DNA from: Coprinellus micaceus
Taxonomy: Eukaryota > Basidiomycota > Agaricomycetes > Agaricales > Psathyrellaceae
Length of the DNA: 64,000 bases
Reading direction: 5' to 3'
Assembly (NCBI GenBank): GCA_951394405.1
Contig: OX596344.1
Span: 2,604,001-2,668,000, forward strand
A program made the translations under genes and the position numbers. Shown here one piece after another: positions 1-64,000 of this stretch; position 1 is the first letter of the stretch, and the number at the start of each line of letters is the position of its first letter. The notes beneath the pieces are model-generated. The model ran no database searches and was not told the DNA's origin. It was given only the letters and a program-made list of their open reading frames with translations.

Positions 1-344
1 CGGTGTGATCTCCTTCCGCGCTTGAAATGACGATCCGTTCGTAGAGCAGAGGAGTAGCGATCGCGTTCCAGGTTCGCGAGACACGGCATATGGCGAGCTT
101 TGTCACCTGGTCATTCGAATTCCGGCAATGCGTTTCGGTATGAAATGTTGTTCGTAGGAGAGTACGAAGACGGACTTACCAATGACTCTTTATAGCGGTT
201 GTAGGGACGCCCTAATGCGTCTCTCCTCGATCCTTGGTAATCTTGTTCGAAGCACTCCAAGGGGTCTACCACGCCAGTGGCAATCCGAAAAATCTCGTGG
301 AAGATTTCACGCGGAATTGGGGTCTCTGCGCAAGACATAGCCAC
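1..344 (-). CDS. F-box-like protein, 5' part (runs off left edge)
   Basis: Start codon at 344; the first exon is 180..344, an intron with GTAAGT donor and CAG acceptor occupies 107..179, and the second exon continues off the window. The N-terminus has the degenerate F-box look of Agaricomycete F-box proteins (motif REIFHEIFRIAT), followed after the intron by a conserved stretch ending TPLLYERIVI. It is a clear paralogue of the gene at 586..1942: the same exon-intron break falls after KESL in both, and the following motif is shared. F-box proteins normally recruit substrates to SCF ubiquitin ligases. Here the F-box is weak, so that role is inferred from family resemblance only. The leucine-rich C-terminal part lies outside the window. 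Confidence 0.6.
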
Positions 345-585
345 AAAGGCATGTCAACTCGAGAGGGTGCGTAAAGGAGATGGAAGGGTTTCAGATCCGA
401 CTCCCGGAAGGGTCGCTGGCGTAGGTCATGTCGAGCACGTGGTCGGTGAAGTTCCGCACGTATCGGGTTCGGGCTTCGTACCCAGTGCCCACCAGTGGCA
501 CTTCCGACGTTTTGGGCACCTGGAAAAGGATGGTTTTCAATGTCATCGGATGTCAACGATCAGAGTGCGCATTGGCAGAATGTTC

Positions 586-1942
586 CTACGATACAGGTTC
601 CTCAACCAACGAATTCTTTTCAATAAGCGGAAGTCCGAGGTTGTCCTCGAGAATAACACCATACCCGGCACAGCACTCTGCTACCCCCTCCAATGCCCCA
701 GAAATTTCCCTGAGACGATCCACATCAATCTCCTCCAAGAGTCTTATCGTACGGAGGTTCGGGAATAACCTCTTCCATCGGACCTTGATTGCCCCAGACC
801 ACCCCACGCAGTGAGTATCACGGTAGTGGTCGAATAGAGTCAAGGCCAAGAGTCGTGATTTGAGGCATGCGAATGACCACGGACCGGGACGCTGCTGCGA
901 TCCTGGAATTCGTGATACTTGTCTGCGCATATGCCGCCAGGTGCAGTTCCTTCAGCAGAGGACACGACCGGACCACTACCGAAAGCATGTCCTTCAGATA
1001 CTTGTAAGGACTCAGGCGTAAGGTGGTCAACCGGCTCCCATGAATGCCGAGGAACTTCGCAAGGCGGTCAAGGTTGTTGCCGGTTTGCGGGTGATAGGGA
1101 AACGTCAAGGCTTCGAGGTTGGGGAAGACTGTGGAAGGCACGTCTGATAGGATGTCGACCTGATTCTGCCTCAAGATCCAGTGGCGGAGGGAGGGGTAGG
1201 ACTGTCGGTCCCACAATGAAATTTCCCCCAACCCCAAATCGGGCTCCTCAAGACTGTATATCATGTGAAAAGTCTCGAGATTAGGATGGCCGTTCAAGAA
1301 GTCGAGAAGGGAGGGGATTGGGATTGGGATGTCGTGCTCAGTCGCGCCTCTCCTCCAATGGAGGTGCTTTAGGTGTGGTGACAATACTTGGAGTGTGTCA
1401 AGGAGAGATACGCCTGGAGACGATCGGACCCCAAGAACTTCGAGGTTGGGTAATTTCGAAACTAGTTGAGAGATTCCACCCCCCGTGAGTTCGGGGTAAT
1501 ACTGGTTCTCTTCACTTCCGTCCGAGAATGTGAGGTCCAGTCGCCGCACGAAGGCACCTAGCAGTGCACCGATGACGAGGAGTTGAGGGTACGGAGTAGC
1601 GAGCTGACTTGTCTTCGTTTCCCTTCGTTGCCACCTTCAAAGCCTGATATAATTATTCGCTCGTACAAGAGTGGAGTGGCCACGGCATTCCAGTGTCGCG
1701 AAACTGCGCAGAGAGCTAGTTTCATTGCCTAGGGATAAATGGCGGATTAGAGACACTACGTTACACATAGGAGAGAGTGCACCTACCAATGACTCCTTGT
1801 AGCGTTGGTACGGTTGCCTCGATACATCTCTCCTCGATCCATGATAGTCTTGTATGAAACACACCAACGGGTCTGGCACTTTTGTCGCAATTACAAAGAT
1901 CTCGTGCCAAACTTCGCTTGGGGTCTCCAGGTACGCTGGCAT
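586..1942 (-). CDS. F-box-like / LRR-like protein, reading frame possibly broken
   Basis: Begins at 1942 with a weak F-box (PSEVWHEIFVIAT). After an intron opening GTAGGT comes the block TPLLYERIIISG, then a leucine-rich region (818..1549; motifs KLPNLEVLGVRS, CPLLKELHL) and a C-terminal part ending at 586 (LFPNLRTIRLLEE). It is a tandem paralogue of the partial gene at the left edge. Two joins are not clean. Near 1550-1600 the frame changes with only a 35-nt GT..AG candidate, and near 815-850 it changes with a 38-nt candidate that does not keep phase. Introns elsewhere in the window are about 50-75 nt, so these could be small indels in a decaying copy, sequence errors, or introns I have not resolved. 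Likely role is SCF substrate adaptor, by family only. Confidence 0.5.
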
Positions 1943-2335
1943 GTCCTTGGGTGTAGTCGGGCCTTGTTATGTGCTATACAAGGATTTCCACTATCGGGGT
2001 GACAAGAAGCAGGAGGATCGATTGTAAGCGGTGGCTTGGATCGGGGAAATCAAATCCCTGTGTTCCGACAGGAGGGTGAGGTTGTGGCTTTGGATATTTC
2101 AACCTTTCAGGCTGCCTGTGAATGTACTATCAGCGACAAAAGACCAATCGACAGTCCTCTAGCTCAAAGCTCAAGTGAACATCATAGTGTAGAGCAGGAT
2201 AGATGACGCAAGATCGGGACTGCCGAGGCTAACCCTAACCCCACCGAGGCAACGCCAAGTTGAAGTCACAGCTCCTCTTCCCGTATTCTTGTCTCTTCCA
2301 CCTCATTCTGCTCGACGCGTACCACTTATTTGAAG
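1943..2335. other. Intergenic, divergent promoter interval
   Basis: Lies between the start of the F-box-like gene (minus) and the start of the alkyltransferase-like gene (plus), so it must hold both promoters. I see no clear TATA box or repeat in it. Confidence 0.5.
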
Positions 2336-2878
2336 ATGGACAGCGCCGAGTTTCACGCAGCCGTGAGTCAGCCTTAGACGCTATGAATTGATTTACCGTG
2401 ACCAGTACACTAGGTTTACGACAAGGTTCGCGAGATTCCTGTTGGAAAGGTGACGAGTTATGGTTTGTAATCCTGGCTACAACTACAACGAGACAACGAT
2501 GACAGAAGTAATAGGCCACATTGCGAAGCTGATTGGGATGCCTCGTCATTCACGACACGTCGGTCAAGGTCAGATCGACAGTCGTTTCAACGGAAACGAC
2601 GAACTTGACCTTTCCTAGCCCTCAAGTTCTTGTCTCCTCAGACCAACCCTCCAGTGCCGTGGCAGCGGGTTATAGGGGCTTCGGGAACGGTTTCATCTCG
2701 AGGACCAGGCACTGATGGTGCTCAAGTGCAGAGGGCCTCTCTGGAGGCGGAGGGAGTGGAGGTCACGACTGGGAGAACTGGGGAGATGAGGGTGGACCTA
2801 GCTCAGTACGGTTGGTTTCCTCCTCCTGCACCCGCCGCCGCCCGAGATGAAGAAGAGGATGAAGACGGAGACGAATAG
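2336..2878 (+). CDS. atl1: Alkyltransferase-like protein (ATL), DNA-lesion sensor
   Basis: Four exons (2336..2362, 2414..2462, 2515..2568, 2619..2878) join in phase to about 129 residues. The protein is the C-terminal DNA-binding domain of O6-alkylguanine-DNA alkyltransferase. It shows the start VREIPVGKVTSYG, the arginine-finger region SRHVGQ, and PWQRVI where the alkyltransferase has PCHRV. The acceptor cysteine is therefore tryptophan, the defining feature of ATL proteins. These bind O6-alkylguanine, flip it and hand the lesion to nucleotide excision repair, without alkyl transfer. The length matches fungal ATLs (about 110-130 residues) except for an acidic tail (EDEDGDE) after residue 115. 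Introns are 49-53 nt with normal GT..AG ends. It stands alone on plus between minus-strand genes. Confidence 0.9.
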
Positions 2879-3395
2879 GGAAGGGGGTGTCTTGTATTAT
2901 ACGTGAGTCAAAGTGCCGTCCCTCACGTCTTGCCGTTGTTCACCTAGAAAGCAGGATACTGTGGTTGAGATAGCATGAATATACCCGTTTTCCGAGGCCA
3001 CCGCACCCTACTCCCTCCCAGCGGGCTGCACGGACATCGGTGACCTTTCCAATATCCGGCACTGAGAACCAGGCAGGGAGGCCAGAGAGCGGGGGTGGTG
3101 CACGATGACTGATAGTGGACCTCACTCAAGACGGGCGGTACTTCCTCCTACTTGCCTTAAGGCCGCAAAAATAAAGGAAACCGATATGACTCAGACCACC
3201 CAACCCCTTGAAGGTTCGTACTGGAGAGCGTGGAGGTAAGGTCGAAGCGCCTTCATCCCCTCAACAACGCGGGTTTAGGTACATATGACCTGTCCCGTCT
3301 CGCCTACCTCGTCACTGAACCAGAAGACAGGTCTCGCGGCTAAACCGGGTCGATATACTCATTCACGCAAACGTGCTGCCACCTACGATCGCATC
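2879..3395. other. Intergenic, convergent 3' ends
   Basis: Separates the 3' ends of the ATL gene and the GMC oxidoreductase. Short reading frames here have no recognisable protein features and I see no repeat. Confidence 0.5.
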
Positions 3396-5791
3396 CTACG
3401 GATTCTTGAAGCCCCAGGCCTCCTTTATCAAATCAGCCGCCCTCTCTGCTATCGCATAGACTGGAGCTTGCGTGTGACCAGCAGGTATGTACGGCTATCC
3501 AACCTCGTCAGTTACACCTCTAACGACCTTCCTAGGTGCTCACCATGACGGAAGCATCAACTACTCTCAACCCTCCCGCCTTCTTCAACCTCAAATCTGG
3601 GTTCACCACGCCCCAGTCGGCATCCCTCGCGGTCATCGCCGCCGTACCCACCGGATGCGCTGCATGGTCCGCCGTGTTCCGGATGTACGCTTCCAGGGCT
3701 GCGTCGTCGTCCAAAGATGGGAAGTCGGGAACAAGGCTCAAGTTGTAGCCCTCGAAGGCTTTGGAAGTTGTGTAGAAGTGGTGCACGGACCGAATACCTT
3801 CGATGACGGTGAGGAGGTCGAGGCGGGATTCGAAGAATGCAAAGTCGATGAACGGATCGTCGAAGGGCGAAGAGGAAGCGAGTGTAATCGATCCGCCTGT
3901 ATGGATGTCAGCCCAGTGGCCGCGATGAACGACGACACGACCTACGGGATTCAGGTTGCAGGGGGATGATGGCATTCGCAATGGTGGAACGCGGGGTTGG
4001 GTTGAAGCTCCCACCATCGAACCCTACCTCGACGTGCGGCGTGTTCTTCCCTGATGCAGGGTCCGTGTATTCGTCCCATAAGGGCGACTCGTCAGGAATT
4101 CGGAACCAAAGGATCGTGTTGACCCCGATGCTGGTGAGTGGCCCCGTTCGCGTCTCATTCCACTCGCTCAACCAAGCTTGTTCCATCTCAGGTGTTCTTT
4201 CCCAACGATTCAGCATCCAAAATGGCGCAGCAGAGAAGAGACGTACGGTTGAGCAACGGTTCCGGGGACACCGAGGACGTATACGGAGAAGAATATGGCT
4301 TGTTCGGACATGTTCTTGCCTACACCCGGGAGGTCGATGAGGGAGTCGATTCCATGCGAAGTCAGCTCGGTCTTGTTCCCGATACCGGATAAAAGGAGGA
4401 TCTGCGTCGTCCCAACCACCCCAGCGGATAGGATTACCTCCTTCGACGCTGTGACCTCGTAAACTGGACCTTAGCACAAGGTGAGTACCTATTTCAATGC
4501 ACAGATAGGGATATAGCGGGCTGACCAGCCGGGATTGTGACCTCAGGCGTGAACCTCACAGTACGAAGAGACGGCAGACCGCTCTCGGACATGGTGTTGA
4601 TGACGTGCGTTACGCGGTGGCCAACCAGGACGTGCAAATTCTCCCGCTCGAGGACCTTCAGCGACAGATAAGATGTTGCCGCACTACTCCTCTCCCCACC
4701 ACCTATCGTCGAATGCGACCAACCTACAACTCAACGTCAACACCACGGACAACCTTTCGATGTAGAACGCCGCCATGCAGATCCAGCTCACCGATCCCGG
4801 ACACCTCCCCATCGTTGATGTCCTCGTCGTACTCATACATTCCACCTAGCTCCCTGCTCGCTTGAAGAATCTTCTCGTCGATGGCTTGGGGATAGTTGTA
4901 CGACGAGACGTTCGTCAGGCCCGTCGCTCCGTGGAAGGAGGGAGTGTACTCCCCCGTATCGTCGTGTCCGTCCGCCGGGGGCGTCCAGTGCTCGTTCTAC
5001 AAATCACCATTCAAGCTACAACGAAGACCAACCATGCAGCATGTGGAAGCCACCTACCTTGAGGAAGTACGGCAGCATTTGGTTCCACGACCACCCTTCG
5101 TCCCCGGTGATGTTCGCCCACCTGTCGTAGTCGGAAGACGACCCTCGAGTGTAAAACATCCCATCTGTCCGGGCAAGCTCATCGACCGACTCCAAAATGT
5201 GTTCCAGCAGGCAAGATCGTCTACGCACCCATCGAACTACATCCCCCCAACAGCTTCCCTCGAGGAAACTTGATCACTCGGTTGTTCAGCCCAGCTTGGG
5301 GGACGGTGGTGTAGTTCCAGTCATACTGAGAACCTTGGAGTCGGGCGAGGTAGTACGGGATTTTGGCGTCGAGAATACCTTCGTAGCTGGGAATACGATA
5401 CAAGCAAGGTCAGCCGTTTGGATGTGCACGGACAGCGAGCTGCGATGTTCGGTGTCCTTGGGTAGCAGCTGACCGATGGTGTGCGCTCGAGAAGAAAACG
5501 AAGGCGAAGAAGAGGAAGAGGCTTACGTGGGTCCTGCTTCGATGAGGAGGACCTTCCATCGAGGATTTTCCGTCAGGCGGTTGGCGAGGACGGCGCCTGC
5601 GTTGGCTATCGTTGGGCACGTTAGCATAGTGGTCACCGTTTGGGCCGGGCAAGGGAAGGCGTACCCCCGACGATGACGAAATCGTATGTCGTATTCTCAA
5701 AGGTGGAAAAGGCGTCTGAGAGGATAGCGAGGGATGGGAGGGAAAACTTTAGGACAGCTGCGGCCAAGGTCAGAGAAGAAGTGGGTTTCAT
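3396..5791 (-). CDS. GMC oxidoreductase, aryl-alcohol-oxidase-like, secreted
   Basis: Starts at 5791 with a hydrophobic signal-peptide-like N-terminus (TLAAAVL..), then the FAD-binding beta-alpha-beta start YDFVIVGG, interrupted by an intron inside the dinucleotide motif. GMC signature 1 is present as GKLLGGCSSMGA, followed after an intron by YTRGSSSDYDRW; signature 2 as TTQILLLSGIG. The catalytic histidine lies in AAHPVGTAAM, and the second active-site position is the histidine of AGHTQAPVYAIAERAADL near the C-terminus. All exons I followed join in phase (for example PESR|GSITLASSSPFDD and DASVM|PYIPAGHTQAP), so the gene looks intact at about 600 residues. The family oxidises aromatic or aliphatic alcohols with release of H2O2, supplying lignin-degrading peroxidases. 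The exact substrate cannot be read from sequence. Confidence 0.88.
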
Positions 5792-6537
5792 TGGGATGGA
5801 ATTGTTTCGAATGCTTGTGTGTTCCTTTTCACATTGAAATCGTCGACTTGCTTTTTCTTACCCACGAACGGGTATTACGTTTTGCCCTCTCAGGAAGATC
5901 CTCAAAGGACAGGAGGACCTAGGCTTCGCGTCGAAGGAGCGAACCTCCACGTGAACTACCTTTAGAGGTGTTCCCGTTGCGGACAGGAACGAAGCGTCCT
6001 CACTGATGGGCACTATCGATCCCCGAGGGTCAGTCAAGGATTAGCATTACCACTTGGGGACGTTGTGGGGCCGGTGGAGACACGGAGGTGTGTCTTACGA
6101 CACTGGGCTGGGGCTTCAGTTTGATCCGTAAGGTTAGGTTGCGCATTACCTTGGGCAAGCGCTCAAGCCCCTCACTTAAGCGCCCAAGAGGCTCTCGTCA
6201 GGCGGAAGCGAGAAAAGCGGGTGATCACTATCTCAACTGGAAGCCAAGTAGGGTATCACGTCAACTCTGAGAAATACAGTGAGTAGCTTTTCAATAGTCC
6301 TCATGCTCAAGGCGGCCTCATGTCCATTCCATCTGTCATTCCTTCACGCTGCCTTGGTGGGTGGTATTCAAAGCAACGCCAAAGCTACCTTGATGAATGT
6401 CGTTGCAGTGAATACAACGGCGCCACCCCTGACACCACCAATACACCTGTTCTTGGCGCTCTCAGGCTCAAAATCCTCACTTCTCAATCCATTCTAACTC
6501 TTCTGCCACCTTCTTCGATCACCGCACCGACACACCA
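5792..6537. other. Intergenic, divergent promoter interval
   Basis: Between the start of the GMC gene (minus) and the small secreted protein (plus). It must carry both promoters; no clear TATA box or repeat was seen. Confidence 0.5.
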
Positions 6538-7125
6538 ATGACGCGACCCTTCGCTCTCCTCGCCCCCTTCCTCGCCTTCCTCACGTTTTTGACTTCCCTT
6601 GGAGCTCTCGCGGAGCTAGGATATTGCTCAAGCGCTCAAGAGCCCATATTCATGAAAGGGCAGTCCCAATTACGACCTGCTGGGACAGTTGAATGCCCTC
6701 GAACATTCACCAAAGAACGTGTCAGAGCAGCCTTTGGTCTCGTTCAACACGCGGATCTAATATCCAGCGCGAGCTTCACCTCTACTGAGCTCCTGAAAGG
6801 CTTCAACACTTTGGCGGAGGGGAACCTGATCGACGAGGCGGCCGACCACATTGGCCGCGAGGATCATACGCGAGGGTCGAGAGCCCGATTGGACTCGAGG
6901 ATTCGCTGCACTATGGGACTTTACGGTGTCGAGCCTGAAGGTGGCAGAAGGCACGTAGAAGAGTTGGTGGTGGATGGGGAAGCGGTGATGGTTGGTGGAA
7001 TGGCCGAAGAGAGGGTTTGGACAGTGGGGGTGGTACCGTGGGGTCGGAGTTGCTGGGCTTATGGCGGAGCGTGCAATCCGAGTGGGGGGAAGGTATTTGT
7101 AGTAGCTACGTACGATAATTCCTAA
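6538..7125 (+). CDS. Small secreted protein, unrecognised
   Basis: Intronless frame of 195 codons. The first 25 residues form a strong signal peptide (LLAPFLAFLTFLTSL followed by GALA and likely cleavage before ELGYC). The mature part has five or so cysteines (for example in GYCSS, VECPR, IRCTMG, SCWAYGGACNP) and no membrane segment, suggesting a disulfide-stabilised secreted protein. I recognise no family. It is a candidate effector or extracellular protein only on the basis of size, signal peptide and cysteines. Confidence 0.6.
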   Translation: MTRPFALLAPFLAFLTFLTSLGALAELGYCSSAQEPIFMKGQSQLRPAGTVECPRTFTKERVRAAFGLVQHADLISSASFTSTELLKGFNTLAEGNLIDEAADHIGREDHTRGSRARLDSRIRCTMGLYGVEPEGGRRHVEELVVDGEAVMVGGMAEERVWTVGVVPWGRSCWAYGGACNPSGGKVFVVATYDNS

Positions 7126-7850
7126 TACCTAGCTGGCTGGGGCGATGGGATGGATGTGTAGATGTATTATATTGGAAGGGGACATTGTTGTGGACTCGTG
7201 TGGGTGCCATCCTTTGAGTAATTGCACGCGTGAGGCTTGCTAGCTATCAAGACGAATATTATCAAACAAATGGACCAAATTGAGCTCCACTTACACCGAA
7301 TTGCATCGGCGACTCATCTTCCGTATGCCACCCGGGAAATACGGATGAAGATAGAAATCGGACACCGACGACTGTGATGAGCCCCAAGACCTTTTGCCCG
7401 TGGTCCGTAGCAGATCAAGTCGCATTCTCGAGCTGATACACGTCTGTATGTGCCTTGCTTGCGGTTTGCGGCCCCTGAGCCCCATTGCATTTCTCCAGTC
7501 TCCGGAGTCGATAATTATAGAGAAACGGAGTAAAGCTATGGGCAAATTTCACCCATTGTGAGGGAACCGCTTGCTCCCAAAACCCGGAGTAGCTCTATAA
7601 GCTCGTCCAAAGCCTCCTCCGCCGTGCCTTCGGTTCATCGCCCTCCCTTTAATCTCCCTGGAATCCGGCACCTCGAGCGTTCCAACCCCTTGATGCACAG
7701 GCAGTGTGCGTTGACTGCGATTTAGAAGCCTTCCGGTGGCCCAAAGATGGAAGTTAGGTTCCAGGTGTAGTGATATGATGGGCGCTGGGGGACATGTGGG
7801 CTGTACGGTGATCACTGATTGCGTTACCAACACAGGTTTGTGATAAGGGG
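7126..7850. other. Intergenic, no gene recognised
   Basis: Short reading frames occur on both strands but none has a codon pattern or motif I can support. The right end leads into the promoter of the proline-rich small protein. Confidence 0.45.
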
Positions 7851-7858
7851 TATATAAA
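7851..7858 (+). promoter_or_regulatory. TATA box candidate upstream of 8072 gene
   Basis: TATATAAA on plus in the sequence GGGGTATATAAAGC, 214 nt before the ATG at 8072. It would imply a 5' leader of about 180 nt. Confidence 0.5.
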
Positions 7859-8071
7859 GCCTGTGGGGCTGAGAGCGCTTTTCTTTTCCTTACCAGGCTG
7901 GCCTGTTCACAATACCCTCCATTAGCTCTGCGTTCCATCTGATACTCTCGTCTCGCGACTTGCAATCTACAACACACTAATTCACGCTCTTCAACTCACG
8001 CGAATTCTCGACGTCGTCCCTTCTAATCATCGTCGCAACAAACCCCACCCAGCCTCAACTAATTAACCAAC

Positions 8072-8434
8072 ATGTCCTTCTACGCCGGATCCGCAGGCAG
8101 CGTCGTCGTTCCCACCGCAGCCCACAGTTACGGAGTCCCCGTTGCTCACTCCCAGCCAATGATGGCTGCTCAGCCCATGTACGCTGCCGCACCACCGCCC
8201 CTCACCCTCGCGCAGCCCATGTACTCGCAGCCCGTCCAATACGCCTACGCTCCCCCGAGGCCGGCGATGCATGCGCTCCCACCGATGCCCCTCACAGCCA
8301 ACCCCCTCATGTACCAGTCCAACCCATACGGATACGGAGGTTACCACCACGGCCCACCCACCGTCATCATCTCCAGCTCAAGGCGCCGTAGCCACAGGAG
8401 GCACAGCTCGAGGGGATTCTTGGGGTACCTGTGA
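8072..8434 (+). CDS. Small proline/tyrosine-rich protein with basic C-terminus
   Basis: Intronless frame of 120 codons starting MSFYAGSAG. It is low-complexity, rich in Pro, Tyr, Ala and Met, with repeated QPM(Y/M) motifs (SQPMMAAQPMYAA, AQPMYSQPV), then a tyrosine/glycine segment (NPYGYGGYHHG), a hydrophobic PTVIIS and a basic end SSRRRSHRRHSSRGFLGYL. There is no signal peptide or membrane segment. Short proteins of this layout are common in mushroom genomes but their function is unknown to me. An upstream TATA box supports a real, probably well expressed gene. Confidence 0.65.
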   Translation: MSFYAGSAGSVVVPTAAHSYGVPVAHSQPMMAAQPMYAAAPPPLTLAQPMYSQPVQYAYAPPRPAMHALPPMPLTANPLMYQSNPYGYGGYHHGPPTVIISSSRRRSHRRHSSRGFLGYL

Positions 8435-9110
8435 TTTCAAGTGATGGAGTATGGAGACCGTCGCTGAGATTGGCACATTTTCTTTTGGTTATGATAGGGC
8501 ATTGAAGAGGGGTCTGTTGGGGAGGAAGCCGGATGATATTGCGATTACTGTGGTTTGACGATTTGTACGATTCTTGACGTCGGGTCGGGGTAGATGGCGC
8601 TCTCCTTTTAGTAACTTTTGGAGGGGTCGTTGAACGACCCATGTATTGGTAATGAAATCAAATGTCTGCACTTATATTCAACGCCCCGAGTCCTCAGGTA
8701 CCATTTGGCTGCATGAGCGCCCATATCGACATTGAATTCGGCCTTGGAACTTAATGTAAGGGGGCACAGGTCCAATATCTTTACCCATGACGGAGCTTTG
8801 TGTGAAAGCACGGTGTGCCAATATTTTATCAAGATGCCACCTGGAATTGGGCAAGGGAAAGACTCACTCCTGGCCACTTTCAAATTGGACATTCACAGAT
8901 GTGCTTTCGAGGGAGTTCTGCTCCACTTAGGGGCAAATCGGAGTTTGTTGCGGAATTTAAATGACGGGCGCTTAATACAATTGCTGTGCAGCGTGGCTTT
9001 TCCTCCTGCTCCCATCTTCGGCTCCCATGGTCTTGACAAGGACACGTACAGAGTCATCTATAGACGGTAAGGGTCTCGCTGAGCTTAACATGTAGCCATA
9101 TATCTCACGG
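8435..9110. other. Intergenic, no gene recognised
   Basis: Contains the 3' flank of the small protein and the promoter of the PARP-E2 gene. A 112-codon plus frame (8732..9070) has no features that support it. Confidence 0.45.
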
Positions 9111-12100
9111 ATGCCTCGTAGATCCAGTGACAAAGCGCCAGAAAACCGAATCCGGGGGTGAGCTGTCGAGTCTTGACGCGTCTTTTCGCGTATCGAGGGC
9201 GCTGAACGGGTCTCTGCGCAGGGATGTGGGTATACGATGTGAACAAGAACGCCCATCTGAAAGGAAGAAGACGGTTCAAGGCTGATCTGCAGGATCTGGA
9301 GGTGCTTTGTGCAGCGGAGTACGAGGCACATGGATTACGGCTGAAAAGTGCGTATATCTTCACTTCTTGCGTGGATGCATACTGAGGCTGCTTCCTAGGC
9401 ATTGGGGCTGGAGAGGACGATGGGTCGTTTGTGGTTGGAATTGAGAACAAGCATGGCAAGCCAGTGATGGAGGTTAGCTTTCTTATATCTGGTACGATCC
9501 CTCTTCTCCACCCCTACAGGCTACTGAGACCCGCACAGATACATCTGAATACCCCAAGAGCCATTCCCTGTTCTGCCACTCACTTGATCCCGACATCTCA
9601 TCGCGCCTCGAGGCTGTTCTCGAATCGGTCGTTGACCAGCCGCCGCGGCCAATGAAAGACATGGTCGATTCCTTCTTTTCCTCCGTCGCCGCTGCCGTCG
9701 CGCCCAAGGTCCCCATCCAGGTAAGGTCAGACAGCGAGGGCGAAGACGACGAGGACGATGACTCGGACACGTTCGACTACGACTACATGGAGGACGACGA
9801 CGTCGGTGCCGTTTCAGTCGAGCCCAAGGCCGTGTTGTCTCTGCTGCAAACGTGCGTGAAACCCTTCACAAAAGCGCGATGCCCGCTCACACACATACAG
9901 AAACTTTGTCGACACGGTAGGGTCGTCGTTCCAGCCCGGCCTTACGCGTATCAGTGGCGGCGACGACTTCATTCTTTCTGTTTCTGTGCCCGTCATCAGC
10001 CTCGCGCAGTCCATCCCGCCACGTGCCCTCATGGCCTGGGACCGACGGCTTCTCTCCGAGTCACAGCACCTCGTTCTCCTCATATCCGGCTTCCGCGGGA
10101 TCTACCCAGTCCTCGAGAACGACGGGACGTACACGCAGCCCGCCCACAAGATCGCTGCAACCCTTTCGTTCAAGGTCGGATTGAGTCCTCGATACAAGCC
10201 GGGCAACGAGCAGGCGCGTGAGGCTGTGAGGAAACATGGGTTGATCGTCGCCGATGCCGAGGATGAGTATCGCGAGCAACTTGAGAAAGCGGCTTTGGAG
10301 AAGGAGTATGAGTATTATGACGATGAGGATAACCAGGAGTACATGGAACCCGCCGTCGAGCAGCCAGTTGTCGAGGAAGAAGAGCCTGATCCGGAGCGAT
10401 TTGATAGGTTCAGTTTGAGTAGCTCATTGGAGTCGTTGCTCGACCAGGCCTTCCTCCGGGTCGTTCAGTATCGTCGCAAGTTTGGTTTGGGATGGGCAGG
10501 TGCAGAGGTTTTGTATCATGAGATCGAGAAACATCAACTCACGCCGGAGGATGTTTTGACCGCGTCCTTCCAGGTATGTCACCCCTATCCCTGCTTCGAT
10601 TCGTGACTGACGGAAGTGCTCAGGCGGTGACCGCAGCCGACAAAGAGGAGGCTCAGCTATCTAGGACCCTTACGCTGCCGCACGACCCGTTAGCAGGCTT
10701 ATCCAAGGGAGAACCGATCAATCTCCCTTTAACAGCATTCTCTTATCTTATCCGTCGTCTCACTGTGCGTCCCCCGCCCCTCTTCCTTCGATCGGTAGCT
10801 AACCTCCATCACGTAGCTTTGCACGAAGTACTGCATCGTGTGCCATAATAGGCTGAACACCGACTACGAGGCGCTCAAGCCCTACGTCTGCGACTCCAAG
10901 CTCTGCTCGTATCAATATTATTCTATGAACAGAGGTCCATCTCTCGAGGTACCATCCCCAAGCCTTTACCTCCCTGGTGGTGCTGATCCGTTCGATAGTA
11001 TGAGATCATTCACAACACGAAGACCGTCGACCTCCTCGTCTCACTGGCGTACGTCTCGGCAGCAGAAGGCTCAATGGAGGACCCCTTACCCGTGGGGATG
11101 GGTCTGAAGGTGCAACACCCGGGCGTCATCCCGAATGGCCAGTTCATCCCGCTGGGTCGTGGCTACGCTGCACCGGGAACTACTGCTCTAGCGCCGGCTG
11201 ATGCGATTGGCCCTGAAACACCCGCCCAGCCGGGTGTGGATGGTCTGGTTGATTTCGATACCCTGAACATTGTTCAGGTTTGTCTCCTTCGTCTAACTCG
11301 TGAATAACTAACCAATCCTCGGTAGATGAGATGCGTGATCACGAAGGTTCTGGATACCCTCCCTCCGGTCAGTTCGGCGCTAGGATCGTTCGACGACGAG
11401 CCGATACTGATCAGTCCTATTGCAGATTGAGGTTATGAAGAAACACCTGCTTAAGAAAGTGCAAGTGGGGAAGTCGAAGCCAAAACTGAAGGATCTTGAC
11501 CCCAACCTCCTCCCTGCTGCATGGCTCCTCCTTAGATGGTTCGTATCTAATCCTTACTTCCCGACTCTGACTAGTAACTTCGTTGGACAGGATCGTCTGT
11601 TCTTGTACTGCCCTGATCGAGGAGATTACGGACTCAAACGAACTGATTCAGGATCTTGGTACGTTGGCAATCCCCCCTCATCGTGTCTTGGGGTCTGTGG
11701 GTTGCTCACTTTCGCTCTGTCTACCCCCAGACACGAATTGGAAGCAATTCCGCCTAACAGTTGGTGCGCCGGATGCCGAGGCGAAGTTCAAGAACGCTGT
11801 ACAAGCGGCTGCGATCAAGGATGTCAATGCCCAGAATTTCCCTGTTTTATACGTCAGTCGATTTACTTCCCCCGATTACCTGTTAGTTGCTCACCATATG
11901 GGACAGGCGTTCCATGGATCTCCACTCAAGAACTGGCACTCGGTGAGTCGTTCCTCGCCCCCTTTCACGCCCATTCTTACGTCTCGTCCAGATCGTTCGC
12001 CATGGATTGTGGTACAAGCAGGTCACACACGGGCGTGCTTATGGAAATGGTAAATTACCTGCCCTACGATGGCGAGGGTCGCGAGCTGATTTCCGTGTTC

Positions 12101-13692
12101 AGGTGTTTATCTGGCAAAGGACGCTGCCACGTCCATGGGTCACTACGCTGTCGCCTCCAGAACGGCGTGGAAGCACAGCGCCAGCTGCCCATCGAACTGT
12201 GTCGCCCTTGCTGAGGTTGTCAACCGACCCCAAGAGTTCGTCTCGAACACCCCGTACTTCGTCATCGCCGATACGACCTGGATCGTATGGTACGTCTTGC
12301 CGTCGTTTATAACCTCCCATTCTACATGACCTTCTGACCTCGATTCGAACATAGTCGGTACCTCTTGATTAAGGGCATCACCCAACCCGAGGACTCATTC
12401 TCTAAGCCAGCGCCAATCCCCTCCGCAACCGCGCCCATTCGCTATGTATCCATCGATCCCTTACACAAGACGGTTGTCTCTGGAAAGACGATCCAGATCC
12501 CAGATCCGACTCACCAACTCGAGTCTGTCCTTCAGCAGCGGCAAGCAGATGTTCTCGAGAACATTCTCGATGAAGAAGATCTAGCGATCTTCAGCCTCGA
12601 CCCCACCGCCGAGTCCCAGTCTCAGTCGCAGTCGCAGTCGAAGGGCAAGGCGAGGCAGCCGGTCAATGGGTATTATGACGGAGACCACGATTATATGGAC
12701 ATCGACGACGACGATGACTACCATGTTCCTGCGAAGCCCGCCGCCCCCAAACCCAAGGGCCCCGTTCAGCGACCGGTTGACGATTGGAAGCACGATCCAG
12801 ATCACGTCCAGACCGCGCTGGAAACCTTCATGCCCCCTCCCTTCGAGTCGAGTAACGCGGCGACGATGGCTCTGCAGAAGGAGCTTAGGGTGATGCTCAA
12901 GGAGCAGGATAACGCTAAGAGTCTGAAGGAGCTTGGGTGGTACATGCCCCCAGAGCTGCTTGGGGATAATCTGTACCAGTGGATCGTGGAGATGCATTCG
13001 TTCGATCCCGATATTCCGATCGCACAGGATATGAGGAGGAAGTGAGTCTCCTCCAGCTTCATTTCCCCGACAATTGAAAGCTAATTTCGAGTCATCTATG
13101 CAGTAACGTCAACTCTATCATCTTCGAGATTCGGTTCCCGCCTACGTTCCCCATTGCTCCTCCGTACTTCAGGATCATCACGCCAAGATTCCTGCCATTT
13201 ATTCATGGTGGTGGAGGTCATGTTACCGGAGGTAGGCAAAGCATCATCCCTTCGATTATGTTTTACTGACCCTTTCACAGGCGGCTCTATCTGTATGGAC
13301 CTCCTCACCTCGAACGGATGGCTCCCCAGTTACACGTACGTCGGCCTCCACGACGTGCCAATGGGTACCCTCCCCCAACGCTGATCTTGCTATAGAATCC
13401 CTGCCGTCCTCATGCAAATCAAGCTGGCGATATCGAACCTTGAGCCCAGGCCGGCTCGCCTATCTCAGCAGTGGCAAACGTGCGTTGCCGCCAGTGCCCG
13501 ACTGCATCGAACTCTCTCTTACTGACACAAATTGTCTAGGCCATATTCCGTCTCCGAATCGCTCGCTGGATTCAAGCGCGCAGCCGCCACCCACGGTTGG
13601 ACGGTATGTACCATTCGTCGTCTGGGATCTCTAATTGCCTACTGACAACTGGATTCCAGATCCCAGAAGGATTGGATAGGCTTGTTCGTTAA
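9111..13692 (+). CDS. PARP-like ADP-ribosyltransferase fused to a UBE2Q-type E2 domain
   Basis: A many-exon gene (introns about 50-65 nt) of roughly 1,150-1,250 codons. The N-terminal third is unassigned and contains an acidic run (SEGEDDEDDDSD). A cysteine-bearing segment (YCIVCHNRLNTDYE.., VCDSKLCSYQYY) precedes the PARP catalytic domain, as in PARP6/8/16-like proteins. The catalytic core shows FHGSPLKNWHSIVRHGL, YGNGVYLAKDAATS and YFVIADTTW, giving the NAD-binding His and Tyr; the exon join WIV|CRYLLIKG keeps phase. After a Gln/Ser and acidic linker, the C-terminal E2-like domain contains FEIRFPPTFPIAPP and GGSICMDLLTSNGW, with cysteine at the E2 active-site position; no HPN motif is seen. 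Such PARP-E2 fusions are known in fungi. The protein probably couples ADP-ribosylation to ubiquitin chemistry, but neither activity is shown here. Confidence 0.88.
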
Positions 13693-13867
13693 CGAATCCT
13701 GGGCATTATGTTGTTTCCCTTCTACTTTTCTCTCCTGATTGCACTCACATCCTGTATTATCATCCCTGGCTAGCATTCATCTCATGAAATCTTGTACCCT
13801 CTACGTAACGCACTGTATTGACCGTCATGAATCACACGTTCTCTTTGTAGACCCCGAGTCCCATCCA

Positions 13868-15232
13868 CTAGAAAAATTGCCAAGCCGGTTCCACAACCTC
13901 GACCACCAACTCGATACGATGAGCCCAGCCTTTATCCGCCTCCCTCACCCACCGCCCACGCAGAATCGTGTCAACATCGTTCCGCAAATCAGTCACCTTC
14001 TTCTCGTTGTCCTGCCCCAGGATCAAAAACTCGAACAGCGACAGCTTCGGGAAAGTTCGAGCGAGAACATCCGCAAGCTCCACCAACTCAGCGCCCTCCT
14101 TCTCCAGTTCCTCATAGCCTCGCTGAGGCGACTGGGACTCGGGTTTCTCGGGCATCCTATACCTCTCCCTCGCCATCGCCATGCATATCGACCCCATCCT
14201 CAAACAAATGTGTTGGACAACGTTCTTCGTGGGCTCGAACGTCGCTAAGCATGCGGTGATATGCCGGAGAGGCTTCCCGCCGAGCCCAGCGGCGTACCCC
14301 CCATTGGAGTAGTCGATGGTGAGGCACGATACGGCGGTGTTGGCGTGGAATGACACGGATGGTGTACCATGGCCTGGTAGGACGCTTAGGGCGGAGATTT
14401 GAAGCGTACGAGCGCGAGCGCCGACGCGCACGACGGCATCAGCGAGTGGCTTCTCTTGCATGGAGGTTCCAGCGAAAGTGAAAGAGGTTGTCCGAGAGAG
14501 GTCGAGGATTTGATCATCGGATTCGACGAAAATGTGCTCGAGGAGATCCCAGCTCTCCCTGGGACCGCCACCCTTCATGGCGACAGCTAGATGGAGAGGC
14601 GACACGTGTTTCCCGGTTGACCTTGCGATGGTTCCGAGTCCCTGCACGTCGTCGTCGTAGGGAGGGAGGTCTAGCGCCGGTTTGGTGCCGCGTTTTGAAG
14701 GGTTGAAGGTGGTGATATAGAGCGTGAGGCTATCAAGCGCATTTTTGGGGAGGGATAGGAGTTTTGCTAGTGTGGTATGCGAGGGAAAGGTCCAGTGGTT
14801 GAGAACGAGAGCCGTCAGCGACGGCAATTGGAGCGTGTGTTCGATAGCCTCTATGAATTCGGGTGGCATATGAGCCCAAATAGCCTGCTGAGTTGGGCGC
14901 CCGGGCCCAGGGATAGAGTATATCTGAGGCGTCCCCAACGTTAAGCTCTGCACCTTCCCCGCCTTCTTCATCACCCTTGGGAGATGTGGATTGTGGAAGT
15001 CCGACTCGATCTCCAAGGCCTTGATGTAGGTGCCGATGTGTGGGCTGGCGGAGAGCATGTCGTCGAGTTGAGCGCATTTGTCGCCTTGGGTAGGTGATAC
15101 GCGTTCATAGAGCTTTTGTTGACAGGGCTGAACGAGGCCTTTGCAGACGAGGGACAGGGACCCGAGATCGACTTTGGAGAGGAGGGGGTCTGACACGAGG
15201 GAGTCGAGAACATCGTAGGGGAGCGCGAGCAT
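13868..15232 (-). CDS. F-box-like protein, single exon
   Basis: An uninterrupted frame of 454 codons. The N-terminus LPYDVLDSLVSDPLL..LGSLSLVCKGL..QQKLYERV is a recognisable F-box-like motif (residues 4-45), followed by leucine-rich, LRR-like sequence typical of Agaricomycete F-box proteins (LPSLTALVLNHWTFP, TFPKLSLFEFLILG near the end). Likely an SCF substrate adaptor by family resemblance; the substrate is unknown. Its 3' end lies 176 nt from the 3' end of the PARP-E2 gene (convergent). Upstream are two scrambled relics of a sister copy, so this family has been duplicating and decaying here. Confidence 0.7.
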   Translation of the reverse strand: MLALPYDVLDSLVSDPLLSKVDLGSLSLVCKGLVQPCQQKLYERVSPTQGDKCAQLDDMLSASPHIGTYIKALEIESDFHNPHLPRVMKKAGKVQSLTLGTPQIYSIPGPGRPTQQAIWAHMPPEFIEAIEHTLQLPSLTALVLNHWTFPSHTTLAKLLSLPKNALDSLTLYITTFNPSKRGTKPALDLPPYDDDVQGLGTIARSTGKHVSPLHLAVAMKGGGPRESWDLLEHIFVESDDQILDLSRTTSFTFAGTSMQEKPLADAVVRVGARARTLQISALSVLPGHGTPSVSFHANTAVSCLTIDYSNGGYAAGLGGKPLRHITACLATFEPTKNVVQHICLRMGSICMAMARERYRMPEKPESQSPQRGYEELEKEGAELVELADVLARTFPKLSLFEFLILGQDNEKKVTDLRNDVDTILRGRWVREADKGWAHRIELVVEVVEPAWQFF

Positions 15233-15616
15233 GGCTTGGGTGAATGGGGGATTGGCGCTGGGCTATTATATCGCACAAGTAGTGTTTCAAATTTGAAGGT
15301 TCAGGGGTTCAAGAAAGGGGGTGGTCTGGTTCAGAAAGGAACCTGTGTGAGACGAGACAATCAGCCTGGATAGAAGTGGGGGATGCTAAGACACAACACA
15401 CGTACTATAGCTCAATGGCTCCTGAGCTCCACAGACTACTCCAAACGCCTTGCTTCCGCTTCTTCCACCACGCACTCTCCCGGCTGGAAATATCCGACGC
15501 AGGTTGAAGGAGCCATGTCGAAACCGCCGTCCGGCTGCGTTGGCAAACTTCTACCATCGACGGGACCCGGTCCAGAACATACATACCAGACAGGGATCCA
15601 ACGAAACTACCCTGAC

Positions 15617-15755
15617 CTTTTCAGAGCTCAAGGATGAACATTCCGGCCTAGTTCTCCTGGCTGGGACCTTGCACATGAATTTCCCAAAGTTGCGACAGTT
15701 GGACGTCGGGTTGTTGAACTATATGACGACAGAGAAAGGCGCGTTAATTTCTTAA
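15617..15755 (+). pseudogene. Relic of F-box gene C-terminus, opposite strand
   Basis: A plus-strand stretch reads SELKDEHSGLVLLAG then NFPKLRQLDVGLL. It aligns with the C-terminal part of the 13868..15232 protein (ELEKEGAELVELADVL then TFPKLSLFEFLIL). No start or N-terminal domain is attached in this orientation, so it is best read as a fragment of a lost paralogue. Confidence 0.5.
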
Positions 15756-15799
15756 GGTATCTAGCGAGATTGATTTGCTTGTGATCTCTTCGAGTCGAG

Positions 15800-15967
15800 T
15801 CATTTTGTTTCCCCGTTGGTTCTCGCTTTGAGGAGTGTAGCTTCGTAAAGCCTTCTTTGGGTGGGTTCGAACGCCCAAGATACACTGCCGAGAGACTGGA
15901 TATCTTCCTTGGAAAGCGGTGGGTTCGAGAGGACCGAGCGAACGACGTTGTAGGAGAACCCGACCAT
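15800..15967 (-). pseudogene. Relic of F-box gene N-terminus
   Basis: Reads from 15967: MVGFSYNVVRSVLSNPPLSKEDIQSLGSVSWAF.. (first 20: MVGFSYNVVRSVLSNPPLSK). It matches the first 45 residues of the F-box protein at 15232 and stops after 55 codons. It is a truncated paralogue, facing the C-terminal relic at 15617..15755. Confidence 0.6.
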
Positions 15968-17370
15968 GGCGCTGGCAGGAGCTCGAAGCGATGTGGAGGG
16001 AACCAACAAGCCCAGCCCTGCTGACGACAAGCGCCGGGCGCTTCGAACGGCGATTGCCGGTGCATGCCGCAGCACGTGGGTCTACTAAGCTGAAAGTAAG
16101 TTGGAGCCAGCACCAGAGCCTTCAGTGCCGCCATGACATTCGGGCCTTGAAGGTGAGTCTCCATGCTATGAGGACCCCCGATGGATCAAAATCTCTCCAG
16201 CAGTTCGCATATATCATCTACCAAAGCCTGTGAGGTCTCTTCTGGTTGTCCCCCAGGACGCGAGGAGCGCGACTTTTCCTGGAAACGACCGACCCGGGCT
16301 GCATGTGTTGGGTACGGGTGTTCAAACCCTCGTTCATGCTAACAATAACAGGGGAAACTCGAAACGAAATGGGACCTAACGTCTGTGTCAATGCGTGGTT
16401 CGTTGGGCAGCGAACGATATACCGCGTCGCCCTTTATGGCAAGGGCTCAGCTGCCAGGGGCGAGCAGGATGAGTGCCAACGTTTGGGGTATAAGTTCGCG
16501 CGTGCCAAACAGACGCGCATCGGTATTGCACTTTGCCGGCCACTCTCTCGTCCCGACCAGCTCCCCTCGCTCTGACTATTCCTCATCGATGGCATCCTTT
16601 AACAGCGAAGTAGAGAGAATACGCCACTTCCACTTGCTAAAGCCGTGTCGGGCGCATATTCGTCTCACTCACCTTGGTCTCACCAAAACTTGGCTCAGAA
16701 ACTCCCCTCGGGCGTGCAACAGTAACAAGCCATTCAATTCATTGCGCGAGATCACCCCTCTCAGAGTGTGCGAGGGGAACGTCTAGGCCTACATGCCGAT
16801 CCGTTCATACGCACGACCGGGCGGCACAATTCTAGTGCGTCCAAATTTTAAGTGCTGGAGGCCAAATATACAACGAGTTATGCTGGTTGCGTCTTCGGCG
16901 GAAACATGTCACACGTCCCCAGACTTGATTCGCCAAGCACGTCGACCTTGCTTGTGAGGTCGCCTGACCAGACGACACTCGCATGGTGGCAAGGAATCCC
17001 CGACCCTTTCACTACATCTGCCGTGTCTATCCGACTGCATACTGAGCGCGTTCAGCAAAAAACGAGTCTTCTGTGAATCGCAGGCTGATCATTTTCCCAT
17101 TAGGCAGGTCCCGACCCCACCTCGCTGCGACGTGACAATGTTCTTTTTGATACGCATCTAAGCGTTTGGATGCCGTTTTTGATTGTAATCTCGACCCATT
17201 TTGATAAACTGGAGCAGCGAGGGCTCCTCAAGGTTACTTACGTTTTAAGCTGGGGTGCCAGTTAACCGTAGTTCGTCATGCCGAAGAACCGGTGTCCGAT
17301 GACTTTCTCCTCATGACATGAAACACAACGAGCAGGAGCCAGACCCTCGATTTTCCCCACCGGAGACACC
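15968..17370. other. Intergenic, no gene recognised
   Basis: Several frames of 70-133 codons occur on plus, none with a domain, signal peptide or convincing exon joins. It may contain further eroded duplicated sequence. Confidence 0.4.
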
Positions 17371-17378
17371 TATATAAA
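17371..17378 (+). promoter_or_regulatory. TATA box of thaumatin-like gene
   Basis: TATATAAA on plus, 56 nt before the ATG at 17427, the normal distance for a TATA-driven fungal gene with a short leader. Confidence 0.7.
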
Positions 17379-17426
17379 GTCGCCTCACCACCGTATCAGC
17401 CGTATCATCGTCAATTCTGCACCATC

Positions 17427-18153
17427 ATGCGTTTCACTCTTCCCAAGTTCTCCTCCCTCCTGGCTCTAGCCACCCTCGCCTCTGCGCAAGGACCCGTATA
17501 CAGAGTCCACAACAACTGCCCAGAGGACTTTGAGCTATTCATCGCCCAGCAGTCACAGGGCATCCTCACCAAGGGTGGAACGATCACCAAGACGGACCTT
17601 GGTCCGGCCGCAGGCTATTTCTATACCTGGGCGAATGGAGGTGGGGAGAAGGATAACATGCTCGTCTCCTCCCGAGCTGGGTTCTTCTTTGTCGTGAGTG
17701 TTCACGTCGCCTCCGCATAACGTTCGAATGGAGGGTGCTGAGCCAGATGCAGCCCAACTACTGGTACTACTACATCGTGAGGGACCCCGATGCCGCCAAT
17801 TTCAACGCCGGAATTAGCGTTGTTCCCAACGCTCCAGAGGTAAACCTCCTCAAGTTATCTCAAGCCGCATGGTAACTAAATTCATCACACTCAAGTCGAA
17901 CGGGTTCTGCGCACCCGCTGTGTGCCTAGACGGCAACTGCACCACCGCGTTCACTCACCCTCCTGTCTTCAACGGGGGACCCCCTCCCGCGAACGCGCCC
18001 GCTCCGAACCCACCTAACTTCCAGTGCAAGGTTGACCCCAATACTGTCGAGTTTGACATTACGTGAGTTGAATGCCTTCGTATCGAAGTCTGAGAAGTGC
18101 TGATCACTGCATATTCTTCGTCTAGCTTCTGCCCGACTGGAAGCTGGCCATAG
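17427..18153 (+). CDS. Secreted thaumatin-like small protein
   Basis: Four exons (17427..17693, 17747..17839, 17896..18062, 18126..18153) join in phase to 184 residues. The signal peptide is LALATLASAQ. The mature start VYRVHNNCPEDFELFIAQQ, then a glycine-rich segment with KTDLGPAAGYFYTWANGG, resembles the N-terminal sheet of thaumatin-like proteins, though at about 165 mature residues it is smaller than typical thaumatins. Cysteines in NNCPEDF, FCAPAVCLDGNCT, QCKVD and FCPTG suggest disulfides. A proline/asparagine-rich stretch (GGPPPANAPAPNPPN) lies near the end. Probably extracellular; substrate or antifungal activity cannot be judged. Confidence 0.72.
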
Positions 18154-18901
18154 GCCTTTGTAAGATTCTAGAGAATCCCTTTATACTCGGTCGTGCCTTA
18201 CGAACGCTATTATGCTTTATCAGAGACGACGAGAGAAGTAGCTTGGCGGGAATGCTAACCCTTTGGATGGGCACGGCGAGGGTCACTGAGAGCAACGCCG
18301 GTTAAGAGGCGCTCGTATTGAGAGGCCACTTGGGAACGGTAGGCCAGTGTTCCAAGAACAAAAGGGTTCGGGGAATTGGCGGTGGTTCAGTGAGGATCGG
18401 TAAGCTCGGCGTGAAAAGCCAATTCGAGCCGCGAGCAGAGATAGAGGCTCTGAGCGAGCAGCACGGGAGATGAGGGCGAGCGGAAGGGAGCTAAACTTGC
18501 TAGCCAACCGGGATAAGGATGCCGGACCGCCAGACCCGGGTAAGCAAACGCAAACAGGCCGGGTGCAATTGTGAAATAGACGCCCGTCAGCGCTCCCAAA
18601 ATTCTTTTGAGTCTTACTGGGTTTCATTACCCGAAGTCGATAAAATCATCACATGCTTCATTAAGGTAGACAGGGTCAGAACATCCCATCAATAGGCAAG
18701 CGACCGGAAACTATCACAAAATCCATATCAAATTGTCCGGAGAGTACACACAAACAACACAGAGTCCAGGAGAAGAGATGGAAGAGAGAAAAACTAGAAG
18801 GAAGAGAACTGAAGTCCAAGGGGCGCTATCTACCAAGCAGACTACCCGTATCCTCGCTTCAGGTACCATCGGAGGGATGAACACGCGCGGGTGTGGCTGC
18901 A
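18154..18901. other. Intergenic, convergent 3' ends
   Basis: Between the thaumatin-like gene and the 3' end of the first FAS1 gene. No supported gene; short frames on both strands lack motifs. Confidence 0.45.
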
Positions 18902-19968
18902 TCAGTTGTGGTGGTCTCCAGGAGGAGCGAGGACCTATATTCAAGTGATGAGGTTAGACTTATGTAGAATATCAGCCTCCTGAGCAGGGTCAACTCACGC
19001 CACTGAGAACATGGACGACGCCGTTCTTCGCAACAACGTTGGCTTGCTGGACGGGCACATCATTCACGAACAGCTTACCATCCTTCTTGTACACGGTCAC
19101 CGGCGCTCCAAGCAGAGTCTGGTACTCTTTTCCATCTTCCAAGGCCATCGAGTACCCGACATCCCCAACAATGATGTGATACTTCAACGCGTCGGTTGCG
19201 TGTTCGATGGTCATCTGCGAGAAATCGATACCCGCGGCCTTGAATGCCTCGTCTGTGGGCGCGAACGACGTGAGCTTGGGAGTATTGTCGAAGAGGTCAG
19301 TAAGACTCGTCTTCTGGATAAACTCCAATGCGATCTTGAGCGAGGCTGCCTCGAGAGTCTTGGTTCCCGGCTGGGGAAGGTTAAGGACACTAGGAAACGA
19401 CTCGTCACTAGTTATGTGACTCGTGGTGCGAAGCTAATCCCTACCGATCAATGACATGCACGTATCCACCATCGTACTTGATATCGGTCTTGACCACGGC
19501 AGCCGCGTCGCCGACTCCAGAGTAGACTTTCAAAGGTCCCCCCGCAGGTTCCAGACCCAAGTTCCCGTAGGCGCTGGCGAAGACGACATTGGGCTCGCCG
19601 GAGTCGAGGTTGACGTATTCGGCGTTGGTGAGCCTGGTTTTCGCGACGACGCCGTTCGCTACGGTGAGATCCTTGGCGCTGAGTTTGGAAGGAAGGAGGT
19701 GGTACGCGATGAGGTCCTTGATAATCTCCGGGTTGAACGTGTCTTGGTTGATGGACGACATGAAGGCGGACATGGCGTCGTTGGAAGGAGCGAAGAACGT
19801 GCCAGTCGTGCCATTGAGGGCACCGAGGAATTCAGGGTGCTCGCTGGTGAGGACAGAATTGAGGGCAGAAAGTTCGGGAGTCTGAGCTAGAATCTCCGCT
19901 ATTCCAGCTGCGAGAGTATGAGAGACAGAGAAGAGTAGGACACAGAGGTAGGGAACGATGAAAGCCAT
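18902..19968 (-). CDS. FAS1 (fasciclin) domain secreted protein, copy 1
   Basis: Start at 19968 with a signal peptide (VPYLCVLLFSVSHTLA). Two FAS1 repeats follow. The first has FFAPSNDAMSAF, LIAYHLLP and GYVHVIDRVLNLP (H1/H2-type boxes); the second has SFAPTDEAFKAAG, LKYHIIVGD and NGVVHVLSGV. Introns fall after HVIDR and after HVLSG, and the last exon encodes only VLAPPGDHHN. Total about 325 residues; no clear GPI signal. FAS1 proteins act in cell-wall or cell-surface adhesion. It is a near-identical tandem paralogue of the gene at 21692..22752, with the same introns and the same short last exon. Confidence 0.9.
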
Positions 19969-20005
19969 GTTCGAATTGGTGAAGGACGGGTTCGATGGAT
20001 GTGAG

Positions 20006-20014
20006 CTTATATAC
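20006..20014 (-). promoter_or_regulatory. TATA box of FAS1 copy 1
   Basis: GTATATAAG read on minus, about 40 nt upstream of the ATG at 19968. The copy-2 promoter has only the weaker GTATAAG at the matching place. Confidence 0.6.
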
Positions 20015-20639
20015 CCACCCGGTAAGCACTCCGTTCGAGACTGAGAAGACAGGGGCTTGCCATGCCTCTCCAACGTGGGCAAAGGTGTAAACGACCATTC
20101 CTTGCGATGGGTGCGCAGCGACCGCGAGTCGCCGCAATAGGCTTGCATTAGGATGAACCAGTGTGCCAAATGACAGAGCCAATGGTCCCTCGTTAATTTG
20201 CCACACAAAGATACAGGCTTCCTGTAAAATCTCAGGGTTCAGCCTCCTCTGTGTGGGCGTGAAATCGCCTATTTTTAGATATTACCTCGGGGCGCTCTTG
20301 GCGGGCGATAGTTTCCCTCGGGCACCCTAACCGAGATCCCCGCGATCGAATAGGCGCCCGATCCAGCGTGTCAGGTGGCCTTTCATGCGAGGTGTCAGCC
20401 TTCCCGCGTAGTGCAGTGTGTTGAGCTCCGCGTTCACCAACGGCACGAGTTTGGCGTCAAGGGTGTGATGTGCTACACAGCTATCGCTGTGAATGAGACG
20501 GCGACCTGAACCCGCATTCAATTTACAGAATCTAAGCGAGGGAGACAAGGAACTCGTGAGCGTTTCCGGAGTTCTCGTTCTAGCTTGCAAAGGATTCGTT
20601 CTGCACAAGGTCGGGCCAGACTATGTATCGACTCCAAGC

Positions 20640-20745
20640 CGCCCCCACGCCCAGGGATTCGGCCTTGGTAAAATATGACGTTTTCAGGGGGTTCTACTAG
20701 TAATGGCCACTTCACCTGGTCAGTTTAGGTCCTCGCAAACACGAG
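20640..20745 (-). pseudogene. Relic of the Hsp70-like gene's last exon
   Basis: On minus, TTTTACCAAGGCCGAATCCC parallels TTTTACCAAGATTAAATCCC at the end of the Hsp70-like gene (near 23480-23500). Intron sequence ahead of it (GGTCAGTTTAGG versus GATCAGTCAGGC in plus) also matches. It was carried along by the FAS1 duplication and has lost the stop codon. Confidence 0.55.
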
Positions 20746-21691
20746 CCACGGCTGGGATAAGGGGAAGGCTGTGACGGACTCCGCGAGTTCACTGAGAATC
20801 TGCAAGAGTAATATGAGATGCGGCGGTCGCTCTCAACATCGCCGTCAACGAGGTTTAGTCGACTTTGAACTCCCGGAATCCTGATGTACCTTCCGAGGGT
20901 GTAACCCCGACGCACCACAACCGAAAGGAACGCTGTTTTGGCCCCACACCGGGTTTTTGATGGTCCTCTTCCCCGTTGTTTGTTCCAAGGAAGGCAGGTC
21001 TGATTTGCCGGTCGACCGGGAAGCGGAGCTGAATCTCAAGGACTTGGGGGAACCCCAGGCGTGTACGAGGACTGTGGTATCAGAATACGTGGAGGGCACG
21101 CGGATGGCTATCGAGTGCGTGTGCGGGCGGTTGCCGACGTTGTGTACTATGTACCTATTGGAACTTGCGATGGTGGCTGTCGCTTCCTTTTCTTTCCACA
21201 GGGACGTCCCCACGGTCGAGGGCGGGAGCTGCGGACGGATAGTGCTCCATACAAGGGATACATAGTTACACAAAGGAAAGACTCAGCGCCTCACTGACCG
21301 GGATTTGCCGAGCCTGTTCACCAGTTTGATAAGGAAGTGCAAATGAATCGGGTGCTGTTTGGAGCTAGACGCCCGTTGGCGTTATCATATTTTCCAGGAG
21401 TGCTGTCGGTCGGTGGTGCCCACAGAGGTGTACTGCAAAGTGCTTTGCGGTAGGGGGAAGCTGTAGGGCACATTATGCGAGCGAATATCCCCGGGTTTCA
21501 ACAGCAAATAGTACATTTCGAATAGTCCAGTGGGTGATACAGAAACTACATTTAGTCCAAAGAGAACGATGGCGAGCGATACAGGGAAGAGAAGGAGTAA
21601 CTAAGGGGTTATCGCGACGTCGACTTGCGAGAATTCACCGCCACTTCGAGCATCCGAGACCCCGATTTCGGAAGCGCCTCAAGCGTGCTCA
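20746..21691. other. Intergenic, no gene recognised
   Basis: A plus frame of 102 codons (20957..21265) and an overlapping minus frame of 142 codons have no identifiable domain. I cannot support either as a gene. Confidence 0.4.
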
Positions 21692-22752
21692 CTAACGAGC
21701 CACTCCGGGCGGTGCGAGGACCTGTTTAAGCCAATACATGTCAGTGATATCCACGATCTAAAAGGGCAAGGATACATATACTCACTCCTGCAAGAATGTG
21801 TGCTACGCCATTCTTCGTAATGACGTTGGCCTGCTGAACTGGCACATCGTTGACAAACAGTTGGCCATCCTTTTTATGGATAGTCACCGGCGCTCCAAGC
21901 AGGGTTTGGTACTCCTTCCCATCTTCCAGAGCCGTGGAGTATCCAACATCTCCAGAGATGATGTGGTACTGAAGGGCGGCAATCGCTTGTTCTGGTGTTG
22001 TCGCCGAAAGGTCGATGCCTGCCGCCTTAAACGCTTCGTCCGATGGTGCGAAGGACGTCAGCTTAGGTGTGTCGTCAAACGTTCCGGAGAGGCCGGTTTT
22101 TTGAACAAACTCCGACGCGATTTTGAGAGAGAGCGCCTCGGCGGTCTTAGTGCCCGACTGAGGAAGGTTAAGGACACTTCAAAGCAATTGTTAGTTCAGC
22201 ATGCTAATAAACGCAAACAATCGAGGCTCACTGATCAATGACATGGACGAATCCTCCATCGTATTGCAGATCAGGTTTGATGACAGCTGCTGCCTCACCA
22301 GCTCCAGAATACACCTTCAAGGGACCCTCTACCGAATCTAGACCCGCGGTGCCATAGGCACTCGCGAAGACGACGTTGGGCTTGCCAGGATCGAGTGTCA
22401 CATATGCGGTGTTGGTAAGACTGGTCTCCGCAACGACGCCTCCCGTCACACTGAGGTCCTTGGCAGTAAAGGTGCCAGGCAGAAGGTGGTACGCGATGAG
22501 GTCCTTGATAATCTCCGGGTTGAACGTGTCAGGGTCGATGGACGACATGAAGGCGGACATGGCTTCATCGGATGGCGCGAACAAGGTGCCGGTGGTAGCA
22601 TTGAGAGCGCCGAGGAATTCAGGGTGCTCGGTAGTGAGGACAGAGTTGAGCGCGGAAAGTTCGGGAGTCTGAGCTAGGATCTCAGCGATTCCACCGGCTA
22701 GGGCAAGAGAGGCAGAGAAAAGTAGGATACAGAAAGAGGATAAGACAGCCAT
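21692..22752 (-). CDS. FAS1 (fasciclin) domain secreted protein, copy 2
   Basis: Start at 22752 with signal peptide (LSSFCILLFSASLALAG). Two FAS1 repeats: LFAPSDEAMSAF..LIAYHLLPG..GFVHVIDQVLNLP, then SFAPSDEAFKAAG..LQYHIISGD..NGVAHILAG. The last exon encodes VLAPPGVAR. Intron positions equal those of copy 1, and most differences are conservative, as expected for a recent tandem duplication with both copies under constraint. It lies directly downstream of the Hsp70-like gene on the same strand, which is probably the ancestral position, because copy 1 carries a relic of that gene's tail. Confidence 0.9.
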
Positions 22753-23565
22753 GTTTGGACTGGCGAAATGGCGGAGTGGTGAAGGCGAAGCATTCGTATG
22801 TGGGAGTTCTTATACCGGAGGGGAGGGACTCCGCTCACCACTGAGAACATGCATGAGGTCTGCAACGCTCTTACAGGGTGCTCAAAGGTGTAGAGGCCAA
22901 GCCTCTTGGAAGTACACGCCGCCACCTCGAGTCTCCGCAAGAGGATTGCATTGGGTTGGCTGGATGCGCGAAATGACAGCTACAATTGGCTTCATTAATT
23001 GCCCGCACACAGATACATACTCTACTGCACTCCTGTGAAAAGTCAGGGTTCAGCCTACCACTCTCAATGTGCACAAGGTCGTTGGCCGTTAAAGGTGTGC
23101 TTTTGTGGGTGATACTGCCTCGAACACCACAGTCGAGATCGTCGACCCGGGATAAGCGCTGGCTACGACGCGTCAGGTGCCCCCATGCTGGGTGTCACCC
23201 TTCCCGCATAAAATGGTGCGGTGAGCTCCGCAATCACAAACGGCACGAGCGTTTGCGTCAACTCTCGGGTGTGAGGCAGGGTACACAGCTATAGGCGTAA
23301 ATGAGGCCCAAATGTCTGGGCCCTCTTTCTGTCTGTAGAGTCCACGCCGACTTCGACGCTCGACCAGGGAGATCGCTAGAGATCTCCTGGGTCCTCTGGA
23401 TGAGTCTTTCTGGCTTGGCGGGAACTTTCTCTGAGATTCTGCATGGGTTCTACAAATAGTTTCTGTCAACTAAATGCAGGGATTTAATCTTGGTAAAACA
23501 TCATGCTTGCTGGACTCCTAGATTGGCAACCGACCCGATCAGTCAGGCTCCTGACACAATCCCCA
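21692..23565 (-). repeat. Segmental duplication, FAS1 unit copy 2
   Basis: Counterpart of 18902..20745. Here the upstream flank runs into an intact Hsp70-like 3' end, marking this as the likely source copy. Confidence 0.7.
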
Positions 23566-26201
23566 AGTAGACCCGGGAAGTGAAACTTACCGTTTCTCCC
23601 TCCCATTCTCCACCCATGCCACCTGTGCTTGTATTTCCGCCGAATTGCACTTGAATATAACCCGGAATTCGGCTGTGTAGCAGGGTGTCGGTTGGCATGT
23701 TCTGCGCTCGAACCGGAGAGGAAGATGGGAGAGATTGATTTTGATTGAGCAGAGTCTTCGGAAATTGTCTTTCAGATGGAGGGAATCATGTCAGCTCGTC
23801 GAAACGTCCTTGAAAAAGGGAAGAGGTGAAGCGGGACCACCTTACCCGGATCCATATCATGGAACTTTGGGCACGTCAATGGCCCTGTGTAACAGTATAT
23901 GGGGACGTCCGTGTTGAGTTCAGGTGAAGATCGCGTGGACGCTTCCCGCCAAAGTGTGATCGAGAATTCATTTTCATCCGTTACACGTGTGCCCTAGGGG
24001 TTGACATGAGCCATGTCCGTTCGACGAGCCCAGGTGAGAGACCCACGAACCTTCTTCAACATGGGTTTGAAGACCCCGAACAGGATTGTTCGCCCACTGG
24101 CCGCAGTCTCGACCTTGGACGATCGGTTCTTGTGGTCAGGGTCCCCCGCGTCGAAGTCGGTCTGGAGGGGGAGATAGGGGGGTGGTCAGGGAATGTGTGA
24201 CGGGTATACCTTGGAGAAGCATCGAAGTATTGAAGGACATACCCACTGGAACACACCATAGTCGTATTTCGCAATCCTTGCCTGCACTTGAGCCGAAAGG
24301 TGGAACGCAATTGCCCCGTCTGACACCGCCTTATTCCTGTCAGGATAGTTAGTTTTGGGTTCGAGGGTGTGAATGGGGGAAATCTCGGCATACACATATA
24401 CGTCCGGTCTGATGACGGTCAACCCGAGAGGCTCCAGCTCTTTCTTGACCTGCTTCAGTAGCCAGTCGGAGGACCCTAATCCGCCAACCAATACGACATG
24501 CTGCGAATAGCGACGTTAGTTTCCGCACGATCTGCACTGGCCAGGGAGTGCGGTCTCTGCGCTCACGGTAATTTTACGAGCACCGGATTTTAGCACCTTC
24601 TTCACCGCTCCAGCGATCCATTTCATACCCTGTCTCGTAAAATGCAAACGCATCGCTTCGGTGAGTCCATAGATACAGGAGACATGTTAGTGGTCGTACT
24701 CACCTTGCTGGTATGAGCCTCTGGCTTAACCATCTCCTCCACAGTCTCTGCGATACATTGAATACTGGGCTCGAAGAACGCCGCCACATCGTGCCCATTC
24801 AACTTCAACTGCCCGAACTTGATACCGACCTCATCGTCGTGGTCCTTGGTGCTCCCGAATTTGATATAGTGGCCGACGGCGTCATCAGCGAACCTTATCT
24901 TGGTAGTCTTATCGAAGCAGCTGACGATGTGATCGATATCGTCGAGATACGCGGAGTCCTTCAGGAGCTCTGTTGGCCGGGATTAGTGAAAGGTAAGGTT
25001 GGCGGGGAGGGTCGGACCTACTCTGGAGGAAAAGGCGGGCGGCGATGGTGATGAAAATCGAGCCGTGGAAGTGGCCTGAAGTGGATGAGGTGAGTCAGTG
25101 ATACGTGAGGGGGAATGGTGGCATACAGAACGCACACTGAGGGATGGATGTCTCTTCGAACCTCTTGCTCCTAGGCGGCTTCTGGTAGGTACTGATGTCG
25201 ATGGTACCCCCTCCTGCGTCGATGATCACTACGCCTTCCCCTTTCTAAATGAAATGGAATGTTAACAAAGTTGCCGCCGGTACAAGACATGTTCCACTCG
25301 CCTCCATCGGACCTTTGGGTAACCCGTGCTTCAAAGCAAACCACAAGCTCGCCTCACCCTCACTAATGAAGGACACATTCTCCGCCTGTTCGCTCGTGAT
25401 CAAGCCCGCCTTCACGGCTGCCTGGCGTAGTTGAGTTTGCTGATACCCTTCCCACCCATTCGGATGACTCAAGACGAAATGGATCTCGCCCTTGATGCTC
25501 TCCCAAAGATCGGGCCCATTCGCGTGGGTGGAGCGGATGTACGATTTGGTGCAATCGAATAGATAAGATATGTAGTCGGCAAGAACCTCTGTGACGGATT
25601 TATTGAGGGGAAGCAGTGGGATTTTAGAGGCGATTTCGGGAGAGGAAGTCTTTTTGCGAGGCCGGACGTGTAGTTTAAACCTTAAGACAGGAAGGTTGAT
25701 GAGTGTCCGGTACGGTCCTACGGCGAAAGGCAGTGACGTACCACTCTGCCTTAACCCATTGTTTCTCCGCTGCTTCTTCCTCTATTCCCTCTCGTAGCGT
25801 TTCCGCACCGATAGCTTGCGCCTTCCCCTCAGAATCATAGTAAATGACAGTCGGTATTTTCGATGCCGCGCTGACCTGCTCGAATGCGGGGAACCTGTTG
25901 GTTGGTTGATTAGCGGCCACGATGTTCCGGGATCGTCAAGTTCCGTACTTACTTTGTGACACCCTTCACCTCAGGAGTCGAACCGGGATCGAGCATGCTG
26001 CAACGAAAGAAAGGATGGGTCAGTCAAAGGAGTCTGCAGTCGCAGGTTAGGGTAAGAATCGTGTCTGTATAACACACAGGAATTAGGAGTAGAGCACTTG
26101 AAGCACCAGACTCACCAGTACGACACCCCACTGAACGTCGTCCCAATATCAAAAGCAAGAACAAGCTTTCGCTTCAGCCCTTGATAAGGCGCGTGCTCCA
26201 T
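23484..26201 (-). CDS. HSPA12-type Hsp70-like ATPase
   Basis: Start at 26201; the N-terminal phosphate-1 motif LVLAFDIGTTFSGVSY marks an Hsp70/actin-fold nucleotide-binding domain. Further on are EGEASLWFA, the phosphate-2 motif VVIIDAGGGTIDISTY and the adenosine-type motif HVVLVGGLGSSDWLL. The C-terminal exons contain LFGVFKPMLKKGTRVTDENEF, PIYCYTGPL and the terminal AQVAWVENGREKR. This layout, without a canonical peptide-binding domain and EEVD tail, is that of HSPA12A-like proteins, a family expanded in Agaricomycetes. The final exon is probably SPASMMFYQD with stop at 23484; without the last intron the stop would be at 23587. About 590 residues. A relic of this last exon at 20640..20745 supports the spliced end. 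Confidence 0.85.
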
Positions 26202-26923
26202 CCCTGAATTGTAGATATCCCGCACTCCCTTGTCGTAGAGATAACGTATATGGCTCCGGTCGACTTGTGCACCTCGAGCTCACCGGAAGCAACGGAGATT
26301 AGGCAAGGCTCGGCGGGGAAGTCGGAGAGCGAGGGTTTATGAACCGTTCAGGATCGCGTGCAGGGAGGCTGTATTCATTTCGCCGTTGCCCTGGCCTCCT
26401 TTTAGGGTGACTGACGGCGACTTCGCACAGCAAAAGCTGTATATAATGGGGGTTCGTAGAATCGTGATAGAGAAGCAGGTGAGCAAAAGTAGTCGTGAGC
26501 GGTGGTGATACTGCGGTGTTGTTTTGCCCTGAGCCTACGTCATCAAGTCACCGGACCCATGATGAGCGCCTATTCACCAATGGGCGCATAGAGCAACACA
26601 GAGTATATTCAACAGAGAGAGCTTAACCAAATTACAAAGTTGGTTGTATCAGGCGCAGAATACCCCAAAGGCTTGTGGCAGGCCAGTCAGGTGTAAGCGG
26701 AGTGCCTTGAGCTAACCAGATAACAATCCCAGAGTGTGCCCTGTGTAACCCAAGAATGATGTGTCTGTGCAAGAAGGTTTTGAGCTGAGCTACGCTTGCC
26801 CGGAGGACCGACAAGTTGGCCAACACACACAATAGTTGCGGGTACGTGGCGCGATCTCCCTCCATAGAATAGGTGTCTTGCATAGAGATGGGGGAGCGTA
26901 TCATCGTAACCAATAACTGGCAT
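26202..26923. other. Intergenic between Hsp70-like gene and FunK1 copy 1
   Basis: Holds the promoter of the Hsp70-like gene; a TATATA-type sequence near 26446-26452 is compatible with it. The rest shows no supported gene. Confidence 0.45.
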
Positions 26924-29195
26924 CTAAATGCCGGACGGTCTGGCCGCCACCATGGTTTCCCGCATATCACGGTCGTCGATGCGTCTCGATTTGGTGTGAG
27001 GTGCCTCTGGAAACTGGACCTCTTCAAAACGACGCTTGAAGTTCGGTTCTACAAACCCAGTAGCCACAGAAGATGGAGAGGGGATGTTCTCGCTGCCAGC
27101 CATTAGATGCGAGTCTGAAGGTTGATCCCGACGACTAGAGGATGTGGACGCAGGTACAGACGCAGTTTCAGAAGCAGTGGTCGCCTGTATCGCATCGTCG
27201 AACATCTTCAGAACTGCGGAGTAGCGCTCTTCGCACTGGGAGAGTAGGGGAGAGAGCGAGTTTGTCGTCACCGTCTGGCTGGATTCAAGGAGGTCATCCT
27301 TCTCATGCCTCCGGTCGAAGATCCAGTCGCAGAACTCATTAAACAAGCCTGCACAGACAGGCCCCCACGCCGCAGCTACCAGCCTCGAAGCACGAAACCC
27401 ATCGCCAGCAACAGACATTTGAATCACACTTTTCATGCCCGCAGACGCAGCTAGGCCATCAGTGTCCCACTCCAAAACCATGGTCGATCCTCCATCGTCA
27501 CTGGGGAGGCGACTACCGTCGGGTCGGTAAACAAGAAAGAGATAGGCCAGGACGTAGAAGAATGATTCCAGATCGTCCAAATAGTCGTGGTCCGGATGTT
27601 TGCCTGCTCGAGAGTAAGCGCTTCGGAGGACGGAAATGGACTGGAAGAGGCGGGTGCCCTGGAGGTTCGGGTATCAGCACAGGCTCACGATAACAGGCGA
27701 CTCACTATGTTCGAATCTGCCTTGACGCTAGGATGCGCGTCGGTTGCCCTGGAGGCGTGGTCGATGAGAATACCCCTCTGACCGTCTGGAGCTCCGTCGT
27801 TCCCGAGTAGTATGTTGTTGTGGGACACGTCTCGGTGCAGAATCCGGATGCCATCACTCGCGAGACGTTGGTGGGCTAAGATATGTCAGCGGAGGGGATA
27901 GACTGAGATGAAGCCAATGCGTACCCGCTATTGCGTCACGGAGGGCGCAGAGCACTTGAAGAACCGAGGTGAAGAACTCGATGGGTTTGCCATACGATTT
28001 CATCACGATTCGGATGGCTACGCGGTTGGTGTACCGCCCCCAGGTACTCGGGCAACGAAAGCTCTTCGTTTCCCCGCGCCCGACCTCGAAGGATACCATC
28101 TGAACGACCCCAGGCAGACCTTTGACGAGCTCCAGGAGCTCGTGCTCCGGCGTGTGGTCCTCAGGAATCCAAGAGACTTTGACTATCAGCTCTTCCCGAG
28201 TCTCGGGGTCCTGAACCTTCCAGCACGTTGTGGCCCGTCCACATATGGAGTCTCCTGGAGTCGACACCTCCTCAAGGATGGGGTACTCCTTCAGTTCTCC
28301 CGTCGCCCCAGTGGTGGTCACCGTTCCCTTCTCCTTCCTCCCGTCGGCGATGGCCCACTGGATGCTGTTGTCGAAGCCGAGAGAGCGCTCGTTTGCTGAG
28401 GATACGCCAGCGACCAGTCGAACGAATGCCGCGGGGTTTCGGTGGATGTGGATTCGTGGGGTGATCTGAGCTCCGGCGCGGTCGAAATGCACCAGGCGAA
28501 CGTGATCCTCAGTAATGGCGAGCGACCTGACGTAGAACCGGTTGGGTTGCGCTCGAAGGATCTCCCTGCTTCATGGTCAGTTGGGGAATCAAGGATACGC
28601 ACGTCCGGGAAAAGAACACGCACCTCGAATAACTGGCCAGCTCTTCAAGAATCTCCATTTCATCAACGTCTTCACCCAATTCCGGCTCGGTCGTCACTGA
28701 GAAACACGTTGCAATGTTGGAGAACCCGGTGTCTGCGGCCAATACACGCTGGAAGCGTTCTTGAGCCTTAGGCGGAGCTGAGATTTGGAACGAGGGGCCC
28801 GCTGCACGAACAATGAGGAATGGGCAAGTACGGTATCCGTCTTCGTTTTCCTCGTCACACCCGTCAACTCCCGCAGTATTGACGACGTCTCTAGCCACCC
28901 CAGGGTGCGATGGCTTCACGAATGCTCGCACAATGGATGATAGAATTTTGTAAAGCGGCTCCACCACATCCTGGGTTGACGTCGGGAATTCGGGAATGCT
29001 CCATTCCTCTCTGGATGAGTCGTAGTAGTCCGTTTCTTTTAAGAAGGCCTGAATTTCTTCGTCCTCGGCGACGTCGCGGTAGACCTCTTCGGGATACGCT
29101 TTGCTCGTAACGGTGAAGCGAGGGTGTGGTTCGTCGGGCTCAGGTGCTCTGCGCACCACGTCGGTTCCCCTAGGGTTGTGAGAAATCGAAATCAT
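26924..29195 (-). CDS. FunK1-type protein kinase, copy 1
   Basis: Start at 29195. Exon 1 is the N-terminal FunK1 region (DEMEILEELASYSR), spliced to EILRAQPNRFYVRSLAITEDHVRLVHFDRAG, the family's conserved stretch before the kinase lobes. The N-lobe lysine lies in LIVKVSW. The catalytic loop is HRDVSHNNILL. The following metal-binding segment reads GILIDHASRA, where copy 2 (47042..49296) reads GILIDLDHAFRA: 6 nt (codons L-D) are missing here, around 27759/27760. YLDDLESFFYVLAYLF is the FunK1 signature after the loop. The C-terminal tail is Ser/Thr-rich and basic. All joins are in phase, so it can be translated, but the loss in the DFG-equivalent segment may make it a pseudokinase. FunK1 kinases are mushroom-specific and of unknown substrates. 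Confidence 0.85.
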
Positions 29196-29345
29196 GAATG
29201 GAGGGACCTCGTCGCGGACAGGATGTCAAGAACGGGGAGGTTACGGAGGATGGACGCGTCGATGGTGGTGGTCAAGAAGAAAAAGACTTGGAAACGACGT
29301 CGGCGCATTGAAGGCGACGTGATCAACCCCACGTGATCTCGTGAC
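26970..29345 (-). repeat. Outer inverted repeat, left arm (FunK1)
   Basis: Inverted counterpart of about 46895..49265. Homology covers the whole gene from KSRRIDD near its 3' end to roughly 150 nt upstream of the ATG (shared CCCGTTCTTGA / CCCGCTCTTGA and ATCACGTG). Flanking sequence beyond is different. Confidence 0.8.
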
Positions 29346-29994
29346 CTGTAGCACACAGCCACTTCAATTGGCGCCCTCGCTGGGAGCTGCTGGGAGGCAG
29401 AAATTAGGTTCGATACCGTCCCTCAACGAAGGCCAGTCGCAGGTCTAGACGGAAATAGTGAGGGCCCCTCGCCCAGTGACGGTAACGAGTCTAAGAGTAG
29501 ACTGAGACTAGTGGCACACACGGCCCGGGGCCACGCGTTGGCGCAATTTCGGAGAAAGAAAAAAAAAAAAAAGACTCTGTACAGAGCCGGGGAGCCTGCC
29601 ACACACTTCTTTACCAACCAAAAAAGAAGACTTTTGGCATTTCTACGACGCTTTTGGTAGCCCGAGCCACCTCTCGCCGGCATCTCAGCGGCATCGACGT
29701 ATCACGTGCGTACGTGCCTAAACTGGAGCCTTTGGAACCACGTGCGAATAAGCTGGATGGCATGAATGTTATAGGGCGACTTGCCCGATTGGGGGAAAGT
29801 GATGGCTTTTCCCAATATTTGGTCGTCCAATATTAAAACCCAGAGTGTTTCGTTTCGCCTCTTGATCTCAAACCACGACCATCTCCTCCTCCCTCTCCCA
29901 GCCAGCACCCACAACTAGCTGAACCTTTGCTCCCATTGCTTGATATCGGTGAGCTGCCTTTGCTCTGTGCGTTTAAGCCAGATCCTGATCACAA
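29346..29994. other. Intergenic, promoter of disordered-protein gene
   Basis: Contains an A-run at 29559..29572. No gene is supported. Confidence 0.5.
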
Positions 29995-31008
29995 ATGCTA
30001 GCAATTTCCAAATATTCAATATCGATGGACCCAGTTTCCGCCCCTCCAACCACGGAAAACACCTTTGTTCTCACAGAGCCTCCCACCCGATCCCCATCGC
30101 CCGACCCTATCCAGGCGAAGATTAGAGCTGCGCTCAACGGAGGCATCCGCCGCGAGGCCGCCTATATCTTTCGATTCGCCGAAGACGGCCATAATGTCGT
30201 CGCTGAGGGTTTCCCCTCAATCGCCATGATGGATATAATGCTTGGATCGAAGGCATCGGTCCTGAAAGCCCCCACCGAGCCTCCTTCCCCATTCCGCACT
30301 CATAACCTTCACCCTCTCTGCGGAATTCGCGGCCACTTCGACGCGCGGAATTTGGCAGCCGCACTTTCCGCGGTCCGGGATAATCAAGAATCGCGAAAGG
30401 TCGACGCAGACGCTGCCACTGACCCGGAGGCAAATACCGGGCCTCCCACTAGGTCCACGACGCCTGGTCTTACCAACGACGATCAACCTGCGGCAATCGA
30501 TGCTTTGTCAAATGATGATCCCAAAATCCCAGCTCCCTCCGCAGAGGTAGTCCATGTTACCGAAGGGGCCACCGAGACCAACCCTCCAGCCGTTTCCACC
30601 CCAGTTCCAACTTCTACTCCCCTGGCCGACATTGCTCACGTGCCTACTCTAAAGAGGAAGCGTTCTGCTAGAAGCATTGGGGAGACCAGGCCGAACAACA
30701 AGCGCCGTACCAAGCTCACCGCGGAGAAGGTGGACAAATCCGTGTTGCCCCAGCGCCCCAAGAAGAAGACCCACGACGGGACTGGGAAGCCTGGAGCGAC
30801 CACCAAGACCGCTCGCGCGGTTTTGAAGGCCCAGGCTGCGGTCCCCAGTAGCCCGCCCCCCGTTGCGAGGGTCCGCCCTACTTCTAGCGCTCGGGCTCAG
30901 AAGGTCGCTCACGCCGTCGTGACGGCTCCATCTAAGGTGAAAGGCGCCCCAAAAGAGGGCGGAAGAAAGCTCGATAAGTCAAAGGCTAAGGTAACACGCA
31001 AGGCTTAG
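29995..31008 (+). CDS. Disordered basic protein, probably nuclear
   Basis: Intronless frame of 337 codons; the start could be 29995 or the second ATG at 30025 (MDPVSAPPTTENTF). The N-terminal 110 residues are the only part with ordered character (AALNGGIRREAAYIFRFAED). The rest is Pro/Ser/Thr/Ala-rich, then Lys/Arg-rich with candidate nuclear localisation signals (LKRKRSAR, NNKRRTK, RPKKKT) and an AT-hook-like, histone-tail-like end (KLDKSKAKVTRKA). I recognise no family. It lies between the left arms of the two nested inverted repeats and has no copy on the right side. Confidence 0.6.
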   Translation: MLAISKYSISMDPVSAPPTTENTFVLTEPPTRSPSPDPIQAKIRAALNGGIRREAAYIFRFAEDGHNVVAEGFPSIAMMDIMLGSKASVLKAPTEPPSPFRTHNLHPLCGIRGHFDARNLAAALSAVRDNQESRKVDADAATDPEANTGPPTRSTTPGLTNDDQPAAIDALSNDDPKIPAPSAEVVHVTEGATETNPPAVSTPVPTSTPLADIAHVPTLKRKRSARSIGETRPNNKRRTKLTAEKVDKSVLPQRPKKKTHDGTGKPGATTKTARAVLKAQAAVPSSPPPVARVRPTSSARAQKVAHAVVTAPSKVKGAPKEGGRKLDKSKAKVTRKA

Positions 31009-31721
31009 GCGTGTGTGGTCGCCCCGTTTATCGGAACTTGAACGAGGACTTGCTCCGTTTATTGGGTACGATTTATCCGTCCCTTTACTTTGACCCACAT
31101 ACATACCACATAGATTCGAATTCCCACCAACATTTCTCAGCTCCCGGTTTCTTTCTCATATATATTCCCACTGTCTCTAACTTATCGCATTGTCGCTTCG
31201 AAGCCATTATTTTGTTTTGTATGGATTCCCCGGTTCCCCTTCCTTTGCCAGCGCTGAATGAGATGTTTGTATGTAATGCCATTCAATTTTCTCGCAAGGC
31301 TCGTGGCTCGATCTGCTACCATCGGATCTCGTTTCCCAAGGGGTGCTCGCAAACTTTCTCTCGGTATGTCCACTCGTATGTCCACCTCGTCTGTTCGATT
31401 CCTGCCTCGGGAGCGCTCTCCATTTAAAGTAAATTCGCTTGTACACACTACAGGCGTTCGATGTCTCACCAGCTTCAGGACGATCTACCTCTATGCTTCG
31501 AACTAACGCGAGGAGCTACTAGTGCGACATTCAGGGGGTGAGCTTTGCGTATGCAATGATTGAATTATGCGTCTCTGACTGTCGCCAATGGAGGGTAGGG
31601 ACAACCACACCATACAAATTGTCAATGCTTGCCGCTGCTCAGTTATTTTATTTAAAGTGTTTGTACACGGGCTCGGTCCGACTAGCATGAGGCCAGACAT
31701 GAAGGAAATGATCGGCGCGTT
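31009..31721. other. 3' flank and polyadenylation-like AT-rich segment
   Basis: Frames here are short and featureless. On minus, AAATAAAATAA near 31645-31655 lies just past the last hairpin unit and could end a minus-strand transcript of the array. Confidence 0.4.
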
Positions 31722-32230
31722 CTGAGCCCGGGGCTCAACAAACTGGGAAACCTAGTAGACCCTACCACCCTCACTGAGGGGAGTCGAGCGAGCGAGGATC
31801 CATAGTCGAAGCAGCGGGCTCAGAGCCTCGCCATCTGTGACATTTGTAGTCGTCATGAAGCGGTAAAATTTGTTGCTAAGAAAACATCGTTAGTAGCTAA
31901 TGTGAGATTGAGAGAGGAGGGCACGTTTCGGAAACTGTGGGCTCAAGGTGGGATGCGTGCTAGTTGTCTCGCATTGTTAAGGGTGAGAAGGCCTGTAAAT
32001 AGCGTCAGGCCTGCTATATGAGTAATCGCGAATTGGGGGCTCACTTTTAATCTCATAGGTAAAACGAGAGCCGGAGAGCCGGAAGAAGCGATGGACGCAC
32101 CCCGTGCCCGCCAGTGTCATGGAGTATCACCGAGTAAACCCCACCTCTCTCTTTGGGGAAGGTCGAGCGTACCGGGTCAAACACCTCAACATGGGCGGGT
32201 TCAGGGGGTACTATGGTGACCCCTGCATTG
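31722..32230. repeat. Direct repeat within the hairpin array, copy A
   Basis: Matches 34934..35452 in the same orientation over two hairpin units and the spacer between them (shared AACATCGTTAGTAGCT, GTGAGATTGAGAGAGGA, AGGCCTGTAAATAGCGTCAG). In this copy the second unit's arms are decayed (CCGTGCCC/GGGTTCAG). Confidence 0.8.
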
Positions 32231-32839
32231 GAGTTCTCTTTCGTCTGGCTCGGTAGCCAGAGAGACTGGGGGATGGGTACAACATCAAAATCGACGATCC
32301 CATCCGGAGAATCCTCAGGGGATACTCACTTTCATAACGATACCTGTAGAGACGGAAGAAGCGATGGGCGCATTCTGAGCCCTACAGTCATACTCCTATG
32401 GGACCTAGGTAGTCCAACCGTTCTGACCGAGGAATACGAGGGGCCACACGAGTAAGAGTGGGCTCTCAGGATGTGTTGTTGCGATCCCTGCATCGGAGTT
32501 CACGATCGCCCCGTCGTTGGCAGGTCGGTGGGCATGGGTGCGACCTCAGCAACAGCGATCCCTAAATGAGAGCGGCGAAGTACTAACTTTCATTTTGAAG
32601 GGCAAATGAAACGCGTTGAGGGAGGGGAGGAAGCGATCAACACACCCTGAGCCCACAGGTACAACGTTAGCATAAACGATCCCATCCCAACAGTGTTATG
32701 GGAGATGGTCACATTCGGTGGCTGGATCGAGGGCTCAACGTGTATCGTGGTGCAGACCTCTGAATTAGAGCTCACGTCCGTTTTGTCTGGTCGCTGGCGG
32801 CCTGTGGTATGAGCACGACGTCGGCGCTTCAGCATCAAC

Positions 32840-34690
32840 GACCCTGATGGTGATGCTCACTTTCCGATTATACCGGGAGAGCTTGCGAGAGGCGGAAGTT
32901 GCGATGGACGCACCCTGAGCCCGCAGGTATTGTATTGTTACAGACCTAGTAAGCCCAACTGCCCTCATCGAGGGAAGCCGAGCGTACGAGGGCTGACAAA
33001 AATAGGAGCGGGCTCAGGGTGGGTGATCGCGAACTTCCGAACTTGGGAGGACTGGTACCCATGGTTAGCCTATGTTTCGTCTTTAATTTGAGACGGAAAC
33101 TCACTGGCCATCGTCACACCCAACCCGCGAAGACTGCAAACGCATGTCGTCACTTCATATCCCGTAATCTGAGAGGGAGACCAGACGCTCACTGTTTGCT
33201 TGCATGCTGATTTGGTGATTGACGGGAGGAGGAAACGGGCATGATAAGTACACACCTGAGCCCCATCCAACACTTTAACAAGGCCACCTAGGATGCTGCA
33301 CCACCCTCACAGAGGGCAGTGGAACGCCCTGGGTGTGTCGATGGGAATGGGGCTCAGACGTGCAGAATCAACATCATGTTCGAGCTTTTGGGCACTGGCC
33401 TGGAGGTGATGCAGCATATTGTCTGCCTTCGGAGTGTTAGGTCGGCCGGTGGTCCTATATCAACGATCGATAGAAGTAGTCAGCTTCTTTGAAAGCACAC
33501 CGGATGAATGTGTGTACGTACCCACCTCTGCTGCGGTGCAGGACCAGGGGTAGAAAGTGGAGGAGAGAGCGGACGATGAAGCCGACTCGAGCCCACCTTC
33601 CACGGTCGGTTCCGACGTCGTATGCACAGCTCCTGTCCCTCGAAAGAAGCTGTGGACACGAGATCGGGAAGGCGAGGGTGGGCTCGGAACGGCTGGTGCC
33701 GACAATCGCCGTGGAAGGGCAGGTTGATTCGGCTGGGTAATCCAAAGGCTGGATGTATCGAGCTTGGATCGGTAATTGAGGGTAGGCTGCATGTTGAGTT
33801 TCTGTGCGAGTGGGATCGAACAGTATATCAGTCGAAGTAACTAATCGGAAGCGAGGGCGTGGGCTCACAGCATCACCACCAACATAAACCCCTCCGCTTC
33901 ATCTCCTCAAACAAGGCAAGCCCGCCGACTCATCGAGCCCAGGACCTGAGCCCAACAGACGACGACAGGTGGCACCGAGCAGACTGTCCAGTCCTCCGAG
34001 AGGAAGAGAGAGAGAGCTGGGTACCGAAGGTTGCCGTGTGGGCTCAGACGCGGGGTCGAGTCCAGCTGGGTGGTTGATGGGTGGTGGAGGGCGAGGCTGG
34101 TGGTGGGGATGGGCAAAGAGCTTCTTGGTACTAATGGTCTTGGTAATGGACGATATCGACGGATGGAATCTGCGGTCGAGTGAAGATAAGGAGGGAAGAT
34201 CGATGCCTTGAAGACTCCGCCTTATCGAGTGAATCGCGCTTACCGTCCAATGAGCACCCGATGGGCTACCCATAACGCAGCCTGGGGACGCTCGATGTGG
34301 ACGATCTTCCCGGGTCCCGAACTTGGTCCGGGATGAATGGCGATGGATGAGCAGATGACGAGGGACCGAGGGTGCAGCCCTCTTTATCTTGTATGGGTTG
34401 TTCGAACGGAGAGAACGTGCTGCGATGTCCTGATGAGATCTAAATCAGTAGATGGGTAGATGGGTGGACGGATGGATACTCGATCTATGATAAATGGATA
34501 AATGGATAGACCGTCCTGGTTTTTCAGACCGCACTCGACAATCGATGGAGAGATGAACGACGTAGATGGACAACCCTTCCTCTCGTCACACACGTCACCA
34601 CTCGAAGCACACTTGCAAGGGGTTCACACGTTCCATCACACGGGCGCCTATCACGCAATTCCCCTTCCTCCACTTACCCTCCTTCCACTT
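32840..34690. repeat. Inner inverted repeat, left arm
   Basis: Reverse-complement match to about 42895..44670, including four hairpin units, the intron-like spacers and a GATG/GATA-rich segment. Shared landmarks include TCGATCGATAGAAGTAGT on one strand and ACTACTTCTATCGATCG on the other. Confidence 0.85.
33588..33686 (-). repeat. Hairpin unit with compensated arms (CGAGCCC/GGGCTCG)
   Basis: The first pair of the TGAGCCC arm is changed T-A to C-G on both sides. It lies inside the inner inverted repeat. Confidence 0.65.
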
Positions 34691-34755
34691 GCCTGCTCTC
34701 CCCCCAAGCTTCTCTCACCAACCCTCCTAACGCACGCAGCTCATGTCATTTATGG

Positions 34756-34774
34756 AAAAAAAAAAAAAAAAAAA
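34756..34774 (+). repeat. Poly(A) run of 19
   Basis: Uninterrupted A run just outside the inner inverted repeat; a similar shorter run lies at 29559..29572. It could be a simple homopolymer or the tail of an old retrocopy; no upstream coding relic seen. Confidence 0.5.
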
Positions 34775-34933
34775 GACACAACCCCACATACAGGGTATTA
34801 AGGGATACTGCTAACACACAGACGAAACTGGTAACCGGTATGATTTATTCTCCCACGTCCTGACGCCCATTCCATGGCCATGTGAGTGTTCAATCCACTT
34901 CGTGCTGGGGCAGACGAGGAACGAAGCGATCGC

Positions 34934-35452
34934 CTGAGCCCACGGCTCAACAAACTGAGAAACCTAGTACACGCTACCGCCCTCACCGAGAGGAGTCGAG
35001 CGTACGAGGGTCCAAAGTCGGAGCAGCGGGCTCAGAGTATCGCCAGTCGCGGGGCCCGTGGTTTTCAGGTAGCTGTACATTTGTAGGTAAGAAAGGAAAC
35101 ATCGTTAGTAGCTTATGTGAGATTGAGAGAGGAAGGGACGTTTCGGGAACCATGGGGCCCAGGGTGGGACGCGCCCCAGTTCTTCATGCTTTTGAGCGCG
35201 AGAAGGCCTGTAAATAGCGTCAGGTCTGCGATATGAGTAATCGCGAATTGGGGGCTCACTTTCATCTTGTGGCAGAGACGAGAGCCAAAGAGCCGGAAGG
35301 AGCAATGGATGCACCCCGAGCCCGCCAGTGCCACGGCGCATCACCGAGTAAACCCCACCTCTCTCTTTGGGGAAGGTCGAGCGTACCGGGTCAAATACCT
35401 CGACATGGGCGGGCTCAGGGGGTGCTGTCGCGATCTCCAAACCGGAGTTCCG
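34934..35452. repeat. Direct repeat within the hairpin array, copy B
   Basis: Counterpart of 31722..32230, with better-preserved outer arms in both hairpin units. Confidence 0.8.
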
Positions 35453-36133
35453 TCTGGCGCGGTCGTTGGCGGGTCTGTGAGCATGAGCGCGACGTCAGCA
35501 TCAACTATCCCAGCAACGATTCAGAAGAGAGAGGTGTACTCACTTCCATATCCTCCCTCACGCGAGTTTGTGGAGAAGAGGGAGAGATGAACGCAGGCAC
35601 CCTGAGCCCTATTCCAGTACTGGGCGAGACCTCGGGCACTCTACCACCCTCGTCGAGGATGATTGGGCCCCGAGGACTCGCACTAGCAGGAGAGGGCTCA
35701 GAGCGACGTGCACGCAGCAACCCCCGAAGTGGAGGTCATGTTCGCCTGTCGGTGGCGGGCCTGTGGGTATATATCAGTATCTCCTTAGCACCAGCGGACC
35801 CGGAGAGGTGTGCTCACTTCCATTATTGATGAAGAGAGCTTGGGGGAGGCGGAGGAGGCGATGGGCGCACCCTGAGCCCGTATGTACGCACACTTGATAC
35901 CTAGTAAACCCAACTACCCTCATCGAGGGAAGTCGAGCGTACGAGGTCTAGCGCGGGTAGGAGGGGGCTCAGAATGCGTCGTCGCGAACCCTGCATCGGA
36001 GGTCACCCGCCCGGCGCGGTCGCTGGAGAATAAGGAAGACGTCAGCAACGGCGACCCCAACGGCGAAGAGAAGTGTACTGACTTTCGATTGTTGACGAAG
36101 AGAACTTGGAACGGGGGAGGCGATGGACGCACC

Positions 36134-36236
36134 CTGACCCCTCCCACATTGGTTCTCCTGGGACCTAGCAAACCCAACCACCCTCATCGAGGGAAGCCGA
36201 GCGTATGAGGTCCCAGGAGCATTAGAGAGAGCTCAG
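36134..36236 (-). repeat. Hairpin unit with perfect 12-bp middle stem
   Basis: CTCCTGGGACCT at 36155..36166 is perfectly complementary to AGGTCCCAGGAG at 36208..36219, enclosing the inner hairpin CCCTCATCGAGGG at 36181..36193. The outer arms here carry two mismatches (CTGACCCC against GAGCTCAG). Confidence 0.8.
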
Positions 36237-36710
36237 AGTGTGTCATCGCGATCCCCGGATTGGAGGTCATGTTCGCCTGGCCTCGTCGTTGGCGGGCCTG
36301 TGGAGATATGTAAGACGTCAGCTTCGACGATTCCAATCGCGAAGAGAAGTGCACTCACTTTCCGATTTCCGATTGTTGACGAAGAGAGCCTAGGACAGAC
36401 GGAAAAGGCGATGGACACACCCTGAGCCCGTATGTACGCACACTTGATACCTAGTAAACCCAACTACCCTCATCGAGGGAAGCCGAGCGTACAAGGTCCC
36501 GCTCGAGTAGGAGAGGGCTCAGAATGCGTCATCGCGGTCCACAAACCGGGTTGGAGTTCATGTTTGGATGGATGGATGGACGTTTTCGCTTTGAATGAAG
36601 GGTCTGCTCAGTCAATTGTCTTGAAAGCTGTGAAGTGGACTCACCCTACTTATACCCTTGACCCTTCCCTACGGTCGTGGAAGGGAGACCCGTCGACCCA
36701 TAGAGTACAC

Positions 36711-36814
36711 CTAAGCCCAACATTCCCCAAATAATTGGGGACCGAGCGAGCCGTCCCGTCCTCTCAGAGGAAGGGGAGGGGGGCTGGGTCCCAAGGAGGG
36801 TGGGGTGGGCTTAG
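36711..36814 (-). repeat. Hairpin unit with compensated outer arms (CTAAGCCC/GGGCTTAG)
   Basis: The fourth pair of the consensus arm is G-C to A-T changed on both sides, keeping pairing. TTGGGGACC pairs with GGTCCCAA inside the unit (one bulge). The unit at 37130..37233 has the same changed arms. Confidence 0.75.
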
Positions 36815-36816
36815 AT

Positions 36817-36837
36817 GGGTTTGGGTTTGGGTTTGGG
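36817..36837 (+). repeat. GGGTTT short tandem repeat
   Basis: Three GGGTTT steps followed by GGG, in a G-rich stretch beside a hairpin unit. It is not the TTAGGG telomere repeat. It could form a G-quadruplex. Confidence 0.7.
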
Positions 36838-36896
36838 TGGGCTGGGGCGTCGGAGGGTTGCGCGAACCCTTCACGGGAGTTCATGTTCGTCGTTCA

Positions 36897-36924
36897 ATGT
36901 CCGATGTCCGATGTCCGATGTCCG
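36897..36924 (+). repeat. 7-nt tandem repeat, ATGTCCG x4
   Basis: Four perfect copies of ATGTCCG, between two hairpin units. Confidence 0.85.
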
Positions 36925-37233
36925 CACTGTGTGTATGAGCACGACGTCAGAGAGGATCTTGACGATGATCAGGAGATGTCGATGAGTACCCACGTTATCT
37001 GGATTTCGTCTCGGGGGTCGCTTAGGTGTGGTTGGGTTACGGGATCTTGTGTCTTTCTTGCGTCTCTCCTGCATCTCCCCTGCTTCGTCTCCTCGAAGAA
37101 AGGGTGTGGAGGGAGACCATCGAACCCACCTAAGCCCGACGGCCCACAGAAATGAGGGACCGAGCGAGCCGTCCCGTCCTCTGAGAGGAAGGGGAGGGGG
37201 GCTGGGTCCCAAGGAGGGTGGGGTGGGGCTTAG

Positions 37234-38733
37234 ATGGGTTTGGGGTCGGGTGGCGTGTCGAAGGGCCCTGGGACCCCTGCATTGGAGTCCACGCTCAACG
37301 TCCGCACTGTGTGTACGACGCTTCAACATCGAGGATCTTGACGATGGTCAAGAGATGGAGTACCCACTTTATCTGTATTTCACCTCGAGTTACTTATCTC
37401 GACCGCATCGATTGTGGGTGTACGTGATCGGCGACGTGCGCGACTGGATGGGTTGAACGACGTGGGTGTGGGGATGAGAGATGTGATCTGTTGGTTCTTG
37501 GGCGGTGAGCGGTGAGATGGGTAGATCGAGGATAGATAGGCAGATCAAGTCGATGGATCAAGGATAGGTAGATCAAGTCGATGGATGGATCAAGGATCGA
37601 TGGATGGATAGAGCGATAGATCGTGTTGGTGAGCGCGTACCCGATAATCAACGATTAAGTAGACATACCTCCGTGTACGATTGAGAAGGTTCCCGAATAC
37701 ATCGTCTCCCCCATCGAATAATCGCTCGCCTACCGCCCACCCATCGCCCGGTGATGGCATTGACAACGGGCAAAGAACAAGGAACGCAGATGGCCGATGA
37801 GAAGCCTCTTGAAAACACACAAGCGGCTACAAGCGGCTAGTACAAGCGGAGGAGATAGAGATAGACACCGTGATAACCATAAACCAAGCACACCCTACCA
37901 GACCCTACCACGCCGCATATGCACGAGCCGGCATGACGACCTGGGTCCTGCAACGCCTACCACGTCCGTCCGGGCGCGGTTGTAACTTGTCGGGAAGGGG
38001 ACGGGTGTGTGTGCGGTTGACGAGTGGGTGGGGGAGTTGGGTGAAGAGAAGGGTGAGGAGGGTGAGGAGAGGGATCTTCGTCTCTCGTCTCTCGTCTCTC
38101 TCTCTCTTCCTCCTCCTCCCTCACCCTCACCCTCACAGAGCAGACCAAGCAACCACGGAACCCCACTCCGCTAGACTCCGCTTCCCTTCCTTCCCATGAC
38201 AACCAACGACACCCGCATCACCTCCATCACCGCATCGAAATTTCATCAACCCACCCTGCACAACGTTCCCACGCGCTTTCCCACCCAAATCCCCTTCCCC
38301 TTCCCTTCCCCCAAGGCGTTGCTTACGTTTTTTATCATCGTTGTCGTCGAGTCGTTCGTTGTTACGCTCTCTCTCTCCTTCTTTCTCTTCTTCTGCTACG
38401 CTCGATTCGATTCTACGTTCCTTTGCTTGAGAGCGACCGAGCGCGAAGCACGAATCGAGAAGAGACGGGACTAGGCCAGCCACGTCGTCCAGTCAGTCAG
38501 TCAGTCTATCAGCCTCATCGACGATCGTCCTCCCCTTCTCTCTTCCTCCCTCCTTCTCCAACCTACGAAGAAGCGAACCAGCGTACCTCACACACACCCA
38601 CACCCAAAAGACCCACCCGCAACCCGCGGACCACGTTCCTTCCTACAGTCTCTACAACCAACCAACCGACCAGCTATCTATCTACCGATACCTTTTCTAC
38701 TCAAGAAAACACCTATAACAAGAACACCAAGCG
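37234..38733. other. Low-complexity spacer and promoter of membrane-protein gene
   Basis: Holds a GATC/GATG/GATA-rich microsatellite-like stretch (about 37510..37620), similar to stretches near 34440-34500 and 43090-43125 beside the inverted arms, and pyrimidine-rich tracts (TCGTCTC repeats and CTCACC repeats, about 38080..38140). The long pyrimidine-rich leader up to 38733 fits a 5' UTR. Confidence 0.5.
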
Positions 38734-41700
38734 ATGACAGGGCATTCTTCCCATTTCAAGGTCGTGCATAACAAGCATGCTTCCTCTTCTTCTCCCTCGA
38801 ACTCGAAGCGCCGATTAGGGTTAGAGAGAAAGAGCGACGAATCCGACGACATCCTCGACATCGAACTCGGCGTAGGGAGCCTCGAGGCGGAGCTCGAGGT
38901 TGAGCCGGACAACGTTGAGGTTGAGGTGGAGGCGAGGGAGGGGACGCTTGTGAGGAGGGCGGATAAGACGCCGAGTGAGAGTCAGTATCTCTTCCTCTCT
39001 TCATTCATTCCTTCCTTTCTCTTCGATCCTGTCGAGCTGTGGACAGCGCTGACGATTCCTCTTCTTCCTTCTCTCCCTCCTCGCCCTTGCGCTTCATCTC
39101 GACTGGGACGAACGTCACATCGTACCACACGACCGGCTCAAACCCGCTCAACACCCGCCTCCCACTCTTCTCTCTGCCCAACTCACTCGCCTTATCAACC
39201 TTCTTCGCTTCCCGCCAACGCCTTCCGCCCGCCTTTCCTCCGCATCCTCTCCCCACCATCGACCTTGACACCCTGACTCGACGACGAACCCTGGTCTTCT
39301 CACGCCTTCACCCATGCAATGGAACCGCAACCGCACCCGTCTTTCTCCATCCCGCCCACTCCGCCCTTCCACCTCAAACACCTCAACTATGACACCCCAA
39401 CCCGCTCATCCCCTCACTCCGCCCCAACACCACTCCGCCTCCAAACCGCCCCAACCCGGCTCGTCCGCTCACTGCGTTCCCCGAAAACAGCCTGCGACAC
39501 CGGCGCGTTCTACACCGCGCCCACGATCGGCAGCACGCACGACAGTCTCCAGCCGTTGACGGTTTCGTGGGATCCCAAGTTGAATTGTGTGCGTGTCCTC
39601 TCTATTTTCTTTACTCTACTGCGTTTTGCTCACCGTCTCCTCTCCCTTGCGCTCGCGTACGCTCACCCCCCCTCGCTCGCCTTTGCGCTCACGTACGCTC
39701 ACCCGCCCTCACTCGCCTTCGCCCATATCTGGCTCGTGCTCGCCTCTCGCTCCCCCATCTCTCGCCCCCGCCTACTCTGCTCGCCTCCGGCTCACCCTCA
39801 CCCCCACAGCTCTCCTCAACCCTCCTCGACATCTACCTCTACGCCCCGCACACCACCTCCCCGCGCATCCACCTCTGGTCGAAGGTGAAGGCGACCCGCG
39901 GGAAGATGGAGGTAGAGATTATGCCGCGGTGGTGGAATGCGACGGGGAGTGAGGAGTTGCAGGTGCGTTGGGTTTCTTTTAATTTTAAGAGGAGACGAGA
40001 GTTTTTTTTGGATGGGGAGAGAAAAGGAAGAGAATGGATGCTAATGGGAGAAATAGATTCAAATTGTGGAGAGCGGCAAGGCGCCGTTCTTGTCGAATTT
40101 GCCGGCAGGGCCCGTGTTTACTGCGACGTACGCCGCCCCCTCGGATGGGAGCACCCCGACGGTGGCGGATACGAGTGTGGTGGATATTGGGGAGACGAAG
40201 GTGAATGATGATGTGAACCCTTCTTGTACGTCCTTCCTTCCTCTCTTTCCCCCTCTCCCCCTTCCCCATCCCAATACTAACACCCCCACCCCCCACAGCA
40301 TCCAAAGGCAAAATCGCCGCGGGGATCCTCATCCCGCTCCTCTTCCTCCTCCTCGGCGGCGCATTCTACCTCCGCTGGAAACGCGCCAAGAGCCGCACGC
40401 AGCGCAAGGCGTGGACGGAGGCCGTCGATAAGAGGATGTCGACGATTAGCACGGATTGGAAGAGTGTGACGGGGAAGGGCGCGCAGGAGGCGATAAGGAA
40501 GAGTTTTGCGGCGAATCGGGGGAGTACGTTTTCGTTTAACGGGGGTGTAGGAGGAGGAGCGGGAGGGGCAGGGGGGAGACCGAGTAGCCAGTGGGCGAAT
40601 GATGAGTGGAACGAGAAGAGTGAGGATGGGGGGGATGCGAGTCAGAGGAGGCCTGGGGTGGGCTTGCGGAATCCTGCGGCGTTGAGTGGGGGGGAGAGGA
40701 TGAGTAGGGTTAGCTTCGCTAACGACCCGAGGCCGAGTAGTGAGAGTAGGCGGACGAAGGTTATGAGGGATTCGTATGTCCCGCCTGTGCCGAGTTTGCC
40801 GAATGTGGCGGGGGGCGGGGAGAGGGATGGGTATGGACACGGAAATGAGGGTGGGGGGAGTGGGAAAGAGGGGAATGGGAGTGAGGAGGGGAGTGGAGCG
40901 ATGAGCCCGACGCAGACGCAGGGTGCGTTTAGTTTGACTCCAGAAGCTATCCGTGCGCGTATCGCTGCTGGACGTGCGCGGTCGACGAGTAATGCGAGTT
41001 CTGGGGCGGGTGGGCAGGGTGGGATGGGTGCGGTGAAGGGGAGTGTGGATATTGGGGGGGATGATACCCTTGCGGCACTTTCTAGTGAGTCTTTCCTTCC
41101 TTGTTTTCTTTCTTCCTCTCCCTCTCTCTCTCTCTCTGTGCACAACACGCGCAGCAGAGAGAGAGAGAGAGTATATCGTGTGGTGAAATGTGAAACAAAC
41201 GCTGACCTGAACCCCGAATAGTGATGCGCACGGGCGCTGCGGGCGCCTCGACGGACGACCTCCTCTTTGCGGCGCCTGCGCCGCCTGCGCAGGTCTATTC
41301 GTCGCCGCTGGCGGGGAGTTCGGTCGTTGCTGGTTATGCGGGGCAGGGGTATTCTTCTGGTGAGTACCTTTACGAGGTGTTGAAAACGGGAAGATGGAAT
41401 AAATGCTGACGAAACCGAATGTGGGAATAGGTAACGGCATGTCGAGCCCTACGGTGTCGAGCCCTGTGATGAGCAGCATCCCGATGCCTGCGATGCAGGC
41501 TATGCCCGCTGCGATGATGAGTCCGGACGATATGCTCCGTGCGTATGCGGAGCGGAAGAAGAGTGTGGCATCTGCTGTGCCCTCCTCCCATATGTCGTCG
41601 TCGTCCCTTTCTCAATCCACCTACACCAACGGCTCTGCGTACGGCAATATGGCGTACCCCGCGATGCCTCCCCCCGCTGTCAATACCGGTGGAATGGGGG

Positions 41701-41939
41701 GAGTGGGAGGGAGGACCCTGTTCAATGGGAGCACGGTGAGTCCGCAGGGGACGGGGGAGAGGAAGGAGAGGACGCCGAGTTTGGGGTTTGCGCCGGGGGA
41801 GTATGATCCGGATTTTAGGTTTGTGGAGGGCCAGGAGGGGGACGCGTATGGGGGGACAGGGGTGGATGCGTATGGGGGTGTGCAGGAGGGGACAGAGGGT
41901 GGAGAGAATAGGGCGGGGAGGGGGGCTTGGAGGCGTTGA
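38734..41939 (+). CDS. Single-pass membrane protein of a conserved mushroom family, function unknown
   Basis: Multi-exon. The extracellular part contains LRFISTGTNVTSYHTTGSNPL, KTACDTGAFYTAPTIGS, LTVSWDPKLNC, HTTSPRIHLWSKV, EIMPRWWNATGSEELQ and LPAGPVFTATY. The membrane helix is IAAGILIPLLFLLLGGAFY followed by basic LRWKRAKSR. The cytoplasmic tail has RMSTISTDWKSVTGKGAQEAIR and long Gly/Ser/Pro-rich stretches, ending GEYDPDFRFVE and RGAWRR. I know similar single-pass proteins from other Agaricomycetes but no assigned function. Near 39276-39300 the reading frame changes between DLDTLT and HAFTHAMEPQPHPSF with no AG acceptor in between; this may be a 1-2 nt indel. No signal peptide at the N-terminus is obvious (HSSHFKVVHNKHASS). 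Confidence 0.65.
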
Positions 41940-42460
41940 GTGTGATGTGACTTGAGTGTGGGGAGAGGTGTATTTGTAGCGACGACGTTGTGGTTCCCTT
42001 TCTCGATTCTTGTACTATCCCTCAGCCGTCCTCTCTTTTTAAGGAGAGGGGGAGAGGTCGTCTTGTGACTTGATAATTCTTTTGTGTTTGGGTTTTTGAT
42101 ACCCCTTTTTTTCTTTCTCGACTCTTCTTTGACTCCGCGCCTGCCCTGCCCTGTTCCTACGTACCCCCTGCCACGCGCCTACGTACCTCCCCCTTATATA
42201 TGGGAGAGAGGGAGGAGGGAGGAGGGTGTGGGGTGGTTGTGACTTTTTGGTACCCTGATCTTGTGAATTATATCTATCTATCTATTATATTGATCTCTTC
42301 TCTTCCTTCCTGCCTGCGCGTCTACGTTTTACCTTTTTCTCGCCCTTCCCCATTTCGTATTGGCGCGTGGGTTATACATATACGATAACGCTGCGCGTGT
42401 ACACCCCTTGCTCATTTACGTTTATGGTTACCCTGTCCGTGTACCCCCCCCTTGCACATT
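41940..42460. other. 3' flank of membrane-protein gene
   Basis: T-rich 3' region with short TATC/TATA microsatellite (about 42271..42290). No gene seen. Confidence 0.5.
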
Positions 42461-42601
42461 AGGTAGGCTCACGGTTGTCGCAGTTCGCAACGCAGTTCGC
42501 AGTTGCAGCGCCGAAATGGCAGAGACGTCACAGTTTTCACACGCAAGTTGGCGGGCGTGATGCAACTGCAGCTGCGAACTGCGACAACCGTGAGCCTACC
42601 T
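42461..42601. mobile_element. MITE-like element, 141 bp
   Basis: Perfect 29-bp terminal inverted repeats (42461..42489 and 42573..42601), beginning AGGTAGGCTCACGG and ending CCGTGAGCCTACCT. The flanks read ATT on both sides, consistent with a 3-bp target-site duplication. The 83-bp interior has no coding capacity. The perfect ends suggest a recent insertion or an active source elsewhere. The superfamily is not certain. Confidence 0.85.
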
Positions 42602-42960
42602 ATTTACGGTTACATTGACCCCATTCGCCCCTTGAAGCTTGACCTTTTGTCTTCGTCTCAGTACAGTCTCGTCCGCACGTGCTACAGCCTATTGCGACGA
42701 CCGCGACCGATCTTACGTTTCTGGATTCCCGAACCCTTTACGACTTTATTGATATCGGCCGAGTCTTGTGTTTTATACCGGTTAGGTGTTTCGTGTGTGT
42801 TTGCAGTATCGCGGTAATACCCATTTATGTGTGGTTGTGCTTTTTGGTTCGTGTGATTGTGGCCTTGTTTTTGTTTTGTTTGAACGACTGAGAGGAGGGT
42901 GGAAGGTGGGTACGAGGAAGGGGGGATGGGTGATAGGCGCCCGTGGTGAGGCGTGTGAAC
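42602..42960. other. Spacer between MITE and inner inverted repeat
   Basis: T/G-rich; no gene supported. Its right end (from about 42895) begins the inner inverted repeat. Confidence 0.45.
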
Positions 42961-44670
42961 TATATAACTGTGCTTGGTGACGTGTGTGACGAGAGGAAGG
43001 GTTGTTCGTTGTCCTTCTTCGTCTCTCCATCGATTGTCGAGAGCGGGCTGGGAACACGTCTGCGATCTATTCATCGATCGTAGATTGGGCATCTATCTAT
43101 CTATCCATCCATCTACTGATTCAGATCTCGTCAAGAGATTGCGGGACGTTCTCTCGGTTCGAACGCCCCATACAAGATAAAGAGGGCTGAAGATCGGATC
43201 CCTGCACCGTGCACCTTCACCATCCATCCTGAACCGAGCTCAGGAGCCAAGAAGGTCGTCGACGCCGTCCACAATCCAGCGTCCCCAAGCTGCGTTATGG
43301 ATAGCCCACCGAGTACGCATTGGACGGTAAGAAGCGATTCACTTGATAAGGCGGAGTCTTCGATGGATCGATCTCCCTGTCCTTACTTTCTCTCGCCCCC
43401 AGATCACCCACACCTATGGTCCCAAGCCCCATCTGAGCCCACCCCACGACCTCTGGTACCCAGCCCGCTCTCTCTTCCTCTGCGAGGCCGCGACGGCTTG
43501 CAGGGTTCCCGTGGCCTGGGTTTGGCGGGCTCAGGTCGGTTCTGTGAGTCGGTGGATCCGTCCTTTTTTAGGAGATGAAGCGGACGAGCTTACGTCGGAA
43601 GTGGGAGGGGCGGGAGGCCAAGGGACAGAGGGTGAGTCCACTTCGTCAATTTCGATTAGTCCTTCGACTGGTATACAGTGCGTTCCCACTCGCACAGAAA
43701 CTCAATATACCTTCTACCCTCAAATACCGATCCTCGCTCGGCACGTCCAACCTCAAGATCACTGAACCCACAACTCTCTCCACAGCGGCTTTCGACGGCC
43801 AGCCCTCCCGAGCTCGCTCTCATCTTCCCGATCTCGTGTCCACAGCTTCTTTCGAGGGACAGGATCTGTGGATACGAGGTGGATCGGAATTTGGGACTGG
43901 GCTCAGGAAGGTTTCGTTGTCCGCTCTCTCCTTCGCTTACTACCCCTGGTCCTGCACCACAGCAGAGATGGGTACGCGCCCTCTTTCCTCCTGTATACTT
44001 CCAAAGAATCTAACTACTTCTATCGATCGTTGATATAGGACCACCGGCCGACTTAACACTCCGAAGGCAGACAATACGCTGCATCACCTCCAGACCAATG
44101 CCCGAAAGCTCGAACATGGTGTTGATTCTGCACGTCTGAGCCCCATTCCCATTGATACACCCAGGGCGTTCCACTGCCCTCTGTGAGGGTGGTGCAGCAT
44201 CCTAGGTGGCCTTGTTAAAGTGTTGGATGGGGCTCAGGTGGGTACTTATCACGCTCGTTTCCTCCTCCCGTCAATCACCGAATCAGCATGCAACCAAGCG
44301 GTGAGTATCTACTCTCCCTCTCATATTATGGGATACGAAGTGACGACATGCGTTTGTAGTCTTCACGGGTTGGGTGTGACGATGGCCAGGGAGTTTCCGT
44401 CTAAAATTAAGGGATTAAATGTACTTAGGCTGGCGATGGGTACCCCCAGATCGTGTCCATCCCTGGCCAAGCCCTCGTCCGGAGGTTTGCGACCACCCAC
44501 CCTGAGCCCGCTCCTATACCTGTCAGCCCTCGTACGCTCGGCTTCCCTCGATGAGGGTAGTTGGGCTTACTAGGTCCATAATGATACAATACCTGCGGGC
44601 TCAGGGTGCGTCCATCGCATCCTCCGCCTCTCGCAAGCTCTCCCGGTCAATAATAGAAAGTGAGTGCATC
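42895..44670. repeat. Inner inverted repeat, right arm
   Basis: Reverse-complement partner of 32840..34690. Clear hairpin units are 43433..43534, 44136..44237 and 44502..44604. A degraded one near 43760-43915 has arms CTGAACCC and GGGCTCAG. Confidence 0.85.
42961..42967 (+). promoter_or_regulatory. TATA box candidate of the right-arm hairpin locus
   Basis: TATATAA in GTGAACTATATAACTG. The left arm has GTGAACCCCTTGCAAG at the aligned place, so only the right copy has the box. Confidence 0.55.
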
Positions 44671-44850
44671 TCTCTTGGTGACTGGAATCGTTAAGGCTCA
44701 CCCATCGACCCGAGGGGGCACTCCTTGACGAGTGGAGTGGAGTAACGTTGGTGCCTCCCATGCTGGACGTATTCTGGGAGCTCAGCATTTTGTCGCGGTC
44801 CGTCTCGAGGACCCCGTTAGGCTTGAATAAATAGTCGCTTTGTCATTACG
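42990..44850 (+). ncRNA. Candidate spliced transcript carrying hairpin units (right arm)
   Basis: A compact plus-strand unit: TATA box upstream, a GATG-rich 5' part, a short ATG frame (MDSPPSTHWT) ending at a GTAAGA donor at 43327 with a CCCCCAG acceptor at 43401, later GT..AG candidates between the hairpin units, and AATAAA at 44826..44831. An open frame continues into exon 2 (ITHTYGPKPHLSPPHDLWYP) as far as 43765. The left arm encodes a related peptide (LSPHGNLRYPALSLFLSE), so a protein product remains possible. Non-coding is a working label only. No family recognised. Confidence 0.4.
44826..44831 (+). terminator. Polyadenylation signal AATAAA
   Basis: Canonical hexamer about 220 nt after the last right-arm hairpin unit; the only clear one near that locus on plus. 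Confidence 0.5.
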
Positions 44851-44953
44851 AGACTACAGTACTAAAATACAGTCTTTCGCAGTCCAAGCTTCAAGAGATG
44901 TCAACAGGTAAACCCGCTACCGGAGTCTCTCCAAAGCTGCTTCACCGACCTCC

Positions 44954-45809
44954 TCAGCACGGGGGCCCTCTCCTATGGTTCATCTGGACGAACTCGTCTT
45001 GACGGCGGGAGCCCCTGCTCGGGTGTGTAACGACACCGTAGAACGTGTTACTAGAGTGAACTACTCGAACGGGACCCCGAGGCCCATCTCCATGCCACCC
45101 AGCATTATTGTTCGCCAACACAGGGTACTCCGCCAAGCCATTCCTGGAGCCGCTGGGGGCGTTGGGAAGGGGTTTAGCGTTTCCGTTCATTGAACCACCG
45201 CGGTAGTTGTAGTTCCCGAAGTGCTTGGGCTGGATAAAGGAATGTGTGAGTATTGGCTGCCCGAGTGCGATGGGTGGGCGGAGTCGACGTACGTTGGGTT
45301 TAACGTTGATCTGTCGACTTGGGTCTTGGTAAGCGCCTACTGGAGCGGCTTTATGTACGTTCGAGTTGTACACAGCCTTGCGAACTTCGTTTCCTGTGCG
45401 TGAGTCTTCACGGTGAATATTTTGGAAATAAAATAAAATAAATCAGAACGTAAGACGCCTTTCCATCGTCACTGGGACACATCGTACCTCGACCAGAGAC
45501 GAAAGTGTCCTGCTTAGCGGGCATATTCTGAGTATTCCTCGTCGCCGTCCCCGCGTTTCTCACCAACGGTTGGACTTCAGCCCTGTTGTGTCGTATATCA
45601 GCCCGGCTTGGCCCAGAAGCCTGGGGTTGGGGCCTGGGGGTGCCTTTCGCAGCATCCCACATGGCTGCGCGTTCGTCCTTGGATGGGACGCCCGCGGCGA
45701 CCTTGGCTTTTATCGCGTCCTTCTTCCCGGCTTGGTACTGGAGTAACTCTGTAGCTGCCGCACCCTTCTGTGCGGGGGTGAGTGGGGGGCGCCCGCCGGA
45801 GGAGCTCAT
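44954..45809 (-). CDS. RNase T1/N1-like protein without signal peptide
   Basis: Start at 45809 (MSSSGGRPPLTPAQKGAA), about 65 nt after a TATA box on minus, so a longer N-terminus is unlikely. An Ala/Lys-rich segment (PSKDERAAMWDAAKGTPR) precedes the ribonuclease part, which spans introns: GNEVRKAVYNSNVHKAAPVG, PKHFGNYNYRG, GLAEYPV, VRVVHSSN and FYGVVTH. The Glu of EYPV, Arg of VRVV and His of VVTH fit the catalytic Glu/Arg/His of guanyl-specific RNases. It is a paralogue of 56809..57882, which has a clear signal peptide. RNases of this type cut RNA after G. This copy would stay intracellular if the start is right. Confidence 0.7.
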
Positions 45810-45872
45810 CGAAGCAATGGGATGTGGGGCTGAAAGTGAGGAAGCTGAGGACGAAGCGGAAGATGGAACTGT

Positions 45873-45882
45873 GTATATATAC
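45873..45882 (-). promoter_or_regulatory. TATA box of intracellular RNase-like gene
   Basis: GTATATATAC on minus, 64-73 nt upstream of the ATG at 45809. Confidence 0.6.
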
Positions 45883-46894
45883 TCTGAAACACGCGGAATG
45901 AGCGTGTTCTAAAGCTTAGTTCCAGTGTGATGGGGCGGTGTTACTAGGGACGTAGTTTGAGCGCAGCATTCCCGCTGTGATAAGATGATAAGCCAGAGTG
46001 GTCAAGTGAGGATAGTATGAGGCAGGCCCTGGAAGACAACCGTCGAAACTGGTCCCCACTTCGGGCAAGTAAAGTATAAGATATAAGGTAGGTATTTGAC
46101 GGCAGTACAATCGATGCAGACGCTCGGTCTCCCCTGTGCAACCTTGCAACACGGCGCCCATATCAGTTTTACGCTAAGCCCGTTTCGTCGATAAGCTGAG
46201 TAATCGCCATTTTGAGCGAGGTCTCGTGTTCATAACAGAGATTCTAGACCCATGCTCCCACCACCGAACTTCGGGAACCTGCATTCTCGAAAGTTACAGT
46301 TAGATTCGTCAGAAGACCCTCTGCGCTTGCCCTGCACTCGAGGCCCATCTTTCGAATGTTCCAGAGCGCGCCAAAAGTTATATATACCTTCCAAATACTA
46401 ACCTTCCATCAACAGTGCCCGCCTTACCGATTTAGATGGAGATACGTTACGGTGAAACCCCGCGCTAAACAGGCGATGGGCGCTTAGATTAAGATATTTG
46501 TCCTTATTTGCAAACTTCTGCTGGGCCATGTCAGGTAGTCAGGCTCCCATCACTACTGCATAGCAGCCGTAAGTAGGCCAGCGCCCCATTTCGCCCTCTT
46601 TGCGAACTTCTCCATTTTCTTCCCCTTGCTTCCTTTGTTCTTTTCTATTCAATTTGCCTAGCGCGGTCTTCCCCTGGCGGCGCTCTGCGCCTGTGCCCTA
46701 CCTTGCTTCGCCTTGCATGGAGACTCTACCCCATCCTTCTGACTTGCCATACATCCTATTTCTCGTCCTCACGGCCTATGGGGCAGCATTGGCTCAACAT
46801 TTGCTTTTCCGGATGTGACCCCACCCGAAATCGGTGTGACCGGGCGGGTACCCAAGACGGGCGCCTAATGGGAGTGGCTGTGTCTACGGGTGAC
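45883..46894. other. Intergenic, no gene recognised
   Basis: Contains the upstream regions of the RNase-like gene (minus) and of FunK1 copy 2 (plus). A 72-codon hydrophobic plus frame near 46600 is not supported. Confidence 0.45.
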
Positions 46895-49265
46895 GGGATC
46901 ACGTGATTGTTGATCACCGGCGCCTTTGAGCGAACAATGCAACCTAAACGGTCTTGTCCTCCTGACCACCATCATCGACGGGTACTCCCTCTGTAGTCTC
47001 CCCGCTCTTGATATCCTAGCCGCGAAGAGGCTCCTAAATCCATGATTTCAGCTTCCAACAGCCCCAGAGGAGCCGACGCGGCACCTGAGCCCGACGAACC
47101 ACACCCCCGCTTCACCGTTACAAGCAAAGTGATCCCGAAGAGGTCTACCGTGACGTCGCCGAGGACGAAGATATACGGGGTTTCTTAAAAGAGACAGAAT
47201 ATTACGACTCATCCGAAGAGGAATGGAGCATTCCCGAATTCCCGACGTCAACCCAGGACGTGGTGAAGCCGCTTTACAAAATCCTATCATCCATTGTGCG
47301 AGCATTCGTGAAGCCATCGCACCCTGGGGTGGCTAGAGACATCGTCAGTACTGCGGGAGCTGCTGGGTACGATGAGGAGAACGAAGACGGACATCATACT
47401 TGCCCATTCCTCACTGTTCGTGCAGCCGGACCTTCGTTCCAAATCCCGGCTCCGCAGGACCAAGAAGACATCGGATTCTCCAACATGGCGACGTGTTTCT
47501 CAGTGGCTCCCGAGCCGGAATCGGGTGAAGACGTTGATGAGATGGAGATTCTTGAAGAGCTGGCCGGTTATTCGAGGTGCGCGTTCTTTTCGCGGACGTA
47601 CCGTATCCTTAATTCCCCAACTGACCAGGAAGCAGGGAGATCCTTCGAGCGCAACCCAACCGATTCTACGTCAGGTCACTCGCCATTACTGAGGATCACG
47701 TTCGCCTAGTGCATTTTGACCGCGCTGGAGCTCAGATCACCCCACGAATTCACATCCACCGAAACCCCGCCACATTCGTTCGACTGGTCGCTGGCGTATC
47801 CTCAGCAAATGAGTGCTCTCTCGGCTTCGACGACAGCATCCAGTGGACCATCTCCGACGGGAGGAAGGAGAAGGGAACGGTGACCACCACTGGGGCGACG
47901 GGAGAACTGAAGGAGTACCCCATCCTTGAGGAGGTGTCGACTCCAGGAGACTCCATATGCGGGCGGGCGACGACCTGTTGGAGGGTTCAGGACCCCGAGA
48001 CTCGCGAAGAGCTCGTAGTCAAAGACTCTTGGATTCCCGAAGATCACACGCCGGAGCACGAGCTCCTGGAGCTCGTCAAAGGGCTCCCTGGGATCGTTCA
48101 GATGATGTCCTTCGAGGTCAGGCGCGGGGAAACGAAGACCCTCCGTTGCCCGAGCACCTGGGGGCAGTACACCAACCGCGTAGCCACTCGAATCGTGATG
48201 AAATCGTACGGCAAGCCCATCGAGTTCTTTACCTCGGTTCTTCAAGTGCTCTGCGCGCTTCGCGATGCAATTGCAGGTACGTGCTGGCTTGTGTCTCGAC
48301 CCCTCCCCCGCTGACATATTTTAGCCCACCAACTCCTCGTAAGCGATGGAATCCGGATCCTGCACCGAGACGTGTCCCACAACAATATACTACTGGGGAA
48401 CGGTAGAGCCCCAGACGGTCAGAGAGGTATTCTCATCGACCTTGACCACGCCTTCAGGGCAACCGACGCGCAGCCGAGTATTAAGGCAGATTCGAACATA
48501 GTGGGTCGTCCCTTTTTGTGAGCATGTGAGCATACTTTACTGACGCCCGAATCTCCAGGGCACCCGCCTCTTCCAGTCCATTTCCGTCCTCCGGAGCGCA
48601 TACTCTCGAGCAGGCAAACACCCATATCACGACTACCTGGACGATCTGGAATCATTCTTCTACGTCCTGGCCTACCTCTTTCTTGTCTACCGACCTGACG
48701 GCAGTCGCGTCCCCAGTGATGATGAAGGGCCGACCATGGTTTGGGATTGGGACGCTGATGGGCCAGCCGCGTCGGCAGGCATGAAGCGTGGCATTTTTAT
48801 TTCTGTTGCTGGCAAGGGGCTTCGTGCTTCAAAGTTGGTCGAGGCGACGTGGGACACTGTGTGTGTGACTTTGTTTGACGAATTCCGCGACTGGATCCTT
48901 GAGCGGAGGGATGAGAAAGATGGTTATCTTCAATCCAGTCAAGTGGCGACAACAAACCTACTCTCTCCCTTGCTCTCCCAGCGCAACGAGCACTACTCCG
49001 CGGTTCTAAAGATGTTCGACGATGCGATAAAGGCGACCGCTGCCTCTGAAACTGCGTCTGTACCTGCGTCCGCATCCCCTAGTGGCTGGGACCAATCCTC
49101 AGCCTCGCCCCCATCAGCCGGGAACAAAGCCACACACTCTCCCTCTTCCATGGCTACCCCGTCGTCTGTCGTCTCTGAGAGTGCCGCAGAGCCGACCCGC
49201 AAGCGACGTTCAAAGGAGGTCGAGTCCTCAGAAGCATCTCATTCCAAATCGCGGCGCATCGACGA
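46895..49265 (+). repeat. Outer inverted repeat, right arm (FunK1)
   Basis: Inverted counterpart of 26970..29345. Confidence 0.8.
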
Positions 49266-49296
49266 TTTTTCGCTGACCCCCAGTCCATTGCGTTAA
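47042..49296 (+). pseudogene. FunK1-type protein kinase, copy 2, frameshifted
   Basis: Begins MISASNSPRGADAAPEPDEP like copy 1. At about 47129-47131 it has one base fewer than copy 1 (AGCAAAGTGATCCC versus AGCAAAGCGTATCCC), which puts the rest of exon 1 out of frame with the ATG. Near 47455-47470 there is also a 27-nt in-frame deletion relative to copy 1. Everything downstream is well preserved: LAITEDHVRLVHFDRAG, ELVVKDSW, HRDVSHNNILL, the complete metal-binding segment GILIDLDHAFRA that copy 1 lacks, YLDDLESFFYVLAYLF and a Ser-rich, basic tail. A downstream start could still yield a kinase-domain protein, so silence is not proven. Intron positions equal those of copy 1. Confidence 0.7.
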
Positions 49297-49783
49297 TTTT
49301 TCCCTTTCCCTTCCGACTCCTCGCGTCATGCGTGTCTTCGTTCACCATGGTTTTAGACAGGGAGGTTGTATAGCCATCTCGTCATGCTCAATCTCCCTCT
49401 GCCCATTTCTGCTACGGAATTGGCCCGATCCCTCTCAGTTTCCATTTCCCCTTCACTTATTTATCACGCCAATCGCTGACACGTACATGAGAACAGATGA
49501 GGGGCCTATTAACTATCAACATCTGCAGGGTGTACGCATTGCGATGCTGCCAACCCGAGCACGTCCACTTCAGTCGGCGCACCTGGTATGCTGCATCTCG
49601 TTCTGAGAATGAGGTGGAGTGCCTTAGGTCTGTCAGCATGAGAATAGGGCGCGCTCAGGCGGGTATGCGTCGCTCTAGGTTTCCTTGTGTTTCATGAGCG
49701 CTTGGCGCGGGCATGGAAGGGGGTCGTGCACACGATTTGGCTGCATTCTCGCGCCATTGTACTGTCATTTACACTTTTTGAAG
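49297..49783. other. Intergenic 3' flank of FunK1 copy 2
   Basis: No gene supported; short frames only. Confidence 0.45.
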
Positions 49784-50170
49784 TCATATCCTACAATCAA
49801 CGGCGAAGTGCCACTCCAATAAACCTCCCTTCGACACTCCAAACGCGTCGCAGATCTCATCCACCGTCGGCCACGGGCACCCTTGTTGGAGAAGCGGTCT
49901 GTATACGTCGTAAAAAGCGCGACTGAGGTACAATCTTCCTCCAGGATACTCTTGATTGGGCGAAGTATCGAAGAGGGGACCGGGCTCGTCCTCTTCGTGC
50001 CATGTTATTGTCCGTCTGCCCCGAGCCTTGGTGGCTTCGATGACTGCTTGCAGGTTGAGTTTGAATTGGTGGAGACTAAGGCACCTGAGAGCCCCGCAGG
50101 AGTCTTGGATAGGGCTTTGGGAACCGTTTGACGTCGTAGATGATGAGCTTGGGCACCTCAAAGTTGGCAT
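49784..50170 (-). CDS. Possible gene fragment, unrecognised
   Basis: A 128-codon minus frame. Its second half (TWHEEDEPGPLFDTSPNQEY.. and RAFYDVYRPLLQQGCPWPTV) has protein-like composition. A second frame upstream (VPKLIIYDVKRFPKPYPRLL) could be joined through a GT..AG intron of about 45 nt ending near 50055. I do not recognise the product and cannot choose a start; it may be a remnant. Confidence 0.3.
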   Translation of the reverse strand: MPTLRCPSSSSTTSNGSQSPIQDSCGALRCLSLHQFKLNLQAVIEATKARGRRTITWHEEDEPGPLFDTSPNQEYPGGRLYLSRAFYDVYRPLLQQGCPWPTVDEICDAFGVSKGGLLEWHFAVDCRI

Positions 50171-50759
50171 CGTGAACTAGCCCTCTTCGGATGGGGAGAC
50201 TTGAATCGAGGGTCTATCTGCTTGTTTAAATAGTAGCGGATCGTGCCAATGGTGTGTTTATGGCGACAAAGACCATTGCGCGACCTTTGTGAATGCCACA
50301 CGTCGCTCCTGTTCCCTGGATACGCGTCCTTTCGCCATGGGCGCTTAGACCAGTCCACGTGGCCGGGGTGGGCGCTTGCCACAATGTTGTTGTTGTTTGT
50401 CCACGAACTGCTCCGGCAAATGCCGGCACGTCGCGTCACCACCGATTCAAATTTCCCTTGTTCTCCCACCTCCACCTTTCTTCGACCCATACGAACTTTT
50501 ACCAAAGCTGTACACACGCTCGCGCAGTCCAGAAAACGAATCTGTCGCTTTGATTCCACTGCCTGGAGCGCTTCGAATTCGAACGCGACCTGGCCGCGAG
50601 ATATTGAAGACGGAGGATAAGTCTGGTGCTCTTGAGTGAAGGACATCGACTCTGGTACCAGCATCGTCTGGGTAGTGGATCGCAGGTACGTGTTACTCGA
50701 CCGCTGAAGGGTTACCTCCTTAATCGAACTATTTATACACTCCAGAATCTCGTATGTAT
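50171..50759. other. Intergenic, no gene recognised
   Basis: Overlapping frames on both strands, none with a motif. It is the 3' flank of the first TPR-CHAT gene. Confidence 0.4.
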
Positions 50760-53700
50760 CTAAAGCCCAAAGTGGACGAACGGAATCCAGGCAAGATACG
50801 CATCATCCGAGTTCCCTAGCTTTCTGCGGAGCATCTCGGTCGCACAATGAAGAGCATGTGCAGCATCGACGCTCGGCTCATCGCGACTCAGCAACCGCCT
50901 GTAAAACTCCTCTGCAATGACTGGGGCGTGCATGTCCGGAATCCCCCACATTGTCCCTACGACCCCTCGATATCCTGCAGCTAGCATTCCTGCGACGAGG
51001 TGAATTGCCTCTTCCGAGAAGTTCTCAGTCTCCGTACTCGTTTGACACGCAGATAGGAACGCAAGCGCCGCGGAAGACCTCGATTTCGACACACTTTCGT
51101 CTCGCCGGCGAATGATGTCCGCCAGCGTCAACTTGCCATCCTCGAGTCTGAAGCCACTCTTCAAAGGGTCACGGTCGTCCTGGCTTGCGTGGCACGCAAA
51201 GTGAACCATGTCGAACTGCTGTGAGGCGATCATATCTCGAGCGGCCCCGACTGTTGCTTGCTCATTGCCGAGCTGGATAACTGGATTGACTGGGCCATTG
51301 GGGTCTTCGTCGAGAAGCTGTCGAATAGCTGCAATTTCAGCAATGGTTCCTGGGAGTCTAGGAAGTCCAGGGACGTCGGAATGGCTGATGATCAAGAGAC
51401 CAGCTTGCGATGCACTCTTCGGATTGGAGGATGCCTGGGAGGATTGATCCTGGACGAGCTTTGAAAGAATGGCGAGGGTTGGGGTGTATGAAGAAATGGC
51501 ATAGTCGACGAGTGCATGCCCAAGCGCCGTCTCGGGACCTGGTTGATAGTCCCCTGCTGCGTGTAAGGGCAAAAAGGCCAACGGTCCAGTGGCACACCAC
51601 CATATGCGCGACTTCTCGAAGGCTATATTCGATGGCTAGAGTGGTCTGGTAAGCCTTGCATCAACATGACAGGCAGATAAGCAGAGAACTGACCTTTAGT
51701 TCTAGATAATCGACCACAGGCCTCACGACGAAGGTCCAGAGGTCTTTCAACACCGATGTGATAGCGTTTTGCTTGTCGTTTGGACGAACGAATGCTTTGA
51801 GGGCGCGTGTCGGGTCTTCAGGCTCGATAAGACCTCCTGTATTCTCCCCCGAGCCCCGCAAGCCTGCTGCATTCAACCGTGTGTGCAGCCTCCGAACCAT
51901 AGCCCCTCCAATCGCGAAAGTGAATTTCGTCAGGGGGACGGACCTCAACCTCGCCTTCCTTGATCCCTTCGGGTCTCGGTCGATGATGATGGCATAGGAC
52001 CCTTCTTTGTGGGCGTGTAGAAGGATGGTGAAGCCGTGCAGGGGGAGGAAGCTCGTCGTGTCTTCGATCGGCGGCGGCCGCAAAAACGTTTCGAAACCCT
52101 GCTTCTGCCTTACTTCTCGAAGAAGTGCTTCCCATTCCAGGACTAAGCCGAACCGCGTCGTGGATTCGTTATCCTTCCATAGCACCCTCCTCACCTCCTT
52201 TGGCATCGACAATGTCCAATGCATGTCCCCTCCGACTTTCGGCTGCGACCCGGGAGAGACCGACAGAAGATCTCCCTCTTCCAGCTTCCGCGACACTTCC
52301 CGAACGCGCCGAGAAAGGTCAGGGTGCTGAGCCTCCAGCCCATTAGCTGGGCTTCGAACATCCTGGAACTGTCTCCATAGAAGACCGCGACCCTGCTCGA
52401 GCCACACTACCGCTCTCTCTACTTCCCCTTTTCCGAGAGCCTTCGCGGCGATGTACAATCCGAGCTTGTGGGCTTCCTCGAGGTACACACGTCGTTGCTC
52501 CATTGATCGTTCGAGTCCCGTCAGGAGGGTACCTAGCTCGACGGCAAGCTGGTACGCTTCCAACGACTCGTCTGTATTCCCCAGCCTATCCGCCACCAGC
52601 GCCCACATCCTCGCACACAATGCTCTGTGCCGTTGAGTTCCTAGCGTGAATGTCGCGGCCTGGCGGTATTGAGACGCAGCTTCCTGCAGGTCTTCAATGT
52701 TTTGCAGTGCGTCATAGCGGAATCGGTACGCCGAGCCCAGTTTTCCCCTCCATTCGACCAACTCTTGTCGATGAGGGGGAAGAATGTCAATGGCCGTTTG
52801 GAGGAGGGAAATCACTTGGTTCAGGTCGGAGATGTCGTGTAGGTGGTCGTAGCGCATGAGCCTCGCGTTGGTGGAGTTGGCGAGGAGGGTCATGTAGGCT
52901 GGATCATCCTTCTTTATCCCTGGTGATACCACATCGAAGAGGGCGATCGATTCGTCGATGTGCTTGATGTCGTGGTTTTGACGGTAGTGGGCGATTAGCC
53001 ACGATGCGGATATCATCACGTAGCGGAAATACTCTGCGTCTGTTGCGTCCATTTGCGCTAGTCCCTCCTGGCCGAGTTTCCCGATTTCTTCGATATCCGT
53101 ATCCTGGTTGGTGTGCTGCCATCGATGTCCGAGCAATTGAATCAGGTAGTCCCGGTAGTGTATACCCTTGAGATCGGAGCCACGACCCTGTGGATTGATA
53201 TTGAACGCACGCCTTGCGCACACGACTGCCTCGTTCATGTCTCGGATATCTTCCATCCTCTGGAATCGCTCTTCAAGGGCCTTTGCCCTCATGACCAACA
53301 TCAGTGGGAGTCGTGGCGTACCAACTGGGGCAAGATCGATCGCCTTGTCGAATACGATCGTGGCCTCTTCGAGGCCGTTTATTTCTCCCAGCTCGTTGTA
53401 TCTCATGAGATGCGCAGTTCCCAAGCTGAAGTACATGAGAAACAGTTCCTCATGCTCTGGAGGCGTTGCGTCGATCGCCCGCCCGATGAATCGTATCGCG
53501 TTCGCGAGGTCGTCAGGGTTCTTCGAGTGTTCGAACCTCTGGGTATATGCCTCTCCCAGCCTGTTTAGCATGTCTTGTCGATCCGGGCGATCTTCGTCTT
53601 CCTCCGTCATTTCGACACACCGGGTCAAGAACACGATCGCGTCGTCAATTATCCGGACTTGCCTACCGTTCGTTCCTGAATCGGCTTGGAACATGACGGT

Positions 53701-54132
53701 GAGCGCTTTCCCCAGTGCCAGCATGTACGTTGGGAGTTCCGGGTGCTCGGGGGAGCTCATGTTGAAAGCTCCGCCAAGGGCTTGTACTGCCTCGTTGAGA
53801 GCTCTCTTGTCACCACTGGAGAGGTAGTGCTGAAGGAGGGAGGTTCCTTGAAGGTATAGTCCGTGGATCATCACGAGCATCCTGTCAACGGGATGAAGAC
53901 GTTCTGGGGGCTCGTTCATATTGAAACTCGGGGGATAGTTGCTGGTTGGGCTGGGGGTTGAGCCTGGAGTTTGGCCTGGGGAGTCCGCTAAGGTCAAGGC
54001 CTTCATCTCTTCCATCATCCCAGCTACAACGTCCCTTACGGACCCGGTAGTCAGCGCTCGGGATGGGGTAGAGCCTGGTTGTGAACCTAGGTCTTCTGTG
54101 CTACCCTCTTCTAGGATTGTTGCTGCTGACAT
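50760..54132 (-). CDS. TPR-CHAT protein 1 (caspase-fold protease-like)
   Basis: Start at 54132. A low-complexity N-terminus of about 80 residues is followed by a long array of TPR-like helices to about residue 560 (motifs ANAIRFIGRAIDATPPEHEE, EATIVFDKAIDLAP, LNQVISLLQTAIDILPPHRQE, LEAYQLAVELG). A linker with WLEQGRGLLWRQ precedes one intron after LELK. The next exon begins PSNIAFEKSRIWWCATGPLA, entering a CHAT domain with MVHFACHASQDDRDPLKSG and LAFLSACQTSTETENFSEEA. The His of HFACHA and the Cys of SACQT form the caspase/separase-type dyad, so the enzyme looks active. It ends AWIPFVHFGL, the usual CHAT terminus. About 1,085 residues. CHAT proteases act with TPR sensors in bacterial systems; the fungal role is unknown. 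Confidence 0.88.
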
Positions 54133-54799
54133 GAAGGACTGGGGTTCTCGTCGGTCGAACGTCGGTCGCCTGCATGAGAGATCAGTACGCGGCTTGGGTC
54201 AGGTATGGGTCCAGCAGTTCCTCACTCAAAGGGTGGTGGGCGCTCTGTGTCAAGGAGAAGATTACTCCTGATGGAAACCTCCCAACATGTCGAGTGGTTC
54301 CAGGTCAGGATCTGATCAACAATTTCAATTTGGCGTTAGGCGCCCAGCTTTGTCATCGTGGACTGTGAGAGCGTGATGATAGGGGCCATCGGAGCGCATT
54401 TCGCATTTGCTCTCAACCATCATCTCCTCGTCGACATGTCTGTGCTGCGGGTTCCCAGATACGCAAACTGTGTATCCTGCCCATTCCAAGTCTCGTGTAT
54501 TCCGGAAGAGGTGAGGCACGTCTCGGCTTTTCCAGACCCTGGCAGGTAGACTCATCCAACCTCGGTTATGTTCCTAGGCTTGGCCGATGGGAGCCTTCGT
54601 CGTACCGTCGCTGCGCGTTCCCCGTACGAGATGTCTATCTCAATCCAAAAGTCACGGAGCTTCAAAATGTTGAACTACGCAGCGCAGACCCACTAAGACC
54701 GCGATTGACACGTCGGTGCACATGGAGAACGTATAAATTACGACGACGAAGTGGCTAGTGGAAGGCAAAATCCTTCAAAGCCTTATCCCGCCACCAGCT
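54133..54799. other. Divergent promoter interval
   Basis: Between the start of TPR-CHAT gene 1 (minus) and the beta-lactamase-like gene (plus). No element recognised. Confidence 0.5.
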
Positions 54800-56532
54800 A
54801 TGCCATCTCTCACAGAAGAAGGAAAGATCTCTTTGGATGCATTCATCGTATGTTTTCTCCTCTGCGCCCGGTCAACACTCGCTAAGCTTCTATTGGATAG
54901 GAGCAGGCCGGGAAGGACCCCACGAATCCACCGTTCGTCTTTGGCGTGACGACAGCGGAGCGCGAGGTTTACTTCAAGGGCACTGGAACCAAGAAGTTGG
55001 GGAACCTTTCTAGTGGTGACGCTGACGCGGACACGGTCTTCTGGTTATGCAGCCAGTCCAAGCTGATCACACATGTATGTTCAATTCTGGTTCACCTGGG
55101 TCTGATGTCCGTTGACATTTCTCTCGATGTAGCTGGCCGCCATGCAGCTCGTCGACTCTGGCCGCCTCTCTCTCTCGGCCCCAGTATCCCAGTATATCCC
55201 TGAGTTCGAAAATCTCGTCGTCGTAGAGGATGTCGCTCCTATCCCCGACCTCATCGCTCAGACTGAAGCGGGCGGGCCCATTGAGCCGAAACCGACCCCC
55301 AAGTTCCACAAAGCCAAAGGGATTATACGCGTCGAGCATCTCATGCACCATACGAGCGGGCTTTTCTACCCATTCGACGTCCTCCCCGACTGGGATAAGG
55401 AACAGGATACCCCGTACGCTGGACCACATGACCCAAAGGACCCCGTTGGAGCATTCCTGCGCGCCATAAAGGTATGCTTCGTTGGCTCTGCCTCATTCTC
55501 TTGCCGACATATCTCATCTAGAAAACCCTCCCTGGAATTCCTGTCAAGTTTGAACCAGGGACCGATTGTAAGTCGTGTCGAGAGTTCATGATATGGTTGC
55601 CAAGGCTCACGCAAATGCATAGGGGCATATGGCTGGAGCTCTGATGTTCTTGGCTTCATCATCGAGGAGGTTGTGGGTACAACTTTGGATGAATACATGT
55701 GAGCGCCTCATTTACTGTACATCTGTTTCGTGCACAGGCCAATGCAGTGGTGTCCTAAACCCAGGCGTGCACATATCTTCGAACCGTTGGGCATGACCCA
55801 GACGTCTTTCCGCCAATCGTCGCTCATGAAGGCGAACCTTATGTCGGTCGCCCTGCGTCGCGAAGGGGGCAAATTATCCACTTGGGACCATCCGTTCTAT
55901 GAGTCCGAACCAGAGAAAGGTTGGTTTTAGCGGCTGTTCCTTGGAGGTGACTTTACTGATTCAAACGTTTACGACCAGTACATTTGTTCTGTGGAGGCGC
56001 CTCGATCCTATCGAGCGCTCGTGACTATCTGTGCTTCCTCCGCCACCTTCTACAGATCCACCGTGTGTAATTTATCACTCCTCTGAATTCCCTCGTTTTG
56101 AGCTTTCGTCACAGAGGAAACCATTACACCGGAGAACGCCATCGTTCCGCGTGCACGCCTCCTCGAACTGCTAGCTCCATCGTTGACCGGCAAGCCATTG
56201 GAAACTATGCAGTCGTTCCTCGGGACTGCTCTCCCCGCCCAGGGGGTCGCGTGGGCCAACGGCCAAGCAGTCACCACCGTAGATTGGCCCGGGATGAGGA
56301 GGGCCGGAAGTGGATTCTGTAAGCACGCCCTCCGTGCCTTCCAACTGCTCGATTTCTAACTCGATTTCGTTTGATTCCAGGGTCCGGGTATTTGAACACG
56401 AGCCACTGGATCGATCCGACCACAGGTATCGCCGCTGTGTTCCAGTCCCAGTTGCTTCCCCCCCTCGATCGCGGAGTGCTGATGGTCGGGGCGCAGCTCG
56501 AGATGGCGCTCTATGCAGGGCTGGGTCAGTGA
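54800..56532 (+). CDS. Beta-lactamase-like serine hydrolase (class C / PBP-type fold)
   Basis: Start MPSLTEEGKISLDAFI at 54800; several introns of about 50-70 nt join in phase. The nucleophile motif S-x-x-K is SQSK in FWLCSQSKLIT. The second motif region is DWAYGWSSDVLGFIIEEV (Tyr in place of YxN). Later comes FEPLGMTQTSF, typical of the fungal family, then SGFWSGYLNTSHWIDPTTGI near the C-terminus, where the third active-site motif lies. About 420 residues, no signal peptide, so probably cytosolic. In fungi this family (Pfam Beta-lactamase) includes esterases and transesterases of secondary metabolism as well as proteins of unknown role; no biosynthetic partners are seen here. Lies between two TPR-CHAT genes. 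Confidence 0.85.
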
Positions 56533-56808
56533 ACTGCCACGATGCGCTCTATGCGATTTTTATGTTCGCCTTTGTCTGGTGTCCGTCGCTTCTCGCTGAT
56601 TATGAGGCCACCGTCTGTTCTCCGTGTACCACTTCACCCTTCAAATGTACTTACCGACGAGTTTGTTCTTTAAACCCTAATCACACCCGTTCCCGAACTT
56701 TGCAGCTGCGACATGGCCCGACATATCTAACGCTTATCCCTGCCAGACTCCAATACCAAATCGCAAGTATCATTCCTGTAGCTGGGCTCAAGTAACTAAT
56801 CTCGTGGC

Positions 56809-57882
56809 CTACAGGTTGTTCGCCCAATCCTGAGCAGCAGGGGCCGGGTTGTGCGTCATCGCGACATGGTTGTTGGCCTGATCATGAGTAACAACACCCT
56901 GGAACCTGTTGTTCGAATGAACGATGCGAGCAGGCCCCTTCGGTGGTCTCCTGTCGCCTTGCCATCCTGCCTTGTTGCTCGTGACGGGGTATTCCTTGAG
57001 ACCGCTACGGGAGCCACTGGGGGTGCCAGGGAAAGGTTTACTCTTTCCGTTAACGGGCCCAGCACTGTAGGGGTAATTTCCGAAGTGCTTAGGCTAAGGA
57101 AAGAGTATGAGCGAAGATGTGGTACGGCTGAAAGGTATGGACTTACGTTTCCCTTCACGTTGACTGCTGGGTTGCCACCGACTGGCGCGCCGTTGTGGAC
57201 CCTGGAGTTGAAGATGGCCTTGCGGACATCCTTGCCGGTGCGAGTGACTAAACCGCGAAGGAAGGCGTTAGAACATTGCTCAAGCACGATCGGGAGAAAG
57301 CGTACCTCGGTTAGCTCCAGTGCCGTGCGTGAACTTATCCTTCCTCCCGGGCTTATTAGCCATATTCCTTGTCTGCGCACCTGCGGCCCTCAGGTGTGTC
57401 TTGATAGCGGCGCGGTCTTGTCGCTTCAACGCCTTGCTTGCCCTTGGGGCACGAGATGGCTTTGGTGCCTTGACCTTCCCTGCAGCTCGGGCAGCGGTCT
57501 TGGCAGGCTTCCTGCTAGTTCCTTTCGCAGCAGCCCACTTGGCGGTTCGAGCGGCCTTGGAGGGAGGACGAGAGGCGACTTTGGCCTTCTTTGCGTCTTT
57601 CCTGTTGTTCTGCTTCCTGATCGCCTGAGCAGCGGCTGCACCCCTCTGTGCGGGAGTCAGTGGGGCACGGATAGCAAGGTCTGTAATAGGACATCGTTGA
57701 GCGACTGGTAAACTGAACGAGATAAGCATAGCAGGCGTACCGAATTCGGAGTCGGCGACCAGTTCCCGCTCAAGCAGGTCGGTCGAGTCATCCTCAAACG
57801 AACGCCGGTGAACAGGTCCAGCCAAGACAATGGTTGCGAGTGACAAGGTGGCCACCAGGGCGAAGAGACGAGAGAAATGCAT
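56809..57882 (-). CDS. Secreted RNase T1/N1-like protein
   Basis: Start at 57882 with a clear signal peptide (LFALVATLSLATIVLAG, then PVHRR). A short acidic part (DDSTDLLERELVADSEF) and an intron precede a Lys/Ala/Arg-rich region (PLTPAQRGAAAAQAIRKQNN..). The ribonuclease part is split by introns: KDVRKAIFNSRVHNGAPVGG, KHFGNYPYSAG, GLKEYPVTSN, PARIVHSNNRFQGVVTHDQA. Glu (EYPV), Arg (ARIV) and His (VVTH) occupy the catalytic places of guanyl-specific RNases. It ends AAQDWANNL. It shares architecture and introns with the intracellular-looking paralogue at 44954..45809. A TATA box lies upstream. Probable role is an extracellular RNase (nutrition, competition or effector); this cannot be decided from sequence. 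Confidence 0.8.
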
Positions 57883-57989
57883 GATTAGGGGGTGACTTGG
57901 TTGATAGGGGAAGACGACGCGGTAGACCAGCTGTTGCGCAGATTGAGGGAGACTAGCTCGCTAGGGAATGTGAAGGGGGACGATGCTGC

Positions 57990-57996
57990 TTTTATA
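57990..57996 (-). promoter_or_regulatory. TATA box of secreted RNase-like gene
   Basis: TATAAAA on minus, 108 nt before the ATG at 57882. Confidence 0.6.
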
Positions 57997-58436
57997 GGGC
58001 CCTTCGGACTTCCGCACAAGACCCGAATTGCAGAAACCGAGTTCTTCTGACATCCAGGACGTGAAGTCCGACATCGTCACAGATTTTCGCATGCTCGTGG
58101 CTGATTTCATGTTGGGGGAGGCATTCTAGATTGGCAGTGTAAATCAATGAAACCAGCGCCCGTCAAGACAACCGCTGAAAGAATGAGTTCCGGGCTATCC
58201 GGACACATGGCCGTATTGGCAGCACGCTGGGGTGACTGCGAGTGAGACCTATTCTTGGTCGATTGTGGGGTCTGCAAAGGTAGGGGAAACGTTTCCATCA
58301 GACATTGGCACTGATTTGAATACTGATTTTCCCTGCCTACTTGGTAGATTTGGTGCGCATTTCGGGATAGGCACTGCCTTGGTACCACAAAGGGATTGAC
58401 AGTCAGCTTGGAGAGGTTGTAAAGATATTCGTATCA

Positions 58437-59401
58437 GTGCATGGCGCCGTTCACCGGCCCCCGAGCACCGAATCTGCGCAACCCATGATCATCCACATTC
58501 CGTATTGCTCACGCTCTGGGGGAGATGAACCCGGAGAACAGCTACCCCTTTTTCACCTTCGTACAACCACAGAGCGCCCCGCCATGGACACAAGCGACGA
58601 CTTCGACCTCACCCTTGAGAAATTCCAAGGGCTCCTCGGCGTTGACCCGGTTGATATATATCTCCCCGGCCTCGTAGCAGTAGTCCTGAGCTCGCCAACC
58701 ATTTCCACCGCCGAGGCTCTTGCGCTATCAGCCTATGCTGCGTCCAAAGCTCGACCAAAGAAGGCGGACATCATTCTCGACAAGATCCTTTGGACCCTGC
58801 GCAATGACGAAGTCAAAGCACTCAAGCTCGTCGACGAGGATGCCGTATCCAATGACTTCAAGCACATCTTCGATCGCCAGTTCAACGAGATTGTTGCGGA
58901 CAACGTCTCCCTGAACGAAGAATCTTCGGATGACGAGCTGAAGAACGTCGGAGAGGATAGCACAGTACTAAGAGCCGTATTCATCCAATCCATCGCTGTG
59001 AGGACAGGGCTGGTGGATTCCAAGCATCACATCCGCGTGGCGAGGCAAGGGTTGGGCCTCGACGAATGCCTTGATGGGAAAGCGGTCATGGAAACGGCTG
59101 TGCTCCTTGTATTCCTGACTATTGGTGGATGCACTGCCGTCGAAGAGATAGCGCGGGTCGGAAATGCCCGGGAGGAGGTCATCACCTCGCTGGACAAACT
59201 GAAGGATTCGGAAGTCCTCAAGGCTTCCGACGCATCGAGTTTGGCTATCAACGTGAGTCAATTTTTATTTTTTCAGCTCTCAAGCGCCAGCGAAATGACC
59301 ACGTACAATTGTTCATACAGCAGGTTGTGGCCATGGCGGATCTCAACTATGATTCTTTCACTTCGGCAGGGGATGTGTGGAAGACTGTATTTGGGGGATA
59401 G
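58437..59401 (+). CDS. Hypothetical protein, unrecognised
   Basis: Start at 58437, or more likely the in-frame ATG at 58584 (MDTSDDFDLTLEKFQGLLGV). The first exon runs to AINV near 59250, where a GTGAGT donor and a CAG acceptor near 59320 join it to QVVAMADLNYDSFTSAGDVW and a stop at 59401. Largely alpha-helical and acidic in the middle (NEESSDDELKNVGED), no signal peptide or membrane helix. About 247-296 residues. No family recognised. It is convergent with TPR-CHAT gene 2 and divergent from the RNase gene. Confidence 0.6.
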
Positions 59402-59887
59402 TTCTTGCTTGAAGGGGTATTTGGGACCGAAGGTGTATGTGTGATATACATGGACCATACCACCGAGAAACTCGTGACAACGAGGAGAGTCACCACTCCC
59501 CTTTCTGTCCCTAATGGACTGCCCGACAAATACATGTCCGTGGAGACGTTCTGACTCTTCGCGTTACACCCAGTGTCGGACAGGCCATGTTGGTTCGTAC
59601 TTGAGAGGGAATCCAAAGGAAACAATGAGTCCTGCATTTTACCCATGCAGGTGAGCCCATACCTTGGAGGAAAGAGACAAGGTCACAAGAAAGGAATGAA
59701 GAGAGCGAAATTGCAACGAAATTGATTGGACTGCTGGCATTGGCTAACATGCGCAAACAGTTTGCCTGGAAATTAGCGCCCAACAGGGCCGGTTACCAAT
59801 GGGTGTTCACCGTAGGTTACCTGAGGATCGTTTCAGTGATTATTGAAGTAGAATAGATGGCTGATAAACCAGGCAGAACGCCTTGTT
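59402..59887. other. Convergent 3' interval
   Basis: Between the unknown gene and the 3' end of TPR-CHAT gene 2. A 99-codon minus frame is not supported. Confidence 0.45.
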
Positions 59888-62800
59888 CTACAATCCGAAA
59901 TGTACATAGGGAACCCAAGCGAGGAACGAAATATCCGACCCGTCCAATCCTTCTCGCAGCCTCCGAGTCGCATACTGTAACGCATACGCCGCCATTGCTC
60001 CATTAATATTGACATCCGGCTGTCCCTCGACCACAGCTTGATTGTTCTCGAGCAAGTAGTGGTAAAAGTCTCCAGCGACCTGTGGGGCATACTCGTCCTG
60101 AATGGACCACATCGTTGCGACGACCCCTTGGTATCCAGCACTGAGCATACCAGCAGCCAGATGCACGGCTTCCTCTGGTACTACTGAACTTCCGGTACTT
60201 GTCTGGCAGGCAGATAGGAAGGCTAGATCCGCGTGCCTGAGGTTGGACTTCATGATGGTTGAGAGCTCGAGTCGACCATCATGTAGGTAGAATCCACTCT
60301 GCAGTGGTCGGTCCTGCTGCTGAGTGGCGTGGCAAGCGAGGTGGATGCACATGAAGTCTTCCGTCCCTCTAAGCCCGGCCTCAACGGTTGCCTTGTCCCC
60401 GTCTAACCACCGAAAGGGTATTCCCGAGGCCTCAAACTTGCGACTGACATGATCGGCTTCGACTGTGGTTCCTGGAATCGGGGTACAACCAGGGGTATTC
60501 GGTTGGCTGACAATGAGAAGTCCGGGAGTAGGTAGGTGTGTATCTTGGGCAGGGTAGGTGACGCGTGCTGTCTTCATTCGCTCAGTAAGAACGGCGACGG
60601 TGGGTATATATGATGATACGGCGTAATCGGCGAGACAGACTGCATCGCTGCCGCTGAAAACGCCAGCCGCATGAATAGGGAGAGAGGTGAGAGGGCCCGT
60701 CGGACACCACCATATTCTGGTCGCCTTCTCATTTGGGGTTGTTTTCTGGGGAACTTCGCTCAGAGAGGACAAGAATCCTAAGAAGTGATCGATCACTTAC
60801 CGCTAGAGCAAGCGCGCCAAGGATCGGTTTGACGACTTCAAGCCATAGCTCACGCAACACGAAGCCTATCCCATGCTGTGGGCCTGAAGAGTCGCGCGTG
60901 TATCGTCTGATGGCCCTCGTTCCATCGTCTTGCGCTTCGGGGCCGAAGTCGACGATCTCCGCTTCGGTGGGCTCGGGTGCCACAGTCGATACGCCGCGGG
61001 CACGCACTCCATACCGCGAGAGGTTGGACTCCAGAAGGGATCCGAGTTCCAGAGCTCGGTCCCATGTGAACGAGAGGGGGATATACATAGGACCATCCAG
61101 ATCTGCGAGGAGGGCGAGAGCGTAACATCCCGTCGGATGACTTCCCAGTATGACCACGGATCCATCGGTGGGGATATGGCGAAGAATTTCGTGCGTAGGG
61201 GGAGTTTGGAGGAAGTTCTCGAATCCAGGAAGTGTCGTACGAATGGTCCGTAGGACCTTCTCTCGCTCCGTAGCGACCTTCACTTGCTGGGCAGCTTGGT
61301 CGTGCGAGGACATTCTAGCCTGTAGCGCACTCCCACTGAACGCGAGTCCCGCTTCGGTGCGACGTGAAGACACGGCTGACACCTGTTCCAATTCCGCACT
61401 GAGACTCTGCAGCCGCTCAGCGAGTGCGAGGTCCGCAGATTGGAGGTCTTCCAACGGCGTTCGAAGGCTGCTCAGTTGCCTCCAAACCAGCCCCCTTCCC
61501 TGCTCTAGCCACTCCAACGCTTTGTCCGGCCGTTGCAGCTGCGAGGTGGCGAACACAGCCGCTTCGAGGACGAGCATCGAGAGCTCGGAGAGGTTGTCGT
61601 AACGGCGTTCCAACGATTGCTCCATCCCAGCAACGAATGCGACGAGTTTCATGGCTACCTCCATCGCCTCGAACGTTTGCGAGACGGACTTGGCCCGCTG
61701 GGCATGCCTTACCCACTCCATCGCCACGTTGAGGCGGGATCTTGCTGGCGCGGTTGTAGACGATGCGGCTAGGGAATATAAGGAGAACGCCTTGTTCATC
61801 AGAGCGACGTCTCGGTTAAATGAGTAGAGGCGATAAGATGCCCTCGCCAGGTTCCCTTGTCGATCTGAGATATGGCTGTGACCTGCAGGAGTGAGACTGA
61901 GGGAGTGTTCGAGAGTCGAGATCGCTTCTTGGAGGTCTCCCAGGTCCAAGGTCAACCCATGGCGGGTTAATAAGGAAGTGGCGAGGGATGCCAGAATGAG
62001 GGAATGTTCAGGGTGTGTCGCGGTGCTGAGGCTGAGTGACTTTCGTTGCGCGTCAATGGCCGATTGAATGGCACCTGGATCCGATGTAGCAGAGAATAGA
62101 GCGCGGTAGAAATGCCCGAGATTGTCGTAGAATGACGGTAGGGATGGATGGCCGACGGGGGTATACTCGATCGCTTGCATTTGCGCTGCTATTGCCTGTT
62201 TTACGTTGTCAACGGGGTGGGCGACCTCGGAAAGCTCCATCAGTGCTGTGGCATAGTTGTTCAGGGTGAGGGCTAGCATCGGGTGCCCTTGGGGAGTGAC
62301 ATCTATGGCCTGACGAAGGGCCTCTACCGTTTCATAGAGAGACGCTGCGTCGTTTGTGTGTTGATAGTGTCGCTGGAAACATAGAGCAAGGTTGTTGAGG
62401 ACGGTGTGGCGATCGGGAAAATCGAGTGGAACGCCGTTCAAAGCGTGCTGTTCGGCCGATATGGCTTCATTGATGTCGTTCAAATCTCTGAGGTGCTCGA
62501 ATCGTCGCATGAGGGCCATGGCCAATCCGTTGAATATTTCGAGCACACGGATGGCTGGGGCATCGGATGTCGACTTGCGGTTAATCAGCCTTGCCGCCTC
62601 TTTGAAGCATAGTACAGATTCGTCGACATCTCCCAAATCTCCGTTAGCCTTGAAGCGTTGTAGGAGAGGAGTTCCTAGATCTGAGTACCGCTGTGCGAGG
62701 AGAATGGGCTCTTGTTCAAGACCACCGTTGGATATGAATCCTTCAAGCGAGCGCCGTTGACATTCAATAGCTTCGTCTATGTCTGGAAGGGAGCCGAAGC

Positions 62801-64000
62801 GCCCGAAACGGCGCAAGAGGTATGTCCCAAGCCTTCCCCATGCAAACACATTGCCGTCCTTGTGTACGCGTTCGCATTCTTCTCTCTGTAGCTTCACGGC
62901 GCGTTCGAGGTCTTCGACTGCCCCAAGGGTGTCATAACGCCGGGCGAAGGCGATCCCAAGATATCGCTGTGCCGTCGCGAGGAGTGACGAAACTGTGGGG
63001 AAACCGTCGGGAAGGGAGATGCTGGATCTCGCTTCGGTGTTGGAGGATAGTGCCAGGGCTTCTTCGAGGTTTGTTATCGCCAGAGCGATGTCTGCGAGAC
63101 TTCCGAACCGGGCAAATAGCTCGCTCAACGCGTGTCCGTGTTCCAAAAGAATATAGATCTTGACGCATCGCGTGGAGTAGCGCTCCTCCCCACCTTTGTC
63201 GGATGAGACGAGAAAGAGGGCTTGGGAGAACAGTTTGATGGCCTCGTCGAGGTAATTCCGCCTGTCGGTCGCCTCAAACTGAGACTTCAGCTCCTGACCT
63301 CGGGATGCCAACGTGAGGGGCTTGTCGAACTCGCTGTTTTTTCGCCTGGCTGGTGCTATTTTCGGTTGCTCTGGATTTGAGGGTGAGTGCTTCTTCGCTC
63401 GGGATCCTTTGTAGATGTACTCACCGATAACATACTCTGTTTTGTCTGTCATGACAGACGTGACGCACAGCGTTAACTTCGGGGTTGAGCCATTCTGTGG
63501 GACGGGATGTTCACCCAGCAAGGGCCTTTCGACGACGGCCGGATCGTCTAGTCCAGGTCGTGGTCAGAGTCAGGCGGCGTCTACGAATTTGTGACGCATA
63601 CCTCCCTCCGCCCTTGGGACAGAGTTCGCTTCTTCCACTTCATCTCCCGTTAGAGAAGCACGCCCGATGTCACCCAGAAGGTCGGACTCAAGGACGATGA
63701 CCAAATCTGGTATCGCCTTGGGTCTGAGCGCGTGTTAGAAGCGACACGTAGCACTGCAAGAAAATAAACCTACAATTGAATTAGGCCTTCGTACCCCCAC
63801 TTCGTAGGGGAAATAGAAGTCAGAACGTATCGATTCTGAGCGTGCTGGTCGGGTAACCCAAAGACCACAAGAGTCATGGTCCCCACGTCTGAAGCCGGGC
63901 TGTAGTCAACGAAGATATCTGGGGACGTTGAGAAAACTCGCAGCCACAGTGTAGAAAGGCGCACCATCCAAGCAGGGTACCCTGCCAAATCGTCAGTGAG
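59888..64000 (-). CDS. TPR-CHAT protein 2 with N-terminal beta-rich region (may run off right edge)
   Basis: From the right edge: an N-terminal segment RVFSTSPDIFVDYSPASDVG..LTSISPTKWGYEG (63770..63960), spliced to PDLVIVLESDLLGDIGRASL, then to VERPLLGEHPVPQ..LTLCVTSVMTDKTEYVI, together resembling a C2-like beta sandwich. A long TPR array follows (AITNLEEALALSS, LPDIDEAIECQRRSLE, DLNDINEAISAEQHALNGVP, LQEAISTLEHSLSLTP), then ALEWLEQGRGLVWRQ. An intron after ALALA leads to RIWWCPTGPLTSLP and the CHAT domain with IHLACHATQQQDRPLQSG and LAFLSACQTSTGSS (His/Cys dyad intact), ending AWVPYVHFGL. The intron just before the CHAT domain matches TPR-CHAT gene 1. The first coding exon may lie beyond 64000. 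Confidence 0.85.

What the first reader, a model, noticed from the sequence alone, without database searches (positions are those of the whole stretch)
31722..37233. A previously unnamed array of ~102-nt three-tier hairpin units
About 16 units with nearly constant length (mostly 99-104 nt) share outer arms CTGAGCCC / GGGCTCAG, a variable middle stem and an inner hairpin of the CCCTC-GAT-GAGGG type. In 35872..35972 (minus strand) the outer stem extends to about 13 pairs including two G-U. In 36134..36236 the middle stem is a perfect 12-bp match of quite different sequence. Spacing of about 250-300 nt and one unit per intron-bounded segment is not what I know from MITEs or CRISPR-like arrays. 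This is the best candidate for an undescribed system in the window.
Basis: partly seen in the sequence, partly recalled or inferred. Interest (0 to 1): 0.87.

Follow-up and report, generated by a model that had tools for sequence, protein, structure and literature searches.

The report
Mushroom gene array of RNA hairpins
A mushroom-type fungus carries a cluster of about twenty related long RNA hairpins, most of them apparently one per exon of a non-coding gene, which looks like an undescribed precursor of small regulatory RNAs, although no RNA data were available to prove it.

Summary
Sixteen units lie on the minus strand (31722-37233), four on the plus strand (43433-44604, inverted duplicate), one diverged unit at about 49541-49672. 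Of these first 20 units, 16 folded better than all 300 dinucleotide shuffles on the sense strand. Stems run past CTGAGCCC/GGGCTCAG to hairpins of about 130 nt with 41-54 pairs. Sixteen aligned units covary (77% of cells paired, 32-48% when slid). Variable middle arms fit their own partners on average (0 of 20000 permutations).

In array 1, intron-like motifs lie between units on the sense strand (11, against 2 antisense); array 2 gave none. The spliced model of one transcript has 20-25 stops per frame. Exact outer arms at this spacing occur nowhere else in the 50-Mb genome. Rfam has no match. Dicer, Argonaute and RdRP genes are present.

Best reading: spliced non-coding transcripts with one Dicer-substrate hairpin per exon, comparable to Drosophila tandem hpRNAs or a polycistronic pri-milRNA. 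Small RNAs are not shown; four 22-mers tested had no convincing near-perfect target.

The parts
31708..31837 (-). hairpin unit (transcript B, last)
   Evidence: z -3.1 (2 of 300 shuffles as good); 87.3 bits, used to build R1
32088..32218 (-). hairpin unit
   Evidence: z -3.2; 84.9 bits, used to build R1
32361..32483 (-). degenerate hairpin unit
   Evidence: z -2.6 (2 of 300); 33.2 bits, not used to build R1
32633..32752 (-). very degenerate hairpin unit
   Evidence: z -1.5 (29 of 300, not significant); 15.7 bits, E 0.061
32901..33031 (-). hairpin unit
   Evidence: z -8.0; 116.9 bits, used to build R1
33242..33371 (-). hairpin unit; 97.7% identical to its array-2 copy
   Evidence: z -5.6
33573..33701 (-). 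hairpin unit with a different core
   Evidence: z -6.9; 42.1 bits, not used to build R1
33932..34061 (-). hairpin unit
   Evidence: z -4.6 (antisense -4.7); 84.4 bits, used to build R1
34920..35049 (-). hairpin unit (transcript A, last); paralogue of 31708-31837
   Evidence: z -4.2; 88.8 bits, used to build R1
35302..35432 (-). hairpin unit; paralogue of 32088-32218
   Evidence: z -4.8; 93.6 bits, used to build R1
35588..35715 (-). hairpin unit
   Evidence: z -6.8; 78.5 bits, used to build R1
35858..35986 (-). hairpin unit
   Evidence: z -5.9; 104 bits, used to build R1
36120..36250 (-). hairpin unit with a perfect 12-bp middle stem
   Evidence: z -5.7; 102.1 bits, used to build R1
36408..36536 (-). 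hairpin unit; middle folds with a branch
   Evidence: z -4.2; 106.4 bits, used to build R1
36697..36828 (-). hairpin unit; CTAAGCCC/GGGCTTAG arms, strand not decided by folding
   Evidence: z -5.0 (antisense -5.1); 89.6 bits, used to build R1
37116..37247 (-). hairpin unit; CTAAGCCC/GGGCTTAG arms, strand not decided by folding
   Evidence: z -5.4 (antisense -5.7); 92.5 bits, used to build R1
43419..43548 (+). hairpin unit of array 2; folds better on the minus strand
   Evidence: z -2.3 on + (4 of 300), -4.2 on -; 85.6 bits, used to build R1
43794..43920 (+). hairpin unit of array 2
   Evidence: z -5.8; 46.2 bits on +, 18.7 on -, not used to build R1
44122..44251 (+). hairpin unit of array 2
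   Evidence: z -5.1; 87.3 bits, used to build R1
44488..44618 (+). hairpin unit of array 2
   Evidence: z -5.5; 112.1 bits, used to build R1
49541..49672 (+). diverged orphan hairpin unit downstream of the FunK1-type kinase gene
   Evidence: 35.8 bits on +, 38.5 on -; fold of 49535-49678 z -4.0 on +, -1.2 on -; strand taken from the fold
34880..37700 (-). inferred transcript A (ends set by hand); introns 37307-37367, 36927-36993, 36604-36644, 36298-36358, 36023-36082, 35761-35817, 35475-35543, 35208-35259
   Evidence: GT..AG segments of 41-69 nt; no long frame in the spliced model; inference
31500..34700 (-). inferred transcript B (ends approximate); intron-like segments 33802-33868, 33455-33525, 33052-33104, 32802-32860, 31993-32044
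   Evidence: inference
42890..44760 (+). inferred transcript C, inverted copy of the 5' part of B (42890-43404 and 43403-44664 align to 34700-34168 and 34078-32856)
   Evidence: (74.8% and 80.0%); strict intron scan found none on this strand

Best explanation
The cluster is a family of spliced, non-coding RNA genes: two inferred transcripts on the minus strand and one on the plus strand. It grew by tandem duplication of an 'exon with hairpin + short intron' module and by an inverted segmental duplication. Most exons carry one long hairpin with an outer base, a constant clamp (CTGAGCCC/GGGCTCAG), a variable paired middle, and a conserved apical core with a small loop. Most likely mechanism: the transcript is made and spliced, each exonic hairpin is cut by Dicer into duplexes of about 21 nt, and Argonaute loads one strand to silence targets in trans, with the variable middle (or the conserved core) as guide. 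Shown by sequence: hairpins, covariation, G-U strand bias, sense-strand intron motifs in array 1, no long frame in the spliced model of transcript A, restriction of the exact clamp pair to this locus, RNAi genes in the genome. Inferred: transcription, splicing, dicing, Argonaute loading, targets.
For: 16 of 20 units beat all 300 shuffles. Covariation on 16 of 20 units: 77.2% of cells paired against 32.2-48.1% slid; 30 of 54 pairs with double changes; 0 of 500 shuffles on four of five measures, 10 of 500 on the fifth. Own middle arms pair better than swapped ones (mean -9.89 against -6.76; 0 of 20000 permutations; 18 of 20 units). G-U cells 91, A-C cells 36, same direction in 14 of 16 units. 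The four units left out of the model score higher on the sense than on the antisense strand. Intron-like motifs in array 1: 11 sense, 2 antisense, 1.7 +/- 1.3 in random sequence. No long frame. Hairpins more conserved than most flanks in several duplicate pairs. Dicer, Argonaute, RdRP genes.
Against: No RNA data: transcription, splicing and small RNAs are unseen. Four 22-mers had no convincing target in the genome at up to 3 mismatches. Array 2: 0 sense and 3 antisense intron motifs. Units 32647, 33946, 36711, 37130 and 43433 do not fold better on the assigned strand by z. Middle arms of 32915, 36422 and 44502 pair no better than swaps. Changes between recent copies are rarely double compensatory. 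Two hairpins (33932, 33573) are not more conserved than their surroundings, and one intron is 96% identical.
Confidence: 0.58

Rival explanations
1. A structured long non-coding RNA whose repeated hairpins bind a double-strand-binding or chromatin protein (as roX or Xist repeats do, recalled) and are not diced into guides.
For: Clamp and apical core are the most conserved parts (0.83-0.93 and 0.61-0.63 identity, against 0.31-0.36 for the middle; 10 representatives). No convincing target for four 22-mers. Hairpins in exons would stay in the spliced RNA.
Against: A long stem paired also through its variable middle is more than a local binding motif needs, and the genome has Dicers.
Confidence: 0.22
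2. Relics: an inverted repeat became an exon, was duplicated, and the hairpins now decay without a function.
For: Degenerate units 32375 and 32647; diverged copies 33932/43419 and 33573/43794; few double compensatory changes between recent copies.
Against: Covariation among diverged units, own-partner pairing of the middle and hairpins better conserved than most flanks in several copies.
Confidence: 0.12
3. A known mobile element (MITE or other inverted-repeat transposon) or a satellite.
For: Inverted-repeat units in tandem.
Against: The clamp pair at this spacing occurs in 11 places, all in this window; DNA queries with both halves of array 1 and with the orphan unit found nothing outside the window (the first look of that tool may miss short or diverged copies). 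Introns between units and covariation are unlike a satellite. Target-site duplications were not examined.
Confidence: 0.04
4. A protein-coding gene with repeated exons whose codons happen to form hairpins.
For: Exon-intron layout.
Against: 25, 20 and 20 stops in the three frames of the spliced model of transcript A, longest run 123 codons; unit lengths differ by steps other than three. Transcripts B and C were not translated.
Confidence: 0.02

Closest known systems
Drosophila hpRNA loci, especially the hp-CG4068 cluster (passages of PMC10317233)
   Same: Tandem long hairpins, stated there to be produced from a common transcript, copy number changing by duplication (20 copies in D. melanogaster, 9 in D. 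simulans); precursors of Dicer-2-dependent siRNAs.
   Different: Here hairpins appear to sit one per exon with introns between them, units are strongly diverged, the middle varies between constant clamps, and no near-perfect target was found for the four 22-mers tested. Small RNAs are not shown here.
Fungal milRNA hairpins (PMC9757828 abstract, passages and section 11; PMC6145500 passages and section 15)
   Same: Long-stem hairpins in a genome with Dicer and Argonaute; six C. cinerea candidates are reported within a short distance on one contig.
   Different: Section 11 of PMC9757828 describes fungal hairpins as short and inter-duplex length usually under 20 nt; the passages seen there do not mention clusters. 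No C. cinerea candidate clearly matches this array.
Polycistronic miRNA clusters of animals and plants (recalled)
   Same: Several hairpins on one transcript, arising by duplication.
   Different: There the mature arm is usually the conserved part (recalled); here clamp and apical core are conserved and the middle varies.

Membership tests
miRNA / milRNA precursor | Hairpin folding better than shuffled sequence | tested here: met
   16 of 20 units with 0 of 300 shuffles as good; 32647 not significant
miRNA / milRNA precursor | Precise small-RNA duplex with 2-nt 3' overhangs | not testable with these tools
   no small-RNA data held
miRNA / milRNA precursor | Dicer and Argonaute genes in the organism | tested here: met
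   Piwi pieces at about nine places, RNase III pieces, Dicer dimerisation plus RNase III domains
miRNA / milRNA precursor | Conservation in other species | not testable with these tools
   no other fungal genome could be searched
hpRNA / endo-siRNA locus | Long inverted-repeat transcript or tandem hairpins on one transcript | tested here: inconclusive
   hairpins in tandem with sense-strand intron motifs between them in array 1; transcription unseen
hpRNA / endo-siRNA locus | Arms complementary to a gene elsewhere in the genome | tested here: inconclusive
   four 22-mers, up to 3 mismatches: only two hits outside the array, both at 3 mismatches, as many as in the reversed control; other arms not tested genome-wide
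MITE / inverted-repeat transposon | Dispersed copies in the genome | tested here: not met
   exact clamp pair: 11 places, all in the window; no outside hits
MITE / inverted-repeat transposon | Target-site duplications | not tested
   not examined
Satellite DNA | Near-identical head-to-tail repeats | tested here: not met
   units diverged (mean column identity 62%), separated by intron-like sequence
Protein-coding repeat gene | Open frame through the exons | tested here: not met
   transcript A only: 25, 20 and 20 stops
Known Rfam family | Match to a covariance model | tested here: not met
   none at gathering score in the window, none at E up to 1 in 31400-37800 or 42900-49800

The most novel reading that the evidence does not exclude
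The locus is a modular guide array. A constant clamp and apical core act as a processing scaffold, and the paired middle is a freely changing payload, multiplied exon by exon through duplication. It would make a diversified set of small RNAs whose targets lie outside the genome or drift quickly (mycoviruses, partner or host transcripts, lost transposons).
Probability: 0.2. Interest if true: 0.92.

Novelty: new variant of a known kind. Interest (0 to 1): 0.7.

Why it matters
[quoted passage not shown] A locus with about twenty related, covarying hairpins, found from sequence alone and with duplicates to compare, would be an unusually firm genetic starting point. If clamp and core guide processing while the middle varies, it would also show how a small-RNA locus can diversify its output by exon duplication, and it gives exact probes and deletion targets.

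Tried and rejected
Rfam: no match. Coding repeat: stops in all three frames of transcript A. Dispersed transposon or satellite: pattern and DNA searches of the genome. Arms of 20 units against 125 kb of neighbouring and Argonaute/Dicer sequence: two exact matches of 14 nt or more (a 14-mer and a low-complexity 17-mer), 1.6 expected. C. cinerea milRNAs (21 printed in Table 2; the text says 22), best ungapped match against five shuffles each: only cci-milR-2 exceeded its shuffles, by one letter (17 of 25 against at most 16); I do not count that as a match. Further members nearby: none with model R1 in about 100 kb outside the window, 60 kb flanks and about 40 kb Argonaute/Dicer loci; the rest of the genome could not be scanned with the model. 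Organism: a neighbouring protein found no homologue; the Dicer piece gave C. cinerea as best named relative (52%) and a metagenome protein at 91% over 81%, so I say only 'mushroom-type fungus'. Paper searches without a description of intron-separated hairpin arrays in fungi: listings, plus passages of PMC9757828 and PMC13136243; the library is partial and listings were not all opened.
Full report
WHAT IS THERE. The window is C11:2604001-2668000 of a 50.3-Mb genome in 17 contigs; C11 is 2.82 Mb long. Two neighbouring genes carry the fungal kinase domain PF17667 and a Dicer piece has C. cinerea as best named relative (52%), so this is a mushroom-type fungus; I do not know the species. CTGAGCCC occurs 31 times in the window against 3.07 expected. 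A scan for paired arms printed 29 candidates. I kept 20: 16 on 31722-37233 and four on 43433-44604. Of the nine dropped, four were alternative ends of kept units and five were others, one of which (49555) came back later.

FOLDING. All 20 units were folded on both strands against 300 dinucleotide shuffles. On the strand I call sense (minus for array 1, plus for array 2), 16 of 20 had no shuffle as good, with z from -3.2 to -8.0. The others: 31722 (2 of 300), 32375 (2), 43433 (4), 32647 (29; not significant). The sense strand had the lower z in 15 of 20; the exceptions are 32647, 33946, 36711, 37130 and 43433. With 25 nt of flank, 17 of 20 fold as a single unbranched stem (32375, 36422 and 43433 branch); energies run from -46.9 to -90.3 kcal/mol, 17 of 20 below -60. 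In the best units the stem continues outside the clamp as GCGATGACGCACC/GGTGCGTCCATCGC-like arms. Folded with 14 nt of flank, the units compared had 41-54 pairs.

COVARIATION. Sixteen of 20 units (leaving out 32375, 32647, 33587, 43808) were aligned with 14 nt of flank. The 54-pair structure came from their own folds, which by itself favours it over slid versions. Cells paired: 77.2%, against 32.2-48.1% slid. Thirty of 54 pairs have changes on both sides. None of 500 shuffles reached the observed value on four measures; 10 of 500 did on the fifth, further pair types. The sequences are related, so these are not probabilities. A second test took the middle arms of 18 of 20 units (leaving out 32375 and 32647): mean duplex energy -9.89 kcal/mol for own partners and -6.76 for swapped ones; 0 of 20000 permutations did as well. 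Three units (32915, 36422, 44502) pair no better than swaps. G-U cells number 91 and A-C cells 36, in the same direction in 14 of 16 units and opposite in 36697 and 37116; G-U but not A-C pairs are expected if the RNA of this strand is what folds.

EXONS AND INTRONS. Between units of array 1, short GT..AG segments with branch-like CTRAN sites lie on the sense strand. A strict scan found 11 on the sense strand, 2 on the other, and 1.7 +/- 1.3 (maximum 6 of 200) in random sequence. I wrote its splice-site list after reading array 1, which favours that strand. In array 2 the same scan found 0 sense and 3 antisense (random mean 0.5, maximum 3), so introns there rest only on alignment to array 1. 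Joining the nine inferred exons of transcript A (205-333 nt; outer ends set by hand) gives 25, 20 and 20 stops in the three frames and a longest run of 123 codons. Transcripts B and C were not translated.

DUPLICATION HISTORY. Self-comparison shows 43403-44664 and 42890-43404 as inverted copies of 34078-32856 and 34700-34168 (80.0% and 74.8%), the two kinase genes (26973-29376, 46859-49265) as an inverted pair at 82.9%, and 34934-35463 as a repeat of 31722-32254 at 80.9%. Identity of hairpins between copies: 33242-33371 97.7% (flanking exon 88-93%, introns 82-86%, a 21-nt exon piece 100%); 32901-33031 92.4% (neighbours 44-83%); 32088-32218 89.3% (exon neighbours 66-74%, but the next intron 96%); 31708-31837 83.1% (54-72%); 35858-35986 92.2% (42-75%). 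Against this, 33573-33701 (76.4%; neighbours 70-92%) and 33932-34061 (70.6%; neighbours 68-82%) are not better conserved. Between recent copies most shared pairs are unchanged and double changes are rare (0 or 1 in the eight closest pairs compared). In the 35858/36408 pair the 3' arm up to the clamp is unchanged while the 5' middle differs.

A FURTHER MEMBER. A covariance model from the 16 units finds the four units left out, each better on the sense strand (33573: 42.1 against 17.6 bits; 43794: 46.2 against 18.7; 32361: 33.2 against 14.6; 32633: 15.7, E 0.061, with no antisense match listed), and a new one at 49541-49672 (35.8 bits plus, 38.5 minus). The new unit folds with z -4.04 on plus and -1.15 on minus. 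About 100 kb of other sequence from the genome gave no match at E up to 10.

HOW RARE. CTGAGCCC-N76..98-GGGCTCAG matches 11 places in the genome, all in this window; the reversed control matches one. DNA queries with 34850-37700, 31600-34850 and 49500-49720 find nothing outside the window, but that tool scores only a few first-look candidates. The model itself could not be run on the genome.

RNAi MACHINERY AND TARGETS. Piwi pieces: 23 on contigs 4, 5, 9 and 11. RNase III pieces: 7 on contigs 1, 4, 5 and 7, the one on contig 1 below the cut-off. One locus has Dicer dimerisation and RNase III domains, with a second RNase III in the next frame. RdRP pieces: 27. Target search covered four 22-mers with up to 3 mismatches (3' middle of 35872/36422, 5' core, 3' core, 3' middle of 33256/44136). 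Outside the array only the 5' core matched, twice at 3 mismatches, as often as its reversed control. Other arms, seed-type targets and foreign targets remain open.

INTERPRETATION. I read the locus as spliced non-coding genes bearing one Dicer-type hairpin per exon. From clamp to loop the 5' arm is 46-49 nt in 16 of 18 units, 48 in 10. With a base of about 13 nt this comes near three Dicer lengths, which would put clamp, middle and core near successive 21-nt steps; that register is inference. Among 10 representatives of the 16, mean identity is 0.83-0.93 in the clamp, 0.61-0.63 in the core, 0.31-0.36 in the middle and 0.30-0.52 in the base. This suggests a constant scaffold around a variable payload, but the conserved core could equally be the working part.

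COMPARISON. By build the nearest described thing is the Drosophila hp-CG4068 cluster, tandem hpRNAs from a common transcript (passages). Fungal mi/milRNA hairpins are described as short (section 11 of PMC9757828), and C. cinerea candidates do not clearly match. It plausibly works like these; membership is unproven, because small RNAs could not be tested and target complementarity was tested for four 22-mers only. I rate it a new variant of a known kind.

Noticed in passing
26973-29376 and 46859-49265: Two fungal-kinase (PF17667) genes form an inverted duplicate at 82.9% identity on either side of the hairpin arrays.
   Followed up: partly
42460-42602: A near-perfect inverted repeat of about 30-nt arms (read by eye) just upstream of array 2, unrelated in sequence to the units; possibly a MITE.
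   Followed up: no
31993-32044 and 35208-35259: A paralogous intron pair is 96% identical, more than the neighbouring exon sequence; unexplained, perhaps recent gene conversion or a functional intron.
   Followed up: no
19018-20497 and 21805-23305: Direct duplicate (70.4%) overlapping two similar predicted proteins; the one at 22228-22752 has a fasciclin domain.
   Followed up: no
51661-54132 and 60729-63521: Two long minus-strand frames of 823 and 930 aa with TPR and TPR-S matches.
   Followed up: no
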